A DNA stretch of 64,000 nt. Origin: Platerodrilus igneus (Eukaryota > Arthropoda > Insecta > Coleoptera > Lycidae). Location of the stretch: NCBI GenBank assembly GCA_036346225.1, contig JARFIW010000884.1, positions 1,240,001 to 1,304,000 on the forward strand, written 5' to 3'. Position 1 is the first letter of the stretch; every line of letters begins with the position of its first letter. This document shows positions 1 through 64,000 of the stretch, piece after piece. A program made the translations under genes and the position numbers. The notes below the pieces were generated by a model, which made no database searches, was not told the DNA's origin, and saw only the letters and a program-made list of their open reading frames with translations.

Positions 1-3000
1 TGAGCTAAAGAGCCAAACTACAGGTCCAACCAAAGTAGTAGGGTCGTTAGTGAGGAACCAGACTAAGACAGGTCCCCGAAAGAGGGCAGCGGCTCTTTCG
101 GTACTTAGATTGGCAGAGACCATAGGGGTCGGTATGGCAGTCTAAGACACACTACGGCGATGTGGAAGGCAACGGGAAACCACCACATTATCTCCCAAGT
201 ACACAGCGTACCTAAATTATAATAAAATGATGGCATTCTCTGGGGTAAAAGATTCCAGAGTTAAAATAGTCCCCCATTCGGATCTCCGGGAAGGGACTAC
301 TTCAGAGGATGCAATCGGAAAGTGAAAAATAAGAGTCGGGAACACTGTGTGAGTCGGAGCGTGGAATGTTAGAAGTGTGAAGCAAGTAGGTAAGCTAGAG
401 AACCTAAAAATCGAAATGAATAGGTTATCACTAGAAATAGTAGGGATCGTCGAAGTTCGGTAGCCAGAGGCGGGGATTTTGGAGTGGAGATTTCAGGGTA
501 ATTCATACAGGAGCAGAGGACGGAAATTTGGGTGTGGGGATAGTTATGCGGAAAAAGATAGGACACTGTGTGGAAAATTACTTACAAAAGAACGAAAGAG
601 TACTCATGGTTAGATTAGAATCTAAACCGGTAAACACAGTAATAATACAAATATACATGCCCACCTCTAGCTACAGTGACGAAGAGGTAGAAGCCATCTA
701 CAAAGATATCGAAGACATATTAAGATACGTAAAAGGACATGAAAATTTAATAATTACGGGGGATTTTAATGCTGTGGTAGGTGAGGGTATTTCAACATCA
801 TGCTAGAAGACGATATACGTGGAAGATGCCAGGAGATATAGGACGATATCAAATAGATTACATTCTTGTTAGACAACGGTTTAGGAATCAAGTAAAAGAC
901 TGTAGAAGCTACCCAGAAGCAGATATAGATACTGACCACAACATCGTAATTATGAAGGCCGCACTTAAATTTAAAAATCTGAAAAAGAGGAACGGAAAAA
1001 GGCACTTGGACTTAGAGAAACTAAAAGACAAAGATATTCAAGTAAGATTCGAAAAAAAGTCAAATGAACTGCTGAATGATATCGCGAAAATATCTGAAAC
1101 TAAGGAAGTAGAAACAGAATGGAATAACATTAAATCCAGCCTAGACATGGCGGCCAGAGATATTTTGGGGTATACACAAAAAGAAAATAAGAAACCATGG
1201 ATAACAAAGGATATCGTGAATTTAATAGAAGAAAGACGAAAATACAAAAATAAATCAGACGAAACAGGAAAACAGAGATACAAAGCCATAAAATGGGAAA
1301 TTATTCGAAAATGCAGGAAAGCTAAAGAACAATGGATTGATGAAAAGTGCAAAGAAGTACAAACTAAGATGAAAATAGGAAAGACAGACGAAGCATACAA
1401 ATTAATTAGAATGAATTCTAGGGATATAAAACCGTATAGCAAAAATATAAGGGACGCACAAGGAAACGTCATTATAGAAAACGTAGAGAAAGTGGGTAGA
1501 TGGCAAGAATATATAGGGAATTTATATGCAGGAGAGGAACTAACTGCATTAGAACAGGAATCAGACATTGAAAATTATGACTTGGGATATCCTATACTTC
1601 GAGACGAGTTTGAATTAGCATTAAAGAGTCTGAAAAATGGTAAGGCACCGGGTACAGATAAGGTGCAAGCAGAAACTCTAAAAGCCGCTGGACAAGCAGT
1701 AACAGAACGTCTCTTCCAACTTGTAAGCTATATGTATGAGACAGGCGAGATACCCAAAGATTTCAAACGTAGCATCATAGTAACTATACCAAAAAAGAAA
1801 GGCGCGGATAGATGTGAAAAATTTCGAACAATAAGTTTGACAGCACACGTGTCAAAAATATTAACTAGAATTGTGCAAAGACGAATGGAAAAACGAGCTG
1901 AAGAAATACTAGGAGAAGACCAATTTGGGTTTAGGCGAAACAGGGGAACACGGGAGGCTACTTTAGCTCTGAGAGTGATAATGGTGAAAACAATAGAAAA
2001 AGGGGAAAGCATGTGTATAGGGTTTGTAGATCTGGAAAAAGCATTCGACAATGTAAATTGGAAAAAAATGTTTAAAATACTCAAAAGGATTGGAATGAGT
2101 TATAGGGATAGACGAATAGTACATAGCTTATACAAAGAGCAAACAGCAGTAATAGAATTAGAGCAGGAACGTAGAGAAGTAAACATTAGGAAAGGGGTGA
2201 GACAGGGATGTGCCCTATCCCCATTGATTTTAACTTGTACATAGAAGAGGCAATGAATACTGTCAAATGCAGAAAGACATTTGGAATTACTATGCAGGGA
2301 CAAAAATTGATATGCTTAGATTTGCAGATGATATAGCGGTATTAGCATCTAGCAAGGAAGAGTTAGAAGCAGCTCTTAATGAAATGGAAACGGTTCTAAC
2401 AGAGAGATACGGTATGAAAATTAACAAAACTAAAACTAAAGTTCTAGTTTGCAAAGGTGGGGAAAATAAATCAAAACAAGAATACAAGTATTTAACACGA
2501 ACTTACAAGAGGTTAAGGATTTCAGCTACCTAGGAAGCCAAATAACGCAAGATGGGAAAAGCACAAAAGATATAAAACAAAGATTAGCACAAGGTCGTGC
2601 TACATTTAACAAGAAAAGCAACTATTGTGCTCAAAGACCACAAACATAGAAACAAGGAAAAGATTGCTTAAAACATATGTGTGGAGCACAGCACTGTACG
2701 GCTGTAAAGCCTGGACAGTAGGAGAAGCGGACAAGAAAAAGGTAGAAGCCTTTGAAATGTGGTGTTACAGGCGTATGATGAAGATATCATGGACAGACAA
2801 AGTTAAGAACGAAGAGGTACTAAAAGGGTAGGGGAAGAAAGAAATATGTGGAAAACGGTAAAAATAGGAGAGATAGGATGATAGGCCACATACTACGGCA
2901 TGAGGGAATAGTGCGGAATATTTTAGAAGCAGAGATAGGAAAAAAGAGAAGAAGAGGCAGACCTAGATTAGACTACTGCACACAGATAGTAAAAGATGTA

Positions 3001-3335
3001 GGCTGTAGAGGTTTCAGGGAGATGTGTAGGCTAGCCCAGAATAGAAATCAATGGAGGTACGCATCCAACCAATCCCAAGATGGATAAACTAATGACGAAA
3101 AGATAACTGTGCGTAAACATGATGATTATTATAAGTAACTACAAGAATTGGTTGGGCAATATTCTCGAATAATGTTAAGTGTGTGAAAGGATTTACTAGA
3201 TAACCATTATTTCGGCAAATGTCTAAGTGTTGGGGGATCTTGGTAGCCACAGGTTGCTTAACCTCCTTCACTGAATCTCGGTAAAATAGGGTATAAAATT
3301 AGAAAACAATAGAAAGGGAACGAGCTGAATACACA
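1..3335 (+). mobile_element. Non-LTR retrotransposon (LINE), RTE/CFDP2-like, copy A
   Basis: A LINE copy that runs in from before the window. Positions 1-360 are a non-coding 5' region that also occurs at 5,350-5,700 and, reversed, at 20,480-21,110. An endonuclease-reverse transcriptase region follows, then a 3' UTR ending near 3,335. The same 3' UTR recurs at 9,720-9,875, 23,100-23,345 and, reversed, 18,475-18,640. Copies end in short ATG/TGATT-rich tails, as in RTE-type elements. The clade is inferred from the apurinic-type endonuclease followed by RT and from likeness to insect ORFs named craniofacial development protein 2-like. No target duplication can be read because the 5' end lies outside the window. 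Confidence 0.85.
365..3087 (+). pseudogene. Broken LINE endonuclease-reverse transcriptase (copy A)
   Basis: The intact protein would nick target DNA and copy its own RNA into the break. The endonuclease part shows ITGDFNA near 757 and the TDHNIV catalytic histidine region near 930. The RT part (about 1,600-2,350) shows KKKGADRCEKFRTISL, QFGFRRNRGT, the motif A aspartate in GFVDLEKAFDN (about 2,020) and GVRQGCALSP (about 2,200). A lost T in a T-run near 2,230 puts FADDIAVLA (about 2,320) in another frame. A further frameshift lies near 2,520. About 110 bp are missing near 785 compared with copy B at 6,140-6,260. The C-terminal piece (2,848-3,087) has the usual GRPRLDY...QWRYASNQSQD ending. 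It is clearly inactive. Confidence 0.85.
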
Positions 3336-3639
3336 TACTCCCTGAAAAGAAGAAAAGAAGAAAAAGAAGAAAACCACCAAATCGCAAAATCAAAGAAGCT
3401 GCCTATATAACCCTACATAAAAATAACTGCGTTGCAAACGAATCCGGGACTTTCAGTAAACAATGGATTCCATTACTAAAAGAAATAACAAATGAAAATC
3501 AAATGCCCACAATATCTAGGTAGCATTGCAAGTTTTTCCTGGATTTTCCTTGCAATATTAACATGAAATACAGCCTACATACATGATTTCTATTTATACA
3601 TAAAATAACTAATTACATAAAAATAAGCATATTAACAAT
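3336..3639. other. Non-coding interval
   Basis: AT-rich sequence with a purine-only stretch at about 3,340-3,375. I see no gene or recognisable repeat. Confidence 0.6.
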
Positions 3640-3912
3640 CCTTGTAAAACAGCACTGGTATCTGACAAGTATAAATCCACAATAAGGTTACCTCAAAACC
3701 ATATACAATCTCCGTTGAACAGTATTGGTATCTGACAACTGTAAACTCGCCATAGGGTCGCCTCAGATCCATATACAATCTTCATAGAACAACATTGGTA
3801 TCTGACAAGTGTAAACCCGCCATAGGGTCGCCTCAGATCCATATACAATCTTCATAGAACAACAGTGGTATCTGACAAGTGTAAACCCGCCATAGAGTCG
3901 CCTCAGAACCAT
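3640..3912. repeat. 70-bp tandem repeat, about 3.8 units
   Basis: The word GGTATCTGACAA starts at 3,657, 3,727, 3,797 and 3,867, an exact 70-bp period. The second to fourth units are almost identical and the first is more diverged. There is no open frame across it, so it is a minisatellite rather than a coding repeat. Confidence 0.9.
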
Positions 3913-4104
3913 GTTAAAATCTAACAAAGAGGTAACTTAAATCATAATGAATTTTCCCCCTCAAAATAAATATAAAAAAACGACTACTTAAGCCTTTCAA
4001 TAATGCAATCGCACACTTCTTTAATAACCATCCTCTCAATTGTATAAATAGAAACATGTTAAAAATGTTGGCTGAAATGCAGACACAAAAACGGTAGCAG
4101 TCTT

Positions 4105-4440
4105 TTGAAATGCTCCAGATGTATGAGGACGATAGCATGGACTGACAAAGATAATAACAAATAAGTTACAGAAATAGTATGGGAACAAGGATATCTGGGG
4201 AAAAAGAGAAATAGTAGGGCGGAATACGTTCTAAGGCATTTTTGGGGAATAGTATGTGATATATTACAAGCAGAGATAGGAAAAAAGAGGTAGATGTAGA
4301 CCTAGATCAGACAGTTATAGATGCAAACTGTGCATATTTCAGGGAAATCTGTAGGTTAGTTCAGAATAGGGAACAATGATGGTACGCGTCTAACCAGTTC
4401 TAGGACTGAAGACCTAATGATGAAATTATTGTTAATCTAT
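4105..4440 (+). mobile_element. LINE 3'-end fragment, second subfamily
   Basis: A 5'-truncated piece of a LINE related to copy A but consistently different, for example GTACGCGTCTAACCAGTTC followed by TAGGACTGAAGAC. The same subfamily occurs at 23,661-24,170 (+) and at 17,625-18,165, 39,118-39,410 and 40,236-40,560 (-). It retains the end of the coding region in broken frame and the 3' tail. Confidence 0.7.
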
Positions 4441-5284
4441 TTTTAAATCTTGATTTAAGTGTTGGAGAGTTTGTTCATCTCCCCTCGGTGAAAATTATTT
4501 TTATTCACGTTTTAAGATGCGGTGGCACCCTGTTTTCTTCTGAAATTTTGAGTTAAAATATTCGACCCATGCATAAACTTATGCTCTCTCGTAAATAGAA
4601 CCTCAAGTTAGTCGTCCGTATAGTAAGCGAGCAGATGATATAGCACTTGCGCCCAATTTTTGCTTCACTGGCACCCAACACTAGAGCCCACATAATGTTT
4701 CACACTATCTACAACATTACATACCTAGCGCATATTAAAGTTGCGATATTCACAATAGACGTTAATTTGCTGTACTCTAATGTATACAGAGTATCCACTA
4801 GTTTATTCCGATATTTAAAGTTTCTGATTTCATAACGTCGCTATATTTATACAAGGTGGGTAGTATCTTTTGGCATATTCGCGATTGTGTAATCTATAAT
4901 ATTGTAACAATAATTAATAAGTACGGAACATTCTGAAAAGAACGTTATACAGTTTTTACTAAAGCGACCTCATCTGTCTAACTTTAACAAACGGCGATTG
5001 ACATGTATCGCAACACAATACGGTTGTTTTTGAATTGTTTAATAACGCATATTCTAAATATTTTCTCGATTTAACTAGTTCTCGATTTAACTAGAATAAA
5101 GAATTATTGTTTATAAGAATGAACCCACGTTGAGACAGGGATATTAGTTTTAATTCCGTCCTAATAAACATTTGATGCACATAAATCAATGTAAATATAA
5201 ATTAATTCACTCATGTGATATTAACGTGTTAGATAACTAAACTGCCAGAAAGATTAGTACAATAGTGTTTAATTTGTCGTACTT
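4441..5284. other. Non-coding interval
   Basis: AT-rich. A short local duplication (CTCGATTTAACTAG twice at 5,067-5,095) is the only structure noted. No gene. Confidence 0.6.
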
Positions 5285-7576
5285 CCATTCCGAATGGACC
5301 TGCATCTTGAAGAAGTTCTAGATTACTAGAACGGGTGGAATGATTTCCGCGTTCCAGTGATATAAAGAGCCAAACTACAGATCCAACCAAAGTAGTGGGG
5401 TCTTTAGTGAGAAACTTTACTAAGACAGGTTCCCGAAAGAGGGCAGCAACTTTTTCAGTACTTAGGGCGACAGAGACCATAGGGGTCGGTATGGCATTCT
5501 AAAATACACTACTGCGATGTGGAAGACGACGGGAAACCATCACATTACCTCCCAAGTATAAGGCGTACTTAAATTATAAGTAACACGATGACATCCTCTG
5601 GGGTAAAAGGTTCTGGAGTTAAAATAATCTCCCATTCGAATCTCTGGGAGGGGACCACTTCGGAGGATGTGATCGGAAAGTTTAAAGGTAGAGCAGGGAA
5701 CATTTTGCGAGACGGAACGTGGAATGTCAGAAGCATGAAGCAAGTAGGTAAGCTAGAGAAAATTGAAATGGATAAGTTATCACTAGAGATAGTAGGGATC
5801 AGCAAAGTCCGCTGGCGCGAGACGAGGGATTTTTGAAGTGGAGACTTTAGGGTAATTCATACAGGATCAGAGGAAGGAAATTCGGTTGTGGGGGGTAGTT
5901 ATGCGAAAAAAGATAGGACAATGTGTAGAAAACTTCTTACAAAAGAACTAAGGAGTATTCATGGTTAGATTAGAATCTAAACCGGTAAATACAATAATAA
6001 TACAAGTATACATGCCCACCTCTAGCTACAGTGACGAAGAGGTAGAAGCCATCTACAAAGATATCGAATGCATACTAAGATACGTAAAAGGACATGAAAA
6101 TTAATAATTACGGGGGATTTTAATGCAATGGTAGGTGAGGCTAGGGAAGAAGAGGTAGTAGCTGTATTTGGTTTAGACAAGAGAAATAACATGAGAAATA
6201 TACTGGTAGAATTTTGCGACAAGATCAATTTAACCATCACAAACACATTATTTGAACATCTTGTTAGAAAACGATACACGTGGAAGCTGCCAGGAGATAT
6301 AGGAAGATATCAAAAAGATAACACTCTTGTTAGACAACCGTTTAGGAATCAAGTAAAAGACTGTAGAAGCTACCCAGAAGCTGATATAGACACTGAACAC
6401 AACATCGTAATTGCGATGGCCGCACTTAAATTTAAAAATATGAAAAAAAGAAACGGAAAAAGGCACTTTGACTATGAGAAACTAAAGATAAGGATATCCA
6501 AGAAAGATTTGAAAAAAGTCAAATGAATTGCTCAAAGATATCGGGAAAATTTCTATATTAAGGAAGTAGAAACAAAATGGAATAACATTAAATCCAGCTT
6601 AGACATGGCGACCAGAGGTATTCTAGGGTATATACAAAAAGAAAATAAAAAACCATGGATAACAAAGGATATACTGAATCTAATAGAAGAAAAAACGAAA
6701 ATACCAAAATAGATCAGATGAAACAGGAAAACAAAGATACAAAGCCATGAAATGGGAAATTATTTGCAAATGCAGGTAAGCTAAAGAACAATGGATTGAT
6801 GAAAAGTGCAAGGAAGTACAAACTAAGATGGAAATAGGAAAGACAGACGAACAATACAAAGTAATTAGAATGAATTTTAGGGATATAAAGCCGTATAGCA
6901 AAAATATAAGGGTCGTTATTGAATATAGAGAAAGTGATTAGATGGCAAGAATATATAGAGAATTTATATGCAGGAGAGGAACCAACTGCATTAGAAATGA
7001 AATCAGACAATGAAAAGGATGACTTGGGATAACCTATACTTAGAGATGAGTTTGAATTAGCATTAAAGGGTCTGAAAAATGGTAAGGCGCCGGGTACAGA
7101 TAAGGTGCAAGCAGAAACTCAAAAAGCCGCTGAACAAGCAGTAACAGAACGTCTCTTCCTACTTATAAGCTATATGTCTGAGACAGGTGAGATACCCAAA
7201 GATTTCAAACGTAACATCATACTCACTATACCAAAAAAGAGCGGCTCGGATAGATGTGAAAATTTTCGAACAATAAGTTTGACAGCATACGTGTCAAAAA
7301 TATTAACTACAATTGTTCAAAGACGAATGGAAAACGAGCCGATCAATTTGGATTTAGGCGAAACAGGACACGAGAGGCTATTTTAGCTCTAAGGGTGATA
7401 ATGGAGAAGACGATAGAAAAAAGAGAAAGCGTGTATATAGGGTTTGTAGATCTGGAAAAAGCATTCGACAATGTAAATTGGAAAAAAAAATGTTCGTAAT
7501 ACTCAAAAAGATTGGAATGAGTTTTAGGGATAGACGGGTAGTACATAGCTTATACAAAGAGCAAACAGCTGTAATA

Positions 7577-8762
7577 CGAGGGTGGTTTGAAAAGTTCGCG
7601 AAATGGAGCACAGATGGCAGCATCAGTTCAAATAAAGTATATGCAATTGATGGATCCAACTATCTAGTGCGCAGATGTTAAATTTGACATTATTGTGTCA
7701 AGTAGTATTAATTTGGTGCTATATGAAGTAAAGTTAGTTTTGTGAGTTTTCAAAATGGATAAAACTGAAACGCGCGCTGTTATCAAATATTTTGTAAAAA
7801 AAAGGGTTGGAAAGCAATAGAAATACATAAAGATATGCAGGATACATTAGGAAACTCCACTCTATCATTTACAACTGTGCACAAGTGGATGACGGATTTA
7901 AAAAAAGGTTGTGGGAGCGTAGAATATGACCCGCGCAGCGGACGACCAAAAACCCACCACTCCTGAAATCGTCCAAAAAGTTAATGATATGGTTTCGCAG
8001 GATCGTCGATTAAAGGTCTCTGAAATTGCTAAGGATGCAGGTATTTTAAATGAAAGAGCATTTTATATCTTAACTACGGAATTAGGTATGAAAAAGCTTT
8101 CGGCAAGATGGTTGCTGCGCATATTGAAAATTGATCAAAACCTTGAGAGGAAGAGAATTTGTCAACAGAGTTTAGACGGCCTTAATTCAAATAAAACCGA
8201 TTTCGTCCGCCGATTTGTTACGACAAATGAAACTTGGGTTCACTATTATACCCCTGAAACCAAGCAACAATCTAAACACTGGAGACATAAGAGTTCTTTA
8301 CCGCCAAAGAAAGCAATGTCCGTGAAGTCGGTTGGAAAAGTTATGGCATCAGTTTTTTTGGGATGCTAAAGGTGTCCTACTAATTGACTATCTTCTCAAG
8401 AGTCAAACAATAAACGGTGAATATTACGCTAAATTTCTAGGCCAACCGGATAAAAATATTCGATCTGTTGCAACATCCACCTTATTCACTCGATTTGGCT
8501 CCTTCTGACTTTCGCCTATTTCCACGACTAAAAGTTTTTCTTGGGGAAAACGATTTTCCACTGACGAAGAAGTAAAAGCACCTGTCGACAACTATGTTGG
8601 AAGCCTTGAAGAATCGCACTTTCGTGATGGCATAATGAGTTTGGAACATCACTGGATGAAGTGTATTCAACTTGACGGAGATTATGTTGAAAATACACTA
8701 TATTTTAAAAACAATTTTTTTTATTTTGCCCTTCGTTACGCGAACTTTTCAAATCACCCTCG
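7577..8762 (+). mobile_element. mariner-family DNA transposon, defective
   Basis: A 1,186-bp element with terminal inverted repeats: the left end begins CGAGGGTGGTTTGAAAAG and the right end is its near-perfect reverse complement, flanked by TA as expected for Tc1/mariner. It lies within LINE copy B. The flanking LINE sequence is duplicated beyond TA: 7,553-7,576 and 8,763-8,786 are the same 24 bp with one mismatch. Confidence 0.92.
7755..8690 (+). pseudogene. mariner transposase pseudogene
   Basis: Begins MDKTETRAVIKYF. An early stop or frameshift near 7,797-7,820 is followed by the HTH region (FTTVHKWMTDL, VEYDPRSGRP). The body at 7,926-8,369 includes NETWVHYYTPETKQQ, where the first catalytic residue expected in the D,D(34)D triad (DETW) is Asn. 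Reading shifts near 8,367, and a deletion near 8,440 removes the block that should carry the second Asp. HPPYSLDLAPSDFRLFP remains near 8,475-8,525. Two catalytic positions are lost, so it cannot be active. Confidence 0.88.
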
Positions 8763-9875
8763 TACAAAGAGCAAACAGCGGTAATAAAATTAGAGCAGAA
8801 GCGTAGAGAAGTAAATATTAAGAAAGGGGAGAGACAGGGATGTGTCCTATTCCCAATCATTTTTAACTTGTACATCGAAGAGGCAATGAATACTGTCAAA
8901 TGCAAGAAGACATTTGGAATTATTAGGCAGGGACAAAAGATTGATATGCTTAGATTTGCAGCTGATCTAGCGGTATTAGCATCTAGCATGGAAAGGTTAG
9001 AAGCTGCTCATAATGAAGTGGAAACAGTTCTAACAGAGAGATAGGGTATGAAAATTAACAAAAATAAAACTAAAGCACTAGAATGTACAGGAGGGGAAAA
9101 TAAATTAAAAACTAAAATACAAATAGGTAACGAGAACTTGCAAGAGATTAAGGATTTCTGCTACCTAGGAAGCCAAATAACGCAAGATGGGAAGAGCGCA
9201 AAAAAGTGTCAGACAAAGACTAGCACAAAGTCCTGCTACATTTAACAAGAAAAAGCAACTATTGTGTTCAAAGACAACAAACCTAGAAACAAGGAAAAGT
9301 TAGCTTAAAACATATGTGTGGAGCACAGCACTGTACGGCTGTGAAACCTGGACAGTAGGGGAAGCGGTCGGAAAAAGATAGATGATGAAGATATCATGGA
9401 CAGACAAAATTGAGAACAAAGAGGTTCTAGAAATGGTAGAGGTATAAAGAAGTATGCGGAAAACAGTAAAAAATAAGACAGATAGGATGATAGGCCACAT
9501 ACTAAGACATGTGGGAATAGTGGGGAATATACTGGAAGTAGAGATAGGAAAAAGATAGGTAGAGATAGACTTAGGTTAGACTATTGCACACAAATATTCA
9601 AAGATGTAGGCTGTGGGAATTTCAACGAAATGGGCAGGCTAACTCAGAATAGAAATCAGTGGAGGTAGGCGTTCAACCAATTCCAAAGTGGAAAGCCTAA
9701 TGACGAAAGAAATAACTGTACTTAAACCTGATGATTATTATAAGCAACTACAGGTATTGGTTTTGCAATACCCTTAACTAATGTTAATTGTGTGAAAGGA
9801 TTTAGTGGAAAACTATTAATTCGGCAAATGTCTCAGTGTTGGGGAATCCTTGGAAGCCACAGGCTGCTTTGTGAT

Positions 9876-10116
9876 GGATATTTGTGATTGTGAAGAATAT
9901 TTGTTAGACTTGTATCTATTAGAAATAAAGTCCAAAAGACAATTAGAAAATTCGTTGCCATATTTTTGCAATTTCAGGAATGTTCCCAACAATAAAACTG
10001 TGCGACATCTAACAGTCTTATAAAGTCTCTTAGCATGAAAATTTGAACAAGTTCGTACAGGTGGGTTAACTATTAATGCTGATACTGCATCGAACTAGGA
10101 ATGTTTAATTTTTGAA
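9876..10116. other. Non-coding interval
   Basis: AT-rich; nothing recognised. Confidence 0.5.
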
Positions 10117-10127
10117 GGTGTAGGCTG

Positions 10128-10583
10128 CCTCCATTTTACCTCTCATTCGAACGAGGACGTATTTTTAGGAAAAATTCCCGCCTAACTTTTTCAAGCGGAC
10201 CGTGTCGGGATTCGAACCCAGGACCTTGGGCCTAGTGTTCACACGCATACCAACTACGCCACGGCGCCGCCTGGTATTTTCTAAACCTTACATGTGATTT
10301 TTCCAATGCTACACCAGAAGGTATTACATTGGCCTGGAAGCGAGTTTTTTTACCTGGAAATTTTGAAATTTTGCGGAACCGTTGCTGTTCCAAGCAAGGT
10401 AGGGATCTTTAACGTGCGTGACAACACAGACACGGGACCTCCATTTTATTTTCCATCCGAACGAGGGTGCATTTTTATGAAAAATGCTCGCATAACATTT
10501 TACAAACGGACCATGTCGGGATTCGAACCCGAGACCTTGGGCGTAGTAGTCACACACATACCAACTACGCCACGGAGCCGCCT
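10128..10583 (-). mobile_element. Tandem SINE dimer (tRNA-derived)
   Basis: Two copies of one SINE family in the same orientation. The full copy (10,582 down to 10,291) starts with a tRNA-like head containing an A-box-like TGGCGTAGTTGG and B box GGTTCGAATCC. A short linker leads to a second head (10,272) truncated near 10,130. The pair is bounded by one 13-bp direct repeat, GGTGTAGGCTGCC, at 10,117-10,129 and 10,584-10,596, so the dimer probably inserted as a single unit. Other copies are at 18,177 and 20,572. Confidence 0.85.
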
Positions 10584-10596
10584 GGTGTAGGCTGCC

Positions 10597-13500
10597 GAGA
10601 TATATTGCTAAAATTGATAGCAGCCTCTCCCGAGTGTGTATTTATTTAATTTTTTTTTAATTATGCTATTATTCTGTTCAAATGATACGACTTGCTTGTC
10701 CTTTTGTTGTTTTTCTTTTATGTTAAAATTTTTGTCAGCATAAATTTGGTATTGTTTTCCATTAAAGATTTTTTTTGGTCGTTGTACTTTAACTTTGTAA
10801 ACCACGTTACAAAAGCAAAACTTTGAAGTAGAAAGATAAATGTTATAACTTCTGTAAAGTGTGAAAAGCTGAATTAAAATAACCAACATTCAAAATAATT
10901 ACCAATAGATACTCTTAAGGAAACTACCCTCTTTCATCTTTGTTCATGATTACCGTTCTTTGTGTATTGTCTGTATGCGTCGCAGTAGTTATCCTAGTAG
11001 TTTATGATATAAAATGGCTTATAAATGTAGTGCAACTAATATATTCCCCAACGGAATGTTTCGGGCAAGAATCTAAATATCACTTAATCTACCAACTATT
11101 ACAGTACATGAAGCAGTTTCTAAGTTCAAATTACATTGCACTCGGTGTGCTTGTGACAAACTAGTAGAGAAGTTATAGGTTATATGAAGACCCAATGCGG
11201 ATGGATGGAGTTATGCTATAGTGACATGTAATACTTGAATTTGAATGGACGCTAATTTGATGCAATAAATGTTAATAATCCGAAATATTACGATATGTAG
11301 GTTAGGTTGTAATCGTGATTAATAATACGTGTTTCGTCGATTTGATTAGTTTCTAATACGCACGAAGCAAGCCCGGAATACGCATTATTATTAATCATTA
11401 TTCCAGCCGTAAAAGCCGTCAACTTAATAATAAACCAAAACGACGGTCAATACAGCTTTTATTGTCCGCATTCGATCGTCCTTTAAAAATACAAATTTTT
11501 GTTCACGCCGTAATTGGCACTGAACACTACCTACTGAATCTAGATTAATTAATTAATTAATTATTATTATTAATTAATTATTAATAAATAATTAATAATA
11601 ATTATAAATTAATTATTAATAATTAATCATGTAAAAATGTTCTTATTGTATTTTCCTGTACTACTTAAAGAATAAAAGCTCTGGTTCCAGGCAGCTTAGC
11701 CCGTTACCATACAACAGTCTAACGAAATAATACTTCAACGTTGTGTAAATTTCCTAATAAAACTATTTCCACCTCACATATTGAATTAACAAGTACATAT
11801 TTCAAAATTATAAAAATTTTTATTTAATCATAATTTCGTTGTAGTTCCTATTTTTTACAAAAAAGGAAATTATAAAGACGTTCAGAAACACCAATGAAAC
11901 ACGCCTCTTAGGTTACCAACTCACGCAACACGCAAGTTCAACACCCTTTTATTTATTTACGTTTCCTGTGTTATCATTTTATGGATTCTCCACCGACGCG
12001 ACGGTAAAATCAAGGCACACGTGAATGATATTCTTATTGCACCACCCGTAAATAAAATAATCATACACAGCCGCGCGCGGCAGAACCCGAACCGGGTAAC
12101 CTTACTAGAGCTATATCTTTAAGTTGTTACGTTTCGACTCTTTAACTTTTGTTTCCGACTTTAACTGCTGTACTCGTCGACCGTCAAGTCGTTTTGCAAT
12201 TACTCTCATTCTCTACGTCAAGCTTATCATGAGGTCACGCTTTATCTGCGTGTCTTATTTTGTTTTTACATATTACAAGCACGCGTATATTGTGGTTATC
12301 TAATATATCTCTCTGTTGCTGCTATCGGCAATTTGTTACATTGTAAATATTGACAATGTCGTATTGTCTAGTTTCTTCGCTTTACACCTATCGGCAGTGT
12401 TTTTTTTAAATCTTATCTTACTAAATTTCACTTACATTACTGCAGCTGCTGCCTTTATGTGGTTTAATTTATTATTGTAATAAAATCAATTTTATACCGC
12501 CCGGTTACAATTTAAATAATAATTGCATTTCTTTTTTAATCAAACTTTAAAATATCTCTAAATAGTTTGTTACTACATAAAAGCATTTTTATATTAACAC
12601 GCGAACGAATAATCTCATTTCTATGTAACCACTAATTATTCTAAAAGGTTTTGATCAGCAGAGTACGCTTACTTAAATAGCACGATAATGTTACAAAAGA
12701 TAACTATTGTAATTATAGTATGTTTGCACGATTTTATTGTCGGGACGGATGACAATTGTCTATTGTAATTCTCTTTCTATGAAAGTTGCCTAGTTGCCTC
12801 TTTTCAATACGTCTTGTTCAGTTGTCTTCAATGCGTTCTGTTTGAATGTTTTCAATTGCGTTTTTTAAACGAGTTTTTGTTCGGGGTTATTACGTTTTAC
12901 CATGTATTGTAAAAGAAATAATTTTATAGCTTTTGGGGGTTATAGTTTATTATCTGAATTATCCTTCTAGAAACCAAAGAATTGAAATGTTATGCTTAAT
13001 TAACAATTTCCTCCATCCCTAAATTAATAGTATTGTTTTCTTATCTGTTTTATACTTAAAGTAACGCCTATGCGTTACGCCTTTTCCACTTCGTCGACAA
13101 AATACTTGGAATTTGTACTAGGGAACGATATACTGCTGCAAACATCATTGATTGGTGTTTGTTTTAAAAGATAACTTGTGTTGTTTAATATTATCACTAG
13201 AGTTGATAACATTAAATTTAATAAAATTATTGAAATAAATAATAACTACGCCGCCACCAGAACTTCTATCCTAGCGTACTATTGTCTAACCCAAGATATT
13301 GGCGTTATTAAATGAAACTTGGTGTGTACCTGTTTTTAGGGATGCTGAAGAGAATGGCATAGAAAAAAATGAACAAAATCACTAAAGCTTTTTTTTAAAT
13401 TTTCGACCCTGAAAAACCGTTGTAGTAGGCATTGTCTGATCACTAATATAATCGTCTTGTCCCAAAATACGGTTTTATATGCCATAGATTTTATAAAAGA

Positions 13501-13871
13501 AACGGATCAAATCGAATCACAAATAAAAAATTGGCATGGGTGTTTCGGTTCAAAATGGGACAAACTAGCGACGCCACAAGAAGGTTTGTTATTTTTGCCA
13601 ACAAATTTTGCTATAACATTTCGCAGATCTCAAATGCAGAACATACTTGCATAGCCATCTACGATTTTGTTTCGAACCAACTTTTATACCTCCACGTGTT
13701 TGGCATCTGATGGCGATACTATTTACTTCTGCCATATTACTAAAGCTCCTTCGAACTTATATCAGTATAATAGATTCGATTATTTTATAGGGTTATTAGA
13801 AACTAGTCTATTCTGACTAGGCTCAAAGAAGCCGGAGCCGTTCAGTAAATGGTTCTTTCCCTTATGAAGCA

Positions 13872-13872
<1 letters not shown>
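10597..13872. other. Long non-coding interval
   Basis: No convincing gene. A purely A/T stretch rich in TTAATTAA and TTATTA lies at about 11,543-11,630. The 65-74 codon open frames (10,940-11,164; 13,457-13,654) match nothing I recognise and are no longer than expected by chance here. Confidence 0.5.

Positions 13873-13914
<42 letters not shown>
13873..13914. repeat. (TA)n microsatellite, left edge of inverted pair
   Basis: About 40 bp of TA dinucleotide directly abutting TTGCTGTG, the first bases of repeat unit 1. Confidence 0.95.
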
Positions 13915-13917
<3 letters not shown>

Positions 13918-15908
13918 CTGTGATAAAGGGTTGTTTAAAGGTGTACTTTATAGTAAAGGTCGTTTAGGAATTAGAAATTACCATAGGAAGCAGAAAACTG
14001 CAGTTATGTAATAGAAAATTGAGAAATGGAGATGGTTTGTAAATAGTAAGCAGTCAACACCCTGTATATAAAGTATAAATACTTTTAAGCGACGCAAATA
14101 GACACAGGAAGACGCATAGTTAGCGTAGGAATAAGGAAGACATGCATTAAGTAAATAGTAAATATTTAACACCCTGTAGATAGAGTTTTAGTTACTTTAG
14201 GCAATGCAAATAATGATATTTTTCAGTGGAAGCACGCGTATTTTATAAGTAAACATAAAGAGTAATTAAACACGCATTCAAAAGAGTTCCAAACATTTAG
14301 GTTAATACGTAGATAAGAAATAGAGCTTCAAGAAGCATAGTGTAAATGCGTACAAGTAGTTAATAATTGTGATAAAGAGAGGTGATTAAAAATTGCGTAA
14401 ATAACAGGCAGATATGAAAATTAAAAGTCGAATTGCATCAGTTGTTTATGTACAACATGGAAAAGCGATTAGATTCGTCAAAACACCGCATGTCTGATAA
14501 CGAGGCACCTGCGACCAGGCTACAATTATTTGAAAGCATACAAAATTACATCAGAAACTACTTTAAATGCAAAGATTTGATTGGTTAAAATGAGCGACGA
14601 GTTTGTAGACCATACCCACTGACGGAGTAGGAGATCAATGATATATTAACAGGTACAGTGATAACGAACTCAGTTTTCAACTCAACAAAGGCCGAAGTGC
14701 GCCACTCTGAAACAAAGTGTGATACGTAATAATAATTTAAAGTGAAAAGTTGTATTAGTGCGACCAAGATGAAAATTATGATTGCCGATTAAACGTAAGT
14801 AGATTTTGGGGAATTTATTTTAAACTAAAACAATAATAATAGGGCTCTGAGTCCGGGGAGAATAATAAGAAATCTGAGTCCGTGGAGAATAATAATACAA
14901 TTTCTGAGTCCGTGGAGAATAATAATACAATTTCTGAGTCCGGGGAGAATAATCCAATGCTAAGTTTGGGGAAATGGATAAGAAGTAATAAGTCTGAATG
15001 AGATGACAATAAATTGGGGTGCATAGGTATAAGTTTAATAATGGTAGTCCAAAGGGCGATAACAATAATTTAAATGCAATGGTTTAAGCGTGTGGATATA
15101 CAATATTTCGAATGGGCATGTAATAATCCTGAATTGGGGGATAATAATTTTTATTCAAATGGATGGTAGAATGCATGGAAAATATTAGCTGATAATGGAT
15201 GCGTAATTGCGAGAAAAAAATAGCGAAGAAAATAGACCAGGTTAGATTTTTAGTTATAAGACATTATTTTTCTATTTTTTTTTTATTTGAATATTGAATT
15301 TGCTTAATATAAATGAATGTGAGGAAGTCAACAAAAACAGAGAACTTGCATACGTATAAAGTGCGTCATACGATAAAAGGTTTTGAACATTTCAAGCTTT
15401 TTTTTTTCAAACATTAGGGTTTTTTTTGGTGACTTTAGATTTGATTAAAAAGTATATGATTTTTGACAAATGAGATTTACAACATTAATTAATTGAAAAG
15501 GGTATTTTAAATAATTTACAAAAACTGTACATAATATTCGTTTCACTATATAGAATCGAATTAACTTCTTTATATAATTCTAAATAAATGCTAGTTGAGG
15601 TCATAAGATAAAGTTAATGGGAGTGATTTGAAAATCGAAACAATAAAGGAAGAGCTATAAGTTGAATACGCCATTGATAACGAGTAAGGCGGTAACATAT
15701 CAAATTTTGTTATTGGTCGACAAGGTAGAGACACGATAAAATCCAGTTAAGTTCCTGGAGGGAGTTCATAGCAATATTTATATGACAGCCCAACGTCTGA
15801 GATTGATAAATCCAGTTAATACATACGCGAAAATTTAGAGAGCATAGCAATAATAATAAGGCGGCCCAACGTCGGGGCTCGATAATTCCAATTCCTGTTA
15901 ATGCATAG

Positions 15909-15910
<2 letters not shown>
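13915..15910 (+). repeat. Non-coding repeat unit 1 of a head-to-head pair
   Basis: About 2.0 kb beginning TTGCTGTGATAAAGGG and ending ATGCATAGCAA, so the ends form a short inverted repeat (TTGCTRTG...CATAGCAA) flanked by TA repeats. The inverted copy is at 15,971-17,336. Matching blocks include GGGTTGTTTAAAGGTG/CACCCTTAAACAACCCC, ACCCTGTATATA/TATATACAGGGT and ATACGCCATTGATA/TATCAATGGCGTAT. There is no open frame. It is probably a non-autonomous TA-targeting element, but the superfamily cannot be set. Confidence 0.75.
14845..14960. repeat. 30-bp tandem repeats inside unit 1
   Basis: GAGTCCG recurs with GGAGAATAATAA at 14,849, 14,875, 14,905 and 14,935 (26-30 bp spacing). The inverted unit has a different local array of 24-bp units (CTTAGATTTATTGTCGTCCAA) at about 16,758-16,812, so arrays evolved separately in the two copies. 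Confidence 0.85.
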
Positions 15911-15949
<39 letters not shown>

Positions 15950-15970
15950 ATATATATATATATATATATA
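15911..15970. repeat. (TA)n microsatellite at the symmetry centre
   Basis: Two TA runs separated by GCAA at 15,947-15,950, sitting between the two inverted units. Confidence 0.95.
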
Positions 15971-17336
15971 TTGCTATGTATTAACTGGATTTGCTATGAA
16001 CTCCTGGAACTATCGTTCGATTACGTTGGATGTCCAATTAAAACTTGTTATGATAACGCCGAACTCGGTATCAATGGCGTATTCTACTTATAACTCCACC
16101 TCTCTGTGTTTATCTCAATCAAGTTACACTCCCACTAAGGTTATTATTCTGCCTCGACTAGTATTTATTTTGAATTATAAAATGAAGTTAAATCAATTCC
16201 ATATAATAAAAAGAAATATTATATACAGGTTTTTGAAGATTAATAAAATACACTTTTCAATCAATCAATATTATAAGTCATATTTATCTCAAAATCATAT
16301 GTTCTGCTATCAATCTAAAGTCACCAAAAACTATTCTTTTTATCAAAAGAAGCCTGAAACGTTCAAAACCCCTTTATTATATTACGTACTTTCAACGTAT
16401 GCAAAAGTTTGTTGCTGACTCTGTTACACTCTTTTATATTAATTAAGCAATTCAATATTCAAATTCAAATAAAAAAAAAATGTCTTAAAACTAAAAAGAT
16501 CTAACCTGGTCTGTGTGCTTCTTCATTTCCTTCTCGCAACCAAAATTATCGACGCATCCATTATCAACTAACATCCCTTAGAATTTTCCATGCATTATTA
16601 TACTATCCATTCGTATTCGAAATTATTCTCCACCAATTCGGAATTATTATATACCCATTTGAAATATTATCTATCCACACGCTTGAATTATTACATTTAA
16701 ATTATTGTCATCACCCTCTGGATTATTATTGACAGACTTAGAGTTTTTTTTCACCAAACTTAGATTTATTGTCGTCCAACTTAGATTTATTGTCGTCCAA
16801 CTTAGATTTATTACATCTCCCTCGAATTATTCTCACCAGCCTCTGACTTAGAATTATTGTTATCACATTTAGATTTTCAAGTATGTTTGTTTATTCACGC
16901 ATTTTTAATCACATTTACTATCAAAAATTGTTAATTGTTTCTACGCACTTACACAACGCTTCTTTAAGTTTCATCTCTTATATCCGTATTATCATAACTA
17001 ATTAGAATTCTTTTTGAATGCGTGTTTAATTACATGAACTATGCTCACTTCTAAATACGCTTGCTTCTACTGAAAAATATAGTTAAATATTTGTTATTTA
17101 CCTAATGCATGAATTACTTATTTCTATGCTAACTATGCGTCCTATTGTTACTATTTGCGTCGCTTAAAACTACTTATACTCTATATACAGGGTGTTGACT
17201 GCTTACTATTTACAAACTATCCCAATTTCTCAATTTTGTCTTAAATAAATGCAGTTTTCTGGTTTCTATTATAATTTCTGATTACTACATGACCATTGCT
17301 ATAAAATACACCCTTAAACAACCCCTTATCACAGCA
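15971..17336 (-). repeat. Non-coding repeat unit 2, inverted copy
   Basis: Reverse-complement relative of unit 1, 1,366 bp against 1,996 bp. It begins TTGCTATG and ends CACAGCA before a TA run. Homology spans the whole unit with many substitutions and indels, so the duplication is old. The 157-codon open frame here (15,945-16,418) starts in the TA run and follows repeat sequence, so I do not call it a gene. Confidence 0.75.
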
Positions 17337-17337
17337 T

Positions 17338-17371
<34 letters not shown>
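17337..17371. repeat. (TA)n microsatellite, right edge of inverted pair
   Basis: TA dinucleotide run directly after unit 2, matching those at 13,873 and 15,911. Confidence 0.9.
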
Positions 17372-17372
<1 letters not shown>

Positions 17373-17374
17373 AA

Positions 17375-17612
17375 AGGTAGTTAATTACACAAGGTAAGTT
17401 GATAAATACTAACGACGTGTTATTGTTAATGAGATGAAATAATAACTTAGACTTTTTTGCAAAGCGTTTTCCAATTACGCCACCGAGGCCGATGAAGACA
17501 AATGTAAGATTTACAAATCTATATCATGTGCATAACCATACTTCAACCTAACTTTCAATTTGTCAATCATATCTGACAGTGTCATGTTTTTGACTTATGC
17601 TCAAAATTACGA
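17375..17612. repeat. Degenerate dispersed repeats
   Basis: 17,375-17,475 resembles 21,205-21,285 (shared GAAATAATAACTT...TTTTTTGCAAAGC). 17,500-17,600 resembles 27,830-27,920 (shared TCATGT, ATATYTGACARTGTCA, TTTTTGACYTATG). They are old interspersed repeats of unknown type with no open frame. Confidence 0.5.
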
Positions 17613-17624
17613 CTTTATCATCAT

Positions 17625-18165
17625 CATCATTAAGTCTTCAGTCCTGGAACTGGTTAGACACATACCCTCATTGTTTCCTATTTTGAACTAACCTACACAT
17701 TTTCCTGAAATTTGCACAGTCTGCATCTATCACTTTCTGATCTAGGTCTACATCTACCTCCTCTTTCCTATTTCTGCTTGTAATATATCCCATACTATTC
17801 CCCAAGAATGCCTTAGAACGTTTTCTGCCCTTCTGTATCTCCTATTTTTTCCCACAGATATCTTTATTCTCCTACTATTTCTATAACCTATTTGTTATTA
17901 ACTTTGTCTGTTCGTGCTATCATCCTCATAAATCTGAAGCACAACATTCCAAGAGATTGCTACCGTTTTTCTGTCTGCTTTTCCTATTGCCCGTATTTCA
18001 TAGGCATACTGTGCTGTGCTCCACACATATTCTTTCAACAATTTTTTTCTTGTTTCTATGTTTGTTGTCTTTGGTCATAAGCGCTGTTCTTTCTTGTTAG
18101 ATGCAGTTCGGTCCGTTTTTATTGTTTTACAATTACATTCCCTATTTCTCCGACATTCAGTGTTT
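17625..18165 (-). mobile_element. LINE 3'-end fragment, second subfamily
   Basis: Reverse-strand 3' end that begins at a (TCA)n tail next to AAGTCTTCAGTCC. It covers the C-terminal coding remnants, then CTGTGCTCCACACATA and the TTTCTATGTTTGTTGTCTTT segment also seen at 40,990-41,045 and (forward) 22,640-22,700. At about 18,090-18,165 it joins LINE 3'-UTR sequence directly, so the copy is internally rearranged. Confidence 0.7.
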
Positions 18166-18176
18166 GTAATGGGGGA

Positions 18177-18470
18177 GGCGGCTCCGTGGCGTAGTGGTAT
18201 GTGTGTGACTACTACGCCCAAGGTCCCGGGTTCGAATCCCGACACGGCCCGCTTGAACAACGTTAGGCGAGCATTTTTCACAAAAATACTCCGTCGTTCG
18301 GATAAGAAGTAAAATGGAGGTCCCGCGTGTGTGTTATCACGCACGTTAAAGATCCCTACCTTGCTTCAAACAGCAAGGACTCGGCAAAATTAAAAATTTT
18401 TCCGTTAAAAAAAACCCGCTCCCTGACCAGTGTAGTACCTTTGGGTGGAGCATTGGAAAATCAGATGTAG
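18177..18470 (+). mobile_element. tRNA-derived SINE, full length
   Basis: The tRNA-like head (18,177-18,250) has A box TGGCGTAGTGG at 18,187-18,197 and B box GGTTCGAATCC at 18,229-18,239, the internal RNA polymerase III promoter. A body of about 220 bp ends near GCATTGGAAAATCAGATGTAG. It lies within LINE 3'-UTR sequence: the left flank ends CGACATTCAGTG and the right continues ATGTGAAAGAGGTTAAGC. It is not an independent tRNA gene: the tRNA folding is poor and three other copies share its body. Confidence 0.88.
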
Positions 18471-18640
18471 GGTATGTGAAAGAGGTTAAGCAGCCTGTGG
18501 CTACCATGATCCCCCAACACTTAGACATTTGCCGAATTAATAGTTTTCCAGTAAATCCTATCACACGATTAACATTATTCGAGAATATTGCACAACCAAT
18601 ACCTGTAGTTGCTTATAATAATCATCATGTTTAAGTACAG

Positions 18641-20400
18641 TTATTTTTTGTCATCAGTTTTCCATCTTGGGACTGGTTGGACGCGTACGCCATTTCTATT
18701 CTGAGCTAGCCTACACATTTCCCTGAAATTTCTACAGCCTATATACAGGCTTTCCCCTTTTTCTATTGTTTTCTCCATTATCACGCTCAGGGCGAAAATA
18801 GCTGTCTGTGTTGCCCTGTTTTGCCTAAACCCAAATCGATCTTCTCCTAGTAGTTCTTCAGCTCGTTTTTCCATTCGTCTTCGTACAATTTTAGTTAATA
18901 TTTTTGACACATGTGCTGTCAAACTTATTGTTTGAAAATTTTCACATCTATCCGCACCTTTCTTTTTAGTATAGTTACCATGATGTTACGTTTAAAATCT
19001 TTGGGTATCTCGCCTGTCTCATACATATAGCTTACAAGTTGGAAGAGACGTTTTGTTACTGCTTGTCCAGCGGCTTTTAGAGTTTCTGCTTGCAACTTAT
19101 CTGTACCCGGTGCCTTATCATTTTCAGACCCCTTAATGCTAATTGAAACTCGTCTAAGTATAGGATATCCCAAGTCATCATTTTTAATCTTTGCTGTTCT
19201 AATGCTGTTAGTTCTTCCCCTGCATATAAATTTTCTATATATTTTTGCCATCTACCCACTTTCTCTACATTTTTAATAATTTCGTTTCCTCCCGCTTCCG
19301 TATATTTTTGCTATATGGTTTTATATCCCTTAAATTCGTTCTAATTAATGTGTATGCTTCATCTGTTTTTCCTATTTCCATCTTAGTTTGTACCTCTTTG
19401 CATTTTTCATCAATCCATTGTTCTTTAGCTCTCTTGCATTTGCGAATAATTTTCTATTTTATGGCTTTATATTTCTGTTTTCCTGTTTCGTCTGATCTAT
19501 TTTTGTATTTTCGCTATTCTTCTATTAAATTCAGGATATTCTTTGGTATGCATGTTTTCTTATTTTCTTTTGTGTATACCCCAGAATATCTCTGGCCGCC
19601 ATGTCTAAGCTGGATTTAATGTTATTCCATTCTGTTTCTACTTCCTTAGAATACAAAATTTTCCCGATATCTTTCATCAATGCATTCGACTTTTTTTCTA
19701 ATCTTTCGTGGATATCTTTATCTTTTAATTTCTCAAAGTCAAAGTGCCCTTTTCCGTTTCTTTTTTTTTAATTTTTTAATTTTAGTGCGGCCTTCATAAT
19801 TACGATGTTGTAATCAGCTTCTGTATCTGCTTCTGGGTATCTTCTACAGCATTTTACTTGATTCTTAAACCGTTGTCTAACAAGAATGTAATCTATTTGA
19901 TATCTTCCTATATCTCCTGACATCTTCCACGTGTATCGTTTTCTTGCATGATGTTGATATAATGTATTTGTGATGATTAAGTTGTTCTTGTTGCAAAATT
20001 CTACCAGCCTATTTCCTTCTCGTTTTTCGTACTTAAACCAAATAAACCCACTACTGCTCCTTCCCTACCCTCATCTACCATTGCATTAAAATCCCCCGTA
20101 ATTATGAAATTTTCATGTTCCTTTACGTATCTTAGTATTTCTTCGATATCTTTGTAGATCGCTTCTACCTCTTCGTCACTGTAGCTAGGGGTGTGCATGT
20201 ATACTTTTATTATTACTGTATTTACCTGTTTAGTTTCTAATCTAGCTATGAGTGCTCTTTCGTTCTTTGGTAAGTAATTTTCTACACAGTGGCCTATCTT
20301 TTTTCGCATAACTATCCCCATTCCAGAATTTCCTTCCTCTGCTTCTGTATGAATTATCCTGAAGTCTCCACTCTAAAAATTCCCCATCTGCCCACCGAAC
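18641..20400 (-). pseudogene. Broken LINE endonuclease-RT (copy C)
   Basis: The endonuclease segment at 20,321-20,001 has VNTVIIKVYMHTPSYSDEE and ITGDFNAMVDEG. RT pieces at 19,251-18,925 and 18,922-18,641 carry KAPGTDKLQAETLKAAGQ, SKILTKIVRRRMEKRAEE and the internal deletion junction. Frames change repeatedly. Confidence 0.8.
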
Positions 20401-20571
20401 TTCGCTGATCTCTACTATGTCTAATGCTAACCCATTTATTTCAGTTTTCATACTTTTAACATTCCATGCTCCAACTCGCAAAATGTTCCCGGCTCTTATT
20501 CTGAACTTTCCGATCGCATCCTCCGAAGTAATCACTTCTCGGAGATCCGAATGGTGGACTATTTTAACTCC

Positions 20572-20825
20572 AAGGTCCCGGGTTCGAATCCCGACACGGT
20601 CCGCTTGAAAAATGTTAGGCGAGCATTTTTTACAAAAATACACCCTCCTTCGGAGGAGAGGTAAAATGGAGGTCCCGCATGTGAGTGTTGTCACGCACGT
20701 TAAAGATCACTACCTTGTTTGGAACAGCAAGGGTTCGGCAAAATTTCAAATTTTCCAGGTAAAAAAACTCGCTTCCTGGCCAATGTAGTACCTTCGGGTG
20801 GAGCATTGGAAAATCACATGTAAGA
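20572..20825 (+). mobile_element. 5'-truncated SINE with 14-bp target duplication
   Basis: The same SINE family as 18,177 but lacking the first part of the tRNA head, so the A box is gone; it starts at AAGGTCCCGGGTTCG. It is flanked by ACTATTTTAACTCC at 20,558-20,571 and again at 20,826-20,839, within LINE copy C. A 5' truncation with a 14-bp direct repeat is the signature of LINE-driven target-primed insertion, and it dates the SINE later than LINE copy C. Confidence 0.93.
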
Positions 20826-21289
20826 ACTATTTTAACTCCGGAATATTTTATTCTAGAGAATGCCATCATGTTTATTACAATTTAAGTACGCAGTGTACTT
20901 GGGAAGTAATGTGATGGTTTCCCGTTGCCTTCCACATTGCGGTAGTGTGTTTTAGACTGCCATACCGACCCCCTATGGACTCTGCCAATCTAAGTATCTA
21001 AAGAACCGCTGCCCTCTTTCGAGGACCTGTCTTAGTCTGGTTCCTCACTAAAGACCCTACTATTTTGGTTGAACCTGTAGTTTGGCTTTTTAGCTCATTA
21101 GAACATGCAAGCCATTCCACCTGTTCTAGTAATCTAGAACTTCGGCAAGGTGCAGGTCCATTCGGAACGGTTACGGCTATATGGCAAGTATTAAATATAT
21201 AAATTATATTAGGTAGTTAAATACTAATGACGCGTTACAGTTAATAAGAAGAAATAATAACTTTTTTGCAAAGCCCAAATTATTATTTC

Positions 21290-22635
21290 AAATAGAACTA
21301 GTAATTGAAAGATGGAAAATATAATATAATATTTGGCGTATAACTGTAATTTTGCGCGTCGCTTCCTGTGTACAACTGATTAGTCAAAAACTTGATACTA
21401 TCAGATATGATAAACAAAAATGCCAAATGTATAGCTCGACAGATCTCTCTACTCACCGTCGTTTTGCTACTCAGATATTTCCTTAGTTTCCATTCGCCAC
21501 CCTCTCATTTCTTTCTAGGCGCTTATAGGGCTTTTATCCTAATTGAGTCGTTACAAATAGATAGTTACAAAATTTTTTCCATATTGGTATTGGAATGTAT
21601 ATAAATTCATGTATATAGTTTTTATTATACTGTAGCTTATTCTTGCTGGTATAATTTGGTGACTATGAAGTAGGGAATTAGCTTTCTAGTGTTTAAATCG
21701 TAAATATCCCATTCTGCTCGATATGAATAATTTTAATTGAACACCGACCAGCCAAAATATTATTTAATAACCTCAGTTTAAACTATGATGACGCTTAGAT
21801 TACTCTAAAAGCGTGTTGATACCTTGAACTACTAGTGCTTTGAATAGTTTTTGCCAATTTATCTTTAATTACAAACTCATAAAAAGTATTCTCTGGTCCT
21901 TTTGAAAGAATAACATATATCACGTTTCAGAGTTTTCGTATATATTTCACGCACCTTGTGAATCGTACTAATGCGGAATACAAACTTCCTATTTTTTAAT
22001 GTCGAATGGTTCTGGTGTTACACTTTATTTCCCGCGTTTGCTATAAATCACTATGGGTTTACGTTGCATGGCGCATATTTATTAGATGTCAAGTTTTGTT
22101 TATGCAGAAGTGTGTAATAATAAATCATCGAATTATTATTATTATGCATTAGATATTGTAGTAGAAAACTTAAGTTTGTTACAAATGTATTGCATATTTG
22201 CTGTTTACTGTTAACTTCCACACTATAGGTAGTAAAATGGTATTTATATCATTTTGATGTACATTTAACATATTACTGGCTCGTCTGCACTAATTTGCAT
22301 TATTTGGCCTACAATTTTCAAGCATTCATATAAGTGTAGTACATATCAGAATAATTTCTTCGACTCCTTTATATTGATATAATTATACAGCAACATCGTT
22401 ATTTTCTAACAATTTAGTTGCTCATACTATAGACACTTCCAGTCTTGGTAATAACGTTTATTCAAATAGTTTAATTCTTAAGATAACCTGCAAATGCCGT
22501 CCAGCCATGTTGCTTAAATATTTGTTTAATTTATTGACTTTGTAATAATCAATCTAGCATTAGAAACTTCTCTCTATGTTGAAGAATTTATTGTAAATTT
22601 TATCAATATATATCAAAAATTGTCTTTATATGATG
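21290..22635. other. Non-coding interval
   Basis: AT-rich; the 70-codon open frame at 21,392-21,604 resembles nothing known. No gene called. Confidence 0.5.
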
Positions 22636-23345
22636 TTATGTGCTCAAAGACCACAAACATAGAAACAAGGAAAAGATTGCTTAAAACATATGTGTGGAGC
22701 ACAGCACTACATGGCTGTGAAGCCTGAACAGTAGGAGAAGCAGACAAGAAAAAGGTAGAAGCCTTTGAAATGTGGTGCTACAGACGTATGATGAAGATAT
22801 CGTGGACAGACAAAATTAAGAACAAAGAGGTACCAGAAATGGCGGGGGAAGGAAGAAATATGTGGAAAACAATAAAAAAATAGGAGAGATAGGATGATAG
22901 GCCACATACTAAGACATGAGGGAATAGTGCGGAGTATATTAGAAGCAGAGATAGGAAAAAAGAGAAGTAGAGGTAGAACTAGGTTAGACTACCGCACACA
23001 GATAGTGAAAGATGTAGGCTGTAAGAATTTCAGGGAAATGTGTAGGCTAGCTCAGAATAGAAATCAATGGAGGTACGCTTCCAGCCAGTCGCAAGATGGA
23101 AAAACTAATGACAATAATAATTACTGCACTTAAACATGGTGCTTATTATAAGCAACTACAGATATTGGTTTTGCAATACTCTCAACTAATGTTAATGGTG
23201 CGAAAGGATTTACTGGAAAACTATTAATACGACAAATGTCTAAGTGTTGGGGATGCTTGGCAGCCACAGGCTGCTTAACCCCCTTCACATACCAATGAAT
23301 TTCGGTGGAATAGGGCATATAATTAGAAAACAGTAGAAGGGAATC
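22636..23345 (+). mobile_element. LINE copy D, 5'-truncated 3' end
   Basis: Starts in the C-terminal coding region at TGCTCAAAGACCACAAACAT. It includes an open frame at 22,894-23,133 (MIGHILRHEGIVRSILEAEI...) and the 3' UTR ending near AGAAAACAGTAGAAGGG. Close to copy A in sequence. Confidence 0.85.
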
Positions 23346-23660
23346 GAGTTGTATATAGGCTGTTGAGAGAATTGCACGGAACTGTGTAGGCTAGCTGAGG
23401 TACAAGTCCAACCAGTTTCAAGACGTAAAACCCAATGACAAAAAATAAGTGTTCTTAAATCTGATGATTATTATAAACAACTACAGGTGTTGGTTGTGAA
23501 ATATTTTCAACTAATGTTGATTGTGCGAAAGGATAAATTGGAAAAACTTGCAAATGTTCAAGTGCTGAGGGAACTTGGCAGCCAAAGGCTGCTTACCCCC
23601 CTTCACGTACAACTGAATATCGGGAAAGTAGGGTATATAACTGTAAAATAGTAGAAGGTT
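23346..23660 (+). mobile_element. LINE 3'-UTR fragment
   Basis: A second 3' end directly following copy D: residual coding (TGTGTAGGCTAGCT) then the same 3' UTR (GATGATTATTATAAACAACTACAGGTGTTGG), ending near a TAGTAGAAGG tail. Confidence 0.75.
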
Positions 23661-24170
23661 ACCGAACTGCATCAAACAAGAAAGAACAGCAGCTATGTTC
23701 AAAGACAACGAACATGGATACAAGAAGAAAACTGTTCAAAGTATAGTGTGGAGCACAGCACGGTGCATCTATGTACGGGCAGTCGGAAAAGCAGAGAGAA
23801 AGAAATAGAAGCCTTCCGGAATGTTGTGCTTTAGATGTATGAGGATGATAGCATGGACAGACAAAGTTAATAACAAATAAGTTGTTGAAATAGTAGCGGA
23901 ATAAAGATATCTGTGGCAAACGAAAAAAAATAGGAGAAATAGAAGTACAGGATACGTTCTAAGGCATTTCTTGGGAATTTTACGGGATATACTACAAGCA
24001 GAGATAGGAAAAGATAGGTAGAGGTAGACCGAGATTAGACTTTCAACACAAATAGTGATAGATGCAGAATGCGCAAATTTTAGGGAAATGTGTAAGTTGG
24101 TTCAGACTACGAAACGATGAGGGTACGCGTCCAACCAGTTCTAGGACTGAAGACTTAATGATGATGATCA
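23661..24170 (+). mobile_element. LINE 3'-end fragment, second subfamily
   Basis: A third consecutive LINE 3' end, from GAACTGCATCAAACAAGAAAG to the GATGATGAT tail at about 24,160. It belongs to the subfamily seen at 4,105 and 17,625. Three LINE tails stand head-to-tail in 1.5 kb. Confidence 0.75.
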
Positions 24171-27100
24171 TGTTATTAATTTTTGTACTTTTTCGTGTAG
24201 TTCGATAATTAAAGTGGAAATTACCACCGAAAAGTACGAATAATTACAGACGATGTAGCAATTTGCTGTTTTACTTGCTTTTAAGCGACAATATTCTACA
24301 AGTGTTTCTAACTTAACTTGTGCTCATAGGGGTTTTCTTATATATAAATGATGTGTGAACTGCTTGCTTAAGCTGCCCAAACGTTGGGAGCCAATAAAGG
24401 TGATGTGAATGCTAGATTAAATATATTGATGTGAATTTTTACCTGACGATGCCCGTTTTATCTTGCCAGCTCAGATACAAATATGTTCTAGAATCTACGA
24501 AAATGAAATGAAACAAAAAGATCTCAACATCACAAAAATTTTTTATCAACAATTCTTCAAATTCTAATATTCGATACACTCAAAAACATCTTTCTTCTAC
24601 ACACATCATCTAAGAAATTTACACACACAAGTATAAAGAAAACTTGTAAATGAGAAAAGACATTTCATCTCTACTTACACATTAATACAATCTTCGCCTA
24701 TTTCTTGTTAATAATTAGAAACCCCAAAGCTTTTCATATGTAAGTCACAAATTTTTCTGTGTGAGTAATATGGATACTTTTAATACTCTCCCATTATTCC
24801 GCCTCAGTAAATTGTTCAGTGTCTCCAAGAAAACCTTTTGTAATGGTCTTACCACCTCGAAATTTGACCTCTAATTTGTATAAAAACAAAATTATCCACT
24901 CACAAATAATATACCACAATCTTATGCTAACTTAACTTAATTATAGCTGTAATATGCCAGTTTTCCACTGGTCATGTTCCAGCTTTTAAATTGCCTTCTT
25001 ATACCTTTCCCTCTTCTTTTTCTTTCTACAAACTAAAAAAAGTTGCCCTTTAACTTATCTTCATGCATTGTATCTTGTAATTTAAAGTATGAGTCATATT
25101 TAGGTTGTGTTACGATATAACACGAATTCATAATTTCATTCATGTGAGAATTAATTTTTTTAAAATAAATATATCTTTTATTATATAACAAGTTATTTGG
25201 ATTATCACTTCGAAAGAAATGTAATAAAACGTAACCCCTATTTTATTGATAGTTATTTTCCAGTAACACAAGTGAGGTAGTTTCGAATCTACACTTTGTA
25301 AAAGATTTACTTTGACGTTAGTTTCCTCCCTGAATTACAGATCGATCTATCTTTAGTTGTCTGCGCATGGCAGATCCTTTTTCAAATCCTACTGTGAGGG
25401 TATCACGCAATTTGTTCCTCAAGATGCCTGGCCTTCGGATGGCATGTATTAGCGTCCAGCGTTATATTGCAATATTTTAACAGAAATAATTTTATAGAAT
25501 CACTTGATGTTACGTCTCATAATCCCGCAGCTTTTTTAACCATCGGTTGGCTTAATGATGGTAAGGATTGTTATAGATTGAAACCTGTTATAATTTCAAT
25601 GTACCTCATGGTATTTCCTTAACACTTACCCTCAAATTGTATTGTAGGGTCCTTCCGAGAGGTTCGATTGTACTCGCTTTAGGGTATGATTACTCCACCG
25701 TGATGCTATGCTACCTTAGATTTTTACCTAGTTAACTTCAAAGTACCTTCAATATAAATACAAAGAAGATTTCTCCAAAACTTTAACTTGTCTCTAAATT
25801 ACGTATCATTCAAAGCCGTCATAGTAATATTACTTGGAATTCATTTATCTGGCATTTGCCGTTTTACCTTCACAACTACAAAACAAAATGAAGTTAGTGG
25901 TTTGTTACCTTTAAAAGCCTATCTACATTGGATGGTAGATGTTTTGTTCCTTGCTTTAATCGAACTCAACTACCAACTTTGGTTATGGTTCAAGAGCCAC
26001 CTGTTTGTGTTCCTAATTCTCTACAGTATTTAGCAACAGGTATCTCTAACATACAGTAATAAAGAAATATACAGGTATGTACTTTACATCTAAATTTTCT
26101 TCAGTGATAATTAACAAAAGTAAAAGTTGAAGTAAAGTTTTGTTACGACATATGAACAGTAATAGCGTTACATTGTCCTGTTACAACATAAAAGATGTTT
26201 GTATAACCTTAAGTCACTTATTTAGTACAACTAAAGTGTACACCTTGGGTTTCATGAAACTTGAGGTTTAAGTCCTTTTATTGCTAATTGTTTTGTTAAA
26301 GCAATAAAAGTCTCCTTACGTACCTAACACAAAGTAGCTATATATGTTTTTCTGAAATATTAATAACTGAAGTGCGTCCTCATTGATTGCTAATAATAAT
26401 ATTAACTTAGCTGTAACTGTGAAAGTTTCTTTACACGTAGGTGCCAAGAAAATTTATTTATGAGTGAAGATTTTCTCAATTATAGCAAAATTAAAATTGT
26501 TCTCAATAATGGTAAAGTTAAAATTAATGAATAACAAATTCAACTTCATATTTAATATGATTGTAATTCTTCTTTTTTGAATTGAAGTTTATTTTAGTAA
26601 TATAGCCTAGGTACTTGATATATAATCTCTCTTTTTGACTATTGACATCCCTATGTTTATTTCCCTGAGACTTACAAGTCCATGCAGCCTTTGAAATCTC
26701 AAACGGTCGATGCCAGCTGCGCCGAAGTATGCTCCAGGCTTCGTCGTGTATTTGCTTTTTTATAATACCGGAAAAAAGTAAGATACATAGAATAAACTAT
26801 CTCTATAAGGATTCAAACAAATTATACTTGTGTTTCTGAACCCTTAAATTGTAAGGTTGATACTTGGTTGATTAAAACTCCTTCTCCAATTTATTCCATT
26901 CTGAAAATAGTTTCATCCATAAAGCCTCAGAAATCCATTGTTCCATTCTATATTTCCATCTACTCTGAATACATTTTTATATATCGAAGTTTTGCTTTAT
27001 AACTTTCAAAACATATTGTTTTTAATAATTATTGCTTACTGTCCTTGCACGAAAATTTATCGTGCATTACAGTTCGTACTTTACCGACAAAATATCGTCG

Positions 27101-27985
27101 ACAAGTGTTTTATAAACGAACAATTCCTAACATTCCACCAACTATTGGTTAATGACTGCTTTCCTAATTATTTACCGACTTTTTTATAATAAAATATTTA
27201 AAATGTCACGGGTTCTAGAATTTCTACATCTTTTCAGTGGTTTTGACTCATCGCGTGATGTAATAATTAACTGTAATTTCATTCATTGTAGGTGCATAAA
27301 AATAGTGCCCGCAACGTGGACCTTGACACTCATCTTCAATATCGCGATGAAAATTGAGAGTCAATCTGCAGGGACACGACTTCTCTAATATTACAGCATA
27401 TTATTGGCACCCACAACATTGGGCCAGACTTCTCTAAATAGCACAAATTCCGGAGGCACCTTCGACGACATTAACATCACAGCAATACAGCAATATATAT
27501 TGATGTGATTAGAGGCCATCGGAAGGTCATATAGCGGCGGCATTTTATAAACATACAACGCCTTACAAATTCCGGGAAAAAATTTAAGAAAAAACTCAAA
27601 TTACGGAAATATTCATTTTCATAGAGAAGCGTATTTAGAAAAACGCTCAGTATAAATGCATAAAAACCCGTAATTGAAAAGTTTCCATTTTTGTTACATA
27701 TCTTAATCGTGTTCTAAGATAAGACTAACGGTATCTACTATGTTCTGCGCGTAGAAGGACGTTTATAGAAGAGCCTCAATATAAAGTCCCGTAACTCGAA
27801 CGAATGATTACACTCGTAAAGATATACAATTCTAAATCATGTACGACATTAACTTTCAGTTACGTTTGGCATTTTTGTTAATCATATTTGACAATGTCAA
27901 GTTTTTGACCTATGTCAGATACAGACAGTAAGTGACGCTCAAATTTACGGCTATAGGCCAACTATTAGTTACAATATTTTTAATT
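24171..27985. other. Long non-coding interval
   Basis: AT-rich. Apart from the degenerate repeat at 27,830-27,920 related to 17,500-17,600, I see no gene, RNA or element. Open frames of 78-83 codons at 25,788, 26,938 and 27,152 have no recognisable features. Confidence 0.5.
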
Positions 27986-27995
27986 GCACCAGGTT

Positions 27996-28020
27996 ACAGG
28001 TTCGAATCCTGTCCGGGACC
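27996..28020 (+). other. tRNA-like 3' half
   Basis: A perfect T-arm (stem ACAGG/CCTGT with loop TTCGAAT, 27,996-28,012) is followed by an acceptor-like CCGGGACC. No matching 5' acceptor strand (GTCCCGG) or D-arm lies upstream at the right distance. It is a tRNA fragment or the head of another SINE, not a working tRNA gene. Confidence 0.5.
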
Positions 28021-28734
28021 TTGTATTTTCTATCTTTTACTTATAGCTCGATTTTAAATGATCATTTAGCTTTTACATAAAAGTCTAAGTTATTCTTTTA
28101 TCTTATTAACTAATTAAACATTGAAATATTTTTAGCGATATTGAGCTTTGTTAATATGAAGTTCTCTAATTTGATATTTAACTGCATTGAAAATGTATTA
28201 TCCGTTGTAGTAGCAAATTTTGTTTGATGGTTAATTGATTCTGAGTACTTTCTCAAAGAGCGCAAACAGTTGCATTAATTACTTGTACTACGTGAGCTTG
28301 TAAATGCATTTAAGCTCTATTAAAGTGTAGATGACTCTCTTACAGACTATGCAAACTAAAACTTTTGTTGTTGTACAAAGAAGCACTTTCCAAGCTGCTA
28401 TCGTATTATTTATGCCAAGGTACTTACTTGAAGCTTTTAACATAGATAATGAAGTAGTGTACTGGGTGTTTTGAACCGAATTAAAATGGATTCTGACGAG
28501 CTTGATTTATTCATTTACCAGAAGGCTTCAAGATGCTCTAATTTTCTGCAACTCGGAACTCATGACAAGCTTACTTGTCGTCGAAGTAGGTTGTGTTCAC
28601 TTCGAGATCCGCTTTTCAGCTTAATTTTAAGCATTTTCAATTACAAATAAATTGTTTTGACTACTTTAAAAAATACCATAAACATGTATATACGGTAAAG
28701 TCGTAGAAATAAAACGTAAGGCAAAAGCGTACCT
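28021..28734. other. Non-coding interval
   Basis: AT-rich, no gene seen. Confidence 0.5.
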
Positions 28735-31700
28735 ATGCATGGCCTAATCCTCCACACACAAATAAGTCTTCCAACCACAGTACTCTCACATCCACCTCTT
28801 ATACTAGGTTATGCTGCTGCAACGTCCAAAACATATTCATTTCAGCACGTACCTCCTAAGCAGATCACCTTCGAAAACCATAACCTTAAAACCGATAAAC
28901 ACCGACATCGCCTCAACGAACTATTAAAGGCCAAGAAAGCCTTTTCACCCATCACTCCCAAATCTCAACATTCAAATTATCCGCCTCGCGAAATCATTAG
29001 TTACCATCTGAACAAATAAACCCAACGATATTAAACTAATTTCATTCCTTACACAATCATCCTTCCCAAACCTAAACTGCCACAGATTTAGACAAAGAAA
29101 TCTCATTCACAGACGCGTTGCCGCGTAAAAATGCTACAACTGTTAGAGGTAGGAACACTTGGCAAAATCCGTATACTCCCAAACATCCTGTCGATATGTC
29201 GGCCAACATTTAACCGAAGATTGCTAAAACCCTTCAATCTTCATCTTCTCCTTTATAAACTGACACAGAATAAACTGACCGCATGACCGTCCCGTAAGAA
29301 GCCCCGACTGTCCTGTACACAAACAAGCATCACACATAACCAAACTAAGGCTTCTAGACGAAAAACGCAAGTATATACATAAGTTCCGACTTCTTTACCC
29401 TTCCACTTCTGATCTATCCACATCAACCTCTCTAACACTTCCGAATCGTATTCTTGATACTACCCCACATCCTCCAAAAACACCGAATATCTATAGTCCT
29501 AGTACAAACCTTACTTGCATATAACACAATCCCCCCATGCCCTCTCCACCGCATATATACACCCTCACCGCCAAATCGCAAATACACATCAGACATCATA
29601 ATCACAGACCTTCAAATAGACACCACCTATCTTGTTTCCCTTTGTAACCCCTATATCACTGTGATAGAAATGCATTGAAAAACTGGCACTTTATTCCTAA
29701 TCTTCTGTTATTTCCTATTCAGTGGAAACATCGATGTCTTTCTTTATAAACTACACCACATGCAGTAGCAGGAAATGAACACACCATCGCATCAACCGAC
29801 GTTAACGCCAAATCCACCTTCTAGTTCAACGACAATACAGATCACAAAGGGCAGATACTAGAAAACTTTCTCAATCAACATTACTTTCACATTCAGAACA
29901 CCCCATCACGCATTCTTTCCTGGGAATCACAATCCCATCACTCCAGCATTGACATTTCCCTTTCCACCCCATCCGCATCGCAACTAGTCAGTTCCTAGGC
30001 AACATCGAATATTCACCTATCATGTGATTACAACCACATCGCGTTTGATATCCTTCCTATTGCTCTCCCTCCCACACCACCATAAAATACGTTCATTCAA
30101 CCCGCAAAAAGCGGAATGGACAGTCTACCTTGAAACCCTAACCTAGCAAATTCCTATTAACCCATCGACCACATATACAGATCTAGATCTGCATCAAATA
30201 GCCTCCTTCATTATTAACAGTATTATCTCCGTAGCCTCTACAAATATCCCCACAAAACACTACTCTCCACGAGCGACGGACTGGTGGACATAGGAATTTA
30301 CACAGACAAGACAAACTTCCACCCAGGACATCCACAGACTACAAAGAGCCCGATAAGTCAACATTGACATGGACATAATCTCAAACATAACTCAAACATA
30401 CACCAACATAAGACGACTATACAAATAACAATTCACATTAAACAAGAAACAGCAATATCACAAAGTTACCCAAGCATAACACACATACCCCTGGATAATA
30501 TACCGAAAACTTATATAACCACTCAAACCCTATATTATAACATCCTTAAAAAGCTCAACCTTTCCCTAGTTCATAAATACCCACTAAATATCTACCTTGA
30601 CACGGCTATCCCATCCCGAACACCGTACGTAACGACATTAGCACAACAATCTATTGACGAATCACAATCCGAGGTAAACTCCTCAAACAGATAATACTCC
30701 TCAAACTCAACTCCCAAATCGAACTCCACTCTATCCTGCGCCCGAACAAACATGGCATCCATCCCGGTTTCAGCTCCGAAAAAACTATCATATCCTTAAT
30801 CACTACAGTATCATCTTCTCCTTCGAAATAAGTGATAGCTCTCTTTATAGACTTTCGCTCCGTTCTTGATTTTCTATGGCGGTCAAACCTTCTCTTTCTC
30901 TATCAAATACAACAAGCCAACTTCTCGTCCAAACTGTTCCGCATAAGAGAATCGTATCTCACCTCTCGCAGAGCTACCTTTTTTCAAACTGTCACAGAAT
31001 CATCATACCGATAATTCAGGGACGCCCCCTCTCTTCTCTCTCTTGCATTCTCCGGAACTCTCTCAATCCACGCCTTGACTTGAACATCGTAGTACTTCAC
31101 CTTATGCATACGCAGACAATGTTGCCATCCTAATCCACAGCAAGTTTGAAGCATTCCTATAATCTATTGCTGCACTCGTGATCTACAAAATCTAGTCCTC
31201 GTTCCTCCATAATAAACAATCAAAATGCCTTTCGAACCAAAATGCTCCTTCTTGAATGCTTTCTAGACCTCCGAAGAAGCCTGACCATAAGAATCCTGTA
31301 CAGGACCATTACCTTCTCATCAACTGCTACATGGTTCGGACTATACTCAAACAACATCTACCTCACAAACTCCGAACTATAACCAACATTATACTTAACA
31401 ATATCCGACGTGGCTTACCAAAATCCGTATATCTCAATAAACCCATACGCAAACCTATCCTCCACCATATCGTAGTTTCATTCATTCGTTACGTCGACTC
31501 TTTAAACGTTCTTTAAATGCCATCATTAGACCTTTTCTTTTATACTCTTCGAGAACACACCGAACCACCTTCACAGTCACAATGCACACTTTGCTTCAAA
31601 TACCTCCGCTTGAAATTGTCAGACACTAGCCATCCAAACCTACAATGGAAAAGAATCCTTCATTACTGAACAATAAATCCTAATGAATGTCTAACCTTAA

Positions 31701-32366
31701 CCAAAACTGAAGTGGAATCGCGAGTCTTAAATTTCTCCACCCATTCCTGGCAACATTGCGAGTTCTCATTCTCTACAGGCAGGTATACAATTGACATTAT
31801 CAACATCAACATCCCTTCACAGATTTCCTTCTCCAGTAGAACTACGAATTTCTAACCGGACACGGCAAATTCCGTAACAACCTATATCGATTCAACCTAA
31901 CCTATTCCTCATTATGTCCCTGCTCAGACCAATCACATCTACAAACCCCAGCCCATTTTATATATCCCTGCCCTCTAAATACGCTTCTACAAACAAACCT
32001 CAAAAACGTACTTTATCTAGACCCCTATTCTCTACTCTCAACATAAATTTTTTAGTTTCTAACCACCTACAAGAAATAAACCTATTCCTTAACGAAATCC
32101 TACTCATTAACATCACTTAAGTAAGCAACCCTATTCACATATACATCCATCCACACAATTCATCGCTACCTACCACTCCGATGTGACCAAAGGCAATAGC
32201 CAACAACGCAGACCGAGACGACAAGAGCAAGGAGTCATAAGCTCCAACTTAAGAACGTATATTAGTTTGTATTCTAGAAATGTTTCTTACTTATTTAGAA
32301 TGTACGGCTAGGAAGGGTATAAGGCACATGGATAGCCAACAATAAAGAACATTAAAAAAGAAAAAG
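28735..32366 (+). mobile_element. Old R1/jockey-like LINE relic with C-rich, G-poor sense strand
   Basis: Heavily decayed, but domain order is readable in broken frames. ORF1 gag-like zinc knuckles are at about 29,127-29,226 (KCYNC...EHLAKS, then CRYVGQHLTEDC). An endonuclease C-terminal part is at about 29,800-30,000 (DVNAKS, FNDNTDHKGQILENFL, IDISLSTPS). RT remnants lie at 30,700-31,130, including YADNVAIL in place of the YADD box. The terminal LTGHGKFRNNLYRF...CPC...CPL segment (about 31,850-31,970) follows RNase H in many such LINEs. A poly-A-like end (AATAAAGAACATTAAAAAAG) closes it near 32,366. The clade is inferred only from these motifs. Confidence 0.7.
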
Positions 32367-34350
32367 TCAGAACCAAAGTTATGTTACATCTAGGTTTTGT
32401 ATTTTATTTTACCGTTCCACAAAAACATTATTGAATAATTCTCGGTACTATAAAAATGTAAACACTTCTTTAACGTAAAACAATATAGAGATTGTATTGG
32501 ACGAAGCCAAAGTTTTGGTCGGTTGATGTGGTAACTTCTATTTTAAGTAAACAAGTTTTTCGAAATTGACGGGCGAGAGAGTAAAAGTGTTATTGGTTAT
32601 AGACATTGTATCAATATTATCTACTGAACAGATGATGACGACATATTTTATTCAACGTTGTTGATTAAGGTTCAACCGATGGTTTAAAGTTTTGTCGTAT
32701 TTTTAATATAATTTTGTATAAAAAAACTTGTCAGTTAAATTTTCTCTACCAGCAATGATCATGCTGATGTTATTTTCACTTTTTATTTTAAAGAAATACG
32801 AATTTGAAAGGCGCTTGGTATGTGATGGAGCTCGATTGGAAATTGTGATTCGCAAAAATTGTTGAAGCCTGTGAAGAATAATGAATGAAATAAAAATTAT
32901 ATCCTATTGTGACGCTACAGTAGAACCTAATGCAAAAAATTATCTAGCAGACGACACTTTACTATTTTTAGTTGCTTTAAATATTAATAACGGGTATGAC
33001 GACACTGACAAGTGGAGTTGTTGAATAGCTATGTTAATGGTAAGGTTTTCAATTGATGAAGGAAGGCAACAAAGAAAACCGAGAATGGGAGGAAGAATTT
33101 GGCGGTATGTAATCACATTCAGGAAGGAGTACCTCGTGTGTAAAGCAAAATGAACCAACCCAAATCCAACTTTTACACTTTTTGCTTTTTTGAAGCATGT
33201 GCGATTTTTAATAAATATGAAAGCTTACACTGTGTGCATTCACGACTTTTTTTTAACTTACCTTGTAGGCAGGTACAATGAAGTGCATACAAACCTCGCT
33301 CTACACTATTGTTCGGGAGAAATACCAACTTTCCGAAGCGCAGCATCGCTGCACGCCTTTGTAAATGCACAACGCAGAAATTTACTATGCACGGTTCGCC
33401 ATATTCGAAGCCGCTGACTGAATAGAGTTTTCTAAGGGGATTCTACTTATCAAATGGTCTCCAGCTTCCGCCGCATTTACGACCAGAACACCAGTTTTAT
33501 GCAACGCATTCCGGTAATCCTTGACGTGTGTATTTGGACTGAATTAAGTTCGTTAGAAGTCCCTACTTCCAATTTGGTTGTTTATTCGCTATAGTCTTTG
33601 ACGCCCTTCTAATTTTCCCATGTCCTTTACTGTTTTTGAGCAGCTGCTTTTCGAGCGTGTTTTGATATTTTTGATATATGCAGTACTTCAATCTACCACG
33701 TGCTTTTGGAATTTATGTTACGGAGTAGAGGATATTTGCTTTTTCTTAAATTACATTATATAAACGAACACTAATTTTTTATCTGCTTTACGCGGATTAT
33801 TTTTCATTTGGGTATTGCTCGTTGGCCCGTCCGTGTAGTTTGTTCCTGGCTTCTGCTGGTTCGATATTTATTGTTATTGCCACTGCTAATTTGTTAGTGA
33901 ATTGTGTTATAAAATTGATTCAAAGTTATTCCTTATAACTAGTTTTGAATATGCAAACAGTGGCGGTTACCGTTTCTGGAAACCTATTTCAGTACCTTTG
34001 TGGCATACAAAAGATACTAAATTTTCCAGAAGTTATATTTCCTACTAACTAAAGTTGACTTAAACATTATTTTTATGGTTAGTTATTCATCTTATGGTAT
34101 TCTCATTTTGCTTTGGGAACGCAGCGTAGGTAGTTCTTTTAGAGCCTTCCCTGGTGCTCGATCTCCGTTATTTCTCATCTTGCTGTTTTGCCGGCAATAG
34201 TCATTTTAACCCACCTCTATTCTCCGCGAGGTAGCTATGCCGTATAGTTGGACACAGTTTTATACTAACCGCCGTCCAGACGCTTTTTAAAAAAAAAGAG
34301 TAAAACCTAATTTTGGTTAGCAGGCCTTATTCTCAAGGCACACCGCACCT
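32367..34350. other. Non-coding interval
   Basis: AT-rich. The small overlapping frames at 32,940-33,417 carry no recognisable motif. Confidence 0.5.
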
Positions 34351-34359
34351 CCCATAAAT

Positions 34360-36700
34360 GTAATAACAATTAAAATTGGGGACTCTCGAGGGGCAGAGTG
34401 GTCGTGTAGAAACGTAAAATGGGTTTTTTTACATATACCCTCCAGAAAGGAGAAGCTACGTTAAGCGGGGCTTGTTCACACGAATGGCATGTGGAACTAA
34501 TTCGCCAGGGGGATGCAATCTCTGCACCCCGGCGTCGATTAGGGAGATTGGCAAAGCCAAATCGATAACAAATTTTCACTGTTCCCATATATCAACAGAA
34601 GACAGTGGCGATGCACAGTTAGATGGAGGTCCTCCACGTCCACAGCCCAGTGTCGTGAATTAACAACCCTCTAGCTATTCCGCGACTTGAGGATGTTGGA
34701 CCAAAGAGTGCCGCTGATTCTGGTGGAGTCCGGCCAGAAGTCCAACAGTACGGTTCACCTGAGTCTAATGAGTGCCAAACTGCAGCTGCACACGATGTGC
34801 ACCGCTGTCTCATCCTTCTGTTGACAACCGCGACAAATAGAGTCATCTGACAGGCCCACCTTGGGCAAGTGATTTATTAGTTTGCAGTGCCCAAATAGAA
34901 TACTTACTAATAGCTGTAGTTTCTGTCTCGACAGGCAAACAGGATTGTTCAATTTTTGTCAAGGGAGACTTGATAAATATTTTTGTCTGTCGGCAACCCA
35001 CTTGTCCTTATGGTAACGGTGGGTAGTTTTCCTTATCATGGTGTACATTGCCAATGGCGATATAGAAACGGAGGGCTCAGGACCTGCAAACCGATCCTTG
35101 TTTCGCCAATACATCATACCGTTTCCATGAACCCCTGAATGGCCTTTAATCCAGGCTAGCTTAAGAATGTTGGTACTAAAAGCAAGCTCAAGCGTCCGAT
35201 GGTACTAAAGTACCACCCCAAGAGCAGCGTTTGCTTGCTTAGGGCCAGTAGTGCTGCCCTACCGTGACTTGGAAAACTAATGGTTTTATTCTGGATTTTA
35301 CGTTTCAGAATAGCCTTTGCACATGCATGATGGTTATGATTCCGCTTGAACGGCGGTAGTCCACCTGCTCAGTGTAACGCTTTCGCATTGGTCAAGATCG
35401 TTTGAAAATATGCCTTCCCCTGTGTCTTCGTTTGTTTTGTATCTATCTGTGAAGATGGTGTTTTCCGTTGGGATGACGTTTTCAGGGTCTGTACAGACTC
35501 CGAAGCGTTTACTAAATATTATAACGGGAGCGATCGAATCCACCAATACATCCAAGAGTGGCATAATGCGCACCATCTCGCGCAAGATTTCGTGGTGTCC
35601 TCCCCCGCAACCTTTATCAATCCACATACGCTTGACCTGCAATCTTAATGCCGACCTCAATGCCATCTTGTCCTCGTGCAGATCCAGTGGAGTGATGCCA
35701 AATATGGCTTCTAAGACTGTAGTGAGAGTAGATCGCATTGCACCCACGATACTTAAAGAGGTCAGTCTTTGTATATGCGTGAGTTCCTTAGCTGCGCGAG
35801 CCAGTCTGGTCTTGGGCCACCAAAGCAGCGCGCCGTAGCAAAGCATTGGTTTTTCTAACTACTGCAGTGTATAGACACAGGACAACTTTTGGCGGGAGAT
35901 TCCAAAGTTTGCCTACGGCACGTCTGCACTGCCAGAATAATGTGCTAGCTTTCATAGTTCATGTTAAGGTGCTTCTTCTCAACTATGGCTCCTTAATACC
36001 TGACCTCTTCCGAAAGGGGCTGGGTTTGAAATAATAATGGCAATATAGTTACCAGTCCCGACCTTTTGTTTGTGAACAACACCAGCCCCGTTTTATTTGG
36101 GTCGATTTTTAGGGAATTTTCCTAGCACCAGCGTTTGGTTAACTTTTATGCTGTTTGCATTTGGTTACACGGCACTTGTTCGAATTTGCCGATGATCAAT
36201 GTGATCATGTCGACTACATATCCTATCGTGTAGAAACCTGCCTCGTTAAGACGTTGGAGAATACCGTACTGAGGATAGCCTCTACGTATCGTTGTAATTG
36301 TCGAGGTGCTTTCAACACTAACATGTATTCGGCGTCATCGCATAAACGAAGGGCTTTGTTAATGCTTGCGAAAGTGGCTTCGCAGAACGCACATTCGATA
36401 TCTATAAACACGCTCAAGGCTGACATGTTGTTGCTGAGGGATTTCTCAATTCGTCCCACCAGGATGTGAAGGACAGACCCAGTAGACCTCCATGGTATTT
36501 AAGCATGTTGATTTGAGCGAAGTGTATAAGGCTGTATTATCTCTTGCTTCATATAGTTGTCGTCCAATCTTTCCAAAGTTTTTAGCAGAAATGACGTTAG
36601 GCTGATCGGACGATATGTATTGGCATGTGACTATAGCCGTATGGGAAATTTAAAAACGCACTATTAGAATTCTGAAGACATTTTCAATGATTTGGCGAAC
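34360..36700 (-). mobile_element. Old R1-like LINE relic with RNase H
   Basis: Read on the minus strand. An RT remnant is at 36,459-36,223 (ALSVFIDIECAF, with the motif A Asp). The post-RT connection and RNase H start are at 35,846-35,334 (LARAAKELTHIQRLTSLSI, FGITPLDLHEDKMALRSALR, then TIFTDRYK in place of the usual TDGSK). The terminal zinc-binding tail is at 34,952-34,700 (LFGHCKLINHLPKVGL...CRGCQQKDETAVHIVC). Stops and frameshifts occur throughout. GC content is higher than the surroundings. The family is unrelated to the RTE-like copies elsewhere in the window. Confidence 0.75.
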
Positions 36701-39117
36701 CCTAGACACTTGTTAGTTGTAATTTTTTTCTTCGTTCAGTTTTATGCACTCTGCTCGTGTGATTTTATCATATCTATTTTTAAGGGAAAGCGTTTTTATA
36801 TTGTCTTTTTTGTATAATAGTAAAAGCAGTTACAGCAAGTGCGTAGTCTTTTGCCAATGGCATTACTCAACGTGTGAACTGTTCAAGTATGCTTTTACGT
36901 CTGGAGGCTTTAAGGCGTTCTACCATACTTGCGCGAGTAAACCGGCACAATATAGTTCAAGTATGAATTTACGTATATAGTCCGCTTATAATAATGAATA
37001 TTTTACTTAAGAAGGTTTTTTAGAGGCACTTTATTGTTTGTTTCTCAAAAGCGCTAATTAATAGTTGTTACATCGGTAACATTTATACTGCTGTGATTAG
37101 ATCTCACTTAACGTTAGACAACGGAATGCACCATTGAACAATGTTAGAGGCATTTTTCGAAACACAAGCTAATACCAAAACGCACATAGTGTAAACTTTT
37201 GCTATCAAGTGATTAATTAATTGGAAGTATTTAACAGACCAATTTAGAACAATTCCAGCACACGTTATAGGATATTTGATTGCCCATATTATGATTAATG
37301 GTAGTGTATTGTGTGTAGTAAAATGGAAATAATATCAAAGCTTTAAGCTAAATTGATATATTTTTTATATTCCCTTAGATCTGTTGCAAATATTTGTTTG
37401 TGTAGCGTTTGTTTTTATTTTGAAATCCATCAAACACAATTTTGGTTGATTTAGACATCCGAAATAGTGCATTTCATCATTCCTCGCGCTAATGCTGTAA
37501 ACGCTTATAAACATTAGCAAAATAACATTCTGTATTTTGCACATGTATGCATTGTTCTCAATAATGTATCCGATGCTTCTATACAATTTTCTTGTCTTTA
37601 TTTCCAATAAAAACTTTATGCTCAGTTTAGATCGGTAACTCATTGGATATCAGTTTAAAATCATTGAAGGAATTGTTTGATCTATCTTAAAATGGTAATA
37701 TCAATTGCACTATATATGCCACAAAGAGTCTACAAATTACTAGAAGCGTTCGCGACTTCTTCGCTGTTGTATGACTTATATTAATTCTTTAAGGGCACGT
37801 TTGTACCTATCAATCAATTGATTGTTAGTGTAATGGTTTGGTCCCTTTTGATTCTGCACTCTTCTGCGACTTTGCTATATATACTTTAGAAGTTATATTT
37901 ATAGTATAATTTAAAATTATAATTCTGTAGTTTTCTTTTATAACAAAGGGTACTTTCATTATATTTAGGCAGCACGCCTATATTTCTCTAAATTTTAGAT
38001 ATATTTTTCAAATCGTATTTTATTTTCAGTTTTTTGTCCGTTTATCATCATGTGTTCAAATCAGTGTTTCCTTCATTTTATCACTAGTCTTTATGTGCCA
38101 CGCATAGAAATTAAGTGTCTTACTAAATTGGTAAAATGCCAAGCTTTTTTCAAAGACACTTCAGTTCGTAAAAGGGGCTGGTGCGTTTTCTACGCAAGAG
38201 TTTTCGTTAATATAAAATTTGAAATAAATTCGAATTAATACTTCGTTGAGAACCTTGCTGGGCTGTTGTGTAGTAAATCGTTCACCGTCTTGAATTTTCT
38301 AATATTAATATTTTTAGATATAACATTTTAAGATTATCTTCCAGTGCCCTAGTTGGCGTTTCTTAAACTAATGCTTTCTGAATGGGAAGCAGTTTAAAAG
38401 AAGAATGTTTATATAGAAATGTTTGTATTGCTATGAATCGTCTTAGTTGATTTTGTTTTTGTTTCCTACAGTAGCGTCTACATTTTAATTTATTTTGTTT
38501 TCACCATTGGCGTTTTTACGGCATCTCGTAATTCGTTAAAGAACTATTGCTTGCACAAGGTTCTGTGTCTTTTTGCTTACTGCACTTGACTAGCTCCATT
38601 CTTGTTTAGCGTCCTTTTGTTTGTTTACTTTGATAATTGGTACTTCTATTTCCACTTCTTTGCAGTACAACCTTCAGTCTGTTTTCAATCAGCATTTTGC
38701 CGATTACTATCGGATCCATTTGATTTTTGAACTATTTGTAACTATTTCTTAACCTTACATTTCCCACCAACTTCTTTTACTCCACGGTACTTACATTATG
38801 TTCCGCTGTATTGGAAGTCTAAATCCATCAAAACGAATTTTGAAGAACGTGTGTCAAATTCTGCTACTGCTTGGTTAAGTTTTTTAAATTTGCCGTTATT
38901 AATAAATCACGTCGTTTATCTTTATTAATGACGCACCTATGAAGAAAATCTATGCTATATTCGTTTTTAATATTTATTTATAAAAGATATAAATTGACTA
39001 ATAAAAAAGTACTATGTTCTGGCGCATTCATTATACACGTACAGATTTACAGGTTTTGATAAGTTTATATTATGTATATAAGTCAAGTTTGAATAGCGTT
39101 AGTGTTAGAATCGCCTT
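36701..39117. other. Non-coding interval
   Basis: AT-rich with T-rich tracts; open frames of 92 and 62 codons (37,365; 38,050) look random. No gene called. Confidence 0.5.
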
Positions 39118-39410
39118 GGTTTTTAATGGCCTCTATTGTTATCCTATTCCGAGCTAACCTATACATTTCCCTGAAATTCCCACAGCCTACATCTTTTACT
39201 ATCTGCCTGCAATAGTCTGATCTAGGTCTACCTCTACCTCTCTTTTTTCCTATATCTGCTTATAATTTATCCCGCACTATTCCCCCAAATGCCTTAGAAC
39301 ATGTTCTATTGTTCTATGGTTTTCGAAATATATACCCTATTTCGCCGATATTCAGCGGTATGTGAAGGGGGTCAAGCAATCTGACGGCTACAAAGATCCC
39401 TCAACACTTA
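39118..39410 (-). mobile_element. LINE 3'-end fragment, second subfamily
   Basis: Reverse-strand remnant with CGAGCTAACCTATACATTTC, TGATCTAGGTCTACCTCTAC and a 3'-UTR-like end (GTATGTGAAGGGGGTCAAGC...CAACACTTAGACG). Confidence 0.75.
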
Positions 39411-40235
39411 GACGTGTGTGTTATTAAATAAAATACAGTTGGGTGTGACTTTTCACTTTGTGTACTGTTTATTATTGAAAACAAGGTATGTTGTAAGATA
39501 TGTTGTTAGTTGCTTACACCCTACCCTTTTCCAGATGTAACGAAAAGAATAGGTTGCCGACGGGGTATAAATAAATTACCCCTGTACAGCTACATTCGAC
39601 CGTTTTTGGCTGCGGAGACTGCAAAAGACTTAAAATCGTAGGGGGCAGATAAAGCTATGTTGAAAAGCTATAACAGTGTAAAGAAACTATTGCGATAAAA
39701 TAATTTAAAACACAGATTTGTGGAATAGAAATGCTTCAGTATTTTATTATGATGAATTGAAAAATTAATTTAATAAGACTTTAGATGTAAGTCAAATGTA
39801 GTATCAAATCACAAAGCTTTTTGTTGGATCATACTACTTTTAAATCAAATACTTGTTGCTTTAAGGCCATATGTTTTTTCATTCCTAAAGTTAAATCTAC
39901 ATTTCATTCTAAAATAAAGTTTAGCAGATAATGTTAGTTGAAAAATAGACTGCTATGAAGATATCAGTGGTATTAATTTTATAATAATCCTGAATCGACA
40001 AAATATTTGTAAAATATTATGCATACCAAACACTTTTAATAGCAACTAGATAACTAACCACTTCTTGAAACTTTTACAAACCGTCTGTTAACTTATTTCT
40101 TCAGAAAATTTAGAAATATACGCAATAACAAAAACTATTACTTTTGTAATGTAAAATTCAGCACAACTAATTTGTAAAACCGTTCAACTTATTTTTCACT
40201 ATTTATATAAATCGATAAAGTAAAACTACCTTTGT
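39411..40235. other. Non-coding interval
   Basis: AT-rich; 39,420-39,640 is less AT-rich and might be a solo long terminal repeat, but I cannot find a second copy or clear TG...CA ends with a target duplication. Confidence 0.4.
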
Positions 40236-41225
40236 AGTCATCATCATTAGGTCTTCAGTCTTACTGGTTAAACGCGTACCCTCATTGTTTCCTATTATGA
40301 ACTAACGTACACCTTTCCCTGAAATTTTTACAGTATGCATCTATCACTATCTGCGTGCGATAGTCTGATCTAGGTCTACCTCTACCTCTTTTTTCCTATC
40401 TCTGCTTGTAATATATACCGTACTATTTCCTAAAAATGCAATAAAACGTATCCCGCCCTTCTATTTCTCCTATTTTTTGCTTTTTTTGTTTTATTCCCCT
40501 ACTATTTCTATAATCTATTTGTTATTAACTTTGTCTGTCCATGCTATCTTCCTCATGCATCTGAAGACTCCTATCTCTTTAAGTTCAGTTATTTTTTTCG
40601 TCATTAGTTTCTCCATCTTGGGATTGGTTCGACGCGTACCTCCATTGATTTCTATTCTGAGCTAGCCTACACATTTCCCTGAAATTCCCACAGCCTGCAT
40701 CTTTCACTATCTGTGTGCAATAGTCTAACCTAGGTCTACTTCTACTTCTCTTTTTCCCACCTCTGCTTCTAATATATTCCGCACTATTCCCTCATGCCGT
40801 AGTATGAGGCCTAATATCTTATTTCTCCTATTTCTTTCTTCCTCTGCCATTTCTAGTACTTCTTTGTTCTTAACTTTGTCTGTCGATGATATATTCATCA
40901 TACGTCTCTAGCACCACAATTCAAAGGTTTATACCTTTTTCTTGCCCGCTTCTCTTACTGTTCAGGCTTCACAGCCCTACAGTGCTGTGTTTCACACATA
41001 TGTTTTAAGTAATCTTTTTCTTGTTTCTATGTTTGTTGTCTTTGAACACTGTAGTTTCTTTTTCTTTTTAAATGTAGTACGACCATGTGCTAATTTTTGT
41101 TTTATATCTTTTGCGTTTTTTCCAACTTGCGTTATTTGGCTTCCTAGGTAGCAGAAATTCTTAAGCTTTTGTAAGTTCTCGTTACCTATTTGTATTCTTG
41201 TTTTCGATGAATTTTCCACTCCTTT
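40236..41225 (-). mobile_element. Two LINE 3' ends, composite
   Basis: 40,236-40,560 is the second subfamily, starting at its TCATCATCAT tail. 40,575-41,225 is a 5'-truncated copy of the first family reaching back to the region after the RT active site (RIQIGNENLQKLKNFCYLGSQI). Coding remnants include TTNIETRKRLLKTYV at about 41,040-40,992. The element stops abruptly at 41,225 against the Gypsy relic. Confidence 0.8.
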
Positions 41226-41344
41226 TCACGGAAAAATTAAATGAAAATTCAGCAAGTTTTACAGAATAACTACAGGAAGACTTTACAGAAAAATAAGGTC
41301 GCAGCGAAATGAAAGTTTTATAGAGAAATTACACAATACCGCCC

Positions 41345-42350
41345 GAAACCTTACTGAAAAATTAAATCAGAACACAAAATCCGTTGAACAATTGAAAAAG
41401 GAGTTTATACGGGAAGCTACAAAAACCGCAAAAGCGGTTGACAATCAAGAGTTTTTGAAAAAAATTACAAAATCTGCGGAAAGCCTAGAAGCCAAATTTT
41501 CCGCTGCTCTACAGAAACTTGAAGCAGAGTTTTCACAGAAATTGTTAGAAAACTCGCCTAAAATGGAAAAAGAGGTACTGACGATGTAAGGACGGATTAA
41601 TTCCCTTACAGTATTAGCGCCGAAGCACTTGACTCCGGTGATACGACGGTACGCCTCAGAATTTAATTGAAAAAGCCAACCGGTATCAAGTTGCAGAGTA
41701 AAGCCGCCCGCATTTGATGGGAAGTCACCGAGGCAGATATATTAAAACAATTAGCGGCTGCCGCGAGAGCTAACGGCTGGAACGATAGTGAAAGGGCAAC
41801 CGCGTTGATGGTCGCGTTATGAGATGAGGCCTTGCATATTCTGCAACCGCAACAGACCATGATCAAAGAAGTACGGGTCTCAAAATCAAGACTCGAAATG
41901 TGGTACGGTGACTCTCATCTGCAACAAGTATACCTCGTTCAAAAGAAAAGTCGTTACTAAAGGGTCAACAAAAATTTGCGATAGTTTGAAGCAGATATTG
42001 CTCGCTTGGTGACTCTACCCTACTCAATAGCAACGGACATCTTCCTAGAATAGCTGCCAGTACATGCCTTTGTTGATGAGATACGCGACGGGGAGATGCA
42101 GCAAGCACAATGGCTGACTCGACTAAGGAGCCTAGAGCGTTAGCTCATGCTTTAGAACATAAAGCAAGTTTCACATTGTAGTAGTGGCAAGATGAGGTGC
42201 ACCGAAGAGGAGCAGGGCCAAGAATGCTTAGAGCAGGTGATTCGACGGATGAACACCAACCAAATATTAAGATACCCAGATGCTGGAATTGTGGCGTATT
42301 TGGGGATACATAGGCTACATATATACAGTCAAGAAGGTACCAGAGAAACC
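41345..42350 (+). pseudogene. Gypsy gag pseudogene
   Basis: The N-terminal helical part is at 41,392-41,589 (repeated FLKKITKSAESLEAKFSAAL-type heptads). The gag body lies near 41,700-41,870 in broken frame (KPPAFDGKSP, then AAARANGWNDS and ALHILQPQ). A later gag segment is near 42,060-42,110 (VDEIRDGEMQQAQWLTRL). A CCHC zinc-knuckle start, CWNCGVFGD, lies at about 42,280-42,310 and is cut by a stop. Packaging and nucleocapsid function are inferred from the family. Confidence 0.72.
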
Positions 42351-42440
42351 GGAAAACTAAAGGGTATCAATAGGAAGAGGTGAAAGTCGATCTGTACGAA
42401 TTCTGTCCAGGAGACCATCATTAGCGTCGCACAATCTAAA

Positions 42441-42929
42441 GTGCGGACAGTAATTACATATATGGACAGTTTAACGGCAAGACCGTTGAAGTTTCTAAGT
42501 GGTACGGAATCCATTAAGACAATTGTTAATCCGGATGTAGTGCGCGACCGTAGTAAAGTGTCACTCGTATCGGCGCATTCTTGTACTGTGGCTAGTGAGG
42601 AAAGTGAAACGCACAGAATGCTAGATCTAAAAATCGGAGTTGGAAGCAAAAATTTTATCCATCAGTCAATAATAGCGAATACTATCGAAGAAGTTATTAT
42701 GGGAATGGATATTTTGAAAAAGTATGCATTCCATATAGATATGAAAGAGGGTGTCTTGAGAGTAGAGAACGAGGAAGTACCGATTTACGAAGCCGTCGGC
42801 GTATCTATGCGAGTTGGTCTGACAGATGACGTTATATTACTTGGAAGGGCAGAGAGTGTAGTGATGGGATGCTTGGATGATGCCTTCCGCGAGGATTTTG
42901 TGCGTGCTAATGAACCGATTACTAACTAA
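42441..42929 (+). pseudogene. Gypsy retropepsin-like fragment
   Basis: A 162-codon open frame. The region where DTGA is expected reads FLSGTESIKTIV, so the catalytic Asp is lost. Downstream VIMGMDILKKYAFHID and KEGVLRV match the second half of a retropepsin (normally ILGxDFL). Frames continue beyond 42,929 with KGVLVGKDL and PVRVVYANN-like linker sequence. It is inactive. Confidence 0.75.
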
Positions 42930-43330
42930 TTCTTCGGCAAGGGTGTACTTGTGGGGAAGGATCTGACAAAAATGATGGATGGTGTACCTGTTAGGGTTGT
43001 ATACGCCAATAACTACGACATCATTTTGAAAAAGATTGCAACGGTTGGGTGTTCGTCTGTTGATCACGTGGCTGGGTGTGCCGATGTTAGATAGAACCTC
43101 CCACCAAAGGCTGCTCCGCGAAGGCATAGTCTCATAGTCATTGGACCGGTTGACGAAACCATGCAAGAGTATAACGAGATGACACTTAGTCTTCCTTTGA
43201 CCAGAAATATACAGCTGAATGTAAACGTGGCATCTGCACAGAGAGGATAATTTATAGTCATCCTGTAGCGTGACATCCTGAGATGAACTTGATTGACAGT
43301 TCCCAAAATGTTGCATTTAAGAACTTTATT

Positions 43331-44305
43331 AAGCTTACTATAGAAACCTTCTTGGTACTATTTGCACAATTCTAGTACGTTTTAGAATCTATTTGAGTTC
43401 AGTTCTAATTCAAGCATTGATTATAATACTAATTTTTTAATTCGAGTCTTAATCTATAAAGCTGTAATATGAAATAAACTGAAACGTACTGTTAAAATAA
43501 ATAGACCTCTGTGATATAAATTATTGTAGTGATCGATATAAATTAACACTAGTACTTCGGTAGTTAATTATAGTGCGTCAATAGTAATTAAGAAGATAGA
43601 AAGGTAGTTTTAAGAAGTTGCTATTTGCACTGTTAGCTTAGCTGGAAATAAATTGTCCCGAGTGAGTGCTTTAGAATTTCACTATAGTTACGAGTAATTG
43701 AAGGGGCTTGTGCAATCAGTTGATAATAAAGAACTTTTGTTATTGCAAAAGGGTTTTCGTTACATTACTATGAATGAAAAATTTTGGCATTAATAAACTC
43801 TTTTGTTAATATAATTCGTGTTCCGTGAAATCTTAAGAAAAAGAATAGGGATTACTTCGGTTTGGATTTTATTATAGATATGACTGAATTGACTCTAGGT
43901 GGTTATTTAAAGTTTTATAAAGATATCTTCATTCAAGGAGATAAAAATGAATACTTTAATTAAGAAGGTAATGGGAGTTGTCGTTTCAGTTTTCTGTCTC
44001 ACTGTCCAACAAAAAGTGTTTTATTCGAACGCAAAACGCGTTTTGAGATTGTTGAATATTTTGTTGTGTGTAATTTTAGCTGTAGTGTAAACAACCTCAT
44101 GACAGCATGCGTCCGCAGCAACTTTGCGCAGTTTTTTAAGTTCTCGGTGTAACTGGATTTATTATTTCCTATGGGTTTTTATTCCTCCTTTGGGAGCGTT
44201 TTGTCCTTTTTTATTTTGTGTCCAAGATACAGTGGTGTGGGAGTTAACTTTTTTGTCGTATGTCACCCAGGATACCGTTTCATGCTACTGCCCTGTATTG
44301 ACACC
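43331..44305. other. Non-coding interval before the hAT element
   Basis: AT-rich, with no open frame of note except 62 codons at 44,124. It could include decayed LTR sequence of the Gypsy relic, but no second copy is present. Confidence 0.45.
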
Positions 44306-44313
44306 CAACTAAC
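44306..44313. repeat. hAT target site duplication, left
   Basis: CAACTAAC immediately before the left terminal repeat; the identical 8 bp is at 62,442-62,449. Eight-bp duplications are characteristic of hAT integration. Confidence 0.85.
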
Positions 44314-45237
44314 CTAGGCCGCCCACAAAGGGGGTCAATGGGGGTCGCCTGACCCCCACTGAATATGTTCCTTTGGTTTTTTTTCCGTTAGAAATCGCAA
44401 CACGAAGTGCACCTTCACTAGAGATTGAAGAAGATTACGATTTCACTATCGGTTATACTATTGTTTAAAAATAAAGTAAACCTAAATGTTGAGATTACAC
44501 TACTGGTATGCCTATTGTCTAACTATAAATAGACCGACTTTGTATGTCATTTTAAGCAGGAAATGCGAATTAATGCGATTACCTTACAATAGTAACCCTA
44601 ACCGCCTATAACAAAACTTATTTTCATTCTTTAATATCTAAATATCTTTACCCTGAAAGTTTCTATTCAAACGAAATATAAATAAAGGCTTTCATAATGG
44701 TTTCGTTCTTATTGTACAGGTTCAGGTACTCTACAACTAAAACTTTGGAATTGTGTTCTATTCTGAGAAAAAATATATTCTTTATCTATAACAGTAAAGT
44801 ACGTCTATATCTTCAGTGACTTCAGTTTGTATTCAGTGTTTTTCGAATGCGGTGTACTTTTAATTTGTGACTTAGGAAACTTTATCTGACTGTTGAATTA
44901 GTAGAAGACGTGTATGTTGATAGATATTGATTGGTCATTTCCTTGTAGTTATTGTTATCAGTGTTGATAAGTAGTGTAGTTACTGGTTTTTGTTTTTAAA
45001 GAAGGCCGAAGATTGCAGTTACAGTTTAGTTACGGATAGGATAGCAGTAAGTACTAATGTACCTAATGCGTGAGAATACATATTTAAAAATAATATTTAT
45101 TTGCAATTGGGAGATTCTTTTTTTTTTTTTTAAAGTCTATTTGATTAACAAATCTCTTCTTTTGAAGTATCAGAAAAGTAAAGCGTGTTATTTTTTTTTT
45201 CAGAAATTCAGATCTAAGATCAGTAACAATACTAACA

Positions 45238-45352
45238 ATGGATATTAGAAAATTTTTCAAACGAAATGAACTAAAAGAATCATCTAGCATAGGCTGTAGT
45301 AGTAGCGGTGCTGGTGCTAATGCTATTTTTGAGTGTAATAGTATAGTACATA
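45238..45352 (+). pseudogene. hAT transposase, N-terminal part (before insertion)
   Basis: The ATG at 45,238 opens MDIRKFFKRNELKE, a start typical of ZMYM1-like hAT proteins, and runs in frame to the 6-bp target duplication. A consensus donor GTAAGT at 45,047 and an acceptor (T)10CAG ending at 45,203 suggest a 157-bp intron in the 5' leader; this is inferred. Downstream of 45,352 the frame meets a stop inside the insertion. The same frame continues across 59,375 in the right part. Confidence 0.82.
45347..45352. repeat. Polinton-type 6-bp target duplication, left
   Basis: TACATA directly before the AGTAGAGT terminus. The same six bases follow the other end at 59,375-59,380. Six-bp duplications are made by Polinton/Maverick integrases; some other integrases also give 5-6 bp. 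Confidence 0.85.
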
Positions 45353-45477
45353 AGTAGAGTATTTTGGATGTATTTGGCACAACACCACCACCACCACCAC
45401 CACCACCGTCGCTATCTAACCTAGGTTTTTACATGTAAAAACCCACTATAAAGTCTTATTTTTTAAGAATCTCCTCC

Positions 45478-45520
45478 TGCTCCGCCTTGCTCTCCGCCTT
45501 GCTCTCCGCCTTGCTCGGAC
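45478..45520. repeat. 12-bp tandem repeat (CTCCGCCTTGCT), outer part of left arm
   Basis: Three tandem units here against two in the mirrored position at 59,222-59,255. Just outside it is an (ACC)8 run (45,384-45,407), the same number in both arms. Confidence 0.85.
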
Positions 45521-45609
45521 ACCCCCCAACCATTTTGATTACGTCACACCCGCATTCTTTCCATCCGCGAGATAAATCTTTTTCCACACTTCCACCCACG
45601 AGATAAATG

Positions 45610-45885
45610 TACATTGTTTGGTATCAATTAATATTAGAATTTTCTCGGCTACTCGAATCTCTAAGAATTTTTCAGATATCATCACCCCAAGGAGCTACCC
45701 TCATTTTAAGATTTTTACCGCTAACATTCTGAACCAAAATAGTTTTCTTCGTCTAACCAATGCATATTTTGAGATAAACCTACCTTGTTTGGTATCAATT
45801 AATATTAGATTTTCTCAGCTACCCGAATTTCTAGGAATTTTTAGATTGCGCCATTTCCCAGAGAGCTACCCTGATTTTAAGATTT
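45610..45885. repeat. Duplicated block of about 170 bp, left arm
   Basis: Two diverged direct copies each contain TTTGGTATCAATTAATATTAGA, shown in part as TGGTATCAATTAATATT, followed by TTTCTC..GCTAC.CGAAT and GAGCTACCCT.ATTTTAAG. Mirrored at 58,845-59,135. No coding frame. Confidence 0.75.
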
Positions 45886-45939
45886 CTTACCTGTTGCGAT
45901 TTCCGACCGTCCTTAAACATACAACCAACCTAACCTAAC

Positions 45940-46065
45940 ATGGTCATATGGTCATATGACCATATGTGTCATATGGTCATGTGGTCATATGGTCATATGG
46001 TCATGTGGTCATATGGTCATATGGTCATGTGGTCATATGGTCATGTGGTCATATGGTCATTGGTT
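45940..46065. repeat. CATATGGTCA/CATGTGGTCA minisatellite, left arm
   Basis: Ten-bp units alternating CATATGGTCA and CATGTGGTCA for about 120 bp, mirrored at 58,662-58,798. CATATG and CATGTG are E-box-like hexamers, so the array could bind bHLH factors; that is inference. Confidence 0.9.
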
Positions 46066-46285
46066 ATGTGGGCAGGATCCAAATCTGTAAATAGATTTAA
46101 AATAGGACCACCCTTACCATTTTACACACCCTCTAAATTATAAATTTCCTGCGGCTCATACCTAAAGAAAATCTAAAACCATTCTTAAAGCTTTTTATTA
46201 CAGACAATTTTTACTAATACAGTTTAAATTTTGTAAACCACATTTCTAAATACATATTCACAATCTTTTATTCTTAATCTAGAAC

Positions 46286-47058
46286 TCATATCGGCTTATA
46301 CTTATTAATATTTATTTCTAAATAGAGTACCTTTTCCAAAGACCAACCGGACCCGCATGTTTCAAATTCCTCTGATTTTGTTCTTATGGTTTCGCTTAAG
46401 ACCTCGTACATATTTTCCAGATTACTAGAAGACGTTATAACCACATTTTTGTGTTAAAGGATTTCACATCGGTAGTCTCTTCCCCATTTTGGTGTAAACG
46501 CCGTAGAGTTCGCAGTAGACTTTTATTGCTGTATGTTGTATTCTTTTTCATTTATTAATCGAATAAATCGCTCTTTCTGCTTCCAAAGAAACTCGGCACT
46601 CCATCGTCGACACTGGCGTTCTTTATGCGATAGCTAGCCAAACGGTTGTTAAACGTTGTACTAACCATTTCTACACCATCGTCGTTAGTAGCGGTAACTG
46701 ATGCATTTTTATGTTTGTTGCTCCTTAAGTGTGCGGCATACGTAGTTTTTTCCATTTCGAAATCGCATACTTTACACATAATTCGTGGTTGTTTCGTACA
46801 AGGCCCTTTAACAGCTGGCGGAGCTGAACGTTTACGGCTTAATGACATACCGTGCTGTTTTTCCTTGTGTCGCTGTAAGCTGTCCATTCTCGTAAAAGCG
46901 ATACCGCAAGACCCACAGTTAAAGTACTTTGCTGCGGACGGATGTATAAGCAACCTGGGCGATGTTACACCACGACATTTGTTCAGGTGCCGTTTGAGAG
47001 CATTTTCCAGGTATAGGAAGCACCGCAAGAGTTGCACTAAAACGTTTGCAGATACCAT
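46286..47058 (-). pseudogene. Polinton-like DNA polymerase B, N-terminal zinc-finger fragment (left copy)
   Basis: Mirror of 57,672-58,451 with extra indels. A 1-2 base change near 47,038 breaks the first zinc finger and small differences near 46,955 alter the linker; the second finger (NCGSCGIAF...RHKEKQH) and third (CKVCDFEMEK...HLRSNKHK) are intact. The open part ends near 46,555, and the following frame (VVITSSSNLENMY, GSGW) lies at 46,470-46,286. Confidence 0.65.
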
Positions 47059-48829
47059 TTTAGTACAAAACAAAATCCGCACTATAGCACTTTGGTTAAA
47101 CTTGTAAGCGAACTAACTTATAACTAAAGAGTTTACTCTTGCGCACATGCTTTATGTACCCTATAGAATGCAAACCCAAGGTTTCCGAAGACACCCGAAC
47201 GAAGTTGAGGATTCAGCGGGAACTAAATGACGTCATAATCCTTGCTGCTCGTCCACCTGGTTCGCATCGTCGATGGTGCGAATGCAGTTAGTAGAAACAC
47301 CGGAAAACGTCTTCCATGTTATACGGATCGCGTGCATATTAAAATCCAAAGGGTGGTAGCACACGCACACAAAATGTGTGCAAGTCGTGCTGTAGAAGAT
47401 GCCGTGCTACTATAACCAAAACTTAATAAAAACACTTTAAACCATTACTAAGGAAATACCAACTTGTTGTCTACAGGATACTTACTAATAAAGCAATTTA
47501 ATTTTAAATAACTTCTACGTCATATTTTAGGAAATAGTGGGCTTGAATATTTTCTAAATGAATCACCGAGCGAAAGTATATGCTTAGCAGTATTAAAATT
47601 AACCATTAATTTCCCATTTTTACGACCATAGTTAATTATAGATTAAAATTTAATTTGTGCACGTTCGAGCTTCTCGTAAACTAACATATTTTATAGCAAC
47701 AATGCGCTGTATAATACATGCATACCCTTTCGCCGCGCTACTGCTATTCTTGTAATTGCTAGAAAAGTCACTCTCTTTTTACTGTTAGGACCTATGCAAA
47801 GCACCATTTTTTATACTTTCTATAGCACATCGCGCACTTTTTCGTCTGATGATTAAATTTTGCTTCTGTAGGCTTTTACACTTTCGCATAGCGGTCGACC
47901 GCACGTACTGATTTCTAGAACCGGTAAGTACTTGATATCGTCCAAATAGAGAATTAGATGCTCGATGTCTGTCAATTTCCAATTCCCTCGTAAAAGGTAG
48001 AAAAACTCAGTCAATCATCCATTATACTTCGACCCGCTCCTGTTCTGATAATTTACAAACATTTTTCAAACGACAATGGGCCGAGAATTTTTAAACCTCC
48101 GAGAGATCTTTAAGTCGTGATCAATTACACATCCGAGCTATGCGTAAACTAACATATTTTGCAGCAACTGTGCACTGTATAATACATGCATACCTCTTCT
48201 CTGCGCTACTGCTATTCTTGTAGTTGCTTGAAAAAGTCAGTCGCCCTTTTTACAGCTAGGGCTGCTAAAAAACACCATTCCATACTTTCTTTATAAGTGT
48301 AGCACATAGCGCACTTTTTTGTCGGATAATTAAATTTTTGTTTATGTAGGCCTTTACACTTTCGCTTATTTAAACATCTAATACGATTGATTAACCACTT
48401 TCGATTATTCTAACGGAGACCACCATACATCCCACCGCACCGTTCTTTTTGAATCCAACGATCCTATGGGCTTCCACGCACTAACACCTGACGTATCTTT
48501 CCTACTATTTGTTAAACAAAAACTACCGGTATCACCATTGTGGACGTAAACAGATGTTTGTGGATGTGTACGAGAGTATGTAACCATATACATTAACCAG
48601 TCTAAGCTATTTTATTTAGTCCACGAAAACTACTATTTTTCTAAACCACAATTAATAATCGCCTTTATAGGTTCCACATTTCGACCATTACCCAATGACT
48701 GGTGCTACATACATGGAAACTTTAATTTCTTATTGCAGAGAATTCTTATTCTCCCACGCACTGCCGCGTAGTTGCATGTCCATTCCTTTTGGAGGTATAT
48801 GCTTGTTATAGGTTGTAAGACCCTCGGTT

Positions 48830-48988
48830 TTACTTAACTACAATTCGTGAGACCCCTTTAATCTTTTTAATCGTATCTTTCTCGCCTACAATACAGTAGG
48901 ACTTAGCCCTATTACCAACAAATTCTAATACTGGACCCCCATTAAATACGTCTTTAATTTTCCCTACAACTTTTTTTGTTGACAAGTG
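48830..48988 (-). pseudogene. DNA polymerase B C-terminal fragment 1 (left copy)
   Basis: Mirror of 55,741-55,899, same reading frame, with motif LEFVGNRAKSY and KKIKGVSRIVVK. See the right copy. Confidence 0.6.
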
Positions 48989-49398
48989 TTATATTGTATT
49001 TATTATACGCGGGGTAGTCACTCTTTTAAGATAAATATATTTTGCTAGGTATCAACTAATATTAAATTTTTCTAGGGACCCCAAATCTGTAAATAGATTT
49101 TAAATAGGACCACCCCATACAAAGTTATGCGTTTTAAAGACCCAAATCACAATTTTTGCTCATCTTTATTTAACACCATTTTAAAACCTTTTCGCTACCC
49201 AAGACATATGCCTTAGCCAACCATCTCCCGAGAAATCTAAAACCGCAGTGTCCCGCGAATACCACGTGGAGATAACACGTATACTCTGTCAACCAGGAAG
49301 CCGGAAGGATTTGGAAGGTGGTAGAAGAACTTAAAAATTATGGAATCTTAAAACTAATATATACAATAGATTTACAAAATCCATACAAATATAAACAA

Positions 49399-49593
49399 CT
49401 ATCTTATATCTTTACACCCCCATGCGTAGATTGTTGTACTATTAGGAATGATGTACTTTTGTCATCTTCCTCGATAAACTAATTTTATTAATAAACTGCG
49501 TATGCAAATCGTATTCTTTACTCCGGGTACATACGCAGGCAAGTACTCGATACCATCCAAATAAAGAATTGGATGCTTGGTGACTGTTAACAT
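49399..49593 (-). pseudogene. DNA polymerase B C-terminal fragment 2 (left copy)
   Basis: Mirror of 55,131-55,328. One A fewer in the run near 49,526 shifts the frame after the PGVK residues, so the DDKKY motif is out of frame in this copy. Confidence 0.6.
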
Positions 49594-49614
49594 CCGCTTC
49601 CCTCGTGTATGCTC

Positions 49615-49705
49615 AGACACATCCCAGCCCATGAGCACCCCTGCGCATGCACACCCCTGCCCATGCGCACCCCTGCGCGTACGCACCCCTGCCCATGCGC
49701 ATCCC
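49615..49705. repeat. 16-bp G/C-rich tandem repeat (left copy)
   Basis: About five units of ACCCCTGCSCATGCGC on the plus strand, mirrored at 55,016-55,105. Strongly GC-rich in an AT-rich element, with four or more runs of CCCC on this strand. Confidence 0.9.
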
Positions 49706-49811
49706 TCTCTGTGCGAGTGCTATTTCGGGGTAACGTCACAGCCTTTTATAAATAAAGAACAATGTTATATACTATTATAAAATGTTTATTCTGACATTAT
49801 ACATAACAAAT

Positions 49812-51222
49812 TTAAAAATATTTAATGCCAAGCATGGAGTCATTTATACTTAATTTTAATACAAAGTTATACACAGAAGACAGTCCTTTCTTTATGTTTG
49901 TTTTGCAGTGGTTTTTAATTTTATCTAATTTTATTCGCAGCTTAAAATTTAAATCGATACCCAAGTCCTCTATCTCCTTTTCTAACCAATAGTTTGATGC
50001 ATAAAGACCGTCTAGGATTTCGAATTGTAAAATGTACCGAAGTTTGCCTCTATATTTAAAGTCTCTAATTCCGCCGACAACCAGATCCATTCCTTCGTGT
50101 AATTCTTGCAGCTTGTGACAATCTTTTAATCGCAGCTTTCCCACTATATCCTGCATACGTATCTTGTTAGCTTGATCGACTTCTTCTTGTCGGTATTGGG
50201 AAATCCTTTTTCTCCCACACACCGTTGTGTAGTTGCATATCCACCACTTTTGGGAATATATGGTTGTTATGGGTTGTAAGACCCTCGGTTTTAAATGATC
50301 CGAACGGTTCTTTACTAGGTAAATATACAATGTTTAGCGGAACCCCTTTGCATGTGGTGTACGCCAAGGTTACGAAACCTGCATTCCTTAGTTCGTCTTT
50401 GTTATCTGCCATTTTGATAAATACGTTTTTAGAATAACCTTTTAAAAAGTATACGGATTTAGTACCATCCTTTTCTGCAAGAACGTCTACATAACTAAAA
50501 GAGTCTTTCTTACTAACCGCAAATGCATACAGCTTGTACAACCCGGATGTATCTAAGTCAGTCCATCGGCACATAAAATAATCTTTTAATTCTTCCTCAT
50601 TTTCTCTAATAAGATGTTCTTTGTCTAACACATCTTTGTATTGTTCGCGTATTATCGCAGTGTTTTCCATGTAGTCCAATTTTCGCCTTTTTGCATCCAT
50701 TTCCTCTAATTCCAGTTGTCTTTTCCTTCCACTTACAGCGTATGACATGCATAATGGGGCAATTTCCTTTAGCGTAAACGGATAGAGTTTACTACCAATA
50801 TTTGCGTGTTGTCGTACAACCTCTGGGCGAATGTTAGGTGTATTTATCAATCCCAATTCCGAAATGACTATTTCTTTTGGAATTGTAGAATATGGTGTTG
50901 CAGATTGTGTAAAATATGTACTACCTGCTTTAATGTAGCACTTGTGTAAGATTTTTATTTTATCTTGGCAGTCTTCCTCCTCTACTATCTCCAAATAATT
51001 TACGGGTAAATAGTTAAAACTAAAAGCCGAAAGCACATACTTTATCAATGTTTCCCTTTCTTTTGGGTTTTCGGACAACTTAATTTGCAAGCCCGTCAAT
51101 TTCTTTGTATTACCATTCCCCCAATACACGTACTGTAGTAGGTTATTATACACTAAACAGCAGCTATTTTGTAGCTTGTCCGATAGCTTACTCCACATTT
51201 TGGCAAGTGGTACCGCGTACAT
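49812..51222 (-). CDS. Unrecognised Polinton-associated protein, about 470 aa, one frameshift (left copy)
   Basis: Same protein as the right copy. The first ATG in the conserved frame is at 51,222 (MYAVPLAKMW); upstream frame without ATG may be reached by splicing. This copy reads without interruption through the position where the right copy is frameshifted (TTCKGVPLNIVYLP) but is itself shifted by 2 nt near 50,200 (KKDFPIP instead of KKDFLQYRQ). The second frame runs to the stop at 49,812. I do not recognise the family. Confidence 0.7.
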
Positions 51223-51478
51223 TGACGCCTTTAGGAAGTATAACACTATCTTCCAATAACGTTTAACACCCTTTTAAAAAATAATACACATCTTTGTTAT
51301 AATTCTTTTCATAATTACTTAGATGCCCATTTCAGTTACGTGGACATTTGAAAAATTAAACAATACCAATGTATGCTTTATATTTTAAAACATAAACAAG
51401 CTAATATATACAAAAATAATTTCTAAATTCACATCATTCATTTCTTATGATAACAGTTGTGGTGGTTAAATTTTTATT

Positions 51479-51739
51479 TTAAAACTTACAATTTAGTATA
51501 TATTCCATTTGAATATCTGCCAACAGTTTTATAAACCCCATCTCCTCGATTATTTCCATAAAATCATCCAGATCCTCGGGCATTGATAACACTGCAGTAC
51601 AGTGCTGTATTGCTTCCTCGTATGACTGACACATAAGACATTTTTCTCCTTCTATCGAAAAGCGTTGCCCACATTCTGCTTTTTTTACTCGTAGAGCATT
51701 GCGAAATCTTCGAATAACCTCTCCAAAGTCTTTATACAT
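51479..51739 (-). CDS. Small 86-aa CxxC protein (left copy)
   Basis: Identical in amino-acid sequence to the right copy at 52,980-53,240; described there. TATA box at 51,802-51,809 (minus strand), about 63 nt before the ATG. Confidence 0.7.
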   Translation of the reverse strand: MYKDFGEVIRRFRNALRVKKAECGQRFSIEGEKCLMCQSYEEAIQHCTAVLSMPEDLDDFMEIIEEMGFIKLLADIQMEYILNCKF

Positions 51740-51801
51740 ATTTATTATATTGTCTCTTTAAACCGTACAATCAACAAATAATAGCTTCTACGCGAACAGT
51801 C

Positions 51802-51809
51802 CTTTTATA
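51802..51809 (-). promoter_or_regulatory. TATA box of left arm
   Basis: TATAAAAG on the minus strand, the exact mirror of 52,910-52,917, directing transcription outward through the left arm. Confidence 0.6.
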
Positions 51810-51864
51810 TGAGCTACTCCTATTCGGATATGTACCGATTGTACCCGATTTGTGTGCACGCACG

Positions 51865-51982
51865 AAACCAAGTGTGGACCTAGGTTAGATAAAAGGAAAA
51901 ATTAGTAGGTTAGGTCAGCGCCGCGGCGCTGACCTAACCTACTAATTTTTCCTTTTATCTAACCTAGGTCCACACTTGGTTT
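51865..51982. repeat. Perfect 118-bp palindrome
   Basis: Both halves match base for base around CCGCGG (51,921-51,926). It starts AAACCAAGTGTGG and ends CCACACTTGGTTT. It contains ACCTAGGTTAGAT, which recurs near the outer ends of the element (45,413; 59,306). It lies at the junction of the left arm and the unique centre. A single strand would fold into one 59-bp hairpin. Confidence 0.95.
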
Positions 51983-52188
51983 TTAATGGAAAAACTCATT
52001 AAAAAGCAATTAGTGCTAATGGGTTTTTAATGAGAAAACTCATTAAAAAGCAATTAGTGCTAATGTGTTTATAATGAGAAAACTCATTAAAAAGCAATTA
52101 GTGCTAATGTGTTTATAATGAGAAAACTCATTAAAAAGCAATTAGTGCTAATGGGTTTTTAATGAGAAAACTCATTAAAAAGCAATTA
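51980..52188. repeat. 44-bp iterons, about 4.7 units, each with two inverted repeats
   Basis: Each unit holds TTAATGAG-AAAA-CTCATTAA (8-bp stem, 4-base loop) and ATTAGTGCTAAT (5-bp stem). Units differ only by TTTTTAAT or TTTATAAT and GGG or GTG. Single-copy within the 14-kb element, unlike everything in the arms. Confidence 0.95.
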
Positions 52189-52759
52189 CCCTCCACCCTA
52201 CTTTGTCCTTCTCCCTCCTTTCGCATCCGTACGACATACATCCAAACTATATCCAACATACACCTGAGATATGTCCATTTTGAATATTTTGGGGCTTGAC
52301 AAAATTTTTAGTAATTCGGACTTAGGAAAATTTTAACATAAGTTTGTAAATTTTATACCAAGGCCTCTAACTCGAAACTGATATAGCTACCAAAATTTAC
52401 AAAGACAGTTATTACGACTACTCTGCGGTCAGACAGCCCCAACCCCACTTACTGGGAGTCGGAGCTACACCAATTCGCATCGATTCATCAACTTAATTGC
52501 ACTGTTTCTCGGTTCAACCACATATGGTACCACTGTAATGATAAAACTTAGTCATAACATCCATTTTAAGTTTCAAAGACAATTTTTTAAAATTGGTTGT
52601 TGCGTATAACTTTTGTGATATCGCAATAATATTAAACTATTTCTTTATGTGCATAATCGGATCTAGGTCTAGTTGTGGAGGTGTATTAATGGCAAAGTTC
52701 CTTGAATTTACCTCCATCAGAATAGGGTGAAATTACCCCATAGGGTGAAAGTGTCTCCC

Positions 52760-52818
52760 TCCGACCTAGGTCGGATTTAATCCGACCTAGATCGGATTTT
52801 AATCCGACCTAGATCGGA
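52760..52818. repeat. Three 16-bp near-palindromes TCCGACCTAGRTCGGA
   Basis: At 52,760-52,775 (perfect, with AGG), 52,781-52,796 and 52,803-52,818 (one mismatch each), spaced 21-22 bp. This looks like clustered binding sites for a dimeric DNA-binding protein, next to the right arm. Confidence 0.85.
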
Positions 52819-52909
52819 TAGCAAAACTGTTCCTAATCAAGAGAATGGTTGTTTCGTGCGTGCACACAAATCGGGTACAATCGGTACATATCCGAATAGG
52901 AGTAGCTCA

Positions 52910-52917
52910 TATAAAAG
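52910..52917 (+). promoter_or_regulatory. TATA box of right arm
   Basis: TATAAAAG, 63 nt before the ATG of the 86-aa ORF. With its mirror at 51,802 it makes a pair of promoters facing outward from the centre, 1.1 kb apart. Confidence 0.6.
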
Positions 52918-52979
52918 GACTGTTCGCGTAGAAGCTATTATTTGTTGATTGTACGGTTTAAAGAGACAATATAATAAAT

Positions 52980-53240
52980 ATGTATAAAGACTTTGGAGAG
53001 GTTATTCGAAGATTTCGCAATGCTCTACGAGTAAAAAAAGCAGAATGTGGGCAACGCTTTTCGATAGAAGGAGAAAAATGTCTTATGTGTCAGTCATACG
53101 AGGAAGCAATACAGCACTGTACTGCAGTGTTATCAATGCCCGAGGATCTGGATGATTTTATGGAAATAATCGAGGAGATGGGGTTTATAAAACTGTTGGC
53201 AGATATTCAAATGGAATATATACTAAATTGTAAGTTTTAA
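52980..53240 (+). CDS. Small 86-aa CxxC protein (right copy)
   Basis: No recognised family. The N-terminus is basic (VIRRFRNALRVKK), followed by a Cys cluster (ECGQRF...EKCLMCQSYEEAIQHC) suggestive of metal binding, then an acidic segment (MPEDLDDFMEIIEE). First gene after the TATA box. The frame ends just after a consensus splice donor GTAAGT at 53,230, and an AG at 53,468-53,469 would join it in frame to the next large ORF, so it may be a first exon rather than a separate gene. Diverged copies lie further out in the same arm. Protein identical in both arms. Confidence 0.7.
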   Translation: MYKDFGEVIRRFRNALRVKKAECGQRFSIEGEKCLMCQSYEEAIQHCTAVLSMPEDLDDFMEIIEEMGFIKLLADIQMEYILNCKF

Positions 53241-53498
53241 AATAAAAATTTAACCACCACAACTGTTATCATAAGAAATGAATGATGTGAATTTAGAAAT
53301 TATTTTTGTATATATTAGCTTGTTTATGTTTTAAAATATAAAGCATACATTGGTATTGTTTAATTTTTCAAATGTCCACGTAACTGAAATGGGCATCTAA
53401 GTAATTATGAAAAGAATTATAACAAAGATGTGTATTATTTTTTAAAAGGGTGTTAAACGTTATTGGAAGATAGTAAGTTATACTTCCTAAAGGCGTCA

Positions 53499-54912
53499 AT
53501 GTACGCGGTACCACTTGCCAAAATGTGGAGTAAGCTATCGGACAAGCTACAAAATAGCTGCTGTTTAGTGTATAATAACCTACTACAGTACGTGTATTGG
53601 GGGAATGGTAATACAAAGAAATTGACGGGCTTGCAAATTAAGTTGTCCGAAAACCCAAAAGAAAGGGAAACATTGATAAAGTATGTGCTTTCGGCTTTTA
53701 GTTTTAACTATTTACCCGTAAATTATTTGGAGATAGTAGAGGAGGAAGACTGCCAAGATAAAATAAAAATCTTACACAAGTGCTACATTAAAGCAGGTAG
53801 TACATATTTTACACAATCTGCAACACCATATTCTACAATTCCAAAAGAAATAGTCATTTCGGAATTGGGATTGATAAATACACCTAACATTCGCCCAGAG
53901 GTTGTACGACAACACGCAAATATTGGTAGTAAACTCTATCCGTTTACGCTAAAGGAAATTGCCCCATTATGCATGTCATACGCTGTAAGTGGAAGGAAAA
54001 GACAACTGGAATTAGAGGAAATGGATGCAAAAAGGCGAAAATTGGACTACATGGAAAACACTGCGATAATACGCGAACAATACAAAGATGTGTTAGACAA
54101 AGAACATCTTATTAGAGAAAATGAGGAAGAATTAAAAGATTATTTTATGTGCCGATGGACTGACTTAGATACATCCGGGTTGTACAAGCTGTATGCATTT
54201 GCGGTTAGTAAGAAAGACTCTTTTAGTTATGTAGACGTTCTTGCAGAAAAGGATGGTACTAAATCCGTATACTTTTTAAAAGGTTATTCTAAAAACGTAT
54301 TTATCAAAATGGCAGATAACAAAGACGAACTAAGGAATGCAGGTTTCGTAACCTTGGCGTACACCACATGCAAAGGGTGTTCCGCTAAACATTGTATATT
54401 TACCTAGTAAAGAACCTTTCGGATCATTTAAAACCGAGGGTCTTACAACCCATAACAACCATATATTCCCAAAAGTGGTGGATATGCAACTACACAACGG
54501 TGTGTGGGAGAAAAAGGATTTCCTCCAATACCGACAAGAAGAAGTCGATCAAGCTAACAAGATACGTATGCAGGATATAGTGGGAAAGCTGCGATTAAAA
54601 GATTGTCACAAGCTGCAAGAATTACACGAAGGAATGGATCTGGTTGTCGGCGGAATTAGAGACTTTAAATATAGAGGCAAACTTCGGTACATTTTACAAT
54701 TCGAAATCCTAGACGGTCTTTATGCATCAAACTATTGGTTAGAAAAGGAGATAGAGGACTTGGGTATCGATTTAAATTTTAAGCTGCGAATAAAATTAGA
54801 TAAAATTAAAAACCACTGCAAAACAAACATAAAGAAAGGACTGTCTTCTGTGTATAACTTTGTATTAAAATTAAGTATAAATGACTCCATGCTTGGCATT
54901 AAATATTTTTAA
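53499..54912 (+). CDS. Unrecognised Polinton-associated protein, about 470 aa, one frameshift (right copy)
   Basis: The conserved frame is open from 53,463; its first ATG is at 53,499. The N-terminal half is alpha/beta-like with LQNSCCLVYNNLLQYVYW and KYVLSAFSFNYLPVNYLE. A charged coiled-coil-like segment (RKRQLELEEMDAKRRKLDYM) lies near 53,990-54,055. The C-terminal half is mixed (LYKLYAFAVSKKDSF, LYASNYWLEKEIEDLG). One extra T near 54,379 shifts the frame relative to the left arm; the second frame runs to TAA at 54,910-54,912. AATAAA follows at 54,934. Residues are otherwise the same in both arms. The layout recalls DNA-virus proteins with a coiled-coil linker, but no domain is assignable. 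Confidence 0.72.
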
Positions 54913-55015
54913 ATTTGTTATGTATAATGTCAGAATAAACATTTTATAATAGTATATAACATTGTTCTTTATTTATAAAAGGCTGTGACGTTACCCCGAA
55001 ATAGCACTCGCACAG

Positions 55016-55105
55016 AGAGGGATGCGCATGGGCAGGGGTGCGTACGCGCAGGGGTGCGCATGGGCAGGGGTGTGCATGCGCAGGGGTGCTCATGGGCTGG
55101 GATGT
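55016..55105. repeat. 16-bp G-rich tandem repeat
   Basis: Five units of GCGCATGGGCAGGGGT with variants; GGGG recurs every 16 bp, a possible G-quadruplex former on this strand. It lies between the large ORF and the PolB fragment. Confidence 0.9.
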
Positions 55106-55130
55106 GTCTGAGCATACACGAGGGAAGCGG

Positions 55131-55328
55131 ATGTTAACAGTCACCAAGCATCCAATTCTTTATTTGGATGGTATCGAGTACTTGCCTGCGTATGTACCCG
55201 GAGTAAAAGAATACGATTTGCATACGCAGTTTATTAATAAAATTAGTTTATCGAGGGAAGATGACAAAAAGTACATTATTCCTAATAGTACAACAATCTA
55301 CGCATGGGGGTGTAAAGATATAAGATAG
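55131..55328 (+). pseudogene. DNA polymerase B C-terminal fragment 2 (right copy)
   Basis: The last part reads LHTQFINKISLSREDDKK, then YIIPNSTTIYAWG and a stop. This matches the ending I know for Polinton protein-primed polymerases (nK.aLs..DDKR.i...-TLAwGH). The first 20 or so residues (MLTVTKHPILYLDGIEYLP) do not belong to PolB and resemble a second segment near 56,760-56,815 (LILYLDDIKYLP). Only the terminal strand region is present, far from any palm domain. Confidence 0.65.
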
Positions 55329-55740
55329 TTGTTTATATTTGTATGGATTTTGTAAATCTATTGTATATATTAGTTTTAAGATTCCATAATTTTTAAGTTC
55401 TTCTACCACCTTCCAAATCCTTCCGGCTTCCTGGTTGACAGAGTATACGTGTTATCTCCACGTGGTATTCGCGGGACACTGCGGTTTTAGATTTCTCGGG
55501 AGATGGTTGGCTAAGGCATATGTCTTGGGTAGCGAAAAAGGTTTTAAAAATGGTGTTAAATAAAGATGAGCAAAAATTGTGATTTGGGTCTTTAAAACGC
55601 ATAACTTTGTATGGGGTGGTCCTATTTAAAATCTATTTACAGATTTGGGGTCCCTAGAAAAATTTAATATTAGTTGATACCTAGCAAAATATATTTATCT
55701 TAAAAGAGTGACTACCCCGCGTATAATAAATACAATATAA

Positions 55741-55899
55741 CACTTGTCAACAAAAAAAGTTGTAGGGAAAATTAAAGACGTATTTAATGGGGGTCCAGTA
55801 TTAGAATTTGTTGGTAATAGGGCTAAGTCCTACTGTATTGTAGGCGAGAAAGATACGATTAAAAAGATTAAAGGGGTCTCACGAATTGTAGTTAAGTAA
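55741..55899 (+). pseudogene. DNA polymerase B C-terminal fragment 1 (right copy)
   Basis: A 52-codon frame with KVVGKIKDVF, VLEFVGNRAKSY and KKIKGVSRIVVK. In Polinton and related PolB proteins the segment GK.KDE...EFVGLRAK.Y...KAKGV...VV immediately precedes the C-terminal tail. Here it lies 400 bp downstream of that tail, so the two pieces are in reversed order. It runs directly into a diverged copy of part of the large ORF. Confidence 0.68.
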
Positions 55900-55998
55900 A
55901 ACCGAGGGTCTTACAACCTATAACAAGCATATACCTCCAAAAGGAATGGACATGCAACTACGCGGCAGTGCGTGGGAGAATAAGAATTCTCTGCAATA
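55896..55998 (+). pseudogene. Diverged partial copy of the large ORF
   Basis: ACCGAGGGTCTTACAACC followed by TATAACAAGCATATACC parallels 54,432-54,530 of the large ORF (TEGLTTHNNHI, MQLHNGVWE; here TEGLTTYNKHI, MQLRGSAWE) and ends in a stop. Mirrored at 48,731-48,833. The duplication is within the arm and older than the palindrome. Confidence 0.75.
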
Positions 55999-56339
55999 AG
56001 AAATTAAAGTTTCCATGTATGTAGCACCAGTCATTGGGTAATGGTCGAAATGTGGAACCTATAAAGGCGATTATTAATTGTGGTTTAGAAAAATAGTAGT
56101 TTTCGTGGACTAAATAAAATAGCTTAGACTGGTTAATGTATATGGTTACATACTCTCGTACACATCCACAAACATCTGTTTACGTCCACAATGGTGATAC
56201 CGGTAGTTTTTGTTTAACAAATAGTAGGAAAGATACGTCAGGTGTTAGTGCGTGAAGCCCATAGGATCGTTGGATTCAAAAAGAACGGTGCGGTGGGATG
56301 TATGGTGGTCTCCGTTAGAATAATCGAAAGTGGTTAATC

Positions 56340-57070
56340 AATCGTATTAGATGTTTAAATAAGCGAAAGTGTAAAGGCCTACATAAACAAAATTTAATTA
56401 TCCGACAAAAAGTGCGCTATGTGCTACACTTATAAAGAAAGTATGGAATGGTGTTTTTAGCAGCCCTAGCTGTAAAAAGGGCGACTGACTTTTTCAAGCA
56501 ACTACAAGAATAGCAGTAGCGCAGAGAAGAGGTATGCATGTATTATACAGTGCACAGTTGCTGCAAAATATGTTAGTTTACGCATAGCTCGGATGTGTAA
56601 TTGATCACGACTTAAAGATCTCTCGGAGGTTTAAAAATTCTCGGCCCATTGTCGTTTGAAAAATGTTTGTAAATTATCAGAACAGGAGCGGGTCGAAGTA
56701 TAATGGATGATTGACTGAGTTTTTCTACCTTTTACGAGGGAATTGGAAATTGACAGACATCGAGCATCTAATTCTCTATTTGGACGATATCAAGTACTTA
56801 CCGGTTCTAGAAATCAGTACGTGCGGTCGACCGCTATGCGAAAGTGTAAAAGCCTACAGAAGCAAAATTTAATCATCAGACGAAAAGTGCGCGATGTGCT
56901 ATAGAAAGTATAAAAAATGGTGCTTTGCATAGGTCCTAACAGTAAAAAAGAGAGTGACTTTTTCTAGCAATTACAAGAATAGCAGTAGCGCGGCGAAAGG
57001 GTATGCATGTATTATACAGCGCATTGTTGCTATAAAATATGTTAGTTTACGAGAAGCTCGAACGTGCACA
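56340..57070 (+). pseudogene. Two degenerate copies related to the 86-aa ORF
   Basis: Direct repeats at 56,350-56,600 and 56,840-57,065 share GCGAAAGTGTAAA, AAAAGTGCGC.ATGTGCTA, TACAAGAATAGCAGTAGCGC and GGTATGCATGTATTATACAG. One frame reads KCAMCYTYKESMEWC (56,412), close to KCLMCQSYEEAIQHC of the 86-aa protein. Both are cut by stops. Mirrored in the left arm at about 47,655-48,390. Confidence 0.6.
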
Positions 57071-57671
57071 AATTAAATTTTAATCTATAATTAACTATGG
57101 TCGTAAAAATGGGAAATTAATGGTTAATTTTAATACTGCTAAGCATATACTTTCGCTCGGTGATTCATTTAGAAAATATTCAAGCCCACTATTTCCTAAA
57201 ATATGACGTAGAAGTTATTTAAAATTAAATTGCTTTATTAGTAAGTATCCTGTAGACAACAAGTTGGTATTTCCTTAGTAATGGTTTAAAGTGTTTTTAT
57301 TAAGTTTTTGGTTATAGTAGCACGGCATCTTCTACAGCACGACTTGCACACATTTTGTGTGCGTGTGCTACCACCCTTTTGGATTTTTAATATGCACGCG
57401 ATCCGTATAACATGGAAGACGTTTTCCGGTGTTTCTACTAACTGCATTCGCACCATCGACGATGCGAACCAGGTGGACGAGCAGCAAGGATTATGACGTC
57501 ATTTAGTTCCCCGCTGAATCCTCAACTTCGTTCGGGTGTCTTCGGAAACCTTGGGTTTGCATTCTATAGGGTACATAAAGCATGTGCGCAAGAGTAAACT
57601 CTTTAGTTATAAGTTAGTTCGCTTACAAGTTTAACCAAAGTGCTATAGTGCGGATTTTGTTTTGTACTAAA

Positions 57672-58451
57672 ATGGTATCTGCAAACGTTTTTAAGTGCAA
57701 CTCTTGCGGTGCTTCCTATACCTGGAAAAATGCTCTCAAACGGCACCTGAACAAATGTCGTGGTGTAACATCGCCCAGGGTTAAGCTTATACATCCGTCC
57801 GCAGCAAAGTACTTTAACTGTGGGTCTTGCGGTATCGCTTTTACGAGAATGGACAGCTTACAGCGACACAAGGAAAAACAGCACGGTATGTCATTAAGCC
57901 GTAAACGTTCAGCTCCGCCAGCTGTTAAAGGGCCTTGTACGAAACAACCACGAATTATGTGTAAAGTATGCGATTTCGAAATGGAAAAAACTACGTATGC
58001 CGCACACTTAAGGAGCAACAAACATAAAAATGCATCAGTTACCGCTACTAACGACGATGGTGTAGAAATGGTTAGTACAACGTTTAACAACCGTATGGCT
58101 AGCTATCGCATAAAGAACGCCAGTGTCGACGATGGAGTGCCCGAGTTTCTTTGGAAGCAGAAAGAGCGATTTATTCGATTAATAAATGAAAAAGAATACA
58201 ACATACAGCAATAAAAGTCTACTGCGAACTCTACGGCGTTTACACCAAAATGGGGAAGAGACTACCGATGTGAAATCCTTTAACACAAAAATGTGGTTAT
58301 AACGTCTTCTAGTAATCTGGAAAATATGTACGAGGTCTTAAGCGAAACCATAAGAACAAAATCAGAGGAATTTGAAACATGCGGGTCCGGTTGGTCTTTG
58401 GAAAAGGTACTCTATTTAGAAATAAATATTAATAAGTATAAGCCGATATGA
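57672..58451 (+). pseudogene. Polinton-like DNA polymerase B, N-terminal zinc-finger fragment (right copy)
   Basis: The ATG at 57,672 begins MVSANVFKCNSCG. Three zinc fingers follow: CNSCGASYTWKNALKRHLNKC, given as C..C...H...C; CGSCGIAFTRMDSLQRHKEKQH-type C2H2; and CKVCDFEME...HLRSNKH. Then TTFNNRMASYRIKNA and FLWKQKERFIRLI. A stop at 58,212 is followed by KVYCELYGVYTK and, after a frameshift, ENMYEVLSETIRTKSEEF, GSGWSLEKVL and INKYKP ending at 58,451. Insect Polinton PolB proteins begin with such fingers, then AF..RI..YR and GSGW.L...L.V.INKY. It stops exactly there; exonuclease and palm regions are absent. It lies outside, and downstream of, the C-terminal pieces. Confidence 0.75.
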
Positions 58452-58661
58452 GTTCTAGATTAAGAATAAAAGATTGTGAATATGTATTTAGAAATGTGGT
58501 TTACAAAATTTAAACTGTATTAGTAAAAATTGTCTGTAATAAAAGCTTTAAGAATGGTTTTAGATTTTCTTTAGGTATGAGCCGCAGGAAATTTATAATT
58601 TAGAGGTGTGTGTAAAATGGTAAGGGTGGTCCTATTTTAAATCTATTTACAGATTTGGATC

Positions 58662-58798
58662 CTGCCCACATAACCACATGACCATATGACCACATGACCA
58701 TATGACCACATGACCATATGACCATATGACCACATGACCATATGACCATATGACCACATGACCATATGACACATATGGTCATATGACCATATGACCAT
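58662..58798. repeat. CATATGACCA/CATGACCA minisatellite, right arm
   Basis: Mirror of 45,940-46,065; ten-bp units with alternating CATATG and CACATG. Confidence 0.9.
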
Positions 58799-59374
58799 GT
58801 TAGGTTAGGTTGGTTGTATGTTTAAGGACGGTCGGAAATCGCAACAGGTAAGAAATCTTAAAATCAGGGTAGCTCTCTGGGAAATGGCGCAATCTAAAAA
58901 TTCCTAGAAATTCGGGTAGCTGAGAAAATCTAATATTAATTGATACCAAACAAGGTAGGTTTATCTCAAAATATGCATTGGTTAGACGAAGAAAACTATT
59001 TTGGTTCAGAATGTTAGCGGTAAAAAATCTTAAAATGAGGGTAGCTCCTTGGGGTGATGATATCTGAAAAATTCTTAGAGATTCGAGTAGCCGAGAAAAT
59101 TCTAATATTAATTGATACCAAACAATGTACATTTATCTCGTGGGTGGAAGTGTGGAAAAAGATTTATCTCGCGGATGGAAAGAATGCGGGTGTGACGTAA
59201 TCAAAATGGTTGGGGGGTGTCCGAGCAAGGCGGAGAGCAAGGCGGAGCAGGAGGAGATTCTTAAAAAATAAGACTTTATAGTGGGTTTTTACATGTAAAA
59301 ACCTAGGTTAGATAGCGACGGTGGTGGTGGTGGTGGTGGTGGTGTTGTGCCAAATACATCCAAAATACTCTACT

Positions 59375-59380
59375 TACATA
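59375..59380. repeat. Polinton-type 6-bp target duplication, right
   Basis: TACATA directly after the terminus TACTCTACT, identical to 45,347-45,352; the hAT reading frame resumes across it. Confidence 0.85.
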
Positions 59381-61624
59381 ATAGTGTCAATGATCTAAAT
59401 AAAGCTGGTAGTTCGTCACCTAATACTTTAAAATCTCTCACATGTGAATATGACACTAATCTTTCAACTGATAAGAATGAGTACATACTCGATTTGGGCA
59501 ATTTTGTTAACTCAAATGAAACACTTTCCGACGATGTTCGCTTTTCATTATTAACAAATCCTTACAAACCAGATCCTAAATATAATTTCAAGAACGATTC
59601 CGAAGAAAGAAGACGTGCTTTTAGATATGACTGGCTTCAACAATACGATTGGCTTGCGTATTCTCCAAAACTCAAAGGCGCACTTTGCAAATATTGCGTA
59701 TTTTTTCGGCCAACTGTTAAAAGAGGGGTTCTTGGTTCTTTCATTGTGAAGCCTTTCACAAAATATCATGACTTTGTCGTTTCTGCAAAAGCACATGCTA
59801 CAACCGAATGGCATCGTGATTCAACTATAAAAGCTTCTAGTTTTACAAAAATTATTGAAGGAAAACGTCTATCAATTACCTCTGAAATAGATGAATCTGA
59901 GCGGGATTTGATTGAATCGAATCGCAAAAAACTTATACCAATAATATCCACCGTCATTTTTGTGGTATGCATGATTTGCCATTACGAGGTGATAAAAAAA
60001 GGTAATTTTGAGGATCTTTTACAATTCAGAATAGAAAGTGGGGATCACATTCTAAACGAGCACTTAAAGTGTTGCAAGAAGAACTCAAAATACACCTCTC
60101 ACAGAACTCAAAATCAAATAATTTCAATTTGTGGAACATTAATTAGGGAAAAAATTGTGAAAGATGTGAATTTGAGTGAAGCATTTTCAATTCTGGCTGA
60201 CGAAAGTGCAGATATTGCTGGGGTAGAACAGTTATGAATTGGAGTAAGATTTGTTAGTAATGACAATTCGGTCAGAGAAGAATTTTTAGGCTTTGTAGTC
60301 CTTACATCGCTGAACGCAGAAGGTATAACTGCTGCAATTTTAAACGCTTGTAATGAATATGGTCTTTGTATGGATAAATTAGTTGGATTAGGGTTTGATG
60401 GTTGCTCGACGATGGCAGGTCATGAGCAGGGAGTCCAAAAACTTATTAAAAATAAATATCCAAAAGCGATATATTGTCACTGCGCGTCCCATAGATTAAA
60501 TTTAGTGATAAATGATTTGAACAAGATTCCGGATATTCAAAATTCAGTAGGTACCATTAAAGAAGTAATTACTTTCTTTCGAGATAGTCCATTAAGATGT
60601 AGATATGTTTCTAATATTCCACTATTATGTGAAACACGCTGGTCCGCCAAATATAAATCAATGAGGATGTTTGCGGAACATTTTGCAGATACTATGAACG
60701 CTCTGGAAAATTTAGCTCATAACCGTGCAATAAATGCTCAGACAAGAAATAGGGCCAGTCAACTTTTAAATTGCGTTTCTTCGTCGAAATTTATTCTTTG
60801 TCTGCATATTATGGCCAAATATTCTAGCAAATTGGAACCTGTTTGTAATGCACTGCAGTCTAAAAGTATAAACTTATTTTCCGTTAAAGAGCACATAGAT
60901 GAACTACTCAAACTTTTTAAGACACACCGTAGTGATCCTGAACAATACTTTAAAGAGGTTTATAAAAAAAGTGTTGAACATGCCCATGGTTTTGGATTGG
61001 AAATTACATTACCACGTATTGCACCAAGACAAACTCATAGGTCTAATTATCATATGAGTAGTGTTGAAGATTACTTTCGAGTAAGCCTTTTTATTCCTTA
61101 CTTGGATTCTGTTATACAGTCTATTTCCACAAGGTTTTCTGAAGATGCTACGACTTCTTTTTACTCTCTGGATTACATCCAAATAACTTAAAAGACAACA
61201 ATATAAAAAGCATTGTTAAATAAAAAGAAGAAATAGCCAGAAGTTACAACATTGATAACTTTTCAGAACAGTTGCAAACGTGGGTTGAACTTTGGCAAAA
61301 TAGAGAGATTCAACAAGATACAGACTTTGTACATTTGCTTGATAATGAAGTTTCTTTTTTTCCGGCGATCAAAACTGCGCTGAATATTTTTTTGGCATTA
61401 CCTCCAACTACTGCAACAATAGAAAGGTCATTTAGTACGCTAAAGCGGGTAAAATCGTGGCTTAGATCAAGCATGTCAGGGGATAGATTATCAGGTTTAT
61501 GCATGCTTAGTGTACATAAGGACATGGTAGGTAGGGAGAAACAAGCATTCATAAATGAAGTCCTAAATAGATTTGGTCAAGACCGAAGAAGATTGATATT
61601 TATATTAAAAAATGATGATGATTA
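59381..61624 (+). pseudogene. hAT transposase, main part (ZMYM1-like)
   Basis: A TTF-type zinc-finger region lies at about 59,605-59,710 (FRYDWLQQYDWLAYSP, CKYCVFF), followed by the DUF4371-type core. Catalytic Asp in ILADESAD at about 60,199; second Asp in GLGFDGCSTMAG near 60,397; CHCASHRLNLV near 60,476; ETRWSAKY near 60,630; final Glu in ATIERSFSTLKR near 61,422 within the dimerisation domain; stop at 61,623. Three lesions: TGA at 60,236 where a sense codon is expected before IGVRF, a frameshift near 61,170, and TAA near 61,222. The protein would cut and paste the hAT element; this copy cannot. Confidence 0.9.
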
Positions 61625-62441
61625 ATAAAACGCGAGAACAGTTCTATTCAGCAGTGCTAGTTATAATAGTTTGTTGTACCCTTCTTAGTTCTTAGTCATG
61701 TTTGTTTGTGCAACAAATATTAAAGACACTATTTAAAGTGCCGGTCGGATATTTATTTACTATTAATTAATATCTGTGGTTTGTGGCCATTTGATTGACA
61801 ATGTGGCTTTTCTGTTTCCGTTAAATATGGTTGTGTCGTGTCTGTATTTTTAAATTTTCTTACGGGCGGCTTATTACGTGTATTGGAATAAGTCCATTCA
61901 ATTTTCAATTAGTGTGTGTTACTGTAAAATCCAATCTTTTCCATTTGCTACCCTGTGCATCATCAAGCCAAAAGAATTGATGGCCTGCTGCACCAGCAAT
62001 TTACCAGATTGGTAAGTAACTTTACACTTTATGAAAATTCGATTAATTACAGAATGCTGCATTTATTAAGAAACTATCAATCCTACGTTTTTCTTTCAAT
62101 TTCAAATACTATAGCCGAAATCTCGAAAGAATGCATTCGCGTCATAGGTTTCTGAATTAAACACCGACATACTTTTAATGTATATCGCTTTTAAATTCAG
62201 TAACGTATGGCGTGAATGCATTCTTTCGTGATTTCAACTATAATATTAAAAAACGCTGCATTATCGATGGTTCTAACTGCTTTTGAGCTACTCTAAGGAA
62301 ATAAGATTTTATGCCTTACATTACTTTCCAATACGTCCGGTAACGGAGTTGCATTAACAGTGTTCATCCTTTGTGTAACATAACTAATATTTTTGAAAGT
62401 AGTCTTGACCCCCTCTACAAATTATTCTGTGGGCGGCCTTG

Positions 62442-62449
62442 CAACTAAC
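62442..62449. repeat. hAT target site duplication, right
   Basis: CAACTAAC after the right terminal repeat, identical to 44,306-44,313. Confidence 0.85.
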
Positions 62450-63482
62450 CTATAGATGTACATAAGGCTTTTTCTTCGCTCAAGCTGTTTAACATAGCAG
62501 CTTATCCTGTGCCATATTTTCATACAGGAATTTCTCAAACGGAAAAGTCATAATGTTTAAATTTACTTGAAACCAGAATGATTGGAAAGCTGCTAGTTTT
62601 GAAATGAAAGGACAGTATTAATAATACCAAACGCCTGAAAACTTTTTACCGTACAAAATCATTATAATCGTTCGAGCGAAGCCTGTGCAACAGTGAGGCC
62701 TCGTGGTTATTCAATACAGCTTTTGTGTTCTGAAATCGAACACTTTTTCTAAAACTTCCATATATTGGACTATCGTATGAAATTGAATGGTACATTGCTG
62801 CCACTTGATGATAACATAGTTACATAACCGGGCAGCTATCAATGCAAAGGCGACAGCATGAACAGAATTAAACACGCTTAAACTACTGTTACGATCTGAA
62901 TACCAAATCGGTGCTTCCAAGGATTGTAATATTAATTTTAGCTCAGCGTCGATATTAATGAATAATTTACGCATAACGTTCACTGTTCATACAATACGAA
63001 ATTAAAACCACATTATTTTTATTTCGGTATACGAGATTCACTAACCGGAATTAACGTTACTCAAATTACTGAAAGTTTGTAGAACATCTAATCCTGCGGG
63101 AGTAATAAATAAATGGGTGTTAATGTGAACTGTTTTGGCTTGGTGCAAAACATGAAACTCACTTACATCAAGTACATCTAACTGTAAGTCTGTTATAGTG
63201 TTATAAGAGCAAAATTACGGTTCATGTAGTTAATTATCAGTAATAGAATTGCATGCACTCTGCTAGAATTCAGTAAAGTTCATTCTTGAAGCAACTGTAA
63301 TTCATAGAAAATGCATTAGCCAAGCTCACTTAGCATAAATAATCAATACAATGAGTTCTACTGAAAGCATTGATAATCAAAACAATTTCAATATGAAATT
63401 ATTCAAGACATTTTTAATTCATTCAACAAATTAAGTCTCAAGTAAATAAACAACTAGAAATTTAAGATGTTATTATATTTGG
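62450..63482. other. Non-coding interval
   Basis: AT-rich. A 90-codon minus-strand frame (62,711-62,983) shows no known motif and has no clear start context. No gene called. Confidence 0.5.
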
Positions 63483-64000
63483 CGGGAGGTCACTTTAGAA
63501 AAGGGAGAAAGTGTGTATATGGGGGTTGTAGATCTGGATAAAGCGTAAAATGGGAAAAGATGTTCGAAATACTCAAAAAGATTGGAATGAGTTTTAGAGA
63601 TAGACGGGTAGTACATAGGTTATTCAAAGAGCAAACAGTGGTAATAGAATTAGAGGGGGAAAGTAGAGTAGTAAATATTTGGAACGCGGTGAGAGGAATG
63701 TGCTCTATCCCCGCAAATTTTTAACCTGTACATTCAAGAGGCAATGAATACAGTCTAGTGCAGGAAGACGTTTTGAATCGTGCAGGGAAGATTGATACAC
63801 TTAGATTTGTAAATGATATAGCGGTATTAGCGTCTAGCAAGGAGCAGATTTTAATGAAATGGAAACAGTTCTAACAGAAATATACGGTATGAAAATTAAC
63901 AAAAATAAAACTAAAGTACTAGTATGTAAAAAAGGGAAAAATAAATCAAAAATTAGAATACAAATAAGAAACGAGAACTTACAAGAGGTTAAGGATTTCT
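63483..64000 (+). mobile_element. LINE fragment (RTE/CFDP2-like), running off the window
   Basis: Begins in the RT just before motif A (GESVYMGVVDLDKA) and continues through GCTCTATCCCC (motif B region) and a damaged active-site box (FVNDIAVL near 63,800) to the window end at AAGAGGTTAAGGATTTC. Several short deletions. The 5' part is missing, so it is truncated. Confidence 0.85.

Follow-up and report, generated by a model that had tools for sequence, protein, structure and literature searches.

A 14-kb palindromic insertion in the beetle Platerodrilus igneus is a probable member of a Polinton-derived family of head-to-head inverted dimers

The stretch of DNA analysed here (the window) comprises 64,000 nucleotides from Platerodrilus igneus (GenBank assembly GCA_036346225.1, contig JARFIW010000884.1, positions 1,240,001 to 1,304,000) and contains a 14,022-bp insertion (45353-59374) with the ends AGTAG...CTACT, which carries zinc-finger and Rep-like genes on two mirrored arms and interrupts a hAT-like frame (Table 1). 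The open hAT-like frame is regained once the flanks of the insertion are joined, and its continuation retains a trace of DUF4371, a domain that we take to be tied to hAT. Our analysis confirmed 45353-59374 as a single mobile-element insertion, as the first-pass annotation of this DNA had proposed: the flanking TACATA pair, the ends and the rejoined frame all agree with it, and the AG...CT termini and the 6-bp repeat that it reported are present at both sides.

Table 1. Features of the insertion and its target in the window.
Feature	Coordinates	Strand	Remarks
hAT-like frame, 5' part	45238..45352	+	interrupted; insertion target; begins MDIRKFFKR...
Target duplication TACATA, left copy	45347..45352		6 bp; self-BLAST and letter check
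Left arm	45353..51868		outer to inner; begins AGTAGAGTATTTTGG
C2H2 zinc-finger gene, left-arm copy	46555..47082	-	frame altered relative to right arm by indels
Rep-like ~785-aa protein, C-terminal part, left arm	49812..51246	-	overlapping frames 49812-50330 and 50167-51246
Perfect 118-bp palindrome	51865..51982		axis 51923/51924; tip of end E joined to a 59-bp inverted copy of itself
End E and subsequent centre sequence	51924..52850	+	unbroken into right arm
Right arm	52851..59374		inner to outer; final letters CTCTACT
92-aa frame	52962..53240	+	matching sequence after E in copy L061
Rep-like protein, C-terminal part, right arm	53463..54912	+	two frames
C2H2 zinc-finger gene, right-arm copy	57648..58214	+	Pfam zf-C2H2_4, E 5.3e-07
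Target duplication TACATA, right copy	59375..59380		6 bp
hAT-like frame, continuation	59381..60237	+	DUF4371 trace under Pfam's cut-off

Self-BLAST agrees with the earlier description of mirrored arms of about 6.52 kb around a 982-bp centre: 45351-51868 and the reverse complement of 52851-59376 are 99.28% identical over 6544 columns, with 3 mismatches and 29 gap openings (4 and 28, respectively, when only the arms of ~6.52 kb are compared). The gaps are mostly indels of 1-2 bases, many of them in homopolymers, and include one 12-bp short-repeat unit. The centre is asymmetric, a feature missed in the first reading; it contains 44-bp units starting at 51992, 52036, 52080, 52124 and 52168, and beside the axis 927 bp lie on the right side and 59 bp are retained on the left. 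The segment 51983-52850 is continuous with the right arm, and therefore the left arm is short of 868 bp near the axis.

The zinc-finger identity of the left-arm gene is taken from the Pfam match of its right-arm copy, while the 92-aa frame matches no Pfam family above the cut-off. The Rep-like gene of the window copy (right arm) lacks the N-terminal Rep_trans-like domain described below; therefore, mobilisation of the insertion must come from other copies. The window copy itself showed no A32-type ATPase.

The P. igneus genome holds four further complete insertions, each of which has long inverted arms and a 6-bp duplication of its own. Together, the five complete insertions have inverted arms of 3.7-7.3 kb, invariably end in AGTAG...CTACT (5/5) and are flanked by TACATA, ATCCAA, CAAATT, TTGATA and GATATG; the duplication length, by which the first-pass annotation had proposed to test its reading, is 6 bp in all four additional ones. 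Counting mismatches but not gaps, the arms diverge by 0.4-6.3 per kb within an element and by 25-152 per kb between elements, with the exception of one pair (el and C12, 1.3 per kb), which implies that arm likeness arose within each lineage. For 16 sampled Polinton-type ATPase genes, the upstream sequence best matches an inverted copy of the same arm in 13 cases, has no match in 3 and is a direct copy in none. The far side of the tip copies described below is inverted in 15 of 17 and 13 of 20 copies in two samples and never direct, the remainder being unmatched (L031, L032 and L037, whose sides are indistinguishable under the rule used, were excluded from this count). Inspection by eye of 150 scored ATPase matches revealed six same-contig pairs less than 20 kb apart, all six inverted. 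Many sampled relatives in this genome thus have the mirror-image layout, and the earlier picture of a lone non-autonomous derivative with overgrown terminal repeats is too narrow in view of the four additional complete copies and the 13 of 16 ATPase genes.

The family shares with Polintons/Mavericks the 6-bp duplications and the AG...CT inverted ends (each in 5/5 complete insertions) and, in sister elements, an A32/FtsK-type packaging ATPase (Pox_A32 E 1.6e-06 in C1608). It departs from them in that the inserted form is an inverted dimer, with arms of the above lengths in the five copies, and in that it encodes a Rep_trans-like protein. Pfam scans of 13 element frames recognised neither protein-primed DNA polymerase B (PolB) nor RVE integrase, nor a capsid gene (frames p259, p280 and p287 had no informative match).

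At many arm junctions the same end, "E", recurs; it is conserved and its tip is palindromic and GC-rich. An exact 32-mer of the tip occurs 465 times in the genome (reversed control: 0), and the gene order downstream of E in 20 sampled copies places the ~785-aa Rep-like protein there in 14, the ATPase in 5 and another frame in 1. The inverted copies of the tip vary widely in length, far above 59 bp in L061 and L067, and loss of sequence from one arm beside the axis is frequent in the family. Joints are often located away from the tip; 9 of the 16 in the ATPase sample stop within E or the gene, which rules out a joint fixed at the tip alone. A MITE at the palindrome centre was also ruled out, because the sequence beyond the tip is the family's own arm, inverted, wherever it can be matched, while the other side of E enters genes.

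The model of the Rep-like N-domain (pLDDT 87.0) has as its top PDB structure matches 4cij (E 1.7e-3, prob 0.92) and 4cwc (4.1e-3, 0.93), both rolling-circle initiators, followed by TBP. An HUH identity, like that of the parvovirus Rep, which is an HUH enzyme, was unsupported, Rep_trans and TBP being the best folds. The TBP fold is also the one assigned to Rep_trans in its published description. The residues D73, D192, K251-x-Y253-x-K255 and R300-x-E302 (P0011 numbering), with Y253 within a predicted strand (248-254), are invariant in alignments of 7 (A5, including a ciliate sequence) and 22 (A4) proteins and agree with the published Rep_trans motifs; the putative catalytic residues were assigned by motif rather than from superposed coordinates. 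Departures from these motifs are the replacement of E in YxKxxE by C and a partly retained motif II, and the Pfam Rep_trans profile (PF02486) matches 0 of 22 members of alignment A1. The C-terminal part shows weakly matched OB-like folds. Named matches of the protein include ones from Hemiptera, Schistocerca, a Baumannia bin and one ciliate, and the Rep-like gene is present at loci of Schistocerca, Planococcus and Tetrahymena; a sequence search of the PDB returned none, and no relative was confirmed in IMG/VR (Rep-like and ATPase alignments) or in GTDB contigs (Rep-like alignment). A viral-protein structure library gave four matches with E <=1e-3, three nameless and one to baculovirus LEF-3, all with TM-scores <=0.32, which were not used. 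As modelled, the N-domain appears to resemble Rep_trans rolling-circle initiators most.

The mirror layout common to so many relatives is suggestive of copying by hairpin-end fold-back, and we regard the window feature as probably a member of a large Polinton-derived family that inserts as a head-to-head inverted dimer generated in this way. A monomer would run from the outer AGTAG end through the genes to the inner end E, closing in the GC-rich palindromic tip. A Rep_trans-like initiator, supplied by sister copies, could nick at or near the hairpin tip, whereupon the 3' end would fold back via GCGCCGCGGCGC and copy its own strand; the product would be a giant palindrome centred on the tip. 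This dimer would then integrate through its two identical AGTAG ends, presumably by means of an integrase, with a Polinton-like 6-bp duplication. One arm would often lose axis-adjacent sequence, as in the window copy, which, devoid of the Rep-like N-domain, would be mobilised by others. Inverted duplication during hairpin or strand-switch replication, invoked by the first-pass annotation, remains the likeliest class of mechanism; its authoring model also knew of no described Polinton with such architecture, and our literature searches found no paper on a palindromic-dimer Polinton.

A rather unlikely alternative is protein-primed replication of a linear Polinton by PolB, with strand switching or panhandle priming producing the inverted dimers and the Rep-like gene uninvolved. 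Inverted dimers are known in defective replicons of the adenovirus and yeast killer-plasmid types, and the Polinton-type ends, the duplications and the A32-type ATPase are consistent with protein-primed ancestry, as are the numerous joints away from the tip. However, no PolB was matched in the 13 frames scanned, and such replication has no need of a palindromic tip kept in hundreds of copies and, in 14 of the 20 sampled, adjoining a Rep-like gene. It is improbable that the terminal repeats overgrew once, in one non-autonomous derivative from which the other copies descend (the first-pass model): el and C12, at 1.3 mismatches per kb, do have arms in common, yet inverted arms also occur in ATPase-bearing and Rep-bearing elements of differing gene content, and similarity is mostly higher between the two arms of one element than between elements. 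That the palindromes formed only once the element was in the chromosome, through hairpin-capped breakage at the tip and inverted duplication, with subsequent trimming by repair of centre breaks, seems very improbable. The axis-side deletions and the very unequal inverted tip copies do resemble palindrome trimming, but in 5/5 complete insertions the target duplications bracket the whole dimer, with both outer ends matching; duplication after insertion is disfavoured because the flank would have been copied too. Trimming after insertion is compatible with the fold-back dimer that we prefer. An assembly or read artefact is hardly credible: fold-back reads can produce palindromes, and the small, often homopolymeric differences between the window arms are like those of little-polished long reads, but we reject it because the flanks are uninverted (and their joint regains an open frame) and the sampled loci differ in their joints, the window centre moreover being asymmetric.

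Adenovirus symmetric recombinants and pGKL1 derivatives are palindromic defective genomes of protein-primed replicons and resemble the present family as inverted dimers with two identical ends; they are by-products, whereas inversion of the arms is the rule in the family sampled here. The proposed fold-back would work similarly to parvovirus rolling-hairpin replication, in which, according to PMC3087758, hairpin ends give rise to head-to-head or tail-to-tail forms; unlike in parvoviruses, the integrated form here is a dimer rather than a monomer, and none of the frames scanned showed a parvovirus gene. With the Rep_trans initiators (RepDE of the pT181 family, RepSTK1) the Rep-like protein has in common the D, D, YxK and RxE motifs, which are invariant, and a gene lying near a GC-rich palindrome, and the top match of its model is a TBP-like catalytic fold; it differs in its length of ~785 aa, its weakly matched C-terminal OB-like folds, its occurrence in animal genomes and a ciliate, and the failure of Pfam to match it. 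We tentatively raise the broader possibility that a lineage of animal mobile elements, or of endogenous viruses, descended from Polintons gained a Rep_trans-type endonuclease and replicates by rolling hairpin or fold-back from the tip; its genes would lie on two or more kinds of segment (Rep, ATPase) with both ends in common, each inserted as an obligate palindromic dimer.

Long palindromes are usually considered unstable, and in this element family a palindrome of 11-18 kb looks like the ordinary form of the insertion. With a conserved tip, near-identical arms and target duplications, genome sequence offers a test of how integrated Polinton relatives replicate. The Rep_trans family is said, in its published description, to be restricted to bacteria, plus a distant archaeal relative; the occurrence of a Rep_trans-like initiator among insects and in one ciliate, if true, would extend the family beyond these limits and would be a new kind of replicase for the Polinton world.

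Alignment of the two halves of the window element in inverted orientation bore out the near-perfect palindrome described in the first-pass annotation: the arms differ at 4 mismatched positions, with 28 gap openings (3 and 29 if the limits are set a little wider). These differences are mostly indels of one or two bases, many of them in homopolymers, and since many resemble read errors, the true arms may be closer still. The element starts with AGTAGAGTATTTTGG and ends with CCAAAATACTCTACT, and the hexamer TACATA flanks it on both sides. Joining the flanks over one TACATA restores an open frame, which starts with MDIRKFFKR and continues into the right-hand frame; thus, the entire palindrome is one insertion, as had been proposed. 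The right-hand frame shows a trace of DUF4371 below the Pfam cut-off, and we take the interrupted target frame to be hAT-like. The 982 bp reported earlier for the centre are correct in size, but the centre is not symmetric, its left side being shortened. The axis lies between 51923 and 51924, within a perfect palindrome; on its right, 927 bp run unbroken into the right arm, whereas on its left only 59 bp of the inverted counterpart, from the tip of E (the conserved inner end of this element family, which closes in a GC-rich palindromic tip), are kept before the left arm begins. The window element is thus a monomer joined to an inverted monomer, one of them without 868 bp beside the axis. Elsewhere, positions 1–24200 and 39100–41250 of the window contain dense direct and inverted repeats, mostly 65–91% identical and unrelated to the insertion (e.g. 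788–2021 vs 18738–19961, inverted); the inverted repeat at 15889–15993 (108 columns, 88.9%) matches repeats in locus C1566 of the same genome.

The search of the genome (2.71 Gb, 1723 contigs) with the first 2 kb of the window element revealed many matching places; 40 of 12,375 candidates were scored, and the counts are lower bounds. Seven further loci (C12, C1608, C991, C1076, C1009, C1566 and C244) were read at length. Four of them carry a complete insertion whose long inverted arms are bracketed by a target duplication (see Table); C1076 was chosen for its inverted gene pair and is not an unbiased draw. The duplication length, which the first-pass annotation had proposed to check in other copies, is 6 bp in all four, and with these insertions the original observation proves more general than stated. 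A dimer, i.e. head-to-head inverted arms around an axis, was not demonstrated at the remaining loci: in C1009 pieces of the arm flank the tip and a right end was looked for and not found, in C1566 there are no long inverted arms within the 20 kb read, and in C244 two left ends share one flank sequence and no right end was found. The C244 ends (6528848 and 6543130; 14.3 kb apart, in one orientation, with identical flanks) could reflect a local duplication, a nested insertion or a duplicated haplotype in the assembly. With gaps uncounted, arms within an element differ by 0.41–6.26 mismatches per kb, as against 25.5–152 between elements, except for the window element and C12 (1.3). This indicates that the arms were made alike in each lineage, save for what the window element and C12 may share. 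In C991, a long microsatellite whose frames read LCIMYYV repeats adjoins the tip and separates it from the shortened arm (stretch L019, 7615–8203).

Table. Palindromic insertions in the window and at other loci of the genome
Feature	Position in window	Size	Arms	Target duplication
Window element	45353–59374	14,022 bp	about 6.52 kb	TACATA
Perfect palindrome at its centre	51865–51982	118 bp
C12, complete insertion		17.8 kb		ATCCAA
C1608, complete insertion		12.5 kb	4.9 kb	CAAATT
C991, complete insertion		11.3 kb	3.7 kb	GATATG
C1076, complete insertion		14.6 kb	almost wholly palindromic	TTGATA

The central palindrome of the window element and the axis of C1076 have the 32-mer GGTTAGGYCAGCGCCGCGGCGCTGRCCTAACC in common, which occurs at 465 places in the genome (reversed control: 0). 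Twenty of these copies were read, three of which could not be sorted into a constant and a variable side. The 17 clear copies have constant E on one side and, on the other, an inverted copy of its tip followed by variable sequence; the inverted tip measures 23–57 bp in all 20 (tolerant count). Eighteen of 21 variable sides (17 clear plus four from the unsorted copies) match the element family and none matches control flanks; by best match, 15 of the 17 are inverted to an arm, none is direct and the rest are unmatched. A second set of 20 was picked by means of a 41-mer that lies within E and has 314 matches in forward and 313 in reverse orientation. Here the inverted tip ranges from none clear (L059, L063, L065) through 3–11 bp to well above 100 bp with indels (L061, L067), and the GC-rich tip is absent in L063 and changed in L067. 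Thirteen of the 20 variable sides match the family, against none for control flanks, and by best match 13 are inverted to an arm, none direct and the rest unmatched. Downstream of E lies a gene for a Rep-like protein in 14 cases, a packaging ATPase in five (two partial) and another frame in one; where the Rep-like or ATPase gene is intact, the tip precedes it by some 350–510 bp. A variable-number GGTCATATGGTCATGT-type repeat separates E from the genes, as in L057 and L060, and a motif resembling it is also present close to the outer end of the window element (window ~45940–46070).

For a sample not selected by palindrome, we turned to C1608, whose ATPase is of the A32 type (Pox_A32, E 1.6e-06); used as query, this protein gave 150 scored matches (93–100% identity) of 13,909 candidates. 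Six same-contig pairs less than 20 kb apart were found among them by eye, all inverted: five are divergent and within 4 kb, and one (C1009) is convergent and 13 kb apart, an arrangement that a tip-centred dimer does not predict. Of the four pair axes read, a single one shows a perfect palindrome of 76 bp within E, its GC core gone, and in the other three no palindrome exceeds 12 bp. A further 16 matches were hand-picked from the upper list with their surroundings unseen; by best match, the 800 bp upstream are inverted to the ATPase arm in 13 of them, unmatched in three and direct in none. E is retained to within 11 bp of the tip in seven of the 16 and stops 27 to 500 bp inside in the others; the tip is thus a preferred joint and not the sole one. 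Frames of 297 aa recur among the ATPase matches, and in C1566 (L027/L028, joined, 9860–10750) the ATPase starts with an extra stretch, MSHSSNQWCSKQSITKASEDIL...YNIPRTTLCRYVKR, resembling a psq-type helix-turn-helix fused to the A32 domain.

Judged by its ends, its duplication and the ATPase of its family, the window element is classed as Polinton-like and not as a proven Polinton. The literature searched, including PMC11071308, yielded no paper on palindromic Polintons and no eukaryotic Rep_trans, the family that the N-terminal domain of the Rep-like protein (~785 aa) resembles most; few subscription journals were covered, Repbase was outside the scope, and such silence is not proof of novelty. 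The published accounts consulted describe Rep_trans in bacteria and name a distant relative among the archaea. A ciliate homolog of the Rep-like protein (P0160, Tetrahymena utriculariae) retains the invariant residues.

Within each element the inverted arms are near-identical, insertion occurs by AGTAG ends with 6-bp duplications, and a conserved palindromic tip lies at many arm junctions. Palindromic derivatives exist for adenovirus and yeast linear plasmids. Parvovirus replication, according to PMC3087758, forms head-to-head intermediates. We propose that the tip would be nicked, that fold-back priming through GCGCCGCGGCGC would follow, and that a Polinton-type integrase supplied in trans may insert the dimer. 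Sequence near the axis would be lost from one arm, a loss that would also stabilize the palindrome.
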